DNA of 41,563 nucleotides, from positions 1 through 41,563 of the IMG/VR virus record IMGVR_UViG_3300037674_000463; one strand, given 5' to 3'. This document shows positions 1 through 41,563 of the stretch, one piece after another; the first letter of the stretch is position 1, and the number at the start of each line of letters is the position of its first letter. Both the position numbers and the translations under genes were made by a program. The notes beneath the pieces were generated by a model. It saw nothing but the letters and a program-made list of their open reading frames with translations. It was not told the DNA's origin and ran no database searches. Origin of the DNA: a virus.

Positions 1-351
1 TGTAGATTCCCTTGACAATACTAATGTTGTTGCTGTGTAACTAGCAGGAACCGCTATTGCTAAATTAATTTTCGCTGTTGAACAACGTCTAGATCTTGGT
101 GTGTAACCAAGAGCTTTTGCTATTGATACTACAGATTCCCTCTTAATAGCAGTATCTATGAAGTTTTCATTAGCTAACATGTGTGCTAATATGCCATTGT
201 AATGCGTATTATACGCTAATAAGTCTATTAAAACTGCAAGGCCTGAACCTTCAAAGTTATAATCTGTAAATTCTGTTTGACTATTTAAAAAGGTCTTAAG
301 GTTTGCCTTTATGTTATCAAAGTCTAATTCTGATACGTTTAATTGTGCCAT
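1..351 (-). CDS. gp6: Baseplate wedge protein gp6-like, N-terminal part
   Basis: The reading frame begins at an ATG at 349-351 and stays open to the window edge, so only the first 117 residues are present. The protein starts MAQLNVSELDFDNIKANLK and continues with a helical stretch containing LAVLIDLLAYNTHYNG and IAKALGYTPRSRR. This is the typical start of T4 gp6 / J-like baseplate wedge proteins, which form the ring joining the wedges around the hub. It lies 4 bases downstream of gp25, the same gene pairing as in other T4-like phages, and is transcribed with the baseplate operon. The C-terminal ring-forming part lies outside the window. Identification rests on recognition of the N-terminus and on gene order. 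Confidence 0.8.
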   Translation of the reverse strand, partial: MAQLNVSELDFDNIKANLKTFLNSQTEFTDYNFEGSGLAVLIDLLAYNTHYNGILAHMLANENFIDTAIKRESVVSIAKALGYTPRSRRCSTAKINLAIAVPASYTATTLVLSREST

Positions 352-355
352 TTGT

Positions 356-763
356 CTACCTCAGCCTCGTAAGACTTACTGATAAGTCTTGTGGTTCGTT
401 TAACCCTTTTATTAAAAATCTTATCTGAACATTGTAAGCATTCTGATCGTAATCAGGTTCAGTTGATATGCTCATTATATCTACCCTTGGCTCATAATTT
501 CTTATTTGTTGTTCTACCGCAGTAGATATGTTTGTCCCCAATTGAGGGTCCATGTTTTCAAATAAGAACTGATAAAGAGCCGAGCCCAACTCCGGATGAA
601 ATGGTCTTTCGTAAGGCTTTGTTAGAAGCAATGTTTTTATTGATTGTTTCACAGCGTTTACGTCTAATTTTTTGTTTATATCTCCCGAAAGAGCGTTTTT
701 CGTAAACAACATATCAAAGTCTTTATATAACCTTGCTATTTTTAGTTTTTGTGGTGTTGCCAT
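356..763 (-). CDS. gp25: Baseplate wedge protein gp25
   Basis: The protein has 135 residues, the usual gp25 size, and matches the gp25/GPW family. The core family motif EPR is at residues 91-93 (NYEPRVDI) and PFHPELGS at about 54-61. In T4, gp25 sits in the inner baseplate wedge, contacts gp6 and gp53 and helps nucleate sheath assembly. The start at 763 is supported by a late promoter octamer at 769-776 only five bases upstream. There is no Shine-Dalgarno sequence in that gap, so the transcript may be leaderless. gp6 follows 4 bases after the stop. Confidence 0.93.
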   Translation of the reverse strand: MATPQKLKIARLYKDFDMLFTKNALSGDINKKLDVNAVKQSIKTLLLTKPYERPFHPELGSALYQFLFENMDPQLGTNISTAVEQQIRNYEPRVDIMSISTEPDYDQNAYNVQIRFLIKGLNEPQDLSVSLTRLR

Positions 764-768
764 AATAG

Positions 769-776
769 TATTTATA
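769..776 (-). promoter_or_regulatory. T4-type late promoter for gp25
   Basis: On the minus strand this reads TATAAATA, the exact T4 late promoter element, in the gap between the stop of the preceding gene and gp25. Five bases separate it from the gp25 ATG. T4 late transcripts start about six bases after this element, so the mRNA is expected to begin at or next to the start codon. Confidence 0.75.
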
Positions 777-1385
777 CTACCAGTCGAAATCTGGTAACTC
801 TAAATTAAAAAATTCTTTGGCTTGATCCTTCACTCTTGTTTTTACATCTATATTAATTTTTGGTTTTTTATAAACCGGGATAGAGCCGCCCTTTAATATT
901 GCTGCAGGGTCTATATCTGGGAAAGAAGTAGGTGTCGCTTTAACTACAACCTCAACCCCCTCTTTCTCAACATTTGGAATCTGTTTACAAAGCTGTTCTA
1001 AAGTTACTGCCCCTGTTCTTAATGCGGATTCTAAATCATCGAAATTTTTAACATCACCTAAGTCTATATCGCCCCACTTGTCTTTTAAGTATTCAAGATT
1101 AGTTTCGATTACATCTTTATTAACTCCTACTAATAGGACAAGTTTTAAAAAGTCTGCAACATCTTCATGTAAATTCTTATCTGCTGCATCCATAACCTTA
1201 TTTAAAATACTAGGGATCATGTTTTCCATGGAGCCTATTACAGAATTAATATCTTCTAAGGCATCGTTCTTTATTTCATTTAACTTTCCTAAAGGCGATG
1301 CGTCAATAGCTGCGTCGAATTTATCCTCGGCTGCTGCTACTTTGTCTGCAAGTTCTTTTAATTTTTCGCTAGGTCCGCAACTCAT
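777..1385 (-). CDS. Uncharacterised protein of the baseplate operon
   Basis: This is a 202-residue protein that I do not recognise. It starts MSCGPSEKLKELADK and is mostly charged, predicted helical sequence for the first 140 residues. A Pro/Lys-rich segment follows (GGSIPVYKKPKINIDVK) and it ends in an acidic, aromatic tail (LELPDFDW). There is no signal peptide or membrane segment. It lies 3 bases after the gp5-like hub gene and before gp25. That is the position where some T4-like phages carry a spike-tip (PAAR) or other small structural protein, but the sequence is not PAAR-like. A structural or baseplate-assembly role is inferred from position only. Confidence 0.6.
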   Translation of the reverse strand: MSCGPSEKLKELADKVAAAEDKFDAAIDASPLGKLNEIKNDALEDINSVIGSMENMIPSILNKVMDAADKNLHEDVADFLKLVLLVGVNKDVIETNLEYLKDKWGDIDLGDVKNFDDLESALRTGAVTLEQLCKQIPNVEKEGVEVVVKATPTSFPDIDPAAILKGGSIPVYKKPKINIDVKTRVKDQAKEFFNLELPDFDW

Positions 1386-1388
1386 ATC

Positions 1389-2966
1389 TTATCCATTTGG
1401 TGTTGAAGTTTCTTGTGATCCAGGAGTTGGTGAGCTTGCTCCGCCAGTTCCAGGTACCTCTGTATGCGTATGCTGTGTATGTGTAATTCCTGCTACTGTA
1501 ATCTCGCCTCCACTATAAGTAATATCTGCTGTTGGAGATGTTAATGTATGGGTTCCACCTATTGTTTCTGTGAGGGTACTGCCTATTGTATCTGATTTAG
1601 TTGTAGCCACATCTAATATTTGATCTGCTAATGTTTTAATTGTCATTGTAGAACCTGATCCTACTTCCATTAAACCACTTGCAGCTAGATAAACATTGCC
1701 TCCTGCTAATGCTCTATATGTTCCGCCTGCTGAGATAACTACATTTTCTTTAACACTTTTTAAATCTTTGTTATATGTTTTATTAACTGTTTCAGCAACA
1801 GAATCTATTCTGTTTTTTGCTACACTAATTGTTTGATTTCCTATTATTGTTTCGGTGTCGTCTTTTGCTACACGGGCTGTTCTATTTCCTTTAATTGATT
1901 GTGTTACATCTGTTCCAACGACTTTAATATCGTTGCCATTTATCTTTGTAACTCTTGATCCAAGAATAGATAAGAAATAATCTCCTTCTACTTCTTCGTA
2001 TTTGTCTCCTGTTACAAGCAATTTAGCGTCGCCTTCTATTGTAACGTTACATGATCCTCTTATAAGAACATTATTATCCTTAGCAATAATTTCATACTTA
2101 TCGCCTACAATGTTTGTAACCTTTGTTCCATCATTTTGAATTTCATGGTTTGTACCTGATGGGTGGTATTCGTGAATTCTTCTATTTGTCTCTGTATTGT
2201 CTATTTCAAATACATGTCCGGCTCTTGTTTCTTTAACTGTATTAAATGGATATAAAGAAGTCCAGTCTTTATCTTCTGGCTCTGGACTACTACCCTCTCT
2301 TAATTTTTGAGCTGCGTCAAAGTATTCGGCTTCGTCTTTTGATTTTCCTCTTGGGTGTGGTTCATCCCAAGTTTTTCCTTCGTAATCTTTTCCTGTTATA
2401 TCATCTAATATAGAGTCGCCGGTTTCTTCTGATACTGACGGCGCTCTTGCTGTGCGTATTTCTGTGTCTCTTTGCTCTCTTCTATTGATTAGAGAGTGAT
2501 GAGTTTCTGCTGCTTCATTTCTAGCAAGCCTGGAAACATCAGGTTCTCCTACTCCTGCAAATCCTTCATCAGGATCGTCTGGAAGTCTAGGGAACCTTCC
2601 TGTTGGGTCCATAAATCCTGAGATATCATTGAGCTCTGGTTTGGATGCTGGCTTGCCTGCTATAGTCCCCAGGATCATAGGGATTTGTCCTTCTTCGCCG
2701 TCTGCAAAGAAACCTATAACTGTTGAGCCTTGTAATAATGAATGGTTTTCCATTATTCCATTTACACCCGCACTTGTAACAGAATGTAATGGAATAGCAT
2801 ATGGTAATTGTTTTACAGGTAATGTTTGTTTGTTTCCTGTGTGATATCCTGTTATTCTAACTTTAACTCTACCGGCACACGTAGGATCATTGTTGTCTTC
2901 AACAACACCTAACCACCAAATAAAATCTGGTATATTTAATTTACCGTAATTTTTTAAATTTGACAT
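1389..2966 (-). CDS. gp5: Baseplate hub / needle protein gp5-like, without lysozyme domain
   Basis: This 525-residue protein has the gp5/VgrG-spike layout. The N-terminal OB fold at about residues 15-110 contains WWLGVVEDNNDPTCAGRVKV, the HSVTSAGVNG segment and IGFFADGEEGQIPMILGTI. A charged linker spans about 110-230. From about 255 to 470 there is a repetitive beta-helix (VEGD, IKGN, IIGN, VGS and similar short repeats) that would form the needle. The tail end is Gly/Ser/Thr/Pro-rich. T4 gp5 carries a lysozyme domain between the OB fold and the needle; here the linker has no recognisable muramidase. The start codon overlaps the stop of the upstream hub gene (TAATG), suggesting coupled translation. 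Confidence 0.88.
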   Translation of the reverse strand: MSNLKNYGKLNIPDFIWWLGVVEDNNDPTCAGRVKVRITGYHTGNKQTLPVKQLPYAIPLHSVTSAGVNGIMENHSLLQGSTVIGFFADGEEGQIPMILGTIAGKPASKPELNDISGFMDPTGRFPRLPDDPDEGFAGVGEPDVSRLARNEAAETHHSLINRREQRDTEIRTARAPSVSEETGDSILDDITGKDYEGKTWDEPHPRGKSKDEAEYFDAAQKLREGSSPEPEDKDWTSLYPFNTVKETRAGHVFEIDNTETNRRIHEYHPSGTNHEIQNDGTKVTNIVGDKYEIIAKDNNVLIRGSCNVTIEGDAKLLVTGDKYEEVEGDYFLSILGSRVTKINGNDIKVVGTDVTQSIKGNRTARVAKDDTETIIGNQTISVAKNRIDSVAETVNKTYNKDLKSVKENVVISAGGTYRALAGGNVYLAASGLMEVGSGSTMTIKTLADQILDVATTKSDTIGSTLTETIGGTHTLTSPTADITYSGGEITVAGITHTQHTHTEVPGTGGASSPTPGSQETSTPNG

Positions 2967-4405
2967 TATAAATTTGCTCCTACTACACTATCATTTATTT
3001 CACCTAACGATTTTGCTAAACCATTTTTAACTATTTCTACTTTCATTGTATGTCTTGATCTATCAAACTTATGCCTAATAGCAGTTATTAAATAATTGCC
3101 TGTTAATATAGGATCGACTAAATCATCATACGTTGCGTCTGCAGGTTTGTCCCCCGCGTTTGGATAAACCATTTTAATAAGTTTGCCTACTTCTATGTCT
3201 GTTCTTCCTGGCAAATCTATTTCAAAAGTATAGTCGTTAAATGAATTAAAATAAACTTGTCTAAATAAGTTGTTAGCCAATACTGCTGGGTTAGCTGCGG
3301 CACCATACTTACCTTCTACTAAACCACCTTGCATACCCGTAAACATAACTTGATTTAAATATTTAATATTTACAAATGAATATGGATTACGTTGTATGCC
3401 TCCAGGTATTGGAATTCCTATGTCTGTATGAACGAAATTGCTAAATTGATCTCTACCATCTAATGTAACTTCTGTCTGTTCTTTTGTAAACAAATCGTAA
3501 GCTATTGTGGATGCTGAATAATAACCACTATCTTGTCCATCTAATATATCAATTGTTCTAGGCACTTGTATTGATTCTATTTTACTAAAAGAATCTGGAA
3601 GTTGTTGGGCTAAAAAAGTCTCGCCTCCTCCACGCACAGGAACCTTTAAGTTGGGTGGAGCATAAACAAACTCTTCAAATAGCCCTACGTCTAATTGAGC
3701 TTGTATTAAGTTTTGTATTGATGTTAAATAAAATGCTTTATTAGATTCATAAAATACATAGTCTGAACCCACATGCTTATTTCCCTGGCACTTCTTGCTT
3801 ATGAACTGCATATTTTGCATGGGTGTCCAAAAGTTAGAAGTGTATTGTATTTTAGAAGTGTGAGGGGTATCCCCTATAATAAAATCTGTTTGAGTTTTTG
3901 GATTATCAATTCTTCTATATTCTTGTATGTGATCAAGATATATTTTTTCAGCTATCTGATCAGTTGTTCTTTCTGTGCCTGGAGCACCATACGATTGTGT
4001 AATACTTCTCGATTGATCGTTGATTGCTTCAATAGAACAAAAATTTAATGTGTATGTTTGCTCTCTGTCATTATTCAGTTTTCTGTTTTCAATAGAATAA
4101 ATTTGGAATGATTTTTCTATTATATTATCTGCTCTATCTTCTAATGTTGCTGTTCTATATTTCATAACAAGAACTTCGCCGCCCCTAATAGGCCACTTGG
4201 ATATTGCATTAACAGCATCTGTAACTTGTATGGACCCACTTAAAGTAGGGGACCAAATATCTTCACGTAGGATCACCTCAAAAACAAACTTTCCGGCCTC
4301 GTGCATGAGGTCATATTTTGTCATGTCTTGTGTGAGTATGAAAAGCTCATCACATTTGACTTCTCCAGGTTTGGAAATATTTTCTACTGTTGTCTTGTCA
4401 TTCAT
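2966..4405 (-). CDS. gp27: Probable baseplate hub protein gp27-like
   Basis: The protein has 479 residues. The first 100 residues (VKCDELFILTQDMTKYDLMHEAG, FEVILREDIWSPTLSGSIQV) look like the first tube-type domain of gp27/gpD hub proteins. Later parts include YHWT-like beta segments and a C-terminal domain with DLPGRTDIEVGKLIKMVYP and GNYLITAIRHKFD, a common ending of hub proteins. T4 gp27 forms the trimeric torus that holds gp5. The gene sits directly upstream of the gp5-like gene, sharing one base with it, which fits a hub partner. The match is by pattern and position, so another hub-family member is possible. Confidence 0.7.
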   Translation of the reverse strand: MNDKTTVENISKPGEVKCDELFILTQDMTKYDLMHEAGKFVFEVILREDIWSPTLSGSIQVTDAVNAISKWPIRGGEVLVMKYRTATLEDRADNIIEKSFQIYSIENRKLNNDREQTYTLNFCSIEAINDQSRSITQSYGAPGTERTTDQIAEKIYLDHIQEYRRIDNPKTQTDFIIGDTPHTSKIQYTSNFWTPMQNMQFISKKCQGNKHVGSDYVFYESNKAFYLTSIQNLIQAQLDVGLFEEFVYAPPNLKVPVRGGGETFLAQQLPDSFSKIESIQVPRTIDILDGQDSGYYSASTIAYDLFTKEQTEVTLDGRDQFSNFVHTDIGIPIPGGIQRNPYSFVNIKYLNQVMFTGMQGGLVEGKYGAAANPAVLANNLFRQVYFNSFNDYTFEIDLPGRTDIEVGKLIKMVYPNAGDKPADATYDDLVDPILTGNYLITAIRHKFDRSRHTMKVEIVKNGLAKSLGEINDSVVGANL

Positions 4406-4412
4406 CTCATCA

Positions 4413-4916
4413 CTATTTAACTAATCTAATGTATTGTTGAGTTATATCTTTTAAAAATATTTTGTTTAAAAGATTAATTTGACTCTTTTTAATGTTTAGA
4501 TCAGTTTCATACTCTAAATTTGTAACAGCTAGATAGGTTCCATTTGCTACTAGGACAGAATCCCAATCTACTATAACATCATGATCTTCTGATAGCATAT
4601 AATGGTGGACATCTGTACTATTGCCTACGCCATATTTGTCTTCTACATAAGCATTTAAATTTCTTGTGCTTAGTGGCCAGTCTCTGTGTATGTCTACTAT
4701 ATTATTAGCAACAAGAACTAACCAATGGTATTTTGTAGAACCATAATATTGTTCAGCAATTATTTCAGGTGTTTCTCCGTCGCCAATATAATGGCTAATT
4801 AAATTAAGTTTGTTCTGGAAATATTTATCTAAATGTACTCTACGAAATATATCTGGAACGATTGTTTTTGTTCCTGCATAAGGATAATACATTTTTGGAA
4901 GTGCTTTAAAATACAT
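4413..4916 (-). CDS. gp53: Baseplate wedge protein gp53-like
   Basis: This is a 167-residue protein. The region at about residues 41-80 (YIGDGETPEIIAEQYYGSTKYHWLVLVANN in overlapping parts) is the LysM-like core of gp53, which bolts adjacent wedges together in the T4 baseplate. It begins MYFKALPKMYYPY, a usual start for marine gp53 homologues. It lies one base after gp48 and 7 bases before the gp27-like gene, within a continuous baseplate operon. Confidence 0.85.
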   Translation of the reverse strand: MYFKALPKMYYPYAGTKTIVPDIFRRVHLDKYFQNKLNLISHYIGDGETPEIIAEQYYGSTKYHWLVLVANNIVDIHRDWPLSTRNLNAYVEDKYGVGNSTDVHHYMLSEDHDVIVDWDSVLVANGTYLAVTNLEYETDLNIKKSQINLLNKIFLKDITQQYIRLVK

Positions 4917-4917
4917 A

Positions 4918-6183
4918 TTAATAACCTTGTGCTATTCTTACCGCTGTTAATGTTTCTAGTTCTGTAAATGCAAGTTCCATAGTCATTTCTGTTGGATAAC
5001 CTTCGGTGCCTTTAAACGTATTAAACATACCATCTGGACCGTAAGTTACTTTACAGCTTGTTAATGCGCAAGATGATATTTTAGGTAAGTTTTTGTTTCT
5101 AAGGCCTTGTTCTCCATGGGTGAATTCTATTGAAAATTCCGCGGGATAAATTAAAAACATATCTCCGGGTGAAGACTCTGGATGCATATGATATTTAAAA
5201 GTTTCAATTATATCAGCAACCATTTGTGCCTCATTAGAGTTTCTAGGAGCAAAGGTATAATTAAAAGAAAATTTTCTGAAACCCATACTCTTAAATAACT
5301 GCTCTTTATATGGATTGGAAACCTTTTTAGATGTTGCCTCTAATGTTGCTCCAAAATCTGCATCTGCACCTATTGCTTTAGGTACATTGGCAGCAGCTGC
5401 TATTGCGCCCCTGCCTGCGAACTCCGGTGCTTCTGCTAAGTCTGCGAAATCCATTCTACCCGAACCTATCATTCCTGCGATTCCTAAATCTTGTTCATTC
5501 CAATTGGCTGAGTATGCTGCTATTATTGATTGAGGTACATACAAAGAAATGGTTTTTAATAACCTTAATGTAGAAGTATTGTCCGCTACAAGCGCGGCCA
5601 CACCAGCTCCAACTAATGCTGTTCCTGCTGTTAATAATGTCTTTCCAAGGTTTGAGCTATCTTTTATAATATTTCCGTTTGCAATACCTGCTGCTGTACC
5701 TAAGGCTGCTGCTAGGGCACCTGTTGCTGCTGCCGCTGTTTCATAAGATTCTGCTTTTGCTCTATTCTCTTTTGTATATTCTTTTGCGTATTCTTGATTT
5801 GCTTCTATTAGTTCTTGCTGCATGCTTGTATTACCCTCAACGGCCATGGCTTGTGTTTCTGCTGCAACAGAGGTTTGTCTAGCATTTATATAAAATTTAA
5901 CACCGTTTGGTAATAAAAGTTCGTCTGAATCGGGGTTTTGTTTTTGTAATTCTTGAGGATATCTTAAGGCGTTCGTTCCTGCCCTATTACCAATCCCTTC
6001 TCCGTTCTTAAAGTCCCAGGTTCTGTTTTTTTCTTTTTGCTGAGCATCTATCATCTCATGATGACTGTCAGCATTTATAGCCAGCTCCTGATTTTTATCA
6101 ATCGAAGTTCTATTTGCGATCTGTTGGTCTCGTGCCGCTATCGTTTCGTCGGATCTAAAAAGGTCTCCTGGCCTCCAAGACAT
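4918..6183 (-). CDS. gp48: Baseplate tail-tube cap protein gp48-like
   Basis: This is a 421-residue protein. The C-terminal 130 residues contain FRKFSFNYTFAPRNSNEA, FLIYPAEFSIEF and SCALTSCKVTYGPDG, a typical tube-like domain of gp48, which caps the hub and starts the tail tube. The first 130 residues are hydrophilic. The middle (about 150-205) is Ala/Gly-rich and hydrophobic, with two possible membrane-like stretches, unusual for a tube-cap protein. A good Shine-Dalgarno (aactaggag) lies 8 bases before the ATG. A late promoter at 6212-6219 gives it a leader of about 23 bases. It is the first gene of the minus-strand baseplate operon. Confidence 0.82.
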   Translation of the reverse strand: MSWRPGDLFRSDETIAARDQQIANRTSIDKNQELAINADSHHEMIDAQQKEKNRTWDFKNGEGIGNRAGTNALRYPQELQKQNPDSDELLLPNGVKFYINARQTSVAAETQAMAVEGNTSMQQELIEANQEYAKEYTKENRAKAESYETAAAATGALAAALGTAAGIANGNIIKDSSNLGKTLLTAGTALVGAGVAALVADNTSTLRLLKTISLYVPQSIIAAYSANWNEQDLGIAGMIGSGRMDFADLAEAPEFAGRGAIAAAANVPKAIGADADFGATLEATSKKVSNPYKEQLFKSMGFRKFSFNYTFAPRNSNEAQMVADIIETFKYHMHPESSPGDMFLIYPAEFSIEFTHGEQGLRNKNLPKISSCALTSCKVTYGPDGMFNTFKGTEGYPTEMTMELAFTELETLTAVRIAQGY

Positions 6184-6190
6184 ATAAATA
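6183..6190 (+). promoter_or_regulatory. Late promoter for gp4 operon
   Basis: An exact TATAAATA on the plus strand. Its first base is also the first base of the gp48 start codon on the other strand. It faces the minus-strand late promoter at 6212-6219, so the two diverging transcripts overlap at their 5' ends. Confidence 0.7.
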
Positions 6191-6211
6191 CTCCTAGTTA
6201 TGTTATATACT

Positions 6212-6219
6212 TATTTATA
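6212..6219 (-). promoter_or_regulatory. Late promoter for baseplate operon (gp48 onward)
   Basis: An exact TATAAATA on the minus strand. It overlaps the first base of the gp4 ATG (6219). It would direct transcription leftward into gp48 with a leader that includes the AGGAG ribosome site at about 6192-6196. Confidence 0.72.
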
Positions 6220-6653
6220 TGGTTTACGCCAAAGAAATATATAAAGGCAAGTTTATTCCTCGAAATCCAATAAAGTATCTCGGGGAGTTAAAATCTATTG
6301 TCTATAGGTCCAGTTATGAATTAAAATTTATGAATTGGTGTGATCTGAACGAGTCTGTTAAAGGTTGGGCATCAGAAGAAGTAGCTATCCCATATCGTAA
6401 CCCACTAGACAACAAAGTTCACAAATATATGGTTGACTTTTATATAGAAGTAGACAAGAAAAAGTATCTTGTTGAAGTAAAACCCGAAAGATTCACAAAG
6501 CCTCCTGATACACAGAAGAGAAAAACCAAAAGATACCTACAAGAAGTAGCACAATACGGTGTCAATGAGGCCAAATGGAAAAGTGCTAAAGACTTTTGTA
6601 AAAAACAAAATATGGAATTTATGATTATTACTGAAAAAGATTTGGGTATTTAA
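6219..6653 (+). CDS. gp4: Head completion nuclease-fold protein gp4
   Basis: The protein has 144 residues, close to T4 gp4 (gp50/65). It has the TnsA-like PD-(D/E)XK layout seen in these proteins. Glu34 lies in YRSSYE, Asp73 in YMVDFY, and the Glu86-x-Lys88 pair in LVEVKPERF. The start KEIYKGKFIPRNPIKYLGE is conserved in the family. gp4 acts at head completion, finishing the filled capsid before the tail joins. No Shine-Dalgarno is visible before the ATG; the late promoter at 6183-6190 would give a short AU-rich leader. The nuclease-type residues are intact, so catalytic activity is possible. Confidence 0.9.
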   Translation: MVYAKEIYKGKFIPRNPIKYLGELKSIVYRSSYELKFMNWCDLNESVKGWASEEVAIPYRNPLDNKVHKYMVDFYIEVDKKKYLVEVKPERFTKPPDTQKRKTKRYLQEVAQYGVNEAKWKSAKDFCKKQNMEFMIITEKDLGI

Positions 6654-6654
6654 T

Positions 6655-6662
6655 TATAAATA
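6655..6662 (+). promoter_or_regulatory. Late promoter abutting the 6668 gene
   Basis: An exact TATAAATA in the 14-base gap after gp4. Five bases (ctatt) separate it from the ATG at 6668, so a T4-type late transcript would start at the AUG. The promoter, spacer and first codons are identical to those of gp25. Confidence 0.75.
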
Positions 6663-6667
6663 CTATT

Positions 6668-7258
6668 ATGGCAACACCATTCACAGACATTAGAATAGAG
6701 GCAGGAGACAAAGAACGCTCTGCCGCTTGGTATATGAAAACTGTTCGTAATGTAGCGAGCGGATTAAATCAACCGAATGAGGTGTTTGGTTCAGACTTAG
6801 GTGAATATGCGCAAACATTAGAAATAGGTCAAATGTATGCGTTTAAATATGATCCAAAACATAAGGAAACACTACCATATTATGATACGTTTCCTTTAGT
6901 TATAATATCTGATCCTTTGCCAACAGGTTTTAGTGGAATTAATTTACATTATATTGCTCCTTTAGTAAGGGCTAGATTACTAGGTAAACTTATGGATGCC
7001 TCAGATTTAGACATAGATGTAAAAAGTAAATTAAATGCACAATGGGGGTTTATAAGAAACTTCAGTAGGTACCCAGAAGTAAGAGGGTCTATTAAAAAAT
7101 ATTTAACAAATCAGATTTCAGGCAGAATGTATAAAGTAAATCCAGTACATTGGAAGTCAGCAATATTTCTAGACACGCATCAATTTGTTGGTGCTAGAGC
7201 ATTTGAAGTATATCAACAGTCTGCTAAAAAACCTGAACGTAAAAGGAGACAAGTATAA
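6668..7258 (+). CDS. Conserved T4-like structural/packaging protein, candidate gp2 DNA end protector
   Basis: This is a 196-residue soluble protein without signal or membrane segments. It contains GQMYAFKYDPKHKETLPYYD, FPLVIISD and GFSGINLHYI, a pattern conserved in many tailed-phage proteins. In T4-like phages gp2, which protects packaged DNA ends, neighbours gp4, and the position next to gp4 favours that role. However, I cannot confirm homology to gp2 by eye, and another head or tail-completion protein is possible. The C-terminus is basic (KKPERKRRQV). The stop overlaps the start of the next gene (TAATG). Confidence 0.5.
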   Translation: MATPFTDIRIEAGDKERSAAWYMKTVRNVASGLNQPNEVFGSDLGEYAQTLEIGQMYAFKYDPKHKETLPYYDTFPLVIISDPLPTGFSGINLHYIAPLVRARLLGKLMDASDLDIDVKSKLNAQWGFIRNFSRYPEVRGSIKKYLTNQISGRMYKVNPVHWKSAIFLDTHQFVGARAFEVYQQSAKKPERKRRQV

Positions 7259-7905
7259 TGGCTCGAGGGGATAAAGCCAAAACCAATTTCCAAAATTTTT
7301 GGGAAAGGATAAAGGTAAGGCCTTTAGCTAGGACTGAACGTTTTGAGTGTGAGTTTCATTTTCCAGACACGATGAGAGATGAAATCACCAAACTTAGAGA
7401 AAGCATTCCAAGTGGAGATGAGGGTCCTGTTGAATGGCAGTCACCAGCAGACGAAGCAACAATAATGTGTGAAGAAGTACAAATCCCTGGTATGGTATTA
7501 CAAAATAAAGAAATTCCTATAGGTACATGGAACTTTATGAGAAATTCAAACGTCAACTTTTTAGGAAACGAAATTAATATTACGTTTTTAACAGATCATG
7601 ATTGGTATTTAAGACATGTATTTGAGCTTTGGATAGATCATTGTGTTGGTAGCACTTCAAAAGAAGTTGCATTTCCAGATGATCAATTTGGAGAAGTAAC
7701 AATTAAAATGTTAGATCTCAATGGCGTGGAAAGAACACGATGGAAACTTTATGAAGTCACACCAAAGGTATTAAACTTAGTACCATTGGCGCACGGGGGT
7801 GTTAGTCTAGCAAGAACTACACTAATTATATCCTCAACATACTGGACGTCTAAAGCAATTAATGTAAGTATGGCTGCTGATAAACATGAGCAGTCAACAG
7901 GATAA
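7258..7905 (+). CDS. gp54: Tail-tube-fold protein, probable gp54 tube initiator
   Basis: This is a 215-residue protein. The part from about residue 70 on (IMCEEVQIPGMVL, GTWNFMRNSNVNFLGNEINI, FLTDHDWYLRHVFELWIDHC, and a last strand ARTTLIISSTYW) resembles the gp19/gp54 tube fold. In T4, gp54 binds the gp48 cap and starts polymerisation of gp19. Here gp48 is the first gene of the divergent operon 1 kb away. The protein is shorter than T4 gp54 (about 320 residues), and its identification as gp54 rather than another tube-like protein is inference. An AAAGGAGAC ribosome site lies just before the ATG. Confidence 0.62.
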   Translation: MARGDKAKTNFQNFWERIKVRPLARTERFECEFHFPDTMRDEITKLRESIPSGDEGPVEWQSPADEATIMCEEVQIPGMVLQNKEIPIGTWNFMRNSNVNFLGNEINITFLTDHDWYLRHVFELWIDHCVGSTSKEVAFPDDQFGEVTIKMLDLNGVERTRWKLYEVTPKVLNLVPLAHGGVSLARTTLIISSTYWTSKAINVSMAADKHEQSTG

Positions 7906-7926
7906 ATAATATAATGGAGAAAATAT

Positions 7927-8619
7927 ATGACATTACCTAGGGTGGAAACACCAATATTTGAGGGAACATTAGCCTCGACAAGAGAGACTATTAAGTTTAG
8001 GCCTTTCTTGGTTAAAGAAGAAAAAATTCTTATGTTGGCAAGTGAGTCTGAAGAGTTTAAAGACATGGTTAGTGCGTGTTGTCAAATCGTAACAAATTGT
8101 TGCGGTGGAAAAATTGATGGATACGACCTTTCAATGTTTGACTTACAAGATTTGTTTGTTCAAATAAGAGCTAAGTCTGTAGGTGAAACAGCAGACTTTA
8201 CACTTACCTGTGGTGAGTGTGAAAAGAGAACACCTTATACCTTAGCACTAGAAGAAATGAAAGTACAAGGTTTAGATAACTTGCCCGATGCTTTTATTAA
8301 AGTAAGTGATGAAGTGGGCGTAAATCTAAAATGGCCTAATGCAGGTATTGCAGCACAGGCAGAAGAACTAACCGATGATGAATTGGTTGCTAAATGTATT
8401 GATTATGTTGTTGATGGGGAAGAAACATTTAGTATAAAAGAATATCCTATAGAAGAAGTTACTTCTTTTATTGAAGATCTTCCGATAGATGCTATGGAGA
8501 AAATGAGAGAGTTTTTTCAAAGAATGCCTAGATTAGAGCATATTGTGGAATATAAATGTCCACATTGTGAATCTGATAATAAAATTAATATTAACGGATA
8601 CGAACATTTTTTCGGTTAA
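7927..8619 (+). CDS. gp26: Baseplate hub assembly protein gp26-like, with two CxxC pairs
   Basis: This is a 230-residue protein. Two zinc-binding-type pairs are visible: Cys95/Cys98 (LTCGECEKR) and Cys211/Cys214 (YKCPHCES). They would make a zinc knuckle around the helical C-terminal half. The N-terminus begins MTLPRVETPIFEGTL and binds no obvious cofactor. The same architecture is found in gp26-type tail or baseplate chaperones of T4-like phages. The gene ends GYEHFFG. The bases coding FF form the heptamer T TTT TTC, and a -1 shift there fuses the protein to the gp51-like frame, giving a 294-residue product. A GGAGA ribosome site lies 7 bases upstream of the ATG. Confidence 0.8.
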   Translation: MTLPRVETPIFEGTLASTRETIKFRPFLVKEEKILMLASESEEFKDMVSACCQIVTNCCGGKIDGYDLSMFDLQDLFVQIRAKSVGETADFTLTCGECEKRTPYTLALEEMKVQGLDNLPDAFIKVSDEVGVNLKWPNAGIAAQAEELTDDELVAKCIDYVVDGEETFSIKEYPIEEVTSFIEDLPIDAMEKMREFFQRMPRLEHIVEYKCPHCESDNKININGYEHFFG

Positions 8620-8636
8620 CTCTTTCTCAGGAGAGT
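8607..8636 (+). promoter_or_regulatory. Predicted -1 ribosomal frameshift signal joining gp26 and gp51
   Basis: The heptamer T TTT TTC at 8607-8613 is in register with gp26 codons cat-ttt-ttc, the classic X XXY YYZ form. Five bases later a hairpin is possible: 8619-8625 (actcttt) pairs with 8630-8636 (ggagagt) around loop ctca, with two G-U pairs next to the loop. The gp26 stop (8617-8619) comes one codon after the slip. The -1 frame is open from there to 8810 and encodes conserved-looking sequence before its first ATG. Confidence 0.72.
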
Positions 8637-8669
8637 CTTGGAAATTTTTACAAGACTAATTTCTTGCTT

Positions 8670-8810
8670 ATGCAGGAACATCAGTATAGTTTAACGGAGC
8701 TAGAAAACATGATGCCGTGGGAGAGAGAAGTTTACGTTTCAATGTTAGTGCAGCATTTAAAGAAGAAAGCGGATAAAAAGAAACAGAGTCAAGACTCAGC
8801 TAAATGGTAA
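8670..8810 (+). CDS. gp51: Baseplate hub assembly catalyst gp51-like
   Basis: From the first ATG the frame encodes 46 residues: MQEHQYSLTELENMMPWERE, then VYVSMLVQHLKKK and a basic tail. The PWERExYV motif followed by an amphipathic helix is the hallmark of T4-like gp51. Upstream, the same frame is open back to 8613 and reads LTLSQESLGNFYKTNFLLM, which looks like coding sequence. No good ribosome site precedes 8670. The protein is therefore likely made mainly as a gp26-gp51 fusion by frameshifting at 8607-8613. Free initiation at 8670 remains possible. In T4, genes 26 and 51 are neighbours and both act in hub assembly. Confidence 0.75.
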   Translation: MQEHQYSLTELENMMPWEREVYVSMLVQHLKKKADKKKQSQDSAKW

Positions 8811-8815
8811 AATAA

Positions 8816-11800
8816 ATGGCAGACGATAGAATTATAGAAAAAAGATTAGATTCAATAATGGACTCTTTGGAGGAGAAAAACCCACGACAAATGGGTGGTA
8901 CGTTTGGCAATCAGGCCAACGATCTATCTGATGCAAAAGAATTTAAACAGCTTAAGAAAATTGTTGATGAGCAAGATGAGTTCCTTCGTGAACAACACGA
9001 TGCCTTAGGAAAAGATACCGGCACACTAAGGAAAGATGCCGAGACAAATAAACTAGCAAACAAGGTACAAATTGCTAAAGAACTCTTAACCTGGCACAGG
9101 GATAAGTCGTTTCACACACAACAAAGAAAGCATAATAAAAGAGCAGCCCAGTCTCGAAGGTATATGGAGAAACAGAACGATGAGATCAAAGCCTCCAATG
9201 AAGACCTTCTAAAGAAAATTAAAGAGCTACGCGGTGGTGGCGGTGGTACTGGCGGTGGCACAGGTGGTGGCACAGGTGGTGGTACTGGCGGTGGCACCGG
9301 TGGTGGCACCGGTGGTGGTACTGGTGGTGGACAAACTCCACTAGATCAGGAAGCCATTGAACAAGGATTTTCCAATGCTGAAGATAGACTAAATCAAACA
9401 GGCTGGAAATCTGATGCAGACAAAGATGCATACGATAAGAAAAATAAAGAATTAAGGGAAAGACAAACAGCAGTTTTAGGCGAGGGTGTTAGTCCTGGTA
9501 CGCCTGGATGGGATGGTCCAACAGGAGGCCGTGCTCCAGAAAGAATGGAGATCGAAACAAAACGTGGTCCAGGTAAAAAAGTATCTAAAGCATCAGAATC
9601 CAATAGCCAAGATGGAAAATATCGAGAAGCATCAGCTTTTGGTACAGAGTTTGAAGAAGGCTCGTTTAATGATAAGTTCTTCGCACCTAAAACATCAGCA
9701 AGAACTTTAGATTCAAAACAACAAGTTCAAGACAAAGAGGATGTCTTTGGTGATACTGGCTTAGGCGAAAACGACAAGAACATGAGGAAACTCAGAATAG
9801 CCGGCAGGAACCTTACAAGAGCAGAACAAGACAAAAAAGGCGGAGTTAAATTTAGGAATGAACAAAGTGGTGCATATGCTAATGCTTATCAATTTACAGA
9901 AAGTGAAGGGAGAGTTGCAGGACTAGCAGATGATATTAGAGCGGGTATGGGATATGCGGGTGGCACAACAAATAGAGAAGCCTCCATGTCATCCAAAGGC
10001 TCAGCAACATTAAGTAAAAACCTAGGAAAAAACGCAGCAGATGTCCAGCATCAAATGGACGCACTAGAAAAAGTAGATGCAGAGGGAGCCAAGAAGGCTC
10101 AAGCAGAGTTAGCTCAACTTTCAAAAATGATGGCAATACAAGCTCAAGGTGGAAAAGACGAAAAGGGCAATAAGGTTTCAGGAGATGATGTAAGAATACA
10201 AGCAGCTCGTGTACAGCAAACTTTTGATAAGACAGAACAAGGCCAAGATATCAATAAAATGCTTGATATGGAAGGTGTAAGAAACGACCTTAGTAGTGAA
10301 AGAGGAGTTACAACAGCATTTAAAAACTTTGCTGCAGTAGATTCGGATGCAGGGTTTGGCGAAGGGATGAAACAAGCCTTTACGGCAGAGAGACTATTTG
10401 GAAAAGATAGTATGCTGGCCAGCGTATTTGGTGGTGGTGGACAGGCAGTAGAGAATCGTGTAGCAGAAGGAAAGGCTAAACAAGAGCTTGCTGTTGAAGC
10501 TCAAGCTGAAGGAATTAAAGACGCATTAGGTGAAGAAGGACTTGGCCTAATGAAAGGTGAGGACGATTACGGCAAAGCTGAAAGAGATGCGAAGAAGGCA
10601 AAAGAAGAAGAAGAATTAGGAGAGGATGCCGCTGGTAAGATTTCACCTAGAGAGACTCGAGACAAAGGCGAGGCATTATTAGAAAAAGAAGAAGACGCAA
10701 GAGGCATAGAAAAAACAGCTGCACAAGATGGCAGAGACTTTACTAAAAAAGCCAAAGAAGAATACATAAAAGAAAAAACCGAAGAGGCTAAAGAACAGAC
10801 TGAAGAACAAACTAAAGAACAGACTGATAAAGCAGAAGAAAAAAGTGATGCCAAAGAAGAAGAACAAACCAAAAAGGCAGAAGGAACAGCAGAAAGAGAA
10901 AAGGAACCAGCAAAGAAAAAAGATGAAAGAACAGGTATCGATAAAGAAAGCATACAAGAAAAACAATTAGAAACCTTAGAAGAGATTAGAGATATATTAG
11001 AATCAGGTGCCGCAGGTGGTGGTGGTGGAGGTGAAGAAGAAGGCGGATCGGGTGGAATGATGGGCCGTCGCCGTCGAGGTAAAAAAGGCAAGGATGGCAA
11101 GGGTAAAGATGGCAAGAAAGGTAAAGGCGGTAAAAGAGGTAAAACAGGAAAGGTAGGCAAGGTAAGCAAACTAAGCAGACTAGGCAACATGTTCAGAGGC
11201 GGTGGTGGAGGTGCAGCAGTCAGAGGCGGTGGTGCAGCAGCTACTACCTTAGCCAGTAGCGCTAGCGGAGGCGGTGGCGGATTACTGAAAGGCGCATTAA
11301 GAGGAGCATCTAGATTTGGTGGAGCCATTGCTGGTGTTGGCATGGGAGCTTATACAGCAATTAGTGGTTCCCGAGAGGCAGAAGCCGCAGCAGATGCCGG
11401 AGAGTTAAACGCAGAAGAAGAACAAAAAGCAAAAGCAGAAGCAGTCGGAGAAGGAGCCGGTGGAGCAGGCGGTGCCATAGCAGGAGCAGCAGCAGGCGCA
11501 GCAATTGGCTCTGTTATTCCTATTGTAGGCACAGCTATTGGTGGACTCATTGGTGGAGCCATTGGTTACTTTGGTGGTAGTTGGTTAGGTAAAAAGGCCG
11601 GTGGAGCAGTAGCAGATGCTATTGATGTATCACCAGGAGAATTGGCAGAATCTAATGCACAAGCCGAAATGGCATTAGAACAAATTGAAGAAAAAGATTC
11701 TGCTTTGGCAGGTAAAATAAAACAAGAAGCAAATGAAATAGAAGCAGAACTATTAGAACAAGCAGGCGAAGACGTATCAGACCACGATAAAGCTGCTATT

Positions 11801-12322
11801 AAAAATGCTGCTATAGTTAAAGCTCTAATGAACAATGATGAAGCAACTAAAGCAATAGGTGTTGATAGAAAAACAATTGGCAAGATCCAACAAACACAAT
11901 CGGAAGTTGGTATGGCTAGAGCAGAAGCAAGCGGTTTGTATGATTCGGATTGGATGGGCAACTCTGAATTGGATGCAAGTAAACTAGAAGGAGCTTCCAT
12001 ACAATCATTACAAGCAATAGTTCAAGATGATGATTTGTCTGAGGAAGACATGGGCCTTGTTAAGGCAGAACTAGAGAAAAAGAAATCAGAATCTGCTTCA
12101 GTAATTGAATCAGCCACAACGCCCACAGCACAAGCTATTGAAAATAGGACTGATGAAGCAGGCGGAGGACCTACAACAGATACCGCTCCTATTGTTATAG
12201 CAAACAATGCACCACCCGCACCACCCGCACCTAGTGAGGAACCTCACATTGCAATCATGCCTGCTAGGATTAGAACAGCAAACAGTTCAATTCAAAGATT
12301 TCAAGACAAGCGGTTCGCTTAA
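8816..12322 (+). CDS. gp29: Probable tail tape measure protein (gp29 position)
   Basis: This is a 1168-residue protein following gp26/gp51, the place of hub/tape-measure genes. It is very low in complexity. A Gly-Thr linker occupies 140-172, and long Ala/Glu/Lys/Gln-rich, predicted coiled-coil stretches cover about 200-730. A strongly basic Gly-Lys segment with three-residue period follows at about 748-785. Gly/Ala-rich hydrophobic segments come next (about 840-860 and 881-935: GGAIAGAAAGAAIGSVIPIV and IGGLIGGAIGYFGG), such as tape measures use for membrane insertion. The acidic C-terminal part includes a Pro/Ala run and ends SIQRFQDKRFA. The tape-measure role is inferred from length, coiled coils, hydrophobic segments and position; direct homology to T4 gp29 is not obvious. 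Confidence 0.68.
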   Translation: MADDRIIEKRLDSIMDSLEEKNPRQMGGTFGNQANDLSDAKEFKQLKKIVDEQDEFLREQHDALGKDTGTLRKDAETNKLANKVQIAKELLTWHRDKSFHTQQRKHNKRAAQSRRYMEKQNDEIKASNEDLLKKIKELRGGGGGTGGGTGGGTGGGTGGGTGGGTGGGTGGGQTPLDQEAIEQGFSNAEDRLNQTGWKSDADKDAYDKKNKELRERQTAVLGEGVSPGTPGWDGPTGGRAPERMEIETKRGPGKKVSKASESNSQDGKYREASAFGTEFEEGSFNDKFFAPKTSARTLDSKQQVQDKEDVFGDTGLGENDKNMRKLRIAGRNLTRAEQDKKGGVKFRNEQSGAYANAYQFTESEGRVAGLADDIRAGMGYAGGTTNREASMSSKGSATLSKNLGKNAADVQHQMDALEKVDAEGAKKAQAELAQLSKMMAIQAQGGKDEKGNKVSGDDVRIQAARVQQTFDKTEQGQDINKMLDMEGVRNDLSSERGVTTAFKNFAAVDSDAGFGEGMKQAFTAERLFGKDSMLASVFGGGGQAVENRVAEGKAKQELAVEAQAEGIKDALGEEGLGLMKGEDDYGKAERDAKKAKEEEELGEDAAGKISPRETRDKGEALLEKEEDARGIEKTAAQDGRDFTKKAKEEYIKEKTEEAKEQTEEQTKEQTDKAEEKSDAKEEEQTKKAEGTAEREKEPAKKKDERTGIDKESIQEKQLETLEEIRDILESGAAGGGGGGEEEGGSGGMMGRRRRGKKGKDGKGKDGKKGKGGKRGKTGKVGKVSKLSRLGNMFRGGGGGAAVRGGGAAATTLASSASGGGGGLLKGALRGASRFGGAIAGVGMGAYTAISGSREAEAAADAGELNAEEEQKAKAEAVGEGAGGAGGAIAGAAAGAAIGSVIPIVGTAIGGLIGGAIGYFGGSWLGKKAGGAVADAIDVSPGELAESNAQAEMALEQIEEKDSALAGKIKQEANEIEAELLEQAGEDVSDHDKAAIKNAAIVKALMNNDEATKAIGVDRKTIGKIQQTQSEVGMARAEASGLYDSDWMGNSELDASKLEGASIQSLQAIVQDDDLSEEDMGLVKAELEKKKSESASVIESATTPTAQAIENRTDEAGGGPTTDTAPIVIANNAPPAPPAPSEEPHIAIMPARIRTANSSIQRFQDKRFA
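9233..9331 (+). repeat. 12-base tandem repeat coding GGGT linker
   Basis: About seven copies of a 12-base unit of the form ggtggtggcacc/ggtggtggtact encode (GGGT)n, residues 140-172 of the tape-measure-like protein. The copies differ only at third codon positions. It is a flexible linker and a likely site of length variation by slippage. Confidence 0.9.
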
Positions 12323-12465
12323 TGAAGATTCCAGACGAAGAGATATGGGAGTATGCCCATAGATTGAGACGCAATATTAAAAAGCCACAAGAGCTAAATG
12401 CGTTTGCTATAATTTTAATTTGTTGTTTTGTTGTTTATATAGCTTTCGATATGTTTGTTGATTAA
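12322..12465 (+). CDS. Small membrane protein after the tape measure
   Basis: This is a 47-residue frame starting MKIPDEEIWEYAHRLRRN. Its ATG overlaps the last base of the tape-measure stop (TAATG), a sign of coupled translation. A charged N-terminal helix is followed by one membrane segment (AFAIILICCFVVYIAFDMFV) and the chain ends in Val-Asp. The last 51 bases lie antisense to the end of the radical SAM gene on the other strand. I do not recognise the family. A holin, tail-tip or tape-measure-associated role cannot be told apart. Coding potential is supported by the overlap and the clear membrane helix. Confidence 0.6.
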   Translation: MKIPDEEIWEYAHRLRRNIKKPQELNAFAIILICCFVVYIAFDMFVD

Positions 12466-13905
12466 CTCATATCTATCAGGACCCATTTCAGTATAATTCA
12501 TTCTTGCAATATCTTTCCAAGTAACATTAGGATCAACGAAATAGTGATCAACAACAAACGGGTCTATATATTCTGTATGTAAAAATTCCTCTGACAACCA
12601 TTTAAGAGCATCATACGTTGTCATGTTCCCACTATCCCAAGAAAGATATGCTCCACTTTTTATTAAGTCATAAAGTGATTGATACCATGGATAATTTCCT
12701 GTGTATATGCCTTTGTTCTCAGGATCAAATGGAACCTTTTTGTAACCATATTCGTCCCAAGCTTTATCCATTTTTGAATAGTGACTAAGTTCTGTAGGGA
12801 AAACATTTAAATCTTTTATCATAAGCACAGACATTTGATAAGGATTACCTTTCCAATAAGTATCAACCCATCGTTTAGTTTCCCGCAGCGTGTCTAATGT
12901 TTCGTGTGGTAAACCAGCAATCAACGATAAATGTCCTTTGTAATAACCAGCATGCTTATTAAAATATTCTTTTACCTCTATCAAGCCATCTTGTAAACGC
13001 CCTGTATTCATACCTTTGCCAATAGCTTTAGCTGAGGCATTATTAAAAGATTCTACACCATAGAAGTGAGAACAAAATCCCATTGATATTAAATTGTCCC
13101 AATCCTTTTTTCTACTTGCTATTAAATCTGCTCTAATATAACCTGTGAGTTTAGGTTCGAATGGCAATTTTTTCATTACATTAGCAAACTTCTCAATCTT
13201 CTTACTTGTATCATTAAATGTTTCGTCTAATACGATATATGTTTCTGTCCCCCACTTATCATAATTCTCTGATAACTCATCATATAAATTTTGTGCTGCT
13301 CTTGTATGATCTTCTGTTACTCCCAGGACAGGAAAAGAACAAAAGCCACATCTAAATTTACAACCACGAGCAAACTCTAATAACAATACTTCTCTATCTG
13401 TTATCCCATCACGTTCTTCATATCTAACAGTTAAGTCTGCCTTTGGATACGCTTGGTAATTATGATATGCATCTATAGTTTTGTCTGTATTAACGGGTTC
13501 TGGTCCGCCCTGAAAGTGTCTTAATAATTCTAGTATAGCATATTCACCATAACCAAAAATCTGCCAATCACAATTTAATGGCTTCATAGACATGTTTTGG
13601 CTTCCTGCTACTGTTGGTATATCAGGATACTGTGTTTTTATGTATTCAATAAGTTTTAAAAGTGCAGGGGTTGCAATAGAGAAGGTAGAACTAAATCCTA
13701 AAAAGAGAGTGTCCTTTGTAATCCTATCATCAACTAAAATTTTAAGCTGTTCAAAAGTCCAAGCATGAATGTAATCTATGACTTCAATATCATATTCATG
13801 TTCTCTTAAAAACGAAGCTATTTTATGTGCGCCAGAAGATCTTCTCATACTAGGATCTGTACCCTGGTACGTTGTCAAAAGGCCGCCGAAAATTAAGCCG
13901 TGCAC
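12415..13905 (-). CDS. B12-binding-domain-type radical SAM protein
   Basis: This is a 496-residue protein. Residues 1-130 form a Rossmann-type domain like the cobalamin-binding part of this superfamily (HKIASFLREHEYDIEVIDY, FLGFSSTFSIATPALLKLIE, VAGSQN, FGYGEYAILELL), but the usual DxHxxG cobalamin motif is not visible. The radical SAM cluster motif CxxxCxxC is Cys182/186/189 in EFARGCKFRCGFCSFPVLG. Strands with TYIVLDETFN and LTGYIRADLIAS, then GVESFNNASAKAIGKGMN, follow as in the TIM barrel. The start is GTG at 13903-13905, 8 bases after the lysozyme stop; no upstream ATG is available. Its substrate is unknown. It is co-transcribed with a lysozyme and a 2OG oxygenase. Confidence 0.85.
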   Translation of the reverse strand: MHGLIFGGLLTTYQGTDPSMRRSSGAHKIASFLREHEYDIEVIDYIHAWTFEQLKILVDDRITKDTLFLGFSSTFSIATPALLKLIEYIKTQYPDIPTVAGSQNMSMKPLNCDWQIFGYGEYAILELLRHFQGGPEPVNTDKTIDAYHNYQAYPKADLTVRYEERDGITDREVLLLEFARGCKFRCGFCSFPVLGVTEDHTRAAQNLYDELSENYDKWGTETYIVLDETFNDTSKKIEKFANVMKKLPFEPKLTGYIRADLIASRKKDWDNLISMGFCSHFYGVESFNNASAKAIGKGMNTGRLQDGLIEVKEYFNKHAGYYKGHLSLIAGLPHETLDTLRETKRWVDTYWKGNPYQMSVLMIKDLNVFPTELSHYSKMDKAWDEYGYKKVPFDPENKGIYTGNYPWYQSLYDLIKSGAYLSWDSGNMTTYDALKWLSEEFLHTEYIDPFVVDHYFVDPNVTWKDIARMNYTEMGPDRYELINKHIESYINNKTTN

Positions 13906-13913
13906 CTTACTAC

Positions 13914-14366
13914 CTATAGTTTTGACACTCTGTCTGACAGTCGGGTTGCTCTATTTCCTACTTGTCTAGCCCACTTACTGTCTAACATTTCTTCAGAAGC
14001 AAGCTTCCAATGATGGTTCTCTAAATGGCCTATAAACTTTTTGAATTTACCAAGTCTATTTCTTCCTAAGTTAAACATCATATTAACAAGAACTTCTTGT
14101 AGTTCTGCTGGAAAGTTATTCCAACGAGCTTCAAATAGTATTGCACATTCGCCGATGGCTGTATCTAAATCCTTTTGAAAGACTTCATAAATTCTTTCTT
14201 CAGTTACTTCATAACCTTCTGGCAAGTTCCATTCATCATCATCTTTTAAAATTAAATGTCCTACTCCAAAGGTTAAATATCCTAAGTGATCTTTATATAC
14301 TCCATATACTACTCCCTCATCAATTTTTAATTGTTCATAAACATTGTCTCTATTTTCTTTTTTCAT
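13914..14366 (-). CDS. e: T4-type lysozyme (GH24 endolysin)
   Basis: This 150-residue protein aligns well with T4 lysozyme. KIDEGVVYGVYKDHLGYLTF carries the catalytic triad Glu17, Asp26 and Thr32 with the same spacing as T4 (11/20/26). VGHLILK follows, then LVNMMFNLGRNRLGKFKKF. The ending WARQVGNRATRLSD parallels WYNQTPNRAKRV. It cleaves the MurNAc-GlcNAc bond of peptidoglycan. No signal peptide is present, so release needs a holin. The start overlaps the stop of the upstream oxygenase by 4 bases (ATGA). Confidence 0.96.
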   Translation of the reverse strand: MKKENRDNVYEQLKIDEGVVYGVYKDHLGYLTFGVGHLILKDDDEWNLPEGYEVTEERIYEVFQKDLDTAIGECAILFEARWNNFPAELQEVLVNMMFNLGRNRLGKFKKFIGHLENHHWKLASEEMLDSKWARQVGNRATRLSDRVSKL

Positions 14367-15118
14367 TTCATATATCCTAACATTATATCGGGTTTAAGAA
14401 AACATACTGTAATACTGATCCGTAGTTTTCCATATTCTTCATTATCTGGATCTCGATAAAATTTATTAAGTCCTTGTATGTCATTCTTCTTAAATAAGTA
14501 AGAATCTTTACCAGGCACTTCGTGTTCTAACCAGGGTGGCCAAATAAATAAGTCTCCTGTTTTAGGAAATATTGTTTCCTCTAACTTAACTTTAGGTGTT
14601 CCGGGTATTGTATTACCAACTAAAGCATTTATAGGAGATCTAAAAGATATTGGTGCGTGTCCAGGTTCGTGCTGTACATAATACGTTCCAAGCATACAAT
14701 ACTGTGAATGATGGTGCCAAGGGTAATCATCTTTTTCATTCATGACACTCCACCATGCTTGTACTGGCCAATAATGTTCTAATTGGGCTATATGAGGATA
14801 ATCAGTTATCTCTTTGAAATACTCTATTGCGTGTTTATGTATTATATTTCTTAAGTCTTTCCAACCATCAACACCTTTCATAGACACTTCGCCGGGTGGA
14901 TTATTTATCCAGCTAGTTCCTGTTTTTTTATCAGAAATATGATTCCCTTCACTATCATATAAACCTAAGCGTCTCCAGACTCTTCCTTTTATAGGATTAT
15001 CATCTTCATAATATGCTCTTTCATCATATATTTTTGTAATAGAAGTAGCCAACCTTTCTTGTAATTCTGGGGCCACATCATTTTCCAAATACATTTTAGT
15101 TGGAAATAAATCAATCAT
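14363..15118 (-). CDS. 2OG-Fe(II) oxygenase superfamily protein
   Basis: This 251-residue protein has the double-stranded beta-helix signature of the phage 2OG-Fe(II) oxygenases (PF13759-like). An HxH pair is at His135/His137 (PWHHHSQYCMLGTYYV), the distal His199 lies in GDLFIWPPWLEHEVPG, and Arg233 in KLRISITVCF would bind 2-oxoglutarate. Such enzymes are common in marine T4-like phages, and their targets are mostly unknown. A late promoter sits 5 bases before the ATG, directly after the gp32 terminator, so this gene heads the oxygenase-lysozyme-radical SAM operon. Confidence 0.85.
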   Translation of the reverse strand: MIDLFPTKMYLENDVAPELQERLATSITKIYDERAYYEDDNPIKGRVWRRLGLYDSEGNHISDKKTGTSWINNPPGEVSMKGVDGWKDLRNIIHKHAIEYFKEITDYPHIAQLEHYWPVQAWWSVMNEKDDYPWHHHSQYCMLGTYYVQHEPGHAPISFRSPINALVGNTIPGTPKVKLEETIFPKTGDLFIWPPWLEHEVPGKDSYLFKKNDIQGLNKFYRDPDNEEYGKLRISITVCFLKPDIMLGYMK

Positions 15119-15123
15119 GTCAA

Positions 15124-15131
15124 TATTTATA
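15124..15131 (-). promoter_or_regulatory. Late promoter for oxygenase-lysozyme operon
   Basis: An exact TATAAATA on the minus strand, with five bases (ttgac) to the ATG at 15118. It follows directly on the terminator T-run of gp32, so the operon is insulated and restarted late. A leaderless mRNA is predicted. Confidence 0.75.
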
Positions 15132-15133
15132 TG

Positions 15134-15159
15134 AAAAAAGAAGCCCTCCTAAGAGGGCT
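15134..15159 (-). terminator. Rho-independent terminator of gp32
   Basis: On the minus strand a 7-bp stem (agccctc/gagggct, 15142-15148 with 15153-15159) with a four-base loop is followed by six T residues (15134-15139). It lies 17 bases after the gp32 stop. Confidence 0.9.
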
Positions 15160-15175
15160 CCAAAACTTTGAAAGT

Positions 15176-16087
15176 TTAGTCTTCAGCCAGGGATTTAAAG
15201 TACGACAAAGTTTCATCTTCATCTTCATTATTGGTTGAAGGTTCTGGTGCTGCTTGAACGGACTTTACTTTTTCCATAAAGTGATCGTCTGCTGCATCGT
15301 TTGTAGTTTGAGAGATCTGCTCAGCCGTTGCGACCTTAGGACCACCCGAAAGAACTAAAGTTAATTTAGCTTTAAGTTCTTCATAAGTTTTGAATTCAGT
15401 TGGACCAACCTTCTCTTGTAAAGAATGTTGTTTAGCCCAAATCTCTTCAATTTTCTCATCACTACCATCAATAGGTGTGGCTTTATCAAATTCACTTTTA
15501 TCATAATTACGATAGCCTTCTACCTGTCGAATCTTTAATTTGAAGTTTGCTCCTTCCCAAAAGTCAAAAGGATTGACTGGGTTTTCGTCTTCAAATTGTG
15601 GTTGCATAACATCTTTAATCTTGTCAAAGATTTTCTTACCAAACTTGTAGTAATATACATTACCTACTGAATCTGGATTAGATGAGTCTTCAACGACTAA
15701 AATGTTAGCATAATAACTTAGGCGCCTCTTTTGCTTACGCGCAATATCCTTATTTGCTTCAACACCAGAGTTCCAAAGTTCGGAATTTAATTCTGAGACT
15801 GGATCTTGCTTGTTTAAAGTTGTAAGTGAATTTTCGATATACCATTTCCCGGTTGGTCCTTGGAATCCATGATTCCACATTCTAACCCAGGGCATATCTT
15901 CGCCTTGAGGTGCAGGCAAGAACCTAATAACGGCGTAACCGTTACCTGCCTTGTCTACTGTTGGTTTCCATTCCCGCTCATCACCTTTTTTAAATGATTG
16001 GGGATTTGAGATTTTCTCGACTTCTTTCATTAAGTTGTCGAAGTTGCCTCTTTGTTTTCTGAGGTCTGAAAGTGTATTAAACGACAT
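15176..16087 (-). CDS. gp32: Single-stranded DNA-binding protein gp32
   Basis: This 303-residue protein is equal in size to T4 gp32 (301). The basic N-terminal cooperativity region includes LRKQRGNFDNLMKEV. The OB core contains AVIRFLPAP, WVRMWNHGFQGPTGKWYIEN, RRLSYYANILVVEDSSNP, VYYYKFGKKIFDKI and FWEGANFKLKIRQVEGY. The C-terminus is acidic (NNEDEDETLSYF) for partner binding. It coats replication-fork ssDNA and recruits gp59. The T4 zinc ligands in the CPVC segment are replaced (KQDPVSEL) and the protein has no cysteine, so it should lack zinc. An AGGAG site lies 7 bases upstream, within a leader of 10-base repeats. It is last in the epimerase-gp33-gp59-gp32 operon. Confidence 0.96.
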   Translation of the reverse strand: MSFNTLSDLRKQRGNFDNLMKEVEKISNPQSFKKGDEREWKPTVDKAGNGYAVIRFLPAPQGEDMPWVRMWNHGFQGPTGKWYIENSLTTLNKQDPVSELNSELWNSGVEANKDIARKQKRRLSYYANILVVEDSSNPDSVGNVYYYKFGKKIFDKIKDVMQPQFEDENPVNPFDFWEGANFKLKIRQVEGYRNYDKSEFDKATPIDGSDEKIEEIWAKQHSLQEKVGPTEFKTYEELKAKLTLVLSGGPKVATAEQISQTTNDAADDHFMEKVKSVQAAPEPSTNNEDEDETLSYFKSLAED

Positions 16088-16098
16088 ATTATTCTCCT

Positions 16099-16144
16099 GT
16101 ATTGCGTTGTATTACGTTGTATTGCATTGTATTTGCGTTGTATT
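16099..16144 (-). repeat. 10-base tandem repeats in the gp32 leader
   Basis: On the minus strand 4.5 copies of the unit AACGCAATAC run head to tail (AACGCAAATAC, AATGCAATAC, AACGTAATAC, AACGCAATAC). They cover the last codons of gp59 (NTTQIQCNTT) and reach to within 4 bases of the gp32 ribosome site. The repeat is A-rich, G-poor and probably unstructured in RNA. T4 gp32 represses its own mRNA by binding an unstructured A/U-rich leader, so this is a candidate operator. Confidence 0.7.
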
Positions 16145-16762
16145 AGAACTATTTCTAGTCCTAGCAATCTTATTTATAAGACCTTTATGTTTGTCAGCAA
16201 GTAATTTGGTATTACTCATTACGAATGGTTCATACCTTTTAACTAATAAACATGTATCTCCTATTATAAGATCTTCTATATAATCATCCACAAAAGGCAG
16301 TATTTGATCTAATATAACAACGCTTTCTATTGCTATATGTTTACCTAATAACAACCGTATTTCTACTGGATGATCTTTATTAGATCCCATAAGTTTTCTA
16401 TCTGAATTTATTATGGTTTCTAAATCTTGGCCAAACGTGTAACTAATTTTATCCCTTCTAGCTTCCCATGCCTTAAACGTTTGATTGCTTTCTATACCAA
16501 ATGGCATTCCACATTTAGTATCTCCTGCTGCTGCATTAGCAACAGATAAAGCTATGAATTCTTCTTTTTTATATTTGTCAGATATCATTTTAAACATTCC
16601 TACCATGCCATGTTTTGATTCAAAAACACGGTTTGGAATGTTAAGGGCTCTACCATACTTGTATCTATTCTTAAACATGTTAGGGTATTTCTTTTGATTA
16701 TACTTACCCCAAAAATGATTTTTAACAGCTACATGAATTTTGTATGCCTCTAATGGTGTCAT
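16112..16762 (-). CDS. gp59: Helicase loader gp59
   Basis: This 216-residue protein is close to T4 gp59 (217). It begins MTPLEAYKIHVAVKNHF, with KYPNMFKNRYKYGR as in the N-terminal HMG-like half. The helical C-terminal half contains EARRDKISYTFGQDLE and HIAIESVVILDQILPFV. gp59 binds forked DNA and gp32 and loads the gp41 helicase. Gene order gp33-gp59-gp32 is the T4 order. The start overlaps the gp33 stop by 4 bases. The last ten residues are encoded by the gp32-leader repeats and look like an added tail. Confidence 0.93.
   Translation of the reverse strand: MTPLEAYKIHVAVKNHFWGKYNQKKYPNMFKNRYKYGRALNIPNRVFESKHGMVGMFKMISDKYKKEEFIALSVANAAAGDTKCGMPFGIESNQTFKAWEARRDKISYTFGQDLETIINSDRKLMGSNKDHPVEIRLLLGKHIAIESVVILDQILPFVDDYIEDLIIGDTCLLVKRYEPFVMSNTKLLADKHKGLINKIARTRNSSNTTQIQCNTT
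16171..16178 (-). promoter_or_regulatory. Internal late promoter for gp32
   Basis: An exact TATAAATA on the minus strand near the 3' end of gp59. It would give gp32 a separate late mRNA with a leader of about 80 bases holding the whole 10-base repeat array. Confidence 0.5.
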
Positions 16763-17058
16763 ATGGGTAAGCTAGACTTTCTCTTTTCTTTAAGTAAGTT
16801 AAGATCTAACGCTTCTTCTTTTATCTTTGCTTTGATAGAAGCTGTTAAGAACTTACTAATACTCTCGATTTCAATTGTCCTCTTTTCACAGTAATCCACA
16901 ACAATATCCATACATGGTGAGTTCGTATTGAACGCCATCTTTTCGATAAATTGTGAAAATTCTGTAGAGGTATGAAACTCCTTTGTAACGAGAAAGACAT
17001 CACTAACTTTTTCTTCAGTCATTTTTATTGTGTTGTCTACTACTACTTTTGGCATCAT
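16759..17058 (-). CDS. gp33: Late transcription co-activator gp33
   Basis: This is a 99-residue acidic/basic helical protein. The segment CMDIVVDYCEKRTIEIESIS, then KFLTASIKAKIKEEALDLN and LLKEK, resembles gp33, which bridges host RNA polymerase and the gp45 sliding clamp for late transcription with gp55. Gene order supports it, being directly upstream of gp59. Start choice: AAGGAG lies 8 bases before 17058, with a second ATG at the next codon. The first 44 bases overlap the end of the epimerase gene. The presence of gp33 fits the many TATAAATA promoters in the window. Confidence 0.8.
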   Translation of the reverse strand: MMPKVVVDNTIKMTEEKVSDVFLVTKEFHTSTEFSQFIEKMAFNTNSPCMDIVVDYCEKRTIEIESISKFLTASIKAKIKEEALDLNLLKEKRKSSLPI

Positions 17059-17914
17059 TTTTCTTGTTCTCCTTCACCCATTTTTTAATATAATCGTGGA
17101 CATCATTATGGCATTCTATATAAGGTTGAGTGCAACAGGTGCGCTTTGCCTCTCCCTTTCTATCAAATGTATGTACCACAGGATGATCAAACGCTTCTGC
17201 AATAGAAGATATTGTTTTAGGATCACCCTTTCCAAAGTGTGCTGCAGGAGGTAAGTTAGGATCAGCCATGATCTGTAACATTCCTTGTACAACATCGTGA
17301 ACATGGGTAAAGTCTCTTTCCTTTTTCCCTGTTCCATAAATTGTTAATGCTTCGCCTTTTAAATAGTCTTGTTTAAATTTCCTAACGATTGTACTATATT
17401 CTCCATAGTCAGCCTCGCCAGGTCCATATACATTATAAAAATACATCAAAACATAATCTAAAGAATATAATTTCCTATACAAATATAGTAACTGCTCACA
17501 CATTACCTTGCTAAATGTATAGGGATTTTCTTGTGCTTCTTGATATTGTGTACTCGAAGAAGTAGCAAAAAACAATTTACAATTAAATACTCTTGCCCAA
17601 TCTGCTACGGCTGTGGTTGTAGCAATATTATTGGTTATTGTTTCTGATGGATATTCTAAAGAACGCCTTACTCGTGGACTATTTGCTAAATGAAATATAC
17701 AAGCAGGTGGTTCTATTGTTGCATGATGTGGATTAAAGGTTGATACTTCTTGTTTATGATACTCAACGTTGGCGTGTTTAAAATAAACTTTTCCTGTTCT
17801 ATTATCATCAACCACAGTAACAAAAAATCCTTGTTCAAGTAAGTTTGCTACAAAGTGTGATCCAATGAATCCGCAACCACCGGTAACTATAATATTAGGC
17901 ATATCCGTTAACAT
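17015..17914 (-). CDS. NAD-dependent sugar epimerase/dehydratase (SDR)
   Basis: This is a 299-residue extended short-chain dehydrogenase. The dinucleotide motif TGGCGFIGSH is at 11-20, the Ser cluster ATSSS at 118-121 and the catalytic Tyr132-x3-Lys136 in PYTFSK. NVYGPGE, RDFTHVHDVV and the C-terminal substrate part follow as in UDP-glucose 4-epimerase-like enzymes. It is likely to act on an NDP-sugar, but the exact substrate is not readable. Initiation may be at ATG 17914 or at codon 5 (17902); the predicted transcription start is so close to 17914 that the second is attractive. Unusually, it leads the gp33-gp59-gp32 operon. Confidence 0.88.
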   Translation of the reverse strand: MLTDMPNIIVTGGCGFIGSHFVANLLEQGFFVTVVDDNRTGKVYFKHANVEYHKQEVSTFNPHHATIEPPACIFHLANSPRVRRSLEYPSETITNNIATTTAVADWARVFNCKLFFATSSSTQYQEAQENPYTFSKVMCEQLLYLYRKLYSLDYVLMYFYNVYGPGEADYGEYSTIVRKFKQDYLKGEALTIYGTGKKERDFTHVHDVVQGMLQIMADPNLPPAAHFGKGDPKTISSIAEAFDHPVVHTFDRKGEAKRTCCTQPYIECHNDVHDYIKKWVKENKKNDAKSSSRQHNKND

Positions 17915-17920
17915 AGTGTT

Positions 17921-17949
17921 ATTATAGTTTCTTTAGAAGTATTAATCAA
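17921..17949 (-). promoter_or_regulatory. Sigma70-type (early) promoter
   Basis: On the minus strand TTGATT (17944-17949) and TATAAT (17921-17926) are separated by 17 bases. This is a near-consensus host promoter in front of the epimerase-gp33-gp59-gp32 operon. It overlaps the 3' end of the SleB-like gene. Confidence 0.72.
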
Positions 17950-18433
17950 GAGGTTTATAGAAGATATGGTTGTCTATACTAACCGTTTGAACATAATGAC
18001 TAGCCCAATCAGGGTTAACCTTTTTACTGTGATACCATAAAGCGCCTTGTGTAAAGTCTTTTGATTCCCAACCTAACATTACAGATGCTAGTAATACAAT
18101 ATCGTCCCAGCATTTTTCTGTTGGTGCATCTGATTTACCATCACAATACCAACTGAACTGACACGAATGAAGATCTATTCTACCGCTGGGATAGTATTTA
18201 GTCTGTTTAACAACACCACAAACCGTGTCAGGAAAGTTAGGGTGTTCTACTCTGTTTAGTGTTACTAGAGCTACTGCAATTCTTCCAGCAGTTGATTCGC
18301 TTCTAGCTTCAAAATATATATTCTCTGCCAAACATTGGATGTCTTCATGTTGTTCTGCCTTAACAGGCCCCGTGAAAAATCCTAGTAACATTCCGAAAAA
18401 TAATATTGGTAACAATGGCCATTTTCTATTCAT
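17942..18433 (-). CDS. Secreted SleB-type cell wall hydrolase
   Basis: This is a 163-residue protein. A signal peptide occupies residues 1-26 (hydrophobic LLPILFFGMLLGFFTGPVKA, with cleavage likely before EQ). The Hydrolase_2 (SleB/CwlJ) domain follows: LAENIYFEARSE with Glu42 in the catalytic position, AVALVTLNRV, SCQFSWYCDG, GALWYHS and DNHIFY. Members cut the glycan strand of peptidoglycan. Having its own export signal, it could act without a holin. An AAAGGAGG ribosome site precedes the ATG, and a late promoter lies at 18459-18466. It is separate from the cytoplasmic T4-type lysozyme. Confidence 0.9.
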   Translation of the reverse strand: MNRKWPLLPILFFGMLLGFFTGPVKAEQHEDIQCLAENIYFEARSESTAGRIAVALVTLNRVEHPNFPDTVCGVVKQTKYYPSGRIDLHSCQFSWYCDGKSDAPTEKCWDDIVLLASVMLGWESKDFTQGALWYHSKKVNPDWASHYVQTVSIDNHIFYKPLD

Positions 18434-18458
18434 AGTCTTTGCCTCCTTTATTGTTTGT

Positions 18459-18466
18459 TATTTATA
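18459..18466 (-). promoter_or_regulatory. Late promoter for SleB-like hydrolase
   Basis: An exact TATAAATA on the minus strand, 25 bases upstream of the ATG, with AAAGGAGG between. It diverges from the plus-strand late promoter at 18529-18536. Confidence 0.78.
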
Positions 18467-18528
18467 GTGTATATTATAGACTAATCTGAGGTAAGAATCA
18501 AGCCCAAAAGTACCAAAACTTCTGTGTG

Positions 18529-18536
18529 TATAAATA
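18529..18536 (+). promoter_or_regulatory. Late promoter for small membrane protein operon
   Basis: An exact TATAAATA on the plus strand, 47 bases upstream of the ATG at 18584, with TAGGAGG as ribosome site. Confidence 0.78.
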
Positions 18537-18583
18537 CATTGGTGTTATAATACACTAAAACAGGAAACTATAGGAGGTTTTTC

Positions 18584-18772
18584 ATGACCACGGCAGCATT
18601 GGGTACAGTTGCGAAGCGCATGAAAGCCAAAATTGACAGACTAAGTGAAGATCCTAGATACCCCGAAAGAGGATATCGGAAAATCAGCGATGCGGTTCAG
18701 CTAGTAACTTACATGATAGCTCCGATACTGTTACCATTTATATTAATGTATCTCCAGATGATAGGAGATTAA
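18584..18772 (+). CDS. Small membrane protein, holin-like in layout
   Basis: This is a 62-residue protein. A basic N-terminal half (MTTAALGTVAKRMKAKIDRL, SEDPRYPERGYRK) is followed by one long hydrophobic segment (LVTYMIAPILLPFILMYLQM) ending GD. A strong TAGGAGG site lies 7 bases before the ATG. I do not know the family. The late promoter, membrane helix and neighbouring wall hydrolase make a lysis function (holin or antiholin) plausible but unproven. It is followed 4 bases later by another small membrane ORF. Confidence 0.7.
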   Translation: MTTAALGTVAKRMKAKIDRLSEDPRYPERGYRKISDAVQLVTYMIAPILLPFILMYLQMIGD

Positions 18773-18776
18773 AAAA

Positions 18777-18893
18777 ATGTTCATACAACAAATATGGGAA
18801 TTTTGTAAACAATATCCAGGATGGGCGGCCACCTTTTTCTTTTGTGGCTACCTTTTAGGTTTAGTAATAAAGAATTCTATGAGCTTAAATTAA
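18777..18893 (+). CDS. 38-residue membrane protein
   Basis: The frame encodes MFIQQIWEFCKQYPGWAATF, a membrane segment (WAATFFFCGYLLGLVIK) and NSMSLN. It begins 4 bases after the preceding stop, with TAGGAG 7 bases upstream of the ATG, and is closed by a strong terminator. It is probably translated together with the 62-residue membrane protein. Family and role are unknown. Confidence 0.62.
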   Translation: MFIQQIWEFCKQYPGWAATFFFCGYLLGLVIKNSMSLN

Positions 18894-18902
18894 GCTCCAG
18901 GG

Positions 18903-18927
18903 AGGGTAGCTTTTGGGCTACCCTTTT
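18903..18927 (+). terminator. Rho-independent terminator
   Basis: An 8-bp stem (agggtagc/gctaccct, 18903-18910 with 18917-18924) with a six-base loop, followed by TTTT and CCTTTG. It ends the two-gene small membrane protein operon. A second hairpin (tgtctca/tgagaca, 18932-18949) without a T-run follows immediately. Confidence 0.88.
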
Positions 18928-18951
18928 CCTTTGTCTCAGTTTTGAGACAGA

Positions 18952-18959
18952 CATAAATA
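18952..18959 (+). promoter_or_regulatory. Late-promoter-like element CATAAATA
   Basis: It differs from TATAAATA at the first base and lies 6 bases before the ATG at 18966, directly after a hairpin. It is similar in spacing to the other promoter-to-ATG cases here. Confidence 0.5.
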
Positions 18960-18965
18960 ATAACT

Positions 18966-19160
18966 ATGAAACACATGATAAAGTGGCTTAAAATCTGTGC
19001 CTTTTTACTTACTATAATGCTTATTGTCCATTCTTTAGAGATTGCCTATGATATTATGTATCATAAGCACAATGGATCTCTGTTCAACGATAGTGAAACC
19101 CCCCAAGGCCTCCCCAACAAATCCAAGAAAAAACTGTTATCCAACATCACTTCCTTATAA
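18966..19160 (+). CDS. Small membrane-anchored protein
   Basis: This 64-residue protein has a short basic start (MKHMIKWLK), a membrane or uncleaved signal segment (ICAFLLTIMLIVHSLEIAY) and a polar tail rich in Asn/Ser/Lys (PQGLPNKSKKKLLSNITSL). No Shine-Dalgarno is visible; a late-like promoter is 6 bases upstream, so the mRNA may be leaderless. The stop region overlaps the next late promoter. I do not recognise a family. An inner-membrane spanin-type or holin-regulator role is conceivable from its neighbours. Confidence 0.55.
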   Translation: MKHMIKWLKICAFLLTIMLIVHSLEIAYDIMYHKHNGSLFNDSETPQGLPNKSKKKLLSNITSL

Positions 19161-19163
19161 ATA
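19156..19163 (+). promoter_or_regulatory. Late promoter for lipoprotein gene, with 5' stem-loop
   Basis: An exact TATAAATA, partly inside the previous stop codon region. About six bases on, where the mRNA should begin, a hairpin GTGGCA/TGCCAC (19170-19175 with 19186-19191, loop of ten) precedes the GGGAG ribosome site. A 5'-terminal stem-loop of this kind may stabilise the mRNA. Confidence 0.72.
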
Positions 19164-19203
19164 TATTAAGTGGCAGATAGTTTATTGCCACAGGGAGTAA
19201 AAA

Positions 19204-19512
19204 ATGAAAAGAATAATAACAGCTGTTTTTCTTTTTCTTGGAATAACCGTTAGTGGTTGTGCTTCAGTAGGAGCAGCCATAGATACAGTAAGGGACGTTG
19301 CAGCAACTGCAGTAGACACCACTGTTCAAGGAGCGGCCAACATCGCAACAGCAGTAGCTGAGGATGTTGTAGATACAACCAGTTTTGTAATCGAACAAGG
19401 CGCAGGAATCGTAGAAGATGCTGCTGCTAAAGTTGACGAGGAAACTGATGAATTGTCCACGAAGAATGAAGTTGAAAAACCAGACTTTCCAACAGGAGAG
19501 CTGAAGGAATAA
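19204..19512 (+). CDS. Small secreted lipoprotein
   Basis: This is a 102-residue protein. MKRIITAVFLFLGITVSGC is a lipoprotein signal peptide with a lipobox ending at Cys19. The mature part is an Ala/Val/Asp/Thr-rich amphipathic chain (GAAIDTVRDVAATAVDTTVQ) with an acidic C-terminus. It resembles entericidin-like or phage outer-membrane lipoproteins. With the nearby wall hydrolase and membrane proteins, an outer-membrane spanin role is possible, but the length and composition are not diagnostic. It has its own late promoter and terminator. Confidence 0.78.
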   Translation: MKRIITAVFLFLGITVSGCASVGAAIDTVRDVAATAVDTTVQGAANIATAVAEDVVDTTSFVIEQGAGIVEDAAAKVDEETDELSTKNEVEKPDFPTGELKE

Positions 19513-19531
19513 TAGCTACATAACTAAACTG

Positions 19532-19567
19532 AGCCTGGGTATATTCTCGAGTGTATTCAGGCTTTTT
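19532..19567 (+). terminator. Rho-independent terminator of lipoprotein gene
   Basis: The stem agcctg/caggct (19532-19537 with 19558-19563) is extended inward by weak and G-U pairs and followed by a run of five T (19563-19567). Its 3' part overlaps the end of the nuclease-fusion gene on the other strand. Confidence 0.75.
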
Positions 19568-21509
19568 CTTGGAAGTATGATATCACATCTGTCAACATGT
19601 TCGAACATGTTATATCTTGAAAGGCCAGATCTGGTATGTCTTTTTGTTGTTTAACTAACTTTAAAGCATGCTCTCTATTGTATGCTCTCTTTTCTTTAGT
19701 TTTTATATAAAGCTGTTTAGGGTCTTCATGTTCTGCCAGAGTCTTTAATTGGTTTGTAACGAATTCTACACGTAGATCCATGTCTGCCATATTATCAAAT
19801 CTATAATCAAGTATCTCATCATATAATTCAAACCCCCAATCTTTTAATTGTTGGTGCGCTCCAGGGGCTGTAATAAGTATAGGAATTCTTTCACCTAAAA
19901 TAGGCTTCCAAGTTTTTTCTGTAAAGAAAAGAGCATGGGGCATTGTTTCACACACAACGTCGATTAATACGTCTTTGTAAAAAGGTGGAAAGGTGTGTGA
20001 GCTTACTGTTTCCTCCCCAGTCATATTTAAACTGTTATGTTCAGTTTCAGGAGTAATATCAATTGTAACTCCTCTGGTTAAATAAGAACAATACTTGTTT
20101 AATAAATTCTTATGGACAAGTTGCCTCCAGAGTTCATCTCTGTGGCTTCTCGTGTTGCCATTCATTGAACAAAATAATACTGTAGGGTTTTGATCAGGCA
20201 TTCTTATTGTGTTTACGCGTTGGCCTATATTAAATGTATGGAATAGCCAAAATAGAGACCACTGTATAACTTCATGGCCCGGTTTTAGATTGGCATATCT
20301 TGTTTGGCAAGCACCCGAATTTAACTCTGTATATGTTTTTGCTATTATTTTGTCGTAATCTAAGGCTTGAAAGATCTCGTATTCAAATGGATTGAATATT
20401 GTAATGTCATGTTCTTCCCACTCCCCTGACACCAATCGCTTACTCAGATCTGCAGGGTCATTAAAAAATACGAAATGATCGTCATCGCCTCCTACTCTAG
20501 TATTAGCAAGTTGGGGGACTCCTCGGGAGCCCAATACTTGTTCTGGCGCTTCTTTGCGTCCGGCCTTCAGCTCTATATATAAATTTTTAGGTGTGACATC
20601 AGAGTCTATCTGATAAAGATCTTTTCCTAGGTTTTCATCTATATCTGAAGGTGGCCTCTTCCAATCGGCGGGTTTAACTCTTCGTGTTATATCTATACGA
20701 GAGCCAGGCCAAGGAGAGCTAGTCGGACTACTCATATGGTTGATGTTCCTAGTATAGGCCCCTGTTTTTTTTTCAAACTCGTTTCTAGCTTCCATTAATT
20801 TAGGAACATAATTATCTCTCTTTTCAACAAAAACCACAGGTCCTTCATCTTCTTGAGCCATTAAAATTACAATTTGATCTACAGGTATTCCTGTTCTTTC
20901 TTCAAACATAATAGCATACGCAGAACATTGTATGAACATATTTTCACACATCCACTTTTCTTTCTTTTTCTTAGAAGTTTTAAAATCTATTACAGATAAT
21001 CTACCTCTATATTCTGCGATACAATCTACTTGGCCTGCAAGTCTTAAATGATCTGAATATAGGGTTGATTCAATAGCTCTTATATTATCTATTTCGTTTA
21101 ACAAAGGACGAAAGTCTGAATACATTTCTTGATCTAAAATACTAAGCTTTGATACATCTTCAGGCTCATTACGTAGAGCATTCTCACAGAGCTTATGAAT
21201 TGCTGTTCCACGAGTTGTTGCGATTCGTGTTACTTTGTTTGCTTCTTCTTCTCCTACACGCTTACGCCAAGCATCAATGCCTGGTTTTGATTTATAAGAT
21301 AAGATTGTCGTGATTGAAGGATACAACAAACCACTAGGTGTGGTATATCTCCTTCCTTGACTTGTATTAATTCTTTCTAGTTCGTCTATATCGACGGGCA
21401 TATGATTAAAATTCATGCATCTCCCACATTTTGTACCCACCAACTTTTCAAGTTCTGGGTTTTTTTCTAAATCACTAACTGTTATTGCATTACAAATGCA
21501 AACATACAT
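19557..21509 (-). CDS. Fusion: BFD-like [2Fe-2S] domain, PD-(D/E)XK nuclease, glycosyltransferase-like module
   Basis: This 650-residue protein has three parts. Residues 1-35 resemble bacterioferritin-associated ferredoxin: MYVCICNAITVSDL with Cys4/Cys6, and GTKCGRC with Cys28/Cys31, the right CxC...CxxC set for a [2Fe-2S] cluster. Residues 55-250 are a RecB-family nuclease: GTAIHKLCENAL (His105), GQVD (Asp162), IDFKTSK (Asp175, Lys177) and QCSAYAIMFEE (Gln194). Residues about 440-620 match the module found twice in the 907-residue protein encoded at 25463-28186: LFCSMNGNTRSHRDELW and LFFTEKTWKPILGERIP. No frameshift or stop separates the parts. The nuclease would fit recombination or repair; the C-terminal module's role there is unclear. 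It is co-transcribed with the ligase. Confidence 0.78.
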   Translation of the reverse strand: MYVCICNAITVSDLEKNPELEKLVGTKCGRCMNFNHMPVDIDELERINTSQGRRYTTPSGLLYPSITTILSYKSKPGIDAWRKRVGEEEANKVTRIATTRGTAIHKLCENALRNEPEDVSKLSILDQEMYSDFRPLLNEIDNIRAIESTLYSDHLRLAGQVDCIAEYRGRLSVIDFKTSKKKKEKWMCENMFIQCSAYAIMFEERTGIPVDQIVILMAQEDEGPVVFVEKRDNYVPKLMEARNEFEKKTGAYTRNINHMSSPTSSPWPGSRIDITRRVKPADWKRPPSDIDENLGKDLYQIDSDVTPKNLYIELKAGRKEAPEQVLGSRGVPQLANTRVGGDDDHFVFFNDPADLSKRLVSGEWEEHDITIFNPFEYEIFQALDYDKIIAKTYTELNSGACQTRYANLKPGHEVIQWSLFWLFHTFNIGQRVNTIRMPDQNPTVLFCSMNGNTRSHRDELWRQLVHKNLLNKYCSYLTRGVTIDITPETEHNSLNMTGEETVSSHTFPPFYKDVLIDVVCETMPHALFFTEKTWKPILGERIPILITAPGAHQQLKDWGFELYDEILDYRFDNMADMDLRVEFVTNQLKTLAEHEDPKQLYIKTKEKRAYNREHALKLVKQQKDIPDLAFQDITCSNMLTDVISYFQEKA

Positions 21510-21722
21510 TTAGCGTATCCAACACTTATATCCTGTGCAATCGTCTAGCTCGCTGCCACAATGGTAACAATAGCCTGCTGCTTTGGCATTCTGTTCTTCT
21601 TGCTCTTGTACAGCTGCGTCTGCTATTAAACCCATTTCAAGGTCACGCACTTCTTCAGGCGTATATTTGCCTCCAGAAGTTTCTGCTAGGATTGAATGAC
21701 GGTCTTCTACTTTATTAGTCAT
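21510..21722 (-). CDS. Small zinc-ribbon protein
   Basis: This is a 70-residue protein. The N-terminal half is acidic and helical (KYTPEEVRDLEMGLIADAAV), and the C-terminus has YCYHCGSELDDCTGYKC, a four-cysteine zinc-ribbon-like end. It overlaps the ligase stop by 8 bases, and its own stop touches the nuclease-fusion start, so the three are translationally linked. A nucleic-acid or protein-binding adaptor is likely in a general sense; the specific role is unknown. Confidence 0.68.
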   Translation of the reverse strand: MTNKVEDRHSILAETSGGKYTPEEVRDLEMGLIADAAVQEQEEQNAKAAGYCYHCGSELDDCTGYKCWIR

Positions 21723-22818
21723 TTCTCACTCCTACACCCCAGTCAATAACAACAGGAAATCTAGGAACTCCGTCTGGGGATAATTCAAAGTATCTACATG
21801 TCACCCACGTAGGTTTTACTTCCTGTTCTAATAAATCTTTTAACAATGCTTGGTTGCCACGAACTCCACTTCTAAATGTTCTACCATCTCCAAGTTTTAG
21901 TTCAAAGTGTTTGGCGTAACCAGACCAGTTGCCTGATCCTTCTAACACTTCAACAACATCAAATTCTTCAGTTATAAACTCTTTCCTTTTTAACAAATTC
22001 TTACTTCTTTTGTTATCGTAAGGCTCGTTGTTTCTAACCATTTGTCCTTCAAAACCATCTTCAGTATATTCTGAGTATAACTTATCTAAAGCTTCCTGAT
22101 CATCACATACTTCAGTTGGAACATAAACTACTTTTGGATTATGTACTCTCGATAGACCATTAAATCTGTCTAAGAATCGTTTGCTTGTATCATCTTTATC
22201 AAAACAATCATAAACATGGTACTCAACTAAGTCCATACACTCTTCTAATTCTTCTTCGCTTGGTTTCACTTTACGAACAAGACTTGTAATTTTATTAAAA
22301 TTAGCTTTCAGTTTGTGGTTGTAAAGTTCTCCATCTAAAACTATATTTGGATAGTGTTCAAAAAAGTCTATTAATGCTGCCTCTATATGAGGGCATGTAG
22401 TGATTTCTTTTCCTGCTCTAGTATATAGTCCATCTACTCTAGCAATACATCTAATACCATCTAGTTTTGGTTGACTAATACCACTTGACTGTGGCCTTTT
22501 AGTATAGTCATGTGCAAGTTGTGGTTTGAATTTATCGTATTTGTCAACGTTTGCTTCGTCTCTGAAATACTCTTTTTCAATTCTTTTATCCCACAATGCT
22601 TGGGCTTCTTTCTGAGCTTGTTCAAAACTTGTTGTGGCATTTGCTTTGCCAAAGTTTTTATCAAATGTTTCTTTCCATTCAGAAGTTACAAGGTTACCAT
22701 CTTTAATTCCTGAAATAGTTCTTATTCCAGGATTAATTGGACCACTGTATTCAACTGTCCATTCACGAATGTTTCCGTTTGTGTCTCTTTTGTAGAGTGT
22801 TTGTAATGGATATATCAT
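21715..22818 (-). CDS. ATP-dependent DNA ligase
   Basis: This is a 367-residue protein. Residues 1-90 (LYKRDTNGNIREWTVEYSG, TSEWKETFDKNFGKANATT) resemble a WGR-type domain found at the start of some phage ligases. The nucleotidyltransferase domain has motif I PKLDGIR with Lys118 as the AMP-accepting residue, motif III LDGELY (161-166), motif IV EGQMVR (257-262) and motif V LLKRKEF (275-281). A short OB domain follows (GNWSGYAKHFELKLGDG to WGVGVRND). It seals nicks in replication or repair. It is shorter than T4 gp30 and of a different ligase branch. It begins right after the stop of the 137-residue gene. Confidence 0.92.
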   Translation of the reverse strand: MIYPLQTLYKRDTNGNIREWTVEYSGPINPGIRTISGIKDGNLVTSEWKETFDKNFGKANATTSFEQAQKEAQALWDKRIEKEYFRDEANVDKYDKFKPQLAHDYTKRPQSSGISQPKLDGIRCIARVDGLYTRAGKEITTCPHIEAALIDFFEHYPNIVLDGELYNHKLKANFNKITSLVRKVKPSEEELEECMDLVEYHVYDCFDKDDTSKRFLDRFNGLSRVHNPKVVYVPTEVCDDQEALDKLYSEYTEDGFEGQMVRNNEPYDNKRSKNLLKRKEFITEEFDVVEVLEGSGNWSGYAKHFELKLGDGRTFRSGVRGNQALLKDLLEQEVKPTWVTCRYFELSPDGVPRFPVVIDWGVGVRND

Positions 22819-23232
22819 CTATGATCTCACCATTGTAGAACCGCCTCTGTTAAGGCCTTCTGCTCTAGTACCACCTGCTGAGTAACCAGCTATATAATGT
22901 GGTCCTGTCCATGCTACGCTGTAGTCTTCAAAAACATTTCCTCTAGGTCTATTAAGAGCTGGAGCATTGTAACCTGCTGCTTTAAGGATATCACCTTCAC
23001 GGAATCTTTCATGTGTTAAATTTACAAATCCCCAAACACTTCTTTCTGAGAGAATTTTAATAAATTTACGGCCAACTTTTACTTCAAGTGCGTCCCTGAA
23101 TTCTTTGATTTTGGCTTCTCCACGATCCATGTCGTACCCATTAGCTTTAAAGCTTTTAATGGTCCATCTTTCGTAATCCTTGGCAATGGCATCTAGTAGT
23201 ATGTCTAGTTTTGCTTTTAGTTCTTCATTCAT
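22819..23232 (-). CDS. Conserved phage protein of unknown function
   Basis: This is a 137-residue protein from the ATG at 23232, chosen because GAGGA lies 8 bases upstream; the open frame extends further but lacks a ribosome site. The first half is helical and charged (MNEELKAKLDILLDAIAKDY). The second has FREGDILKAAGYNAPALNRP, then aromatic/Gly-rich sequence ending GGSTMVRS. I recall similar short proteins in T4-like phages without an assigned role. It heads the ligase operon under the sigma70-type promoter at 23269-23297, so early expression and a DNA-metabolism link are likely. Confidence 0.7.
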   Translation of the reverse strand: MNEELKAKLDILLDAIAKDYERWTIKSFKANGYDMDRGEAKIKEFRDALEVKVGRKFIKILSERSVWGFVNLTHERFREGDILKAAGYNAPALNRPRGNVFEDYSVAWTGPHYIAGYSAGGTRAEGLNRGGSTMVRS

Positions 23233-23268
23233 ATTAATTGTCCTCACTTTTTTATTTAATATACATAC

Positions 23269-23297
23269 ATTATGCACTATCCCGGACCATAAGTCAA
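23269..23297 (-). promoter_or_regulatory. Sigma70-type (early) promoter
   Basis: On the minus strand TTGACT (23292-23297) and CATAAT (23269-23274) are spaced by 17 bases. The predicted start is about 30 bases before the ATG at 23232. It drives the 137-residue gene, ligase, zinc-ribbon and nuclease-fusion genes. Confidence 0.75.
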
Positions 23298-23301
23298 GCA
23301 T

Positions 23302-23405
23302 TTTTTTGATTATTTGATCACTCTTTTGATGTTTTTTATAGGCACGCTCCTAAGTTATTGATCTTTGAACATCGTATATGTGCTCTAGGCAAGGATCACC
23401 CCCTT
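23302..23405 (-). other. Intergenic gap with no gene seen
   Basis: About 100 bases between the early promoter and the next gene upstream. No frame, tRNA fold or clear terminator is visible. Confidence 0.5.
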
Positions 23406-23720
23406 TTAATCGTTGTATATGGGTCCTAACTTCTTTTTAACTCTTTTCAATGAGTCTCGGATGGCAGTAGACTTCTTGTCTTTTCGCCCGTAATCGTCTG
23501 CTAAAGCCGAAGTGGGATTAGCATCTGCTACCCTAGATAAAACCTGTTTAAAACCATCGGGCGGTCTTGTACGGTCTCCTGTTCCTCCTATTATGTTCGG
23601 AGCTCCAATTATTTGTCTTAGGTGTGGGTTGTCTGATATCAATGCCTCCATTGCTGAAATCGATAATAACTGATCTTCAACCTCTCCGGTGATGGTATTC
23701 TCGATTGTATATATTGGCAT
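23406..23720 (-). CDS. FmdB-like small phage protein lacking zinc ligands
   Basis: This is a 104-residue protein. The start MPIYTIENTITGEVEDQLLS, followed by ISAMEALISDNPHLRQIIGA and DGFKQVLSRVAD, matches a common phage protein related in layout to FmdB zinc-ribbon proteins, but with no cysteine at all. The tail is basic (RDSLKRVKKKLG). Its function is unknown. It is 10 bases downstream of the 100-residue gene and probably shares that gene's late promoter. Confidence 0.68.
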   Translation of the reverse strand: MPIYTIENTITGEVEDQLLSISAMEALISDNPHLRQIIGAPNIIGGTGDRTRPPDGFKQVLSRVADANPTSALADDYGRKDKKSTAIRDSLKRVKKKLGPIYND

Positions 23721-23730
23721 TATCTTATCC

Positions 23731-24033
23731 TTATTGAACCGCGATCGCGATTTCTTCTACACTATCTATAATTTTAAAGATAGTCTTTTTACTTTGCGTT
23801 GAAAAGAGCTCAGAATTATAACCTTGTATTAGGCATTCCTTGATATATAGTGGATCAAGTCTTTTTAAAACAGGTCGTGAATATCTTAACTCCTTAAATC
23901 CCCAAGTATTCAAACACAGTAAAGCAAGATCTATTTCTTCTTCAGTATAAAAAGCCATCCGATAACCTTTAATTACTTTGGCTTTCGGTTCTTTTTTCTT
24001 AAATGGAATTACCTTTGCCTTCTGTGTGTCCAT
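23731..24033 (-). CDS. Unrecognised 100-residue protein
   Basis: A very basic start (MDTQKAKVIPFKKKEPKAKV) precedes a predicted helical body (EEEIDLALLCLNTWGFKELR) and an end rich in Ile (KIIDSVEEIAIAVQ). There is no signal, membrane segment or known motif. A late promoter stands 5 bases before the ATG. The basic N-terminus would suit nucleic-acid or protein binding, but this is a guess. Confidence 0.6.
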   Translation of the reverse strand: MDTQKAKVIPFKKKEPKAKVIKGYRMAFYTEEEIDLALLCLNTWGFKELRYSRPVLKRLDPLYIKECLIQGYNSELFSTQSKKTIFKIIDSVEEIAIAVQ

Positions 24034-24038
24034 ACTTC

Positions 24039-24046
24039 TATTTATA
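24039..24046 (-). promoter_or_regulatory. Late promoter abutting the 100-residue gene
   Basis: An exact TATAAATA on the minus strand, five bases (gaagt) before the ATG at 24033 and just 2 bases after the carbamoyltransferase stop. A leaderless mRNA is predicted. Confidence 0.75.
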
Positions 24047-24048
24047 GG

Positions 24049-25470
24049 TCAAAACACTTTGATATCGTATTTTTGAGCAAACATTTTACCGTCTTGAACT
24101 GTATTTACAATTGGTTTACCTTTTATATTAAGGCTCGTATTTAGTAACATAGGGCAACTTGTTTGATCTTTCCATGCTACTAATAATTGATATAGGCCTG
24201 GATGTTGTTTTCTATTAACTGTTTGAACTCTTGAAGTACCATCAACATGAACTATTGCAGGGTATTTCTCAGGCTCTTTGCATTTGACTGTATATTGCAT
24301 ATATGGAATTTCTTTAGTTGGCATTTCAAAATATTTGTGTGCTTCTTCTTCTAATATAACAGGAGCAAAAGGTCTAAATTTCTGTCTCCTTTTTATTTTA
24401 TTTACTCTGTCCTTTATGTCTGTGCCTCGAGGGTCTGCTAATAATGAACGGTTGCCTAATGCCCTTGGGCCAAACTCTGCTCTGCCGTTAGCTACTCCTA
24501 CTATATTTCCTTTAAGTAATTCCTCTATTAATTCTTGTGCAGGATATGGACCTGGTATATTGTATCCTAAATAAGGTGTAAACTCTACGTGCTGGTGTGT
24601 ATGTGCTAGAACAGCTCCTAATGATGATCCGGCATCTCCTGGGTTAGGCATTATCCATACATTATCATAATACTCTAATGCAATAGCATTTGCTACACAA
24701 TTTAATGCACAGCCTCCTTGCAATACTAAATTATTTGAGATGTCCCACTTTTTAGATATCTCTAATATTTTTCTAAATTCTTCTTCGTATATTTTTTGTG
24801 CTGCTGCTGCAAAATCAAAATACATTGTATTATGTGGATCGTCTTGATCCCACGCAAAATTTCTGCAACCTTTTTGTAGGTTTAATTGTAATAGTTTTTT
24901 CATGGGTTCATAATACTTGTCTGGATCTCCATACGCAGCCATACCCATTAAAATATATTCGTCTTCGTTTGCTTTTAATTCACACCTGTCTGTAATGGCA
25001 GAATAAAACATTCCTAAAGAAGTGGGATAACGTGTGCTCCATCGCTTACCTAGTGCACCACTCCATATACTTGAAGTCGTCCACTCTCCAATGGCATCTA
25101 TTACTATAATATTAGAATTAATAAAAGGACTTGTAAACATACCCGCTGCTGCATGTGACTGATGGTGTGTGTTGTATTTTACTGTCCAATAATCTAAACC
25201 ATAAGATCTAAGTAATGCTTTAACATTATTCTTTTGCCATTTTTGTCCACTATATACACGTCTTGTATTTTTCCAAAAAGGACTTTCGTGCCAATATAAT
25301 GCCTCGGGCTCACCATATTGTAATGCATCGTTTACTAATGCCCGGTTTAAATTCTTATCATTTTTAATACCACTATACCGTTCGGCATGTCCTGCAAACA
25401 ATATTTGATCTTCTTCAATCACAGAAATTGCCGCGTCATGGTGGCCTGCTGATAATCCCCATCTAATCAT
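24049..25470 (-). CDS. Carbamoyltransferase, NodU/CmcH family
   Basis: This is a 473-residue protein from the ATG at 25470. A longer in-frame start at 25566 would overlap the previous gene by 100 bases and add sequence unlike the family. Family landmarks are MIRWGLSAGHHDAAISVIEE at the start (kinase-like fold, metal/carbamoyl-adenylate site), AERYSGIKND, HHQSHAA, QGGCALNCVANA and, in the C-terminal domain, EFGPRALGNRSLLADPR, KFRPFAPVI and LNTSLNIKGKPIV. These enzymes transfer a carbamoyl group from carbamoyl phosphate to a sugar or antibiotic hydroxyl. The gene is last in the 14-gene run, downstream of the glycosyltransferase-like protein, so the likely target is a glycan. Confidence 0.93.
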   Translation of the reverse strand: MIRWGLSAGHHDAAISVIEEDQILFAGHAERYSGIKNDKNLNRALVNDALQYGEPEALYWHESPFWKNTRRVYSGQKWQKNNVKALLRSYGLDYWTVKYNTHHQSHAAAGMFTSPFINSNIIVIDAIGEWTTSSIWSGALGKRWSTRYPTSLGMFYSAITDRCELKANEDEYILMGMAAYGDPDKYYEPMKKLLQLNLQKGCRNFAWDQDDPHNTMYFDFAAAAQKIYEEEFRKILEISKKWDISNNLVLQGGCALNCVANAIALEYYDNVWIMPNPGDAGSSLGAVLAHTHQHVEFTPYLGYNIPGPYPAQELIEELLKGNIVGVANGRAEFGPRALGNRSLLADPRGTDIKDRVNKIKRRQKFRPFAPVILEEEAHKYFEMPTKEIPYMQYTVKCKEPEKYPAIVHVDGTSRVQTVNRKQHPGLYQLLVAWKDQTSCPMLLNTSLNIKGKPIVNTVQDGKMFAQKYDIKVF

Positions 25471-28186
25471 TTTTATAAGGATGCAAAGATAACAAGATAT
25501 CTCTTTTTCTGTCTTTAAGTTGTTGGTGTTTGTTTTGGTGTAGGAAGTGAAACCTGTTAAATGCAAGTTTATGTCTTATTGAATTATACTTTTCATTTTT
25601 ATCATCTGTTGATATTCCTTTCCAATTCTCTAGTTGATCTATTATGCACTGGAGTCTTTGTTTTGGATCTTTAAAGGCATCATAAAATTCATCAAACATT
25701 TCTGGGAAAGTTTGATACCCTTGTTGTCTTAAATATCGAAGTGTGTATGGAAGGCCTACAATAATAAATGGGTGATAGTTCATTAAAGGTTTATATGTTT
25801 TTTCTGTAATAAACAGGTTCATTAATTGATTGGAATCGTTTTCATAAAAAATTGTTTCGTTGACTAGGGAAAAATATGATGATTCATATAATGTTTTGTC
25901 AAAATACCTATCATCTTGTTGTAGTTTTTCTGATGAAATATCTAATTTTAACTGGCGGGGCTCTCTAAAATATTCATTTAAATGATCTCTCTGTGTTTTA
26001 GTATTAAATAAATCATTATTAATTTGATCTAAAGTCGACTTCCAATGCCTTTTGTATTGTGCTGCTCCTCCATCTTCTCCATAGAATCGTAATAAGAAGC
26101 TGATATAAGAGTTAGTTTTATCATAACCTAATCGATCTAATTCTGATACAATCGCTAGTCTATGTTGTCTAGGTAAACCATTAAAACATAATAAGTCGCG
26201 GGTTTTATCTTCCGCTGTTGGAACACTATGTATTGTTTCACGTTCATAGATAGAGTCTGGTTGAATAAACTCTCTTGCGTTGTCTATAGTAAACAATCCT
26301 CTTTCCAATGGATCTGTTCTTAATACATATTGTTGTCTATATAAAAATTGAAAATAATCATAACCAATTGTTTTGGTAAATTCACTTTGTTGTCCGGCCG
26401 GATTATTGGCAATCCAATGATCATAATTCTTAGTAAAGTTTATATCGCCATATATAAAATAAGAATATATTCCATTTAACTTTTCGGCTGTCATGGCCCC
26501 ATTTAATTTTTCCATCCACCAATGTGAATCTAAATGGAATCCTTCGTGAGGGAATACAAAAACTATTTGCATCATTCTCTTTCTAGCTAGATCTTTTACT
26601 TTTTCCGGTATGTCTGCTATAAGGTTAGAAATGCCTTCTAAATAAGCAATTTCGATAAAATAATAATTATGTAAAGGATGGTTTTTACCGTGTACATTTT
26701 CATTAAATTTGTTTATGTCCATCAACTTATGATTTAAATCTGCGTATTCATACCACCATTGCATGTTTGATCTTTGAGAAGCAGTAACATTTAAACCATC
26801 TCTAAAACAGTTTCCAGGAACATATGGCTGATCTTGTGCAATAGGCCTACCTGATACAGGTCCTTGCTTGAGCTTGTCAAACCACAAGTAAAAAATATCA
26901 GTAGGATTGTGAAAAGATCTATCAACTATAAAAGGAGGAACAATTTCCCCGAAACGATCTGGACTTGCAACCGCGTTGGACGGCATACCTATTTCCCATT
27001 GTCCTGATTTCCAATGAGGACGTCTAGGTTGTGGAGGATAATCTTTAGCAAACTCTTCCATTGTGAAGTAATGCTCCCATGGCACTTGTATAGAATTTTG
27101 TTCTTTTGATTTAAATACCTCATCTATATTGTCTACTCTTTCCCAATTTTCTTTTATGACTTCACCTAAACGTTTTCTATTAGCCCATAGTCGTGGTGAG
27201 AGCTCATTATATTTGTCCTCTAACTCCTCATGGCTAAGTGCTGTTATTCTCTCCAATTGATTTGTTATATAGTCTATTCGTCTTTCATAGTCAGGGTGTG
27301 ACATGGCTTGTAAAATATCTGGAAACATGTCTTCAAAAATATCAAAGCCCATTTCTTTTAATTTTTTATAGAGATTTTGATCTCCTAATATTAAGAAAGG
27401 CCTTAAACCTATTATAGGTTTAAAAGTTTTTTCACTTAAGAATATATCTGAATGAATACACGATTCTGTAACTACTGTAAGAAAATGTCTGCTCCAATTT
27501 TCAACATCACCTAACGTAGCAATATCATTACAGCTTTGTCCTACCCACTCTGACATTAATGGTTGGTCTTCTATTTCATGTTCTTCATCTAATATAATTG
27601 GATTTTTAAATTTGTAATCATTGTGTGGTTCCATGGCTGAGATAATTCCAAAATTTTCTAAGCCTTGATCATGTATCTTATTTAAAAGTGTGACTCTATG
27701 ATCATGTGGTTTTCTGTTGTAGCACAAAAAATGTTTACCATTTTGTCCAACTGTTCCATCTGGTTTACGGGCTAACTTAGGAGGGTTTATCCATTTCGCC
27801 CTTGCATAACTTGCCCAATGATTGTCTATATACTTTAACCAATAACTAAAATAATATCCTTTGTTTGTATTGCCTACATGATAAACTTTATCGAAATTAT
27901 CTTGTATCAATTGGTGTGCGTCTTTTCTTTTATTAATGCAATTTGTATTTTCCCAGTCTGGTCCTGAGTACACCGCTGCTTCAGTACATGTAGTTTCTGA
28001 AATAAACTTTTTTAATCCTTTTAAATCATCACCCAACCAGGTTGAGTTTATCAAACAAATGTTCCCCGGCAATCTATCTAAAAGATTTTGAACGATGCCT
28101 GTTTCCATTTTGCTTATAGATGTTGAAGCCTCTGGCCAGCCGGCTTGTGTTGGGTCGTCAAAACCAATTGTATAATATCTATTCAT
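25463..28186 (-). CDS. Large protein with two glycosyltransferase-like modules
   Basis: This is a 907-residue protein. A first module lies at about 150-350: FLCYNRKPHDHRVTLLNKI (153-171), then IFLSEKTFKPIIGLRPFLIL (248-267). A second lies at about 663-880: LLCFNGLPRQHRLAIVSEL and LFITEKTYKPLMNYHPFIIV (from 791). The EKTxKP-plus-hydrophobic-strand motif recalls the donor-binding motif of GT10-type fucosyltransferases, but I cannot assign a family. Between the modules (about 370-660) is a different, aromatic-rich region (HYFTMEEFAKDYP, IAYLEGISNLIADI). The start and stop overlap the neighbouring genes by 8 bases each. Its place between radical SAM genes and a carbamoyltransferase suggests glycan building or modification. 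Confidence 0.65.
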   Translation of the reverse strand: MNRYYTIGFDDPTQAGWPEASTSISKMETGIVQNLLDRLPGNICLINSTWLGDDLKGLKKFISETTCTEAAVYSGPDWENTNCINKRKDAHQLIQDNFDKVYHVGNTNKGYYFSYWLKYIDNHWASYARAKWINPPKLARKPDGTVGQNGKHFLCYNRKPHDHRVTLLNKIHDQGLENFGIISAMEPHNDYKFKNPIILDEEHEIEDQPLMSEWVGQSCNDIATLGDVENWSRHFLTVVTESCIHSDIFLSEKTFKPIIGLRPFLILGDQNLYKKLKEMGFDIFEDMFPDILQAMSHPDYERRIDYITNQLERITALSHEELEDKYNELSPRLWANRKRLGEVIKENWERVDNIDEVFKSKEQNSIQVPWEHYFTMEEFAKDYPPQPRRPHWKSGQWEIGMPSNAVASPDRFGEIVPPFIVDRSFHNPTDIFYLWFDKLKQGPVSGRPIAQDQPYVPGNCFRDGLNVTASQRSNMQWWYEYADLNHKLMDINKFNENVHGKNHPLHNYYFIEIAYLEGISNLIADIPEKVKDLARKRMMQIVFVFPHEGFHLDSHWWMEKLNGAMTAEKLNGIYSYFIYGDINFTKNYDHWIANNPAGQQSEFTKTIGYDYFQFLYRQQYVLRTDPLERGLFTIDNAREFIQPDSIYERETIHSVPTAEDKTRDLLCFNGLPRQHRLAIVSELDRLGYDKTNSYISFLLRFYGEDGGAAQYKRHWKSTLDQINNDLFNTKTQRDHLNEYFREPRQLKLDISSEKLQQDDRYFDKTLYESSYFSLVNETIFYENDSNQLMNLFITEKTYKPLMNYHPFIIVGLPYTLRYLRQQGYQTFPEMFDEFYDAFKDPKQRLQCIIDQLENWKGISTDDKNEKYNSIRHKLAFNRFHFLHQNKHQQLKDRKRDILLSLHPYKND

Positions 28187-29441
28187 ATATAAATGGGTCC
28201 TGTTTTCTAATACGTTTTAAGTTCCAATCAGGGTCTATGCTTGCTATCTCTGGTAATTCTTCCTGCCAAGTTTGATCTCTTACTGCATCAATTCTTTCCA
28301 TTTCTAAAATAAACCGTTCAACCATTTTAGGATTTTCTTTTTGTGAATTCATAAAATCTATAAAACCATTAATGTGTTGTATCAAAGTCTGTATTTTCCA
28401 TGGTTGTTCGTATGTTTCTTTTAATTCTTTTTCCCACTCTCTCCATACAATTTCTATTTCTTTCTTTTTTCTCTCAGGTAAAATTCCAACGTTTAACCAA
28501 AAAGGAAAGTGAACTAGATTTATATTAAAATTAAATGGTTCATCTATTAATCCTTGTCTTAACAATTCACGATGGAAGTCTGGTATGTGCATAGCGTTTT
28601 GTATGCTAACTGTAGCATTAATACCAAACTCTACTTTAGGTGTTTTTTCTTTCATTTCTAATCTGTTATTGACCCACTTCTCCCAATCTAAACCTGTACG
28701 AACAAACTCTCCTCGAGGGCCGTAGCCATCTAAACTTGCTGACATTGTTACCCTTTTAAACTTACCCCATGAATCTAATATGTTTTGACTTTTATAAAAG
28801 AACTGACTTAAATTTGAATTATAAACTAAATGTACACTTGTTCTTCCCATTTCTATAAGTCTATTAATAATCCTATAATGCTCTTCCATCATTAAAGGTT
28901 CCCCACCAGCAAAATATATTTTTTCTACTATAGGAAAATAAGGCTCTATTTCCTCCCACAATTCAAAAACTCTTCCAGGTTCCGGAAGGTCAGGTGGTAA
29001 ACTACCCCATATCTTTTTAGTATCTTTATACCAACCAGAGCTTAGTTGTGGGCCACAGCTACGACATGAGAAGTTACATATATTAGAAAAACGAAAGTCC
29101 CAATATGCTAAATCCATATCATCTAATGTTCCGTCTTCTTTTACATTGTCCCATTTTTTTAAATGAGGAGCAAAGTCTCTTGCTGAGGTATTTCTAAAAG
29201 ATTCATTACCTGTGTCTTCTTCTTTAAAACAATTAACACATTCAGGAGGTCTTTCCCCTGCTAACATCTGCCTTCTGATTCTACGCATAGGATCATCATT
29301 CCAAATCTCTTTCAAAGTATTGTTTTTTAGTGAACCTACTTGATGATCTATATTTCCAAGACAACAAGCATACACATCTTTATTAGGCCATGTATGTAAA
29401 TGTATTACAGGTAATACGCACTTAGTATCTTTATCTGTCAT
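28179..29441 (-). CDS. Twitch-type radical SAM protein A
   Basis: This is a 420-residue protein. The N-terminal twitch-type cysteine region has Cys8, Cys26/27 and Cys68/71 (TKCVLPVIHLHTWPN, VYACC, ECVNCF), expected to hold an auxiliary iron-sulfur cluster. The radical SAM motif CxxxCxxC is Cys122/126/129 in FSNICNFSCRSCGPQLSSGW. YFAGGEPLMMEEHY is the GGEP strand that binds SAM. Its closest relative in the window is protein C (shared GEFVRTGLDWEKW / GEYIRTGIKWDEW). The start overlaps the stop of B. The substrate is unknown. Confidence 0.85.
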   Translation of the reverse strand: MTDKDTKCVLPVIHLHTWPNKDVYACCLGNIDHQVGSLKNNTLKEIWNDDPMRRIRRQMLAGERPPECVNCFKEEDTGNESFRNTSARDFAPHLKKWDNVKEDGTLDDMDLAYWDFRFSNICNFSCRSCGPQLSSGWYKDTKKIWGSLPPDLPEPGRVFELWEEIEPYFPIVEKIYFAGGEPLMMEEHYRIINRLIEMGRTSVHLVYNSNLSQFFYKSQNILDSWGKFKRVTMSASLDGYGPRGEFVRTGLDWEKWVNNRLEMKEKTPKVEFGINATVSIQNAMHIPDFHRELLRQGLIDEPFNFNINLVHFPFWLNVGILPERKKKEIEIVWREWEKELKETYEQPWKIQTLIQHINGFIDFMNSQKENPKMVERFILEMERIDAVRDQTWQEELPEIASIDPDWNLKRIRKQDPFIYE

Positions 29442-30648
29442 AATCTTTTATCAAGTCATAAAATTCTGGGAAAACATCTTTATACTTTTCTTTTCGTATA
29501 ATGTCTTGCCTGTTAGTAATGTCAAAGAATCTAAATAAAAGATTCTCATCACGTTCAATTGTTAAGTAGTTTTTTACATTATCATAAAAAATTTCACCTT
29601 CAGCTTTTTCAAGTATCTTTTCCTTTATATTTATAGGAAGGATAGCAGGATCATAGTAGTCAGGTTCCGTAACATAGTTAGGCGAAACGTAAGGAACAAT
29701 CTCTTTAAAATATTCATGAAACTCTTTTAAATAAAATATGTTTAATATAGAAATTGTTTGTAGTATAGAACAAAAGATATTATCATGTCGTTCTTCTAAT
29801 TCTTTAAACCATTTAATTGTTTCTAAAGTTTTGTCCCATTTAGCAGGGAACCTCATATATTCGTTTCGTCTTTCTATGTCGTCTATAGACCACATTAATT
29901 GTACTTCTTTAAATTCCTTCCAAGCATCTTCGTAGTCTTTGCCTGATACTGTTGTGTTTGTAGAATAAACTAAGGTAACATTTTTTGCTACATCTTTTTT
30001 AACAAGCTCTTCTAAAAACCCTAGGTGTTTGTCTATAAGTAACGGCTCTCCACCGTTTACATAAACATACCTTAATTCGTCTATGTGTGGTAATAATTTA
30101 TCCCAAAAGTTTTGATCTTTTGGCCAGTTCATATTAGTTTGTGGAACCTCTAAATAGCTCTTCTCTAAATCTAAAAGTTTCCATTCCTTTTTCCAACGTG
30201 AACTTGAAATAGGATTACATGTTCTGCATGCTAAGTTACAATGGTTTCCTAGACGTAGTTCTATAAATTCATAATTAACTTCTTTTAGTGTACCGTCTAT
30301 GTTTGTTATTTTTATAGCATCTTCTTCTTTAAAATTTAACCTTTGAGATTCAACTGTTCTTTTACTAGGGTTACCGGCTGCTTCAGAGTTCCAACATTTT
30401 TTACATTGATCTGGATACTCTCCATTAAGCATTTTTAATCTAACATCATTAAAACTTTCACTGTTAGTTATTTTGTTGAAGTCATATTTAGTGGCCAATA
30501 GCGTATTAAAGACTCTGGTTTGTGAGATTGTAAAGTGTGCATTTGAAACACCATCTAGTGTTTCTGCCTCACAACACAAACTAACCTGTCCGTCAGGGTG
30601 TGTTGCTAAGTGATTCCACGGTAATGGACAAAATGATTTAGATGCCAT
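29431..30648 (-). CDS. Twitch-type radical SAM protein B
   Basis: This is a 405-residue protein from the ATG at 30648, which has AAGGAG 7 bases upstream; an in-frame ATG at 30672 is possible. The twitch cysteines are Cys7, Cys25/26 and Cys82/85 (SFCPLPWNHLATHPDG, SLCCEAE, QCKKCW). The radical SAM Cys137/141/144 are in LGNHCNLACRTCNPISSSRW, and YVNGGEPLLIDKH is the GGEP strand. The C-terminus (KYKDVFPEFYDLI) and EYMRFPAKWD pair it with protein D. The first bases overlap the end of C. Confidence 0.85.
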   Translation of the reverse strand: MASKSFCPLPWNHLATHPDGQVSLCCEAETLDGVSNAHFTISQTRVFNTLLATKYDFNKITNSESFNDVRLKMLNGEYPDQCKKCWNSEAAGNPSKRTVESQRLNFKEEDAIKITNIDGTLKEVNYEFIELRLGNHCNLACRTCNPISSSRWKKEWKLLDLEKSYLEVPQTNMNWPKDQNFWDKLLPHIDELRYVYVNGGEPLLIDKHLGFLEELVKKDVAKNVTLVYSTNTTVSGKDYEDAWKEFKEVQLMWSIDDIERRNEYMRFPAKWDKTLETIKWFKELEERHDNIFCSILQTISILNIFYLKEFHEYFKEIVPYVSPNYVTEPDYYDPAILPINIKEKILEKAEGEIFYDNVKNYLTIERDENLLFRFFDITNRQDIIRKEKYKDVFPEFYDLIKDYDR

Positions 30649-31945
30649 CAAACCACTCCTTACCTGGATCATTTAATATCTCTCTGTATGTCAACTCTTG
30701 ATCTCTTATCTTTTCTAAAAACATTATATTTTTCTTTCCATTGTGTAGACCTTCCCGTAGTTCTTCGCCTTCCCATTGTTGTTCAAAACTTGGCCTTTTG
30801 ATTAAGGCTTTAAGTGAATCAATATATACCTGTGTCTTCCATGTTTTTCTTGGTTCCATGTATTCTATAAGTTCATTACAATATGGCTCTACAATAGATT
30901 TAGGCAACGCGTCTGGTGCCATAATAACATTAGGTGTAAAAGCGTATGTAAATTTAAAATAAGATTTTACATCTAGTTCTGTTACAACATCAAACAAATC
31001 TTTTAATCCAAATAGTCCTGGTGTTGTAAGTGTAACATCAAACACCATGCCGTCATCTCCATATTCTTCATTTATCCACAGTCCTTTTTTAAAATTAACA
31101 AGCCATTCGTCCCACTTTATTCCTGTTCTTATATACTCACCTATTGCTCCTGCACCATCAATGCTTGCACATATATTCATGCTTTTAAATCCGTTTAACA
31201 TATTATATAAGTTATAATGTTTATAATCAATTCTACTGAGATTTGTGTTGTAACGTATAGTAATCTCTTTTTTCCTTTTGGAGTCTTTAAGTTGATCCAT
31301 TATTGTCCAATGTCTTTCCCACATTAAAGGCTCTCCACCCACCCAATAAATTTCTTCTATTACATCTTGATCAACTGCCGCTTGTAGTTCTTCTTCTAAA
31401 ACTTCTTTTTGGAAGTTTGTTATTTTCCTTCTGTTGTTAGGTTGTAGCCACGGATCTTCTTGCATACGATCATTTATTTTATTCTCTGCCTCCCAAGATG
31501 AAGATAGTTGATCACCACACATTCTACATTTGAAGTTACATAGATTAGATAAACGATAATCATATGACACCGGCACCATTGTTGTATGGCCTGTTTCGTC
31601 TGTCGTGTCTAATATGTCTTGTATTTTATGTGGGAATAGTGTGTCTACAAAATAGGATCTATATGTATGTAGGTTTAAAACATTCTCATTACATACGACG
31701 CATTGAGGAATTGCCTCGCCTGCTAACATACGCTTTCTTATGTCTTTCATATATTCACTATTCCAATGATGTTTTAATGATAAAGGATCAAACGTTACGT
31801 CTGGATTTTGTTCTCCTGTGTCAATATATTGTTTCTGAAAGTCTGAATCTTCTCTACTAGCACAACACAAGCGTCGTTCACCTTGCGGGCTAACGTAAGT
31901 ATGTGTCCATGGTGCTGTGCAAAGATACTTCATTCGTATTTCCAT
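30638..31945 (-). CDS. Twitch-type radical SAM protein C
   Basis: This 435-residue protein could also start at codon 5 (31933), where ATGA overlaps the stop of D. The twitch cysteines are Cys9, Cys27/28 and Cys82/85 (YLCTAPWTHTYVSPQG, LCCAS, QCVVCN). The radical SAM Cys136/140/143 are in LSNLCNFKCRMCGDQLSSSW, and YWVGGEPLMWERHW is the GGEP strand. It pairs with A by sequence and by alternate position in the run. It contains extra charged sequence at about 150-190 (QPNNRRKITNFQKEV). Confidence 0.85.
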   Translation of the reverse strand: MEIRMKYLCTAPWTHTYVSPQGERRLCCASREDSDFQKQYIDTGEQNPDVTFDPLSLKHHWNSEYMKDIRKRMLAGEAIPQCVVCNENVLNLHTYRSYFVDTLFPHKIQDILDTTDETGHTTMVPVSYDYRLSNLCNFKCRMCGDQLSSSWEAENKINDRMQEDPWLQPNNRRKITNFQKEVLEEELQAAVDQDVIEEIYWVGGEPLMWERHWTIMDQLKDSKRKKEITIRYNTNLSRIDYKHYNLYNMLNGFKSMNICASIDGAGAIGEYIRTGIKWDEWLVNFKKGLWINEEYGDDGMVFDVTLTTPGLFGLKDLFDVVTELDVKSYFKFTYAFTPNVIMAPDALPKSIVEPYCNELIEYMEPRKTWKTQVYIDSLKALIKRPSFEQQWEGEELREGLHNGKKNIMFLEKIRDQELTYREILNDPGKEWFDGI

Positions 31946-33114
31946 CCATGGTCTGTTAAGACTTTATAAAACTCTGGGAAGAATTCTCTAAAGTCTTCTT
32001 TTCTATATTGATCACTTTGTATTACATTAGGTGCAAACAATTCCCATTCTGAAGGTATGCTTTCTTTGCCATTCATAAAATTTATTATTTCAACTACTCT
32101 AGGGTCTTCTTTTCCTAAATGCTCTTCTACCACAGGTTTTACATCTTCCGGAATGTTTGTTATACAAAAATGCCATGGACCGTGTACTAAATTTAAATAT
32201 ATATTTTCGCCTTCAAAGTATTCTAAAAATTCAGGTATATACCAAACGTTTAGAGTGCTTACTGTATGAGCAATACATATATGATACTTATCACTATGTT
32301 TAGATATATACTTTAACCTTTTAAAATTTTCTATAACATGATCCCATTTTGCTGGGTGCCTCATAAATTCATATCTATTTTTTATTCCATCTAAACTAAA
32401 ATCCAATTGAACCTTTTTAAATTGGTTTAATATTTTAAGTTTCTCATCGTCCCATATTGTTCCGTTTGTATTATAATGTAAAGATATATCTTTTGAATAA
32501 CCTAGTTCAATGGCCTGTTCTAATAGCTTCCATTGTTTCTTCATTAACATAGGTTCACCACCGTACATGTCGATATATTTTATCTTAGGTAAATGACTGT
32601 GCATATCATTCCAAATAGCACTATCATCTTCAAACGATTTATTAAACTCTCTAAAATATTCTTTAAACTCTAATGCACCTGAGGCTTTATCTCCATAACC
32701 ATCATGTAAAGCTAAGAACTCTTTGTTCCAAAAAGAACTATTGTCTGGACCACAAGTTCTACATTTTATATTACAAGTTGTTCCCATATTAAGATCTAAT
32801 ATTTGAACCTGTGTACTTCTGTCAAACTCTGCTCTGCCTTCATTGTCTGTAATTCTTTTACTTTTTCTACCAACGTTCTCTTGGCTCCAACAAGAGTTAC
32901 AATGTGGGTCTTGTATTCCTTTATCTAAATTGTGTCTAATTTGATTTGCTGTATGACTATTAATAGCCTCGTCTAAACTATTTTTACGAATGTTTAACAC
33001 ATTACCCAACTCATCTTGATAAGGAATTGTTTGTAAACAGCAGCTCGTACATGTACCTTTGTTGTCTACACGAACTCCTTTGTCTAAATTAACACAGTAG
33101 AAGTCACTCATCAT
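31930..33114 (-). CDS. Twitch-type radical SAM protein D
   Basis: This is a 394-residue protein. The twitch cysteines are Cys7, Cys22/25/26 and Cys72/75 (FYCVNLDKGVRVDNKG, TCTSCC, HCNSCW). The radical SAM Cys114/118/121 are in MGTTCNIKCRTCGPDNSSFW, and DMYGGEPMLMKKQW is the GGEP strand. It resembles B across the barrel (EFMRHPAKWD, STLNVWYIPEFLEYF) and at the end (REFFPEFYKVL). The start lies inside the last codons of E. Confidence 0.85.
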   Translation of the reverse strand: MMSDFYCVNLDKGVRVDNKGTCTSCCLQTIPYQDELGNVLNIRKNSLDEAINSHTANQIRHNLDKGIQDPHCNSCWSQENVGRKSKRITDNEGRAEFDRSTQVQILDLNMGTTCNIKCRTCGPDNSSFWNKEFLALHDGYGDKASGALEFKEYFREFNKSFEDDSAIWNDMHSHLPKIKYIDMYGGEPMLMKKQWKLLEQAIELGYSKDISLHYNTNGTIWDDEKLKILNQFKKVQLDFSLDGIKNRYEFMRHPAKWDHVIENFKRLKYISKHSDKYHICIAHTVSTLNVWYIPEFLEYFEGENIYLNLVHGPWHFCITNIPEDVKPVVEEHLGKEDPRVVEIINFMNGKESIPSEWELFAPNVIQSDQYRKEDFREFFPEFYKVLTDHGWKYE

Positions 33115-34618
33115 AATCGCCTAACGGCTCGTCTATGTTTTTATTATCAGGATCTAATATCCAACCTTCTTCTTTTGCTATTCTGTTTAGATCTTCCTCT
33201 CCAACGTTGTCTCTTGTACTATCGCCAGATGTTAATGTTGCAATATTTAATATTGTTGGTGGCAAAGCATCTAGCCAATCTGTTAATATTTCAGGAAACA
33301 CACGAATATCCTTTCCTCTCCTTATATCGTATTGTTCATAAAATGATTTAAAGTCTCTCCACAATGAGGTTTTAGAACTTGTGCGCCTATGTGGTGCGTC
33401 AACATGATCTAAATAATCTATTAAACGTTCTATATTTCCTCTTTCTATTCCTGTCCACAAACCTTTGTCGTCTTGTGTGGCATACCAGTCCATAAGTTTC
33501 TTTCTAACATAAATTTTAATGTGATCGGGTAATGCTAGTGGACTTTGAAAACTAGGGAAACGTAATAGATTCAAAGTAACTGTTGGTGACTTTGTATTTT
33601 TAATTAGTTTTAATTTATAAACATGATCTAAAAATTCTGTAATTGAAAACAAGCATAAACTATTAATAGTCATCATTATATGAAGGCCTTCATAGTTTCC
33701 TTCTGCAATAAAACGTCGCATGTTCTTGTCCCATGTTTTCCATATAAAATTGTCTCTTACATACTCTTGATGTTCTCCGTAACATTCTGCGCTTGTGTAA
33801 ATGTGAAACTTTTTAATGTCTTGGCTTTTCTTAATTAAATTATCTAAAATTTTCTTTTTACATATTAAGTTACTATTAATTGCCAAACGCATTTCAGGAC
33901 GTGCTTTCATTTTCTTAAACAGTTTCCATGTCTCTCCTGACATTAACGGTTCACCACCTGTAACTCTCAGCTCTTCTAATTCATCTGCTAGGCCTCCATC
34001 CCACCAATCCCAGAATGCTTTTATATAAGGATTTGTTTCAGGTGTTACTGCATCTCTTCCAAAAGGCTCTGTCCATTTACCATCTTGTTGAAACGCTGCT
34101 GCACCATCACTAACTAAATTCTGATAAGGTCCATCCTTCTTAATATCTTTAGCCCATGTAGTAGAGAAACTTGCATTACAATAACTACACGCTAAGTTAC
34201 ATACTCTATCAAATGCTATTTCAAATGTTTTTAAATTTGTATTATCATTGAAGTCTGCGTTGTATGCTATGTCTAATTGTTCAGGTGTATATATGTTGGA
34301 TTTAAATATCCTGTCTGAAGGGTTCTTATCTCCTGGTATGTCTTCCATTTTCCAACAATACTCACACTCGCGAGGACGATCACCTTCTTGCATCATCTTA
34401 CGCATTGCTTTTTTGTGTTTTGTGTTGTGTATGGCTGAAGGGTTTCCTTCTAGTTCTACTAATGGAATTTTATGTGCCGGAGGGTGATGACAGCTAGCAG
34501 TTGTCCCACTACCTAACCATGTAGTAGCGTTATACCATTTGGCACCACAGAAACTTGCAGACTTAGTATCTAAGTTTTCTTTTCGCCACTTAATTAACTT
34601 TTCTACTTCTTTAGACAT
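33104..34618 (-). CDS. Twitch-type radical SAM protein E
   Basis: This 504-residue protein is the longest of the six. In the twitch region the usual CC pair is replaced by SCHHPPAHKIP (Cys43 followed by His-His), with Cys24 and Cys85/88 (SFCGAKW, ECEYCWK). The radical SAM Cys140/144/147 are in FDRVCNLACSYCNASFSTTW, and RVTGGEPLMSGETW is the GGEP strand. An extra C-terminal 50 residues (ILDPDNKNIDEPLGDYDE) is unique. GGAGG lies 6 bases upstream of the ATG, inside the end of F. It is paired with F. Confidence 0.85.
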   Translation of the reverse strand: MSKEVEKLIKWRKENLDTKSASFCGAKWYNATTWLGSGTTASCHHPPAHKIPLVELEGNPSAIHNTKHKKAMRKMMQEGDRPRECEYCWKMEDIPGDKNPSDRIFKSNIYTPEQLDIAYNADFNDNTNLKTFEIAFDRVCNLACSYCNASFSTTWAKDIKKDGPYQNLVSDGAAAFQQDGKWTEPFGRDAVTPETNPYIKAFWDWWDGGLADELEELRVTGGEPLMSGETWKLFKKMKARPEMRLAINSNLICKKKILDNLIKKSQDIKKFHIYTSAECYGEHQEYVRDNFIWKTWDKNMRRFIAEGNYEGLHIMMTINSLCLFSITEFLDHVYKLKLIKNTKSPTVTLNLLRFPSFQSPLALPDHIKIYVRKKLMDWYATQDDKGLWTGIERGNIERLIDYLDHVDAPHRRTSSKTSLWRDFKSFYEQYDIRRGKDIRVFPEILTDWLDALPPTILNIATLTSGDSTRDNVGEEDLNRIAKEEGWILDPDNKNIDEPLGDYDE

Positions 34619-35990
34619 TCCATTCCTCCAGTAGATGTGCCATTCCAGGATATACCTTTGTAAAGTCCTTTCCCCTTCTCATATCATAAGCCTTAATAAA
34701 ATTAACAAAATCCTTTCTAAATTTTAGTTGTGTTGGTTCTTGTAATAAGTAATGACACCAACGTTGAAGTTGATCATACTCTTCTAAGTATAGCCTTGCC
34801 CACTTATCAGGCGAGTTGTATTTTAACCAACGTTTACCTTGCTTTAAAAATATACCTACAAAATATTTTCTAGTGTCTACATCTAATAACGTTGATTGTA
34901 AGTGAGGAGGCCATCTTAAATAATTTAAACTAATAGGAACCCTATTATTCTCTAAACATTTATTAAATTCTATTCTTAGTTTCATTACATCTTCTATAAA
35001 ATTATAAAATCCATGTAAACACAATATATTCAATGTTGTCATTATAGCAACAAGCGAATTTGTTTCTGTTAATATTCGTCTACAGTTTTCATACCAGTAG
35101 TCGTAATCAATTCCGTCCCTGGCATACTCTGCATATTCCCCTGAACTTTCAACACTTGTATAAACATCTATTCTATCTACTTTATCTTCTAACCGGTTTA
35201 TATACTTAATTAATTTATCAATAAGTTTTTTATCTGTTCCTAAATTAGTATTAATTGCTATTTGTAACTGTGGTTGTGGATTGTCTATTATATATTCAAG
35301 TGTTCTCCACACATCTTTTGACATTGTAGGCTCTCCACCAGTAACTCTAAAGACCTTTAAGTGTGGCAATACTTCTGGCATATATTTAAACCAAGCTTCC
35401 ATATAAGGGTTGTCTTCACTACGCTTATATGGAAACTTACCTACCTGTTTTAGATATTCTAAATCATGGTTGCCATTTTCTACAGGATAGTTGCCATGTT
35501 CTTCTACATCTTTCATCCATGTAGATGATATGTCCGGACTACAATAAGCGCAGGCAAAATTACATGAATTGGCAAACGATACTTCTAGGTATGAAGGATA
35601 AACATCATCAGCCGGTGAGCTGTTAGCAATTTCTTTAAACCTATCCCATGCCCACCAATCAGATGTTTTGTAATGTCTATCTGAGAAATAATTTTTATCT
35701 AAGTCCTCTATTTTCCAGCAGTAGTCACATTCCTTTGGACGGACGCCGTTAAGCATCTTAGCTCTTTGTTCTTTTTTATAGTGTGAGTTGTGTAGTGCTG
35801 CTGGATTAGCTTTTACTTCTTCTACAGGGATCTTATGTGCTGATGGATGGTGACAGCTATGGTTGAATCCATTTTGAAGGTACAGAGTTGTTTGTAGCCA
35901 CTTGGCGCTACAAAATGAAGGACTAACTGTATTAATCTCATCACGTTTTAATTCTAAAACCTTTATTCTTTCTTCATTAGTATTGATCAT
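34611..35990 (-). CDS. Twitch-type radical SAM protein F
   Basis: This is a 459-residue protein, the first transcribed of the six. The twitch region has Cys27, Cys46 followed by His-His (NHSCHHPSAHKIP) and Cys88/91 (ECDYCWK). The radical SAM Cys143/147/150 are in FANSCNFACAYCSPDISSTW, and RVTGGEPTMSKDVW is the GGEP strand. It shares with E the CHHP signature, the N-terminal KRDEINTVSPSF-type segment and the EYARDGIDYDYW region. Its ATG directly adjoins the methyltransferase stop. Confidence 0.85.
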   Translation of the reverse strand: MINTNEERIKVLELKRDEINTVSPSFCSAKWLQTTLYLQNGFNHSCHHPSAHKIPVEEVKANPAALHNSHYKKEQRAKMLNGVRPKECDYCWKIEDLDKNYFSDRHYKTSDWWAWDRFKEIANSSPADDVYPSYLEVSFANSCNFACAYCSPDISSTWMKDVEEHGNYPVENGNHDLEYLKQVGKFPYKRSEDNPYMEAWFKYMPEVLPHLKVFRVTGGEPTMSKDVWRTLEYIIDNPQPQLQIAINTNLGTDKKLIDKLIKYINRLEDKVDRIDVYTSVESSGEYAEYARDGIDYDYWYENCRRILTETNSLVAIMTTLNILCLHGFYNFIEDVMKLRIEFNKCLENNRVPISLNYLRWPPHLQSTLLDVDTRKYFVGIFLKQGKRWLKYNSPDKWARLYLEEYDQLQRWCHYLLQEPTQLKFRKDFVNFIKAYDMRRGKDFTKVYPGMAHLLEEWNV

Positions 35991-36575
35991 TCACTTCTTA
36001 CCAATTCCCATAAATCTCTTCAATGGATTAGATTTACCATTTACAAAATCCCAAGGGCCTTCATAAGGTAACTCGTCTAACATAATATAATCGGTAAGTT
36101 TATTTTTAAATGCAAACAAATCTATATCTTCGTATGCTCTAACATGATCTTTTTCACTAAAATCATTATTACCTTGTATTATATAATGTGTACCCTCGGG
36201 TATATTATCAAACCACGTATCATATACTTTCTGACTAACGTGTTCTGTACTTGTATTTATTACTAAATCAGGTGTGTAATCGTAGGAATACTTAGACATA
36301 CACCCACCCCAAGTAGTGTATTTTTGTGCACACCACTCTAAATAAAATTCTTGTTTATCAACACAGGTTATATCCTCAATGGTTAACATGTCTGCCAACA
36401 CACCATACCAGGATCCAAAAATAATACATGACTGAACCCGTGGAAAGCGCTGGTTTACCTCGTCTACTAACCAAGCTTTTGCGTTTATTTGACTTGGCCA
36501 AAAAGCATCAAGTCCATCTGGGTGGGTTCTAATTAGTTCCATCCAACGTTCTAGTTGTGTGTGATTAAAGTTCAT
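35991..36575 (-). CDS. Class I SAM-dependent methyltransferase-like protein
   Basis: This is a 194-residue protein. The Rossmann SAM-binding loop is probably SCIIFGSWYGVLADML (49-64), the acidic ribose-binding residue Asp73 (ITCVDKQEF), and the motif IV region DLVINTSTEHV (103-113), followed by YIIQGNNDFSE. This combination is typical of small phage class I methyltransferases. The target is unknown. It overlaps the SGNH gene by 11 bases and abuts the first radical SAM gene. Confidence 0.78.
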   Translation of the reverse strand: MNFNHTQLERWMELIRTHPDGLDAFWPSQINAKAWLVDEVNQRFPRVQSCIIFGSWYGVLADMLTIEDITCVDKQEFYLEWCAQKYTTWGGCMSKYSYDYTPDLVINTSTEHVSQKVYDTWFDNIPEGTHYIIQGNNDFSEKDHVRAYEDIDLFAFKNKLTDYIMLDELPYEGPWDFVNGKSNPLKRFMGIGKK

Positions 36576-37260
36576 TTTCTATTTTCCTTGCAAGACTTTG
36601 TATTGATTCCGGGCCAGGGTGTCCTCCATCTTCTGTATAGTCTATTTGTTGAAGTTTCATCTTTTTAAATTTCTTTTCCCAGTACATAAGATGTTTTGTT
36701 TCGTTCAAATCAAACCATGTCCATTCAATTAGTTTTGTATTCCCTTTACACATCATTTCAACAGAGTCCATTACTAATTTAGAATATTCAATTAAGTTTA
36801 ATTCGTTTCTTTGTATAAAATCACTATATGGCTTGTTTAACCATGGGCCTATTTTGTCAATATAATCTGGCTGTCTAAAATCTCCTATTCTAAAAAATGT
36901 TGTCCAACCCATCACAACCATATATGGCCAGCCATTTTCTTTAACTTGATCTATAAGTTTCATCCAGAAATGAAAATTAGATTCTGCTGGATAACCAAAA
37001 TTGATTACCTGCCTTTGTGTTTTAAGAACATTATGTAATTTTTCTTTATCTTGTAATTGATATCCTGCTGTAGTGGAACATCCAAACAATAGAACAGATT
37101 CTTTCCATTTAGTATAGTCAGGCAGTTGACGATCTCTATTAGTTTGCAATCCATTAAGATCATTACCTTTTGCTGTTGCTATAGGTTTGTAATATCTACT
37201 TCTCATGGCATAAGGAGTATCTCCATCTAGGTTCCCTAATGGTGTGTCATAGATTTTCAT
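36565..37260 (-). CDS. SGNH/GDSL-type hydrolase
   Basis: This is a 231-residue protein from the ATG at 37260. That ATG overlaps the previous stop as ATGA and has AAGGA 7 bases upstream; a start 15 bases earlier is less likely. Block I is VLLFGCSTTAGYQ with nucleophile Ser62, block II INFGYPAESN, and the catalytic Asp211-x-x-His214 lies in DGGHPGPES. SGNH enzymes remove or transfer acyl groups on sugars, lipids or esters. In this run, next to an acetyltransferase, a role in acyl decoration of a glycan or lipid is a reasonable inference. Confidence 0.82.
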   Translation of the reverse strand: MKIYDTPLGNLDGDTPYAMRSRYYKPIATAKGNDLNGLQTNRDRQLPDYTKWKESVLLFGCSTTAGYQLQDKEKLHNVLKTQRQVINFGYPAESNFHFWMKLIDQVKENGWPYMVVMGWTTFFRIGDFRQPDYIDKIGPWLNKPYSDFIQRNELNLIEYSKLVMDSVEMMCKGNTKLIEWTWFDLNETKHLMYWEKKFKKMKLQQIDYTEDGGHPGPESIQSLARKIENEL

Positions 37261-37847
37261 TTTATTCCTTTCCATATTACATTGTTTTTAGGCATCCATT
37301 TATACCCTTCTTCAACATCTATATAATAAACGTTTTGTAAAAACTCTGAACCCGGGTCAACATCAAACCAAAATCTAGATTCTAATTTTATATTTTTAAA
37401 TGAATCTAATTTGTATGGCTCTCTACTGTGGCCTGGAACATGTCTTTTATGTTGATACAAGGCATTCATTCCTTTTGCATCAACATCATGTGTCATGTAT
37501 ATTATTTTAAAACCTTCTTCTTTTGCTTTCTTTACACAATAGTCCCACAAATAAAATCCTAATTGATTGTGTCTAAATTCTTTTAATATGTGATAACGAC
37601 AAACTCTAACTGCAACATCAGGTGTTCCCACATAAGTATCTGGCTCATAAGAACAAAACCCTGCAATCTTATCAAACTTATCGTAACGACTATTGCATGT
37701 TATTAGTAAAGGTGTTCCGGGTGTTGTCTCTACATTATATTTGTCGGGAGTAATAGATGTATTACCCTCTTCTAATGCTTGTTCTTGAATTAACCTTACT
37801 GCTGACTCAAGTTCAGTGCCTTTTATGTCGTCAATAATCTTATGCAT
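37257..37847 (-). CDS. GNAT-type acetyltransferase
   Basis: This is a 196-residue protein. The acetyl-CoA-binding motif A is probably VCRYHILKEFRHNQLGFYLW (82-101), with the loop RHNQLGFY in place of the usual RxxGxG/A. KIIYMTHDVDAKGMNALYQH follows as motif B. The degenerate loop makes the call less certain. AGAAGGAC lies 8 bases before the ATG, within the end of the oxygenase gene. Confidence 0.7.
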   Translation of the reverse strand: MHKIIDDIKGTELESAVRLIQEQALEEGNTSITPDKYNVETTPGTPLLITCNSRYDKFDKIAGFCSYEPDTYVGTPDVAVRVCRYHILKEFRHNQLGFYLWDYCVKKAKEEGFKIIYMTHDVDAKGMNALYQHKRHVPGHSREPYKLDSFKNIKLESRFWFDVDPGSEFLQNVYYIDVEEGYKWMPKNNVIWKGIK

Positions 37848-38488
37848 TCAAAGTCCTTCTGTCCATCAATTGATGCTATTAAATAATGCCTTAAATCATT
37901 TCCCTTATGATAAACTGCATGCTTATATCCTATGTTTAAAAAGTAACATCTTTTTGTCTTCATTTCAACTACTTTGTGTTCTCCGTTTACCCAAAAATGA
38001 TTTTCAACTCCTTCGTTGCCACTTAAAGGAATGATTACCCTCATGGCATAAGTTGTATTATAATCTATGTGTGGTGGTACCTGTCCTCCAGGACGCATGC
38101 GAGAGAAACGAACCCGTATCAATTTATCGTGGAAAGCTCCATTGAGATGATGTTGTAGTGTGGAGTCCTTGTAAAAATCAACGGGTTCGTCCCAATTATG
38201 TTCGTCCATAGAGAACGGAATCTTGCGTGAAATTTTTTGTTTGGTTGTGTATGTTGAGGCGTCTTCTAATTCTTCTTGTTTACGACATTCTGTTAAATGG
38301 AATGTTTCTACGTCTTTGTAAGTATCAGATGCAATTGAATTACTAGCTACTGCTAGGCCTCTGTGTGATGTGAAATTATCTTGCCACTTGTCATAATGTT
38401 CCCACAGAAAATCTTCTATGAGATTGTAATCTAATTCTATTGGTAGTTCGGCAATATGTGGATAGTGCCTCTTGTTATATTTTAACAT
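37823..38488 (-). CDS. Aspartyl/asparaginyl hydroxylase-like 2OG oxygenase
   Basis: This is a 221-residue protein from the ATG at 38488; a TTG three codons earlier is possible. The jelly-roll metal site is His140-x-Asp142 in PGGQVPPHIDYNTT, with distal His190 in FLNIGYKHAVYHKG and Arg200 for 2-oxoglutarate. MRVIIPLSG and HFWVNGE are the surrounding strands. These residues match the aspartyl beta-hydroxylase-like family. The substrate (protein or small molecule) is unknown. It is the second oxygenase in the window, unlike the one at 14363. Confidence 0.8.
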   Translation of the reverse strand: MLKYNKRHYPHIAELPIELDYNLIEDFLWEHYDKWQDNFTSHRGLAVASNSIASDTYKDVETFHLTECRKQEELEDASTYTTKQKISRKIPFSMDEHNWDEPVDFYKDSTLQHHLNGAFHDKLIRVRFSRMRPGGQVPPHIDYNTTYAMRVIIPLSGNEGVENHFWVNGEHKVVEMKTKRCYFLNIGYKHAVYHKGNDLRHYLIASIDGQKDFECIRLLTT

Positions 38489-39215
38489 CTCGATCAATCA
38501 TCCTAATAAGTTGTCCACCTAGATCTAAAGGATGCCAAATAACTCTCCTGGCTGTCCTGTGATGTACTTCGTGGAACCCTTCACCTAATGTTAATAATCC
38601 TACCCACATATCACTATGAGCTTCTCTGCCCCTATGTGAAAATGTGAATACCAACGATCCTATCATTTTAGCAAACCCTGCTGGAATAAGCCAAGCATAT
38701 AGTAGTGCATAAGGATCTATAATAGTTAATAGTATTGCCCAAACACCAACGACATGCCAATAATATTTAACTTGTGATCTGTGTAATTTGTCTTTTAATA
38801 AATCCCTAACAAATTTGAAATTTATATCTATAAGAACTTGTCCAAAGTATGCTAACATTACTCCTCTATAATAAGGCGAGTGTGGGTCTTCCTTTGTGTC
38901 AGCATATTTATGATGTTCACGATGATTAGCAGCCCAAGTAAGAGCAGGGCCAATCATCATTATATGAGGCCCGAATAATAATACATATTCAAACCATCTA
39001 GGGCATTTAAAATTTCTGTGTGAGAAATATCTGTGATATCCCATTGTAACACCCAACATAATATAACAATACATGCCAACTGCAATTGCTATTGTAGCGG
39101 GTGTCCAATTAAATAGGAATAAAGAGAGAACAGCGGTTACTTGAGCAATAAGCTGTCCTGCCAAAAGGGTTACTGGTGCCCATGATTTGTTTTGTTTAAA
39201 TACTGCTTTTCTCAT
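38475..39215 (-). CDS. Fatty acid desaturase (acyl-CoA delta-9 type)
   Basis: This is a 246-residue integral membrane enzyme. All three histidine boxes are present: HRYFSH (61-66), HREHH (98-102) and HEVHH (215-219, preceded by EGF). At least three hydrophobic membrane stretches occur, such as LLAGQLIAQVTAVLSLFLF and VVGVWAILLTIIDPYALLY. It would insert a cis double bond into membrane acyl chains, using a host electron donor. The family is rare but known in marine phages. AAAGGAT lies 6 bases before the ATG, and the start overlaps the previous stop (ATGA). Confidence 0.92.
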   Translation of the reverse strand: MRKAVFKQNKSWAPVTLLAGQLIAQVTAVLSLFLFNWTPATIAIAVGMYCYIMLGVTMGYHRYFSHRNFKCPRWFEYVLLFGPHIMMIGPALTWAANHREHHKYADTKEDPHSPYYRGVMLAYFGQVLIDINFKFVRDLLKDKLHRSQVKYYWHVVGVWAILLTIIDPYALLYAWLIPAGFAKMIGSLVFTFSHRGREAHSDMWVGLLTLGEGFHEVHHRTARRVIWHPLDLGGQLIRMIDRDVKI

Positions 39216-39523
39216 TGATCCTTTACTCTGGAGCGAAATTTACGAACTGTTCCATCATAAAATAACATACGAATCCAAGGAGTACCTCTCCTCATTCTAG
39301 GGACTGTATATTCCCAACCTTGATCTTCATTGTCTACCCATATGACGTGATAGCCTATCCAGCGGTTGCTCGGATACCACCTGGCACGTCCTCCCTCCGC
39401 AATCAACTTTTCCAATGTCCAAAAATAGCAATTGTTCTTCGAAGTAAAGAGCCTAACAGGCCAAGACCAGAAGAATATCAACATCAGGAAGAAGGTAAAT
39501 AATACTCTAAGTTTCAATTTCAT
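39212..39523 (-). CDS. Small membrane-anchored protein, first gene of the enzyme run
   Basis: This is a 103-residue protein. An N-terminal hydrophobic segment (VLFTFFLMLIFFWSWPV) is followed by a basic, aromatic-rich soluble part (GGRARWYPSNRWIGYHVIWV, RRGTPWIRMLFYDGTVRKFR). I do not recognise the family. The next gene is a membrane desaturase, with which it shares an ATGA overlap, so a partner role in the membrane is possible. A late promoter stands 11 bases upstream of the ATG. Confidence 0.65.
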   Translation of the reverse strand: MKLKLRVLFTFFLMLIFFWSWPVRLFTSKNNCYFWTLEKLIAEGGRARWYPSNRWIGYHVIWVDNEDQGWEYTVPRMRRGTPWIRMLFYDGTVRKFRSRVKDQ

Positions 39524-39534
39524 TCCTATAAGAG

Positions 39535-39542
39535 TATTTATA
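39535..39542 (-). promoter_or_regulatory. Late promoter at the head of the 14-gene enzyme run
   Basis: An exact TATAAATA on the minus strand, 11 bases before the first ATG. No sigma70-like promoter is visible here, so the run is probably a late operon. Confidence 0.7.
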
Positions 39543-39718
39543 GTAGAACTAAAGCAGTTTTATCATCTCTCTCATAGAGATTTATAAGAGTTTATTGATT
39601 CTTTTAAGTCTTTTGGTGTTGTAGAATTATAAATACACTATAACTTATATAATTTCTTTGTCATATACCGTATAGCGGCCTAATGATGTGCTTAACCAAT
39701 TTAGGGGACAAGGAAACC
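39543..39718. other. Divergent intergenic region
   Basis: It holds the plus-strand late promoter and a small inverted repeat atctct/agagat (39565-39570 with 39576-39581) of unknown use. Nothing gene-like is seen apart from an upstream in-frame ATG at 39683 without a ribosome site. Confidence 0.55.
39628..39635 (+). promoter_or_regulatory. Late promoter for Asn/Thr-repeat protein
   Basis: An exact TATAAATA on the plus strand. It would give a leader of about 80 bases to the ATG at 39719, which has ACAAGGA as ribosome site. Confidence 0.7.
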
Positions 39719-41296
39719 ATGAAAAAATTACTGTTAATCGTAGCTACAATGGCTATGTTCTCAGCAGGAAACGTGTTTGCTGATCAAACAGGAAACTGCG
39801 TGGCTGGTACTGAATTTTGTGAAAACAATAATCAGACTACCACATCTACCGGAACCAACACGAACACCAACACGAACACCAACACGAACACCAACACTAG
39901 CACAAATACGAATACCAATACCAACACGAGCACTTCGACGGCCACAAACACGAACAACAATACGAATACCTCGACGAACACCAACACGAATACGAATACG
40001 AACGTGAACACCAACACGAACACCAACGCTAATACTAACGTGAACACGAATACTTCTACCTCGACGAACACCAACACCAACAACAATACCAACGTGAACA
40101 CGAATACCAACGCTAACACGAACACAAACACGAATACCAATACGAATACCAACGCTAATACCAATACGAACACCAACGCTAATACGAACAACACCACGTA
40201 TAGCGGAACCAACACGAATAACAACACGAACACGAATACCAACGCTAATACGAACACGAACACTAGCACAAGTAACAACACGAATAACAATATAAGCTCA
40301 GGTGGGCTAACCAACACTAACACCAATACCAACACGAATAATAGCACTAGCACAAGTAATAACACCAATGCTAATACTAACGTGAACACGAATAATAACA
40401 CCAGCAATAACACGAATAACAACACGAATAACAACACGAACACGAATAATTCAACAGTAAACTCCACGGCCAACAACACAAATACAAACGTGAATACGTC
40501 AACTGTTGATCAAAATGTTAATAGTAATTCAACAAGCAATAATACGAATACTAACAATAATAATAACACCTCTGACAGCACATCTAACAATACAAACAAT
40601 AATAATAACACAAGCACAAGCACATCAGATAGTAATGTAACAACAAATAATAAGAACGAAAATACCAACACAAATAATAATAAAAATGAGAACATTAATA
40701 AAACAGATCAAACGATCAAACAAGAAATTACAACAAAGGCTCCACCGGCTAGTGCTATTGCACCTTCCATTGGGTCTTCTTACTCTCAGGATTTATGTAC
40801 CACAGGTATTAGTGGTGCTTTCCAAGGGCAAGTATTTGGCCTCTCAGGCGGTAAAAGTATTAGGGATATGAACTGTGAAAGAATTAAATTATCCAAAACA
40901 GTTTACGATATGGGAATGAAAGTTGCAGCAGTTAGTTTAATGTGTCAAGATGATAGAGTATTCCAAGCGATGGAAATGGCTGGAACACCTTGTCCTTATA
41001 TGGGCAAGATTGGAGATGAAGCTACACTAGCATGGAATGATAATTCTCAAGAAAGGCCTGATTACAAAGACAACAGAAGGATGCTTCAGGATAGACAAGA
41101 TAGAATCGAAGAAGAACAAAAGCAGAAAGAGCGAGAAGAGAAAGAACAAAGGGAACAGGAAGAATACGAAGCAGAAGCACCTAAAAGAGACTTTATGGAA
41201 CAATGTAAAGGATCAAGACATACCTCTGGTAAACATGAGGGTTTAAGAAAATCAGGGTCAACGTGTAGAAGAGAATGGAATTCTTTAAACGAATAA
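39719..41296 (+). CDS. Secreted Asn/Thr-repeat protein with conserved C-terminal domain
   Basis: This is a 525-residue protein. It starts at 39719 (MKKLLLIVATMAMFSAGNVF, a clear signal peptide ending ADQ) with AAGGA 6 bases upstream. Residues 46 to about 325 are nearly pure Thr-Asn (TNTNTN, with Ser, Ala, Val insertions). The last 180 residues form a conserved-looking domain (SQDLCTTGISGAF, NCERIKLSKTVYDMGMKVAA, SLMCQDDRVFQAMEMAGTPC) with paired cysteines, then a charged coiled coil (QKQKEREEKEQREQEE). I have seen this end in other phage proteins without a known role. It is late-expressed and exported; a surface, lysis-related or fibre-associated function is possible. Confidence 0.75.
   Translation: MKKLLLIVATMAMFSAGNVFADQTGNCVAGTEFCENNNQTTTSTGTNTNTNTNTNTNTNTSTNTNTNTNTSTSTATNTNNNTNTSTNTNTNTNTNVNTNTNTNANTNVNTNTSTSTNTNTNNNTNVNTNTNANTNTNTNTNTNTNANTNTNTNANTNNTTYSGTNTNNNTNTNTNANTNTNTSTSNNTNNNISSGGLTNTNTNTNTNNSTSTSNNTNANTNVNTNNNTSNNTNNNTNNNTNTNNSTVNSTANNTNTNVNTSTVDQNVNSNSTSNNTNTNNNNNTSDSTSNNTNNNNNTSTSTSDSNVTTNNKNENTNTNNNKNENINKTDQTIKQEITTKAPPASAIAPSIGSSYSQDLCTTGISGAFQGQVFGLSGGKSIRDMNCERIKLSKTVYDMGMKVAAVSLMCQDDRVFQAMEMAGTPCPYMGKIGDEATLAWNDNSQERPDYKDNRRMLQDRQDRIEEEQKQKEREEKEQREQEEYEAEAPKRDFMEQCKGSRHTSGKHEGLRKSGSTCRREWNSLNE
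39854..40700 (+). repeat. Hexanucleotide Asn-Thr coding repeat tract
   Basis: About 850 bases of aac/aat alternating with acn codons (units such as aacacg, aacacc, aatacg) encode a poly(Thr-Asn) stretch. Codon choice varies from unit to unit. Longer internal blocks (Asn-Ala-Asn-Thr-Asn-Val types) recur. Confidence 0.92.
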
Positions 41297-41563
41297 TATT
41301 TGGTCTTTTGTTATGTGTTAGTTATGGAGCTAACGCAGACAATAACACTAATTGCAGTAACAGTCAGGACTGTTATAATAGTGGAGTCTACATTTACGAA
41401 GGCGGTCAAGACCTTGTAGACCTTTATAATATGTCCGGCACTACTAACCTCAATTCAAGCGATGATAGTTGGTCAAGTCAAGTATCTCTTGGCATGGAAT
41501 GGGATCGTTGGGGACAAACTTTTGGACATGCTAGAATGTCTACCAATGGTTGTGTAAATCTTA
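41275..41563 (+). CDS. Secreted protein, truncated by the window end
   Basis: The frame opens at ATG 41275, overlapping the end of the Asn/Thr-repeat gene by 22 bases. It encodes 96 residues before the edge. MEFFKRIIFGLLLCVSYGAN is a signal peptide, followed by Cys-containing Asn/Ser-rich sequence and WDRWGQTFGHARMSTNGCVN. The last segment resembles nidogen/PA14-like surface modules in which a beta sheet ends in an NG turn. It is likely to be an exported partner of the repeat protein. The C-terminal part is not available. Confidence 0.68.
   Translation, partial: MEFFKRIIFGLLLCVSYGANADNNTNCSNSQDCYNSGVYIYEGGQDLVDLYNMSGTTNLNSSDDSWSSQVSLGMEWDRWGQTFGHARMSTNGCVNL

Follow-up and report, generated by a model that had tools for sequence, protein, structure and literature searches.

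The question raised by this locus is why a phage carries six radical SAM genes in a row, and what they might do together. The window, that is, the whole stretch of 41,563 nucleotides that was analysed, comes from a marine T4-like phage and contains no tRNA. Its gp32 is closest to that of cyanophages (~57%), which is insufficient to fix the host; a Bdellovibrionota host was considered and is speculative. Six consecutive radical SAM ORFs occupy the minus strand from 28179 to 35990, exactly the span given in the first-pass annotation, and successive ORFs overlap by 8, 11, 16, 35 and 11 bases. In order of transcription, with scores against the NCBIfam model NF033640 (N_Twi_rSAM), they are:

34611-35990, minus strand: rSAM F, N-terminal twitch radical SAM protein, 459 aa (298.5 bits; AlphaFold2 pLDDT 93)
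33104-34618, minus strand: rSAM E, 504 aa, sister family of F (288.9 bits; E+F 100/100)
31930-33114, minus strand: rSAM D, 394 aa, sister family of B (285.3 bits; B+D 100/99)
30638-31945, minus strand: rSAM C, 435 aa (311.6 bits; C clade 100/100)
29431-30672, minus strand: rSAM B, 413 aa (354.8 bits)
28179-29441, minus strand: rSAM A, 420 aa (376.6 bits)

All six proteins match NF033640 well above its curated cut-off of 170 bits (285-377 bits, E-values 8e-85 to 2e-112) and over nearly its full length (from model position 1 or 2 to 387-397 of 398), which confirms their earlier assignment as twitch-type enzymes and shows that the resemblance among them is not accidental. Motif search and alignment likewise recovered the CxxxCxxC motif, the GGEP strand and the N-terminal cysteine region in every member; each protein holds all seven cysteines, namely those of CxxxCxxC and four N-terminal ones (CX18C...CX2C), which align in all six with identical CX18C spacing. 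The subfamilies are nevertheless divergent, with 17-35% identity to F, and all six genes are under purifying selection (dN/dS 0.05-0.23).

The arrangement, which the first-pass annotation called unfamiliar in phages, is not unique to this one: among 81 fetched viral loci, each chosen because it holds a homologue, 46 contain runs of at least four NF033640-type genes (4-7 per run), and the same enzyme set, including orthologues of F, recurs in the arrays of many uncultured phages. Cultured phages are uninformative on the array, because matches there are few, distant or absent: D matched only distant Vibrio phage genes (~23-26% identity), F gave two weak matches and E none. Among the loci compared, D was placed between E and C, as in the window, only in the window's close group (L008-L011 and L066); elsewhere the order is F-E-C-B-A-x-D (L012 and L013, and L022 with one extra gene) or F-E-A-C-B-x-D (L014 and L019). 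The array types are also present in bacteria. A Bacteriovoracaceae chromosome (L124) carries them in the order E-C-B-A-D, further radical SAM islands occur in Bdellovibrionota (L142/L178/L179, L175-L176 and L180-L182), and a single genome of this group can hold up to 19 NF033640 copies over the cut-off. Here, the genome scan used the E/F alignment, since one that spanned every type proved too diverse, and the bacterial set is thus biased to E/F carriers.

How the six genes arose had been explained by paired duplications, with D-C and B-A as two copies of one two-gene unit and F-E as a separate duplication. A careful tree of 64 rows supports part of this model. B and D are sister families (100/99), as are E and F (100/100), in line with the motifs common to each pair, which a search located as described (SCHHPxAHKIP in E and F; MRxPAKWD and FPEFY in B and D). 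The grouping of C with A was not recovered in this tree, but it was not rejected either when forced (p-AU 0.157). The GE[FY][VI]RTG motif is indeed present in A and C, but it is weak evidence of kinship because it is a variant of the stretch around an arginine (R291 of F) conserved without exception in the 30 aligned members; moreover, the two ends said to be similar are different (...RIRKQDPFIYE in A, ...GKEWFDGI in C).

The strict form of that model, in which a two-gene unit was duplicated recently within this lineage and the redundant copies raise dosage, can draw on the sister families and the shared motifs, but we regard it as scarcely credible. Each of the six genes has its nearest relative among the orthologues in other phages' arrays; the orthologue clades B, C, D, E and F (and A nearly so) include both phages and bacteria, the C clade (100/100) taking in bacterial chromosomal genes; and a constraint that makes the window's D and B nearest kin was rejected (delta lnL 241, p-AU 2e-54). 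These sequence comparisons firmly reject a recent duplication of D and B, and the idea of one duplicated two-gene unit is not supported by the tree, the constraint or the gene orders elsewhere. The adjacency of D-C and B-A in the window is probably a secondary arrangement, because E-C-B-A-D and F-E-C-B-A-x-D occur in other genomes. What remains is an ancient duplication of single genes; given the rejected constraint, the orthologues and the variable gene order, the duplications are older than the split between these phages and these bacteria. Judged from sequence, the six enzymes are old, co-inherited and non-redundant.

What these enzymes act on may be read from their surroundings. The array sits in a 14-gene, nearly gapless operon on the minus strand (39523-24049), whose other members are:

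39212-39523, minus strand: first gene of the overlapping operon, overlapping the next gene by 4 bases
38475-39215, minus strand: fatty acid desaturase-like membrane protein (Pfam FA_desaturase, 1.6e-15)
37823-38497, minus strand: Asp_Arg_Hydrox-family (PF05118) hydroxylase (Pfam, 3.6e-9)
37257-37847, minus strand: GNAT acyltransferase (Pfam Acetyltransf_1, 3e-7)
36565-37275, minus strand: SGNH/GDSL-like protein (sequence reading only; no Pfam match)
35991-36575, minus strand: small methyltransferase-like protein (weak, sub-threshold Pfam MTS match in a relative)
25463-28186, minus strand: 907-aa protein immediately following A; GT-B-like glycosyltransferase fold (predicted model, Foldseek)
24049-25470, minus strand: NodU/TobZ-type O-carbamoyltransferase (Pfam Carbam_trans_N and _C; PHROG Nol-like, 345 bits)

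The methyltransferase-like gene abuts F with zero gap, and clustering found its family in 25 fetched loci, often directly upstream of F. The 907-aa protein contains a module of ~110 aa twice (self-comparison); its model, which is of moderate confidence (pLDDT 73.5), has the GT-B-like fold in the C-terminal half and matches SenB, VldE, SdgB, GlgM and a fucosyltransferase in Foldseek. The carbamoyltransferase, taken here from an internal ATG (the ORF listing starts it at a TTG at 25566), matched a novobiocin-type carbamoyltransferase and the GdmN and TobZ structures by phmmer. Of 16 virus records that bear an array, 10 encode a carbamoyltransferase, against 143 of 50,697 phage records by a different method (tblastn with the window's protein). 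Fe-S assembly genes were considered as general partners of the array and rejected, an A-type carrier exceeding its cut-off in only 1 of the 16 records. A conserved Thr-Asn-repeat protein is encoded beside the operon (39683-41296).

We propose, with a probability of about 0.5, that the array forms the centre of a phage operon whose enzymes make or remodel a carbamoylated glycan or glycolipid at the surface of the host envelope or the virion. This reading draws on the GT-B-like protein and the carbamoyltransferase within the operon, on the carbamoyltransferase count among array-bearing records, and on the glycan-type genes that neighbour the array in phages (UDP-glucose/GDP-mannose dehydrogenases, a nucleotide-sugar epimerase, GT7 with a lectin, and GT2) and near some bacterial islands (carbamoyltransferase, ABC-2 exporter genes, DegT sugar aminotransferases, MBOAT, GT1/GT2, and an amidinotransferase whose nearest match is inosamine-phosphate amidinotransferase). 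It is also consistent with the sugar-acting BlsE among the best folds, with the radical SAM cassettes of pelagimyophages, which lie in a host recognition cluster rich in LPS glycosyltransferases (PMC7029224), and with the features common to all six genes: family membership with seven cysteines, purifying selection, conserved runs and orthologue clades shared by phages and bacteria. Measured against an LPS-type cassette, the window has a strong carbamoyltransferase and a GT-B protein from a medium-confidence model, its only other strong sugar-type match being an epimerase distant from the array (17015-17914), and this short list weighs against the reading; clearer sugar genes are found in relatives.

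Stepwise chemistry on one substrate or on related substrates, as suggested by the first-pass annotation, is plausible. Each enzyme would use its CxxxCxxC cluster to cleave SAM, and the resulting 5'-deoxyadenosyl radical would abstract hydrogen from one particular carbon of a sugar. The N-terminal [4Fe-4S] cluster may accept an electron (oxidation) or aid the return of a hydrogen (epimerisation), with individual members acting at different positions or stages. In BtrN, the auxiliary cluster accepts an electron in an oxidation, while in NeoN/HygY the return of a hydrogen is helped in an epimerisation. The array resembles BtrN, BlsE, AprD4, NeoN and HygY in this proposed chemistry, and the fold search retrieved BlsE and AprD4; in contrast, its proteins show low sequence similarity to them and place the auxiliary cluster N-terminal to the core. 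The GT-B protein would add the sugar, onto which the NodU-type enzyme would place a carbamoyl group; an acyl part would be trimmed by the GNAT, desaturase and hydroxylase. The aim could be altered recognition of the host or phage surface, for example, to block other phages.

Three alternatives were also considered. The AlphaFold2 model of F (pLDDT 93) has the radical SAM core fold, and its Foldseek matches included SkfB, BlsE, SuiB, viperin, NifB and AprD4; sequence similarity is low (MoaA 1e-4; BlsE and BtrN not significant). Because SkfB and SuiB modify peptides, and D matched only SkfB and one other SPASM-type protein in the PDB by phmmer, these results count against the glycan reading and favour, as the target, a peptide made on ribosomes or a protein of the virion (e.g. 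a tail fibre), modified in the manner of SPASM/twitch maturases. Tail-fibre-like genes that precede some related arrays (by reading), a PqqD-like protein encoded beside an E-type gene of one Bdellovibrionota genome, and the Thr-Asn-repeat protein point the same way. We still consider this unlikely, though worth keeping in view: the array and operon have no gap able to hold a precursor peptide, neither a precursor nor a recognition partner (including a PqqD domain) was found in the operon or the window proteins scanned, although a distant precursor gene is possible, and a glycosyltransferase comes after the PqqD-like gene in L182. Furthermore, the array proteins fall below the cut-off of every peptide maturase model, the best score outside NF033640 being 38.8 bits (TIGR04317, cut-off 380).

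The fold matches to BlsE and AprD4 would also fit a diffusible aminocyclitol- or nucleoside-like compound, used against competitors or as a signal. Radical SAM enzymes, a TobZ-type carbamoyltransferase and an amidinotransferase of a bacterial island (closest to inosamine-phosphate amidinotransferase) together resemble aminoglycoside pathways, but the amidinotransferase is absent from the window, no gene for self-protection or small-molecule export was recognised there, and the operon contains acyl-type genes, which makes such a product rather improbable. Antiviral or nucleotide chemistry of the viperin kind is very improbable. Five of the six proteins weakly match the prokaryotic viperin model NF038283 (15.9-26.6 bits), but these scores are far under its 180-bit cut-off and at least 250 bits below those for NF033640, and the array proteins have an extra cluster domain that viperins do not.

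The bacterial islands share array types with the window. L124 has the same six, partly in the same order, and carbamoyltransferase and glycan genes are found near some islands, but the islands are often larger and more scattered. A Pfam tally of Bdellovibrionota neighbours yielded no dominant family because many copies are solitary; many lack a nearby glycan gene, which speaks against the glycan reading. The larger islands, read individually, were more informative than the tally.

Marine phages with several radical SAM genes had already been noted. The T4-like viral genome TARA_ERS488813_N000010 has 12, counted among Fe-S-related functions (PMC5332604); it is like the window in coming from a T4-like marine phage rich in radical SAM genes, but the comparison is of radical SAM genes rather than NF033640 members, and its description includes no array, subfamilies, order or neighbours. 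The pelagimyophage cluster is likewise a variable region of T4-like marine phages in which radical SAM cassettes accompany genes for surface sugars, but the cassettes are mentioned in passing, without subfamilies or a bacterial link (PMC7029224). NF033640 itself models single proteins, whereas the window holds six divergent, full-length subfamilies in one operon. Our literature search, which covered the array, NF033640 and radical SAM genes of Bdellovibrio, turned up neither the conserved array nor the Bdellovibrionota link; it also found no reaction or substrate for any NF033640 member. The conserved array, whose member identity is kept across phages and bacteria, offers a bounded, testable pathway for a large orphan radical SAM branch and ties these phages to Bdellovibrionota, a group in which the family has expanded strongly. 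We tentatively suggest that one multi-step radical pathway is common to marine T4-like phages and Bdellovibrio-type bacteria, that at least six dedicated N-terminal-twitch enzymes use it to produce or decorate a novel kind of surface sugar, and that the phages have it complete in one operon, which would show lytic phages carrying multi-step radical chemistry beyond single add-on genes. Outside the array, the window has one more radical SAM gene, its seventh, which belongs to a different class, the B12-binding type (12415-13905).

The six genes at 28179-35990 are consecutive minus-strand open reading frames that overlap by 8-35 bases and are transcribed in the order F, E, D, C, B, A. All six products matched NF033640, the NCBIfam family whose radical SAM proteins carry a twitch domain at the N terminus, over the full length of the model (285-377 bits versus a cut-off of 170), and for A, B, C and D Pfam assigned the N-terminal region to SPASM. 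Each protein retains the CxxxCxxC and GGEP motifs, a conserved arginine and, in its N-terminal part, four cysteines, with a spacing of exactly 19 residues between the first two. These data confirm the first-pass annotation as regards both the overlapping radical SAM genes with these motifs and the twitch-type assignment. Because dN/dS was 0.05-0.23 in all six (references: the close relatives L009 and L010, and a third, L011, for F, E and C), none of the array genes is in decay; the fastest-evolving are D and A. They all lie centrally in a series of 14 minus-strand genes (39523 to 24049), each of which overlaps or abuts the next.

Features of the operon and its surroundings
upstream of the array, minus: unknown protein; fatty acid desaturase; PF05118 hydroxylase; GNAT; protein without family; small methyltransferase-like protein, whose gene abuts F
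28179-35990, minus: radical SAM genes F, E, D, C, B, A
25463-28186, minus: 907-aa protein
24049-25470, minus: NodU/TobZ-type carbamoyltransferase
39683-41296, plus: apparently secreted protein containing a very long Thr-Asn repeat, divergent neighbour of the operon
19557-21509, minus: unusual fusion with a PD-(D/E)XK exonuclease (PHROG 298) in the middle
12415-13905, minus: radical SAM protein of the B12-binding type, separate from the array

The C-terminal half of the 907-aa protein is predicted, from a structure model of medium confidence, to be a GT-B glycosyltransferase. Counterparts of the Thr-Asn-repeat protein occur at a similar place in loci L015, L016 and L061 (cluster c72). The fusion protein has an N-terminal CxC...CxxC segment, which resembles a Bfd-type [2Fe-2S] domain, and ends in one ~110-aa 'TEKT(F/Y)KP' module that is present twice in the 907-aa protein. 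The phage is T4-like, as supported by a gp32-like protein (nearest to those of cyanophages), a ligase, an exonuclease and tail proteins.

The arrangement, new to the first-pass annotation, is not unique. IMG/VR scans returned 61 loci with F as query and 24 with D, and 46 of the 81 loci analysed contained four or more such genes in a row, many of them six or seven, a proportion unusable as a frequency because the loci were preselected for a homologue and include some near-duplicates. The position of D between E and C was found, among the loci compared, only in the close group of the window.

Gene orders in other loci (types assigned from the best BLAST match in the window, approximate for distant members, for which the tree is the better guide)
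F-E-C-B-A-x-D: L012, L013
F-E-C-B-A-x-D plus one gene between E and C: L022
F-E-A-C-B-x-D: L014, L019
F-E-C-x-B-A plus one more: L015-L017
E-C-B-A-D, then F-E and a further F-type gene: L124, a Bacteriovoracaceae MAG chromosome, with an Obg GTPase gene at one flank and, at the other, presumably an Lgt gene

In a tree of 64 phage and bacterial sequences, which is unrooted and hence silent on the direction of phage-bacteria transfer, types B, C, D and E each formed one clade with starred support, F formed a clade (94/95), and A was a single clade apart from two divergent rows. B and D were sister families (100/99), as were E and F (100/100), so the proposed kinship of F with E holds. Of the other two proposed pairings, D with B stood at the family level, but C with A was neither recovered nor rejected (p-AU 0.157 for A+C); an earlier, larger and quicker tree had placed A with C at 87. 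The proposal that D-C and B-A are two copies of one two-gene unit fails: gene orders differ elsewhere, and forcing the window's D and B to be closest kin cost 241 log-likelihood units (p-AU 2e-54). On the simplest interpretation, D has changed place and the D-C, B-A pattern is a coincidence of order.

When genomes were scanned with an E/F alignment, most of the hits were in Bdellovibrionota. Among 59 genomes drawn from the phylum of L124, 16 had one or more strong matches to NF033640 (7 had four or more), compared with 3/150 in Pseudomonadota and 1/80 in Bacteroidota, each count including the positive centre genome and the E-value limit being stricter for the first phylum. Of the genomes picked as positive, one carried 19 over-cut-off copies, with 13 of these on a single 56-kb contig, and a second, whose title gives no classification, carried 16. 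The chromosomal islands L178, L179 (G004:C192) and L177 (G003:C7) hold up to 13 over-cut-off N-terminal twitch genes per contig, and in their genomes, with 16-19 copies each, this single radical SAM family is extremely expanded. Among contigs binned with bacteria, L167 looks like a phage contig, and L165 probably does too.

Sugar-type genes recur near the arrays in both phage and bacterial settings. Of 16 virus records with arrays, 10 contained a carbamoyltransferase, as did the Bdellovibrionota island L181; overall, 143 of 50,697 phage records matched that of the window. In L174, a marine single-cell virus record, a carbamoyltransferase gene is immediately followed by one reading as a twitch radical SAM protein. 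Other arrays lie near UDP-glucose/GDP-mannose dehydrogenases, an epimerase, glycosyltransferases (GT7 with a lectin domain, GT2, GT1), DegT aminotransferases, an ABC-2 exporter and MBOAT, and an amidinotransferase encoded in the largest island has inosamine-phosphate amidinotransferase and SxtG as its nearest matches. Pelagimyophages carry radical SAM cassettes together with LPS glycosyltransferases in a host recognition region (PMC7029224), and one T4-like marine genome has 12 radical SAM genes (PMC5332604). As a putative role of the six enzymes, the best fit is that they tailor a surface glycan step by step.

The main rival is that they modify a peptide. A confident AlphaFold2 model of F (pLDDT 93) had SkfB, BlsE and SuiB as its top solved-structure matches, of which SkfB and SuiB favour this rival; the top viral matches were sparsely annotated radical SAM proteins from uncultured phages. 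However, there is no space for a precursor peptide in the closely packed operon, and no array protein passed the cut-off of a maturase model. If the rival were right, a possible protein substrate would be a structural-type phage protein that contains a long Gly-Tyr-Gly repeat (L041, 4910-5959), encoded upstream of an F-type gene in related phages.

Two more observations concern bacterial loci. Island L181 carries, at 10857-12239 and 14713-16359, genes similar to the window's B12-type radical SAM gene, beside twitch genes and a carbamoyltransferase gene. On a Bdellovibrionota chromosome (L182, 14652-14933), a PqqD-like protein is encoded directly upstream of a glycosyltransferase and divergently from an E-type radical SAM gene.
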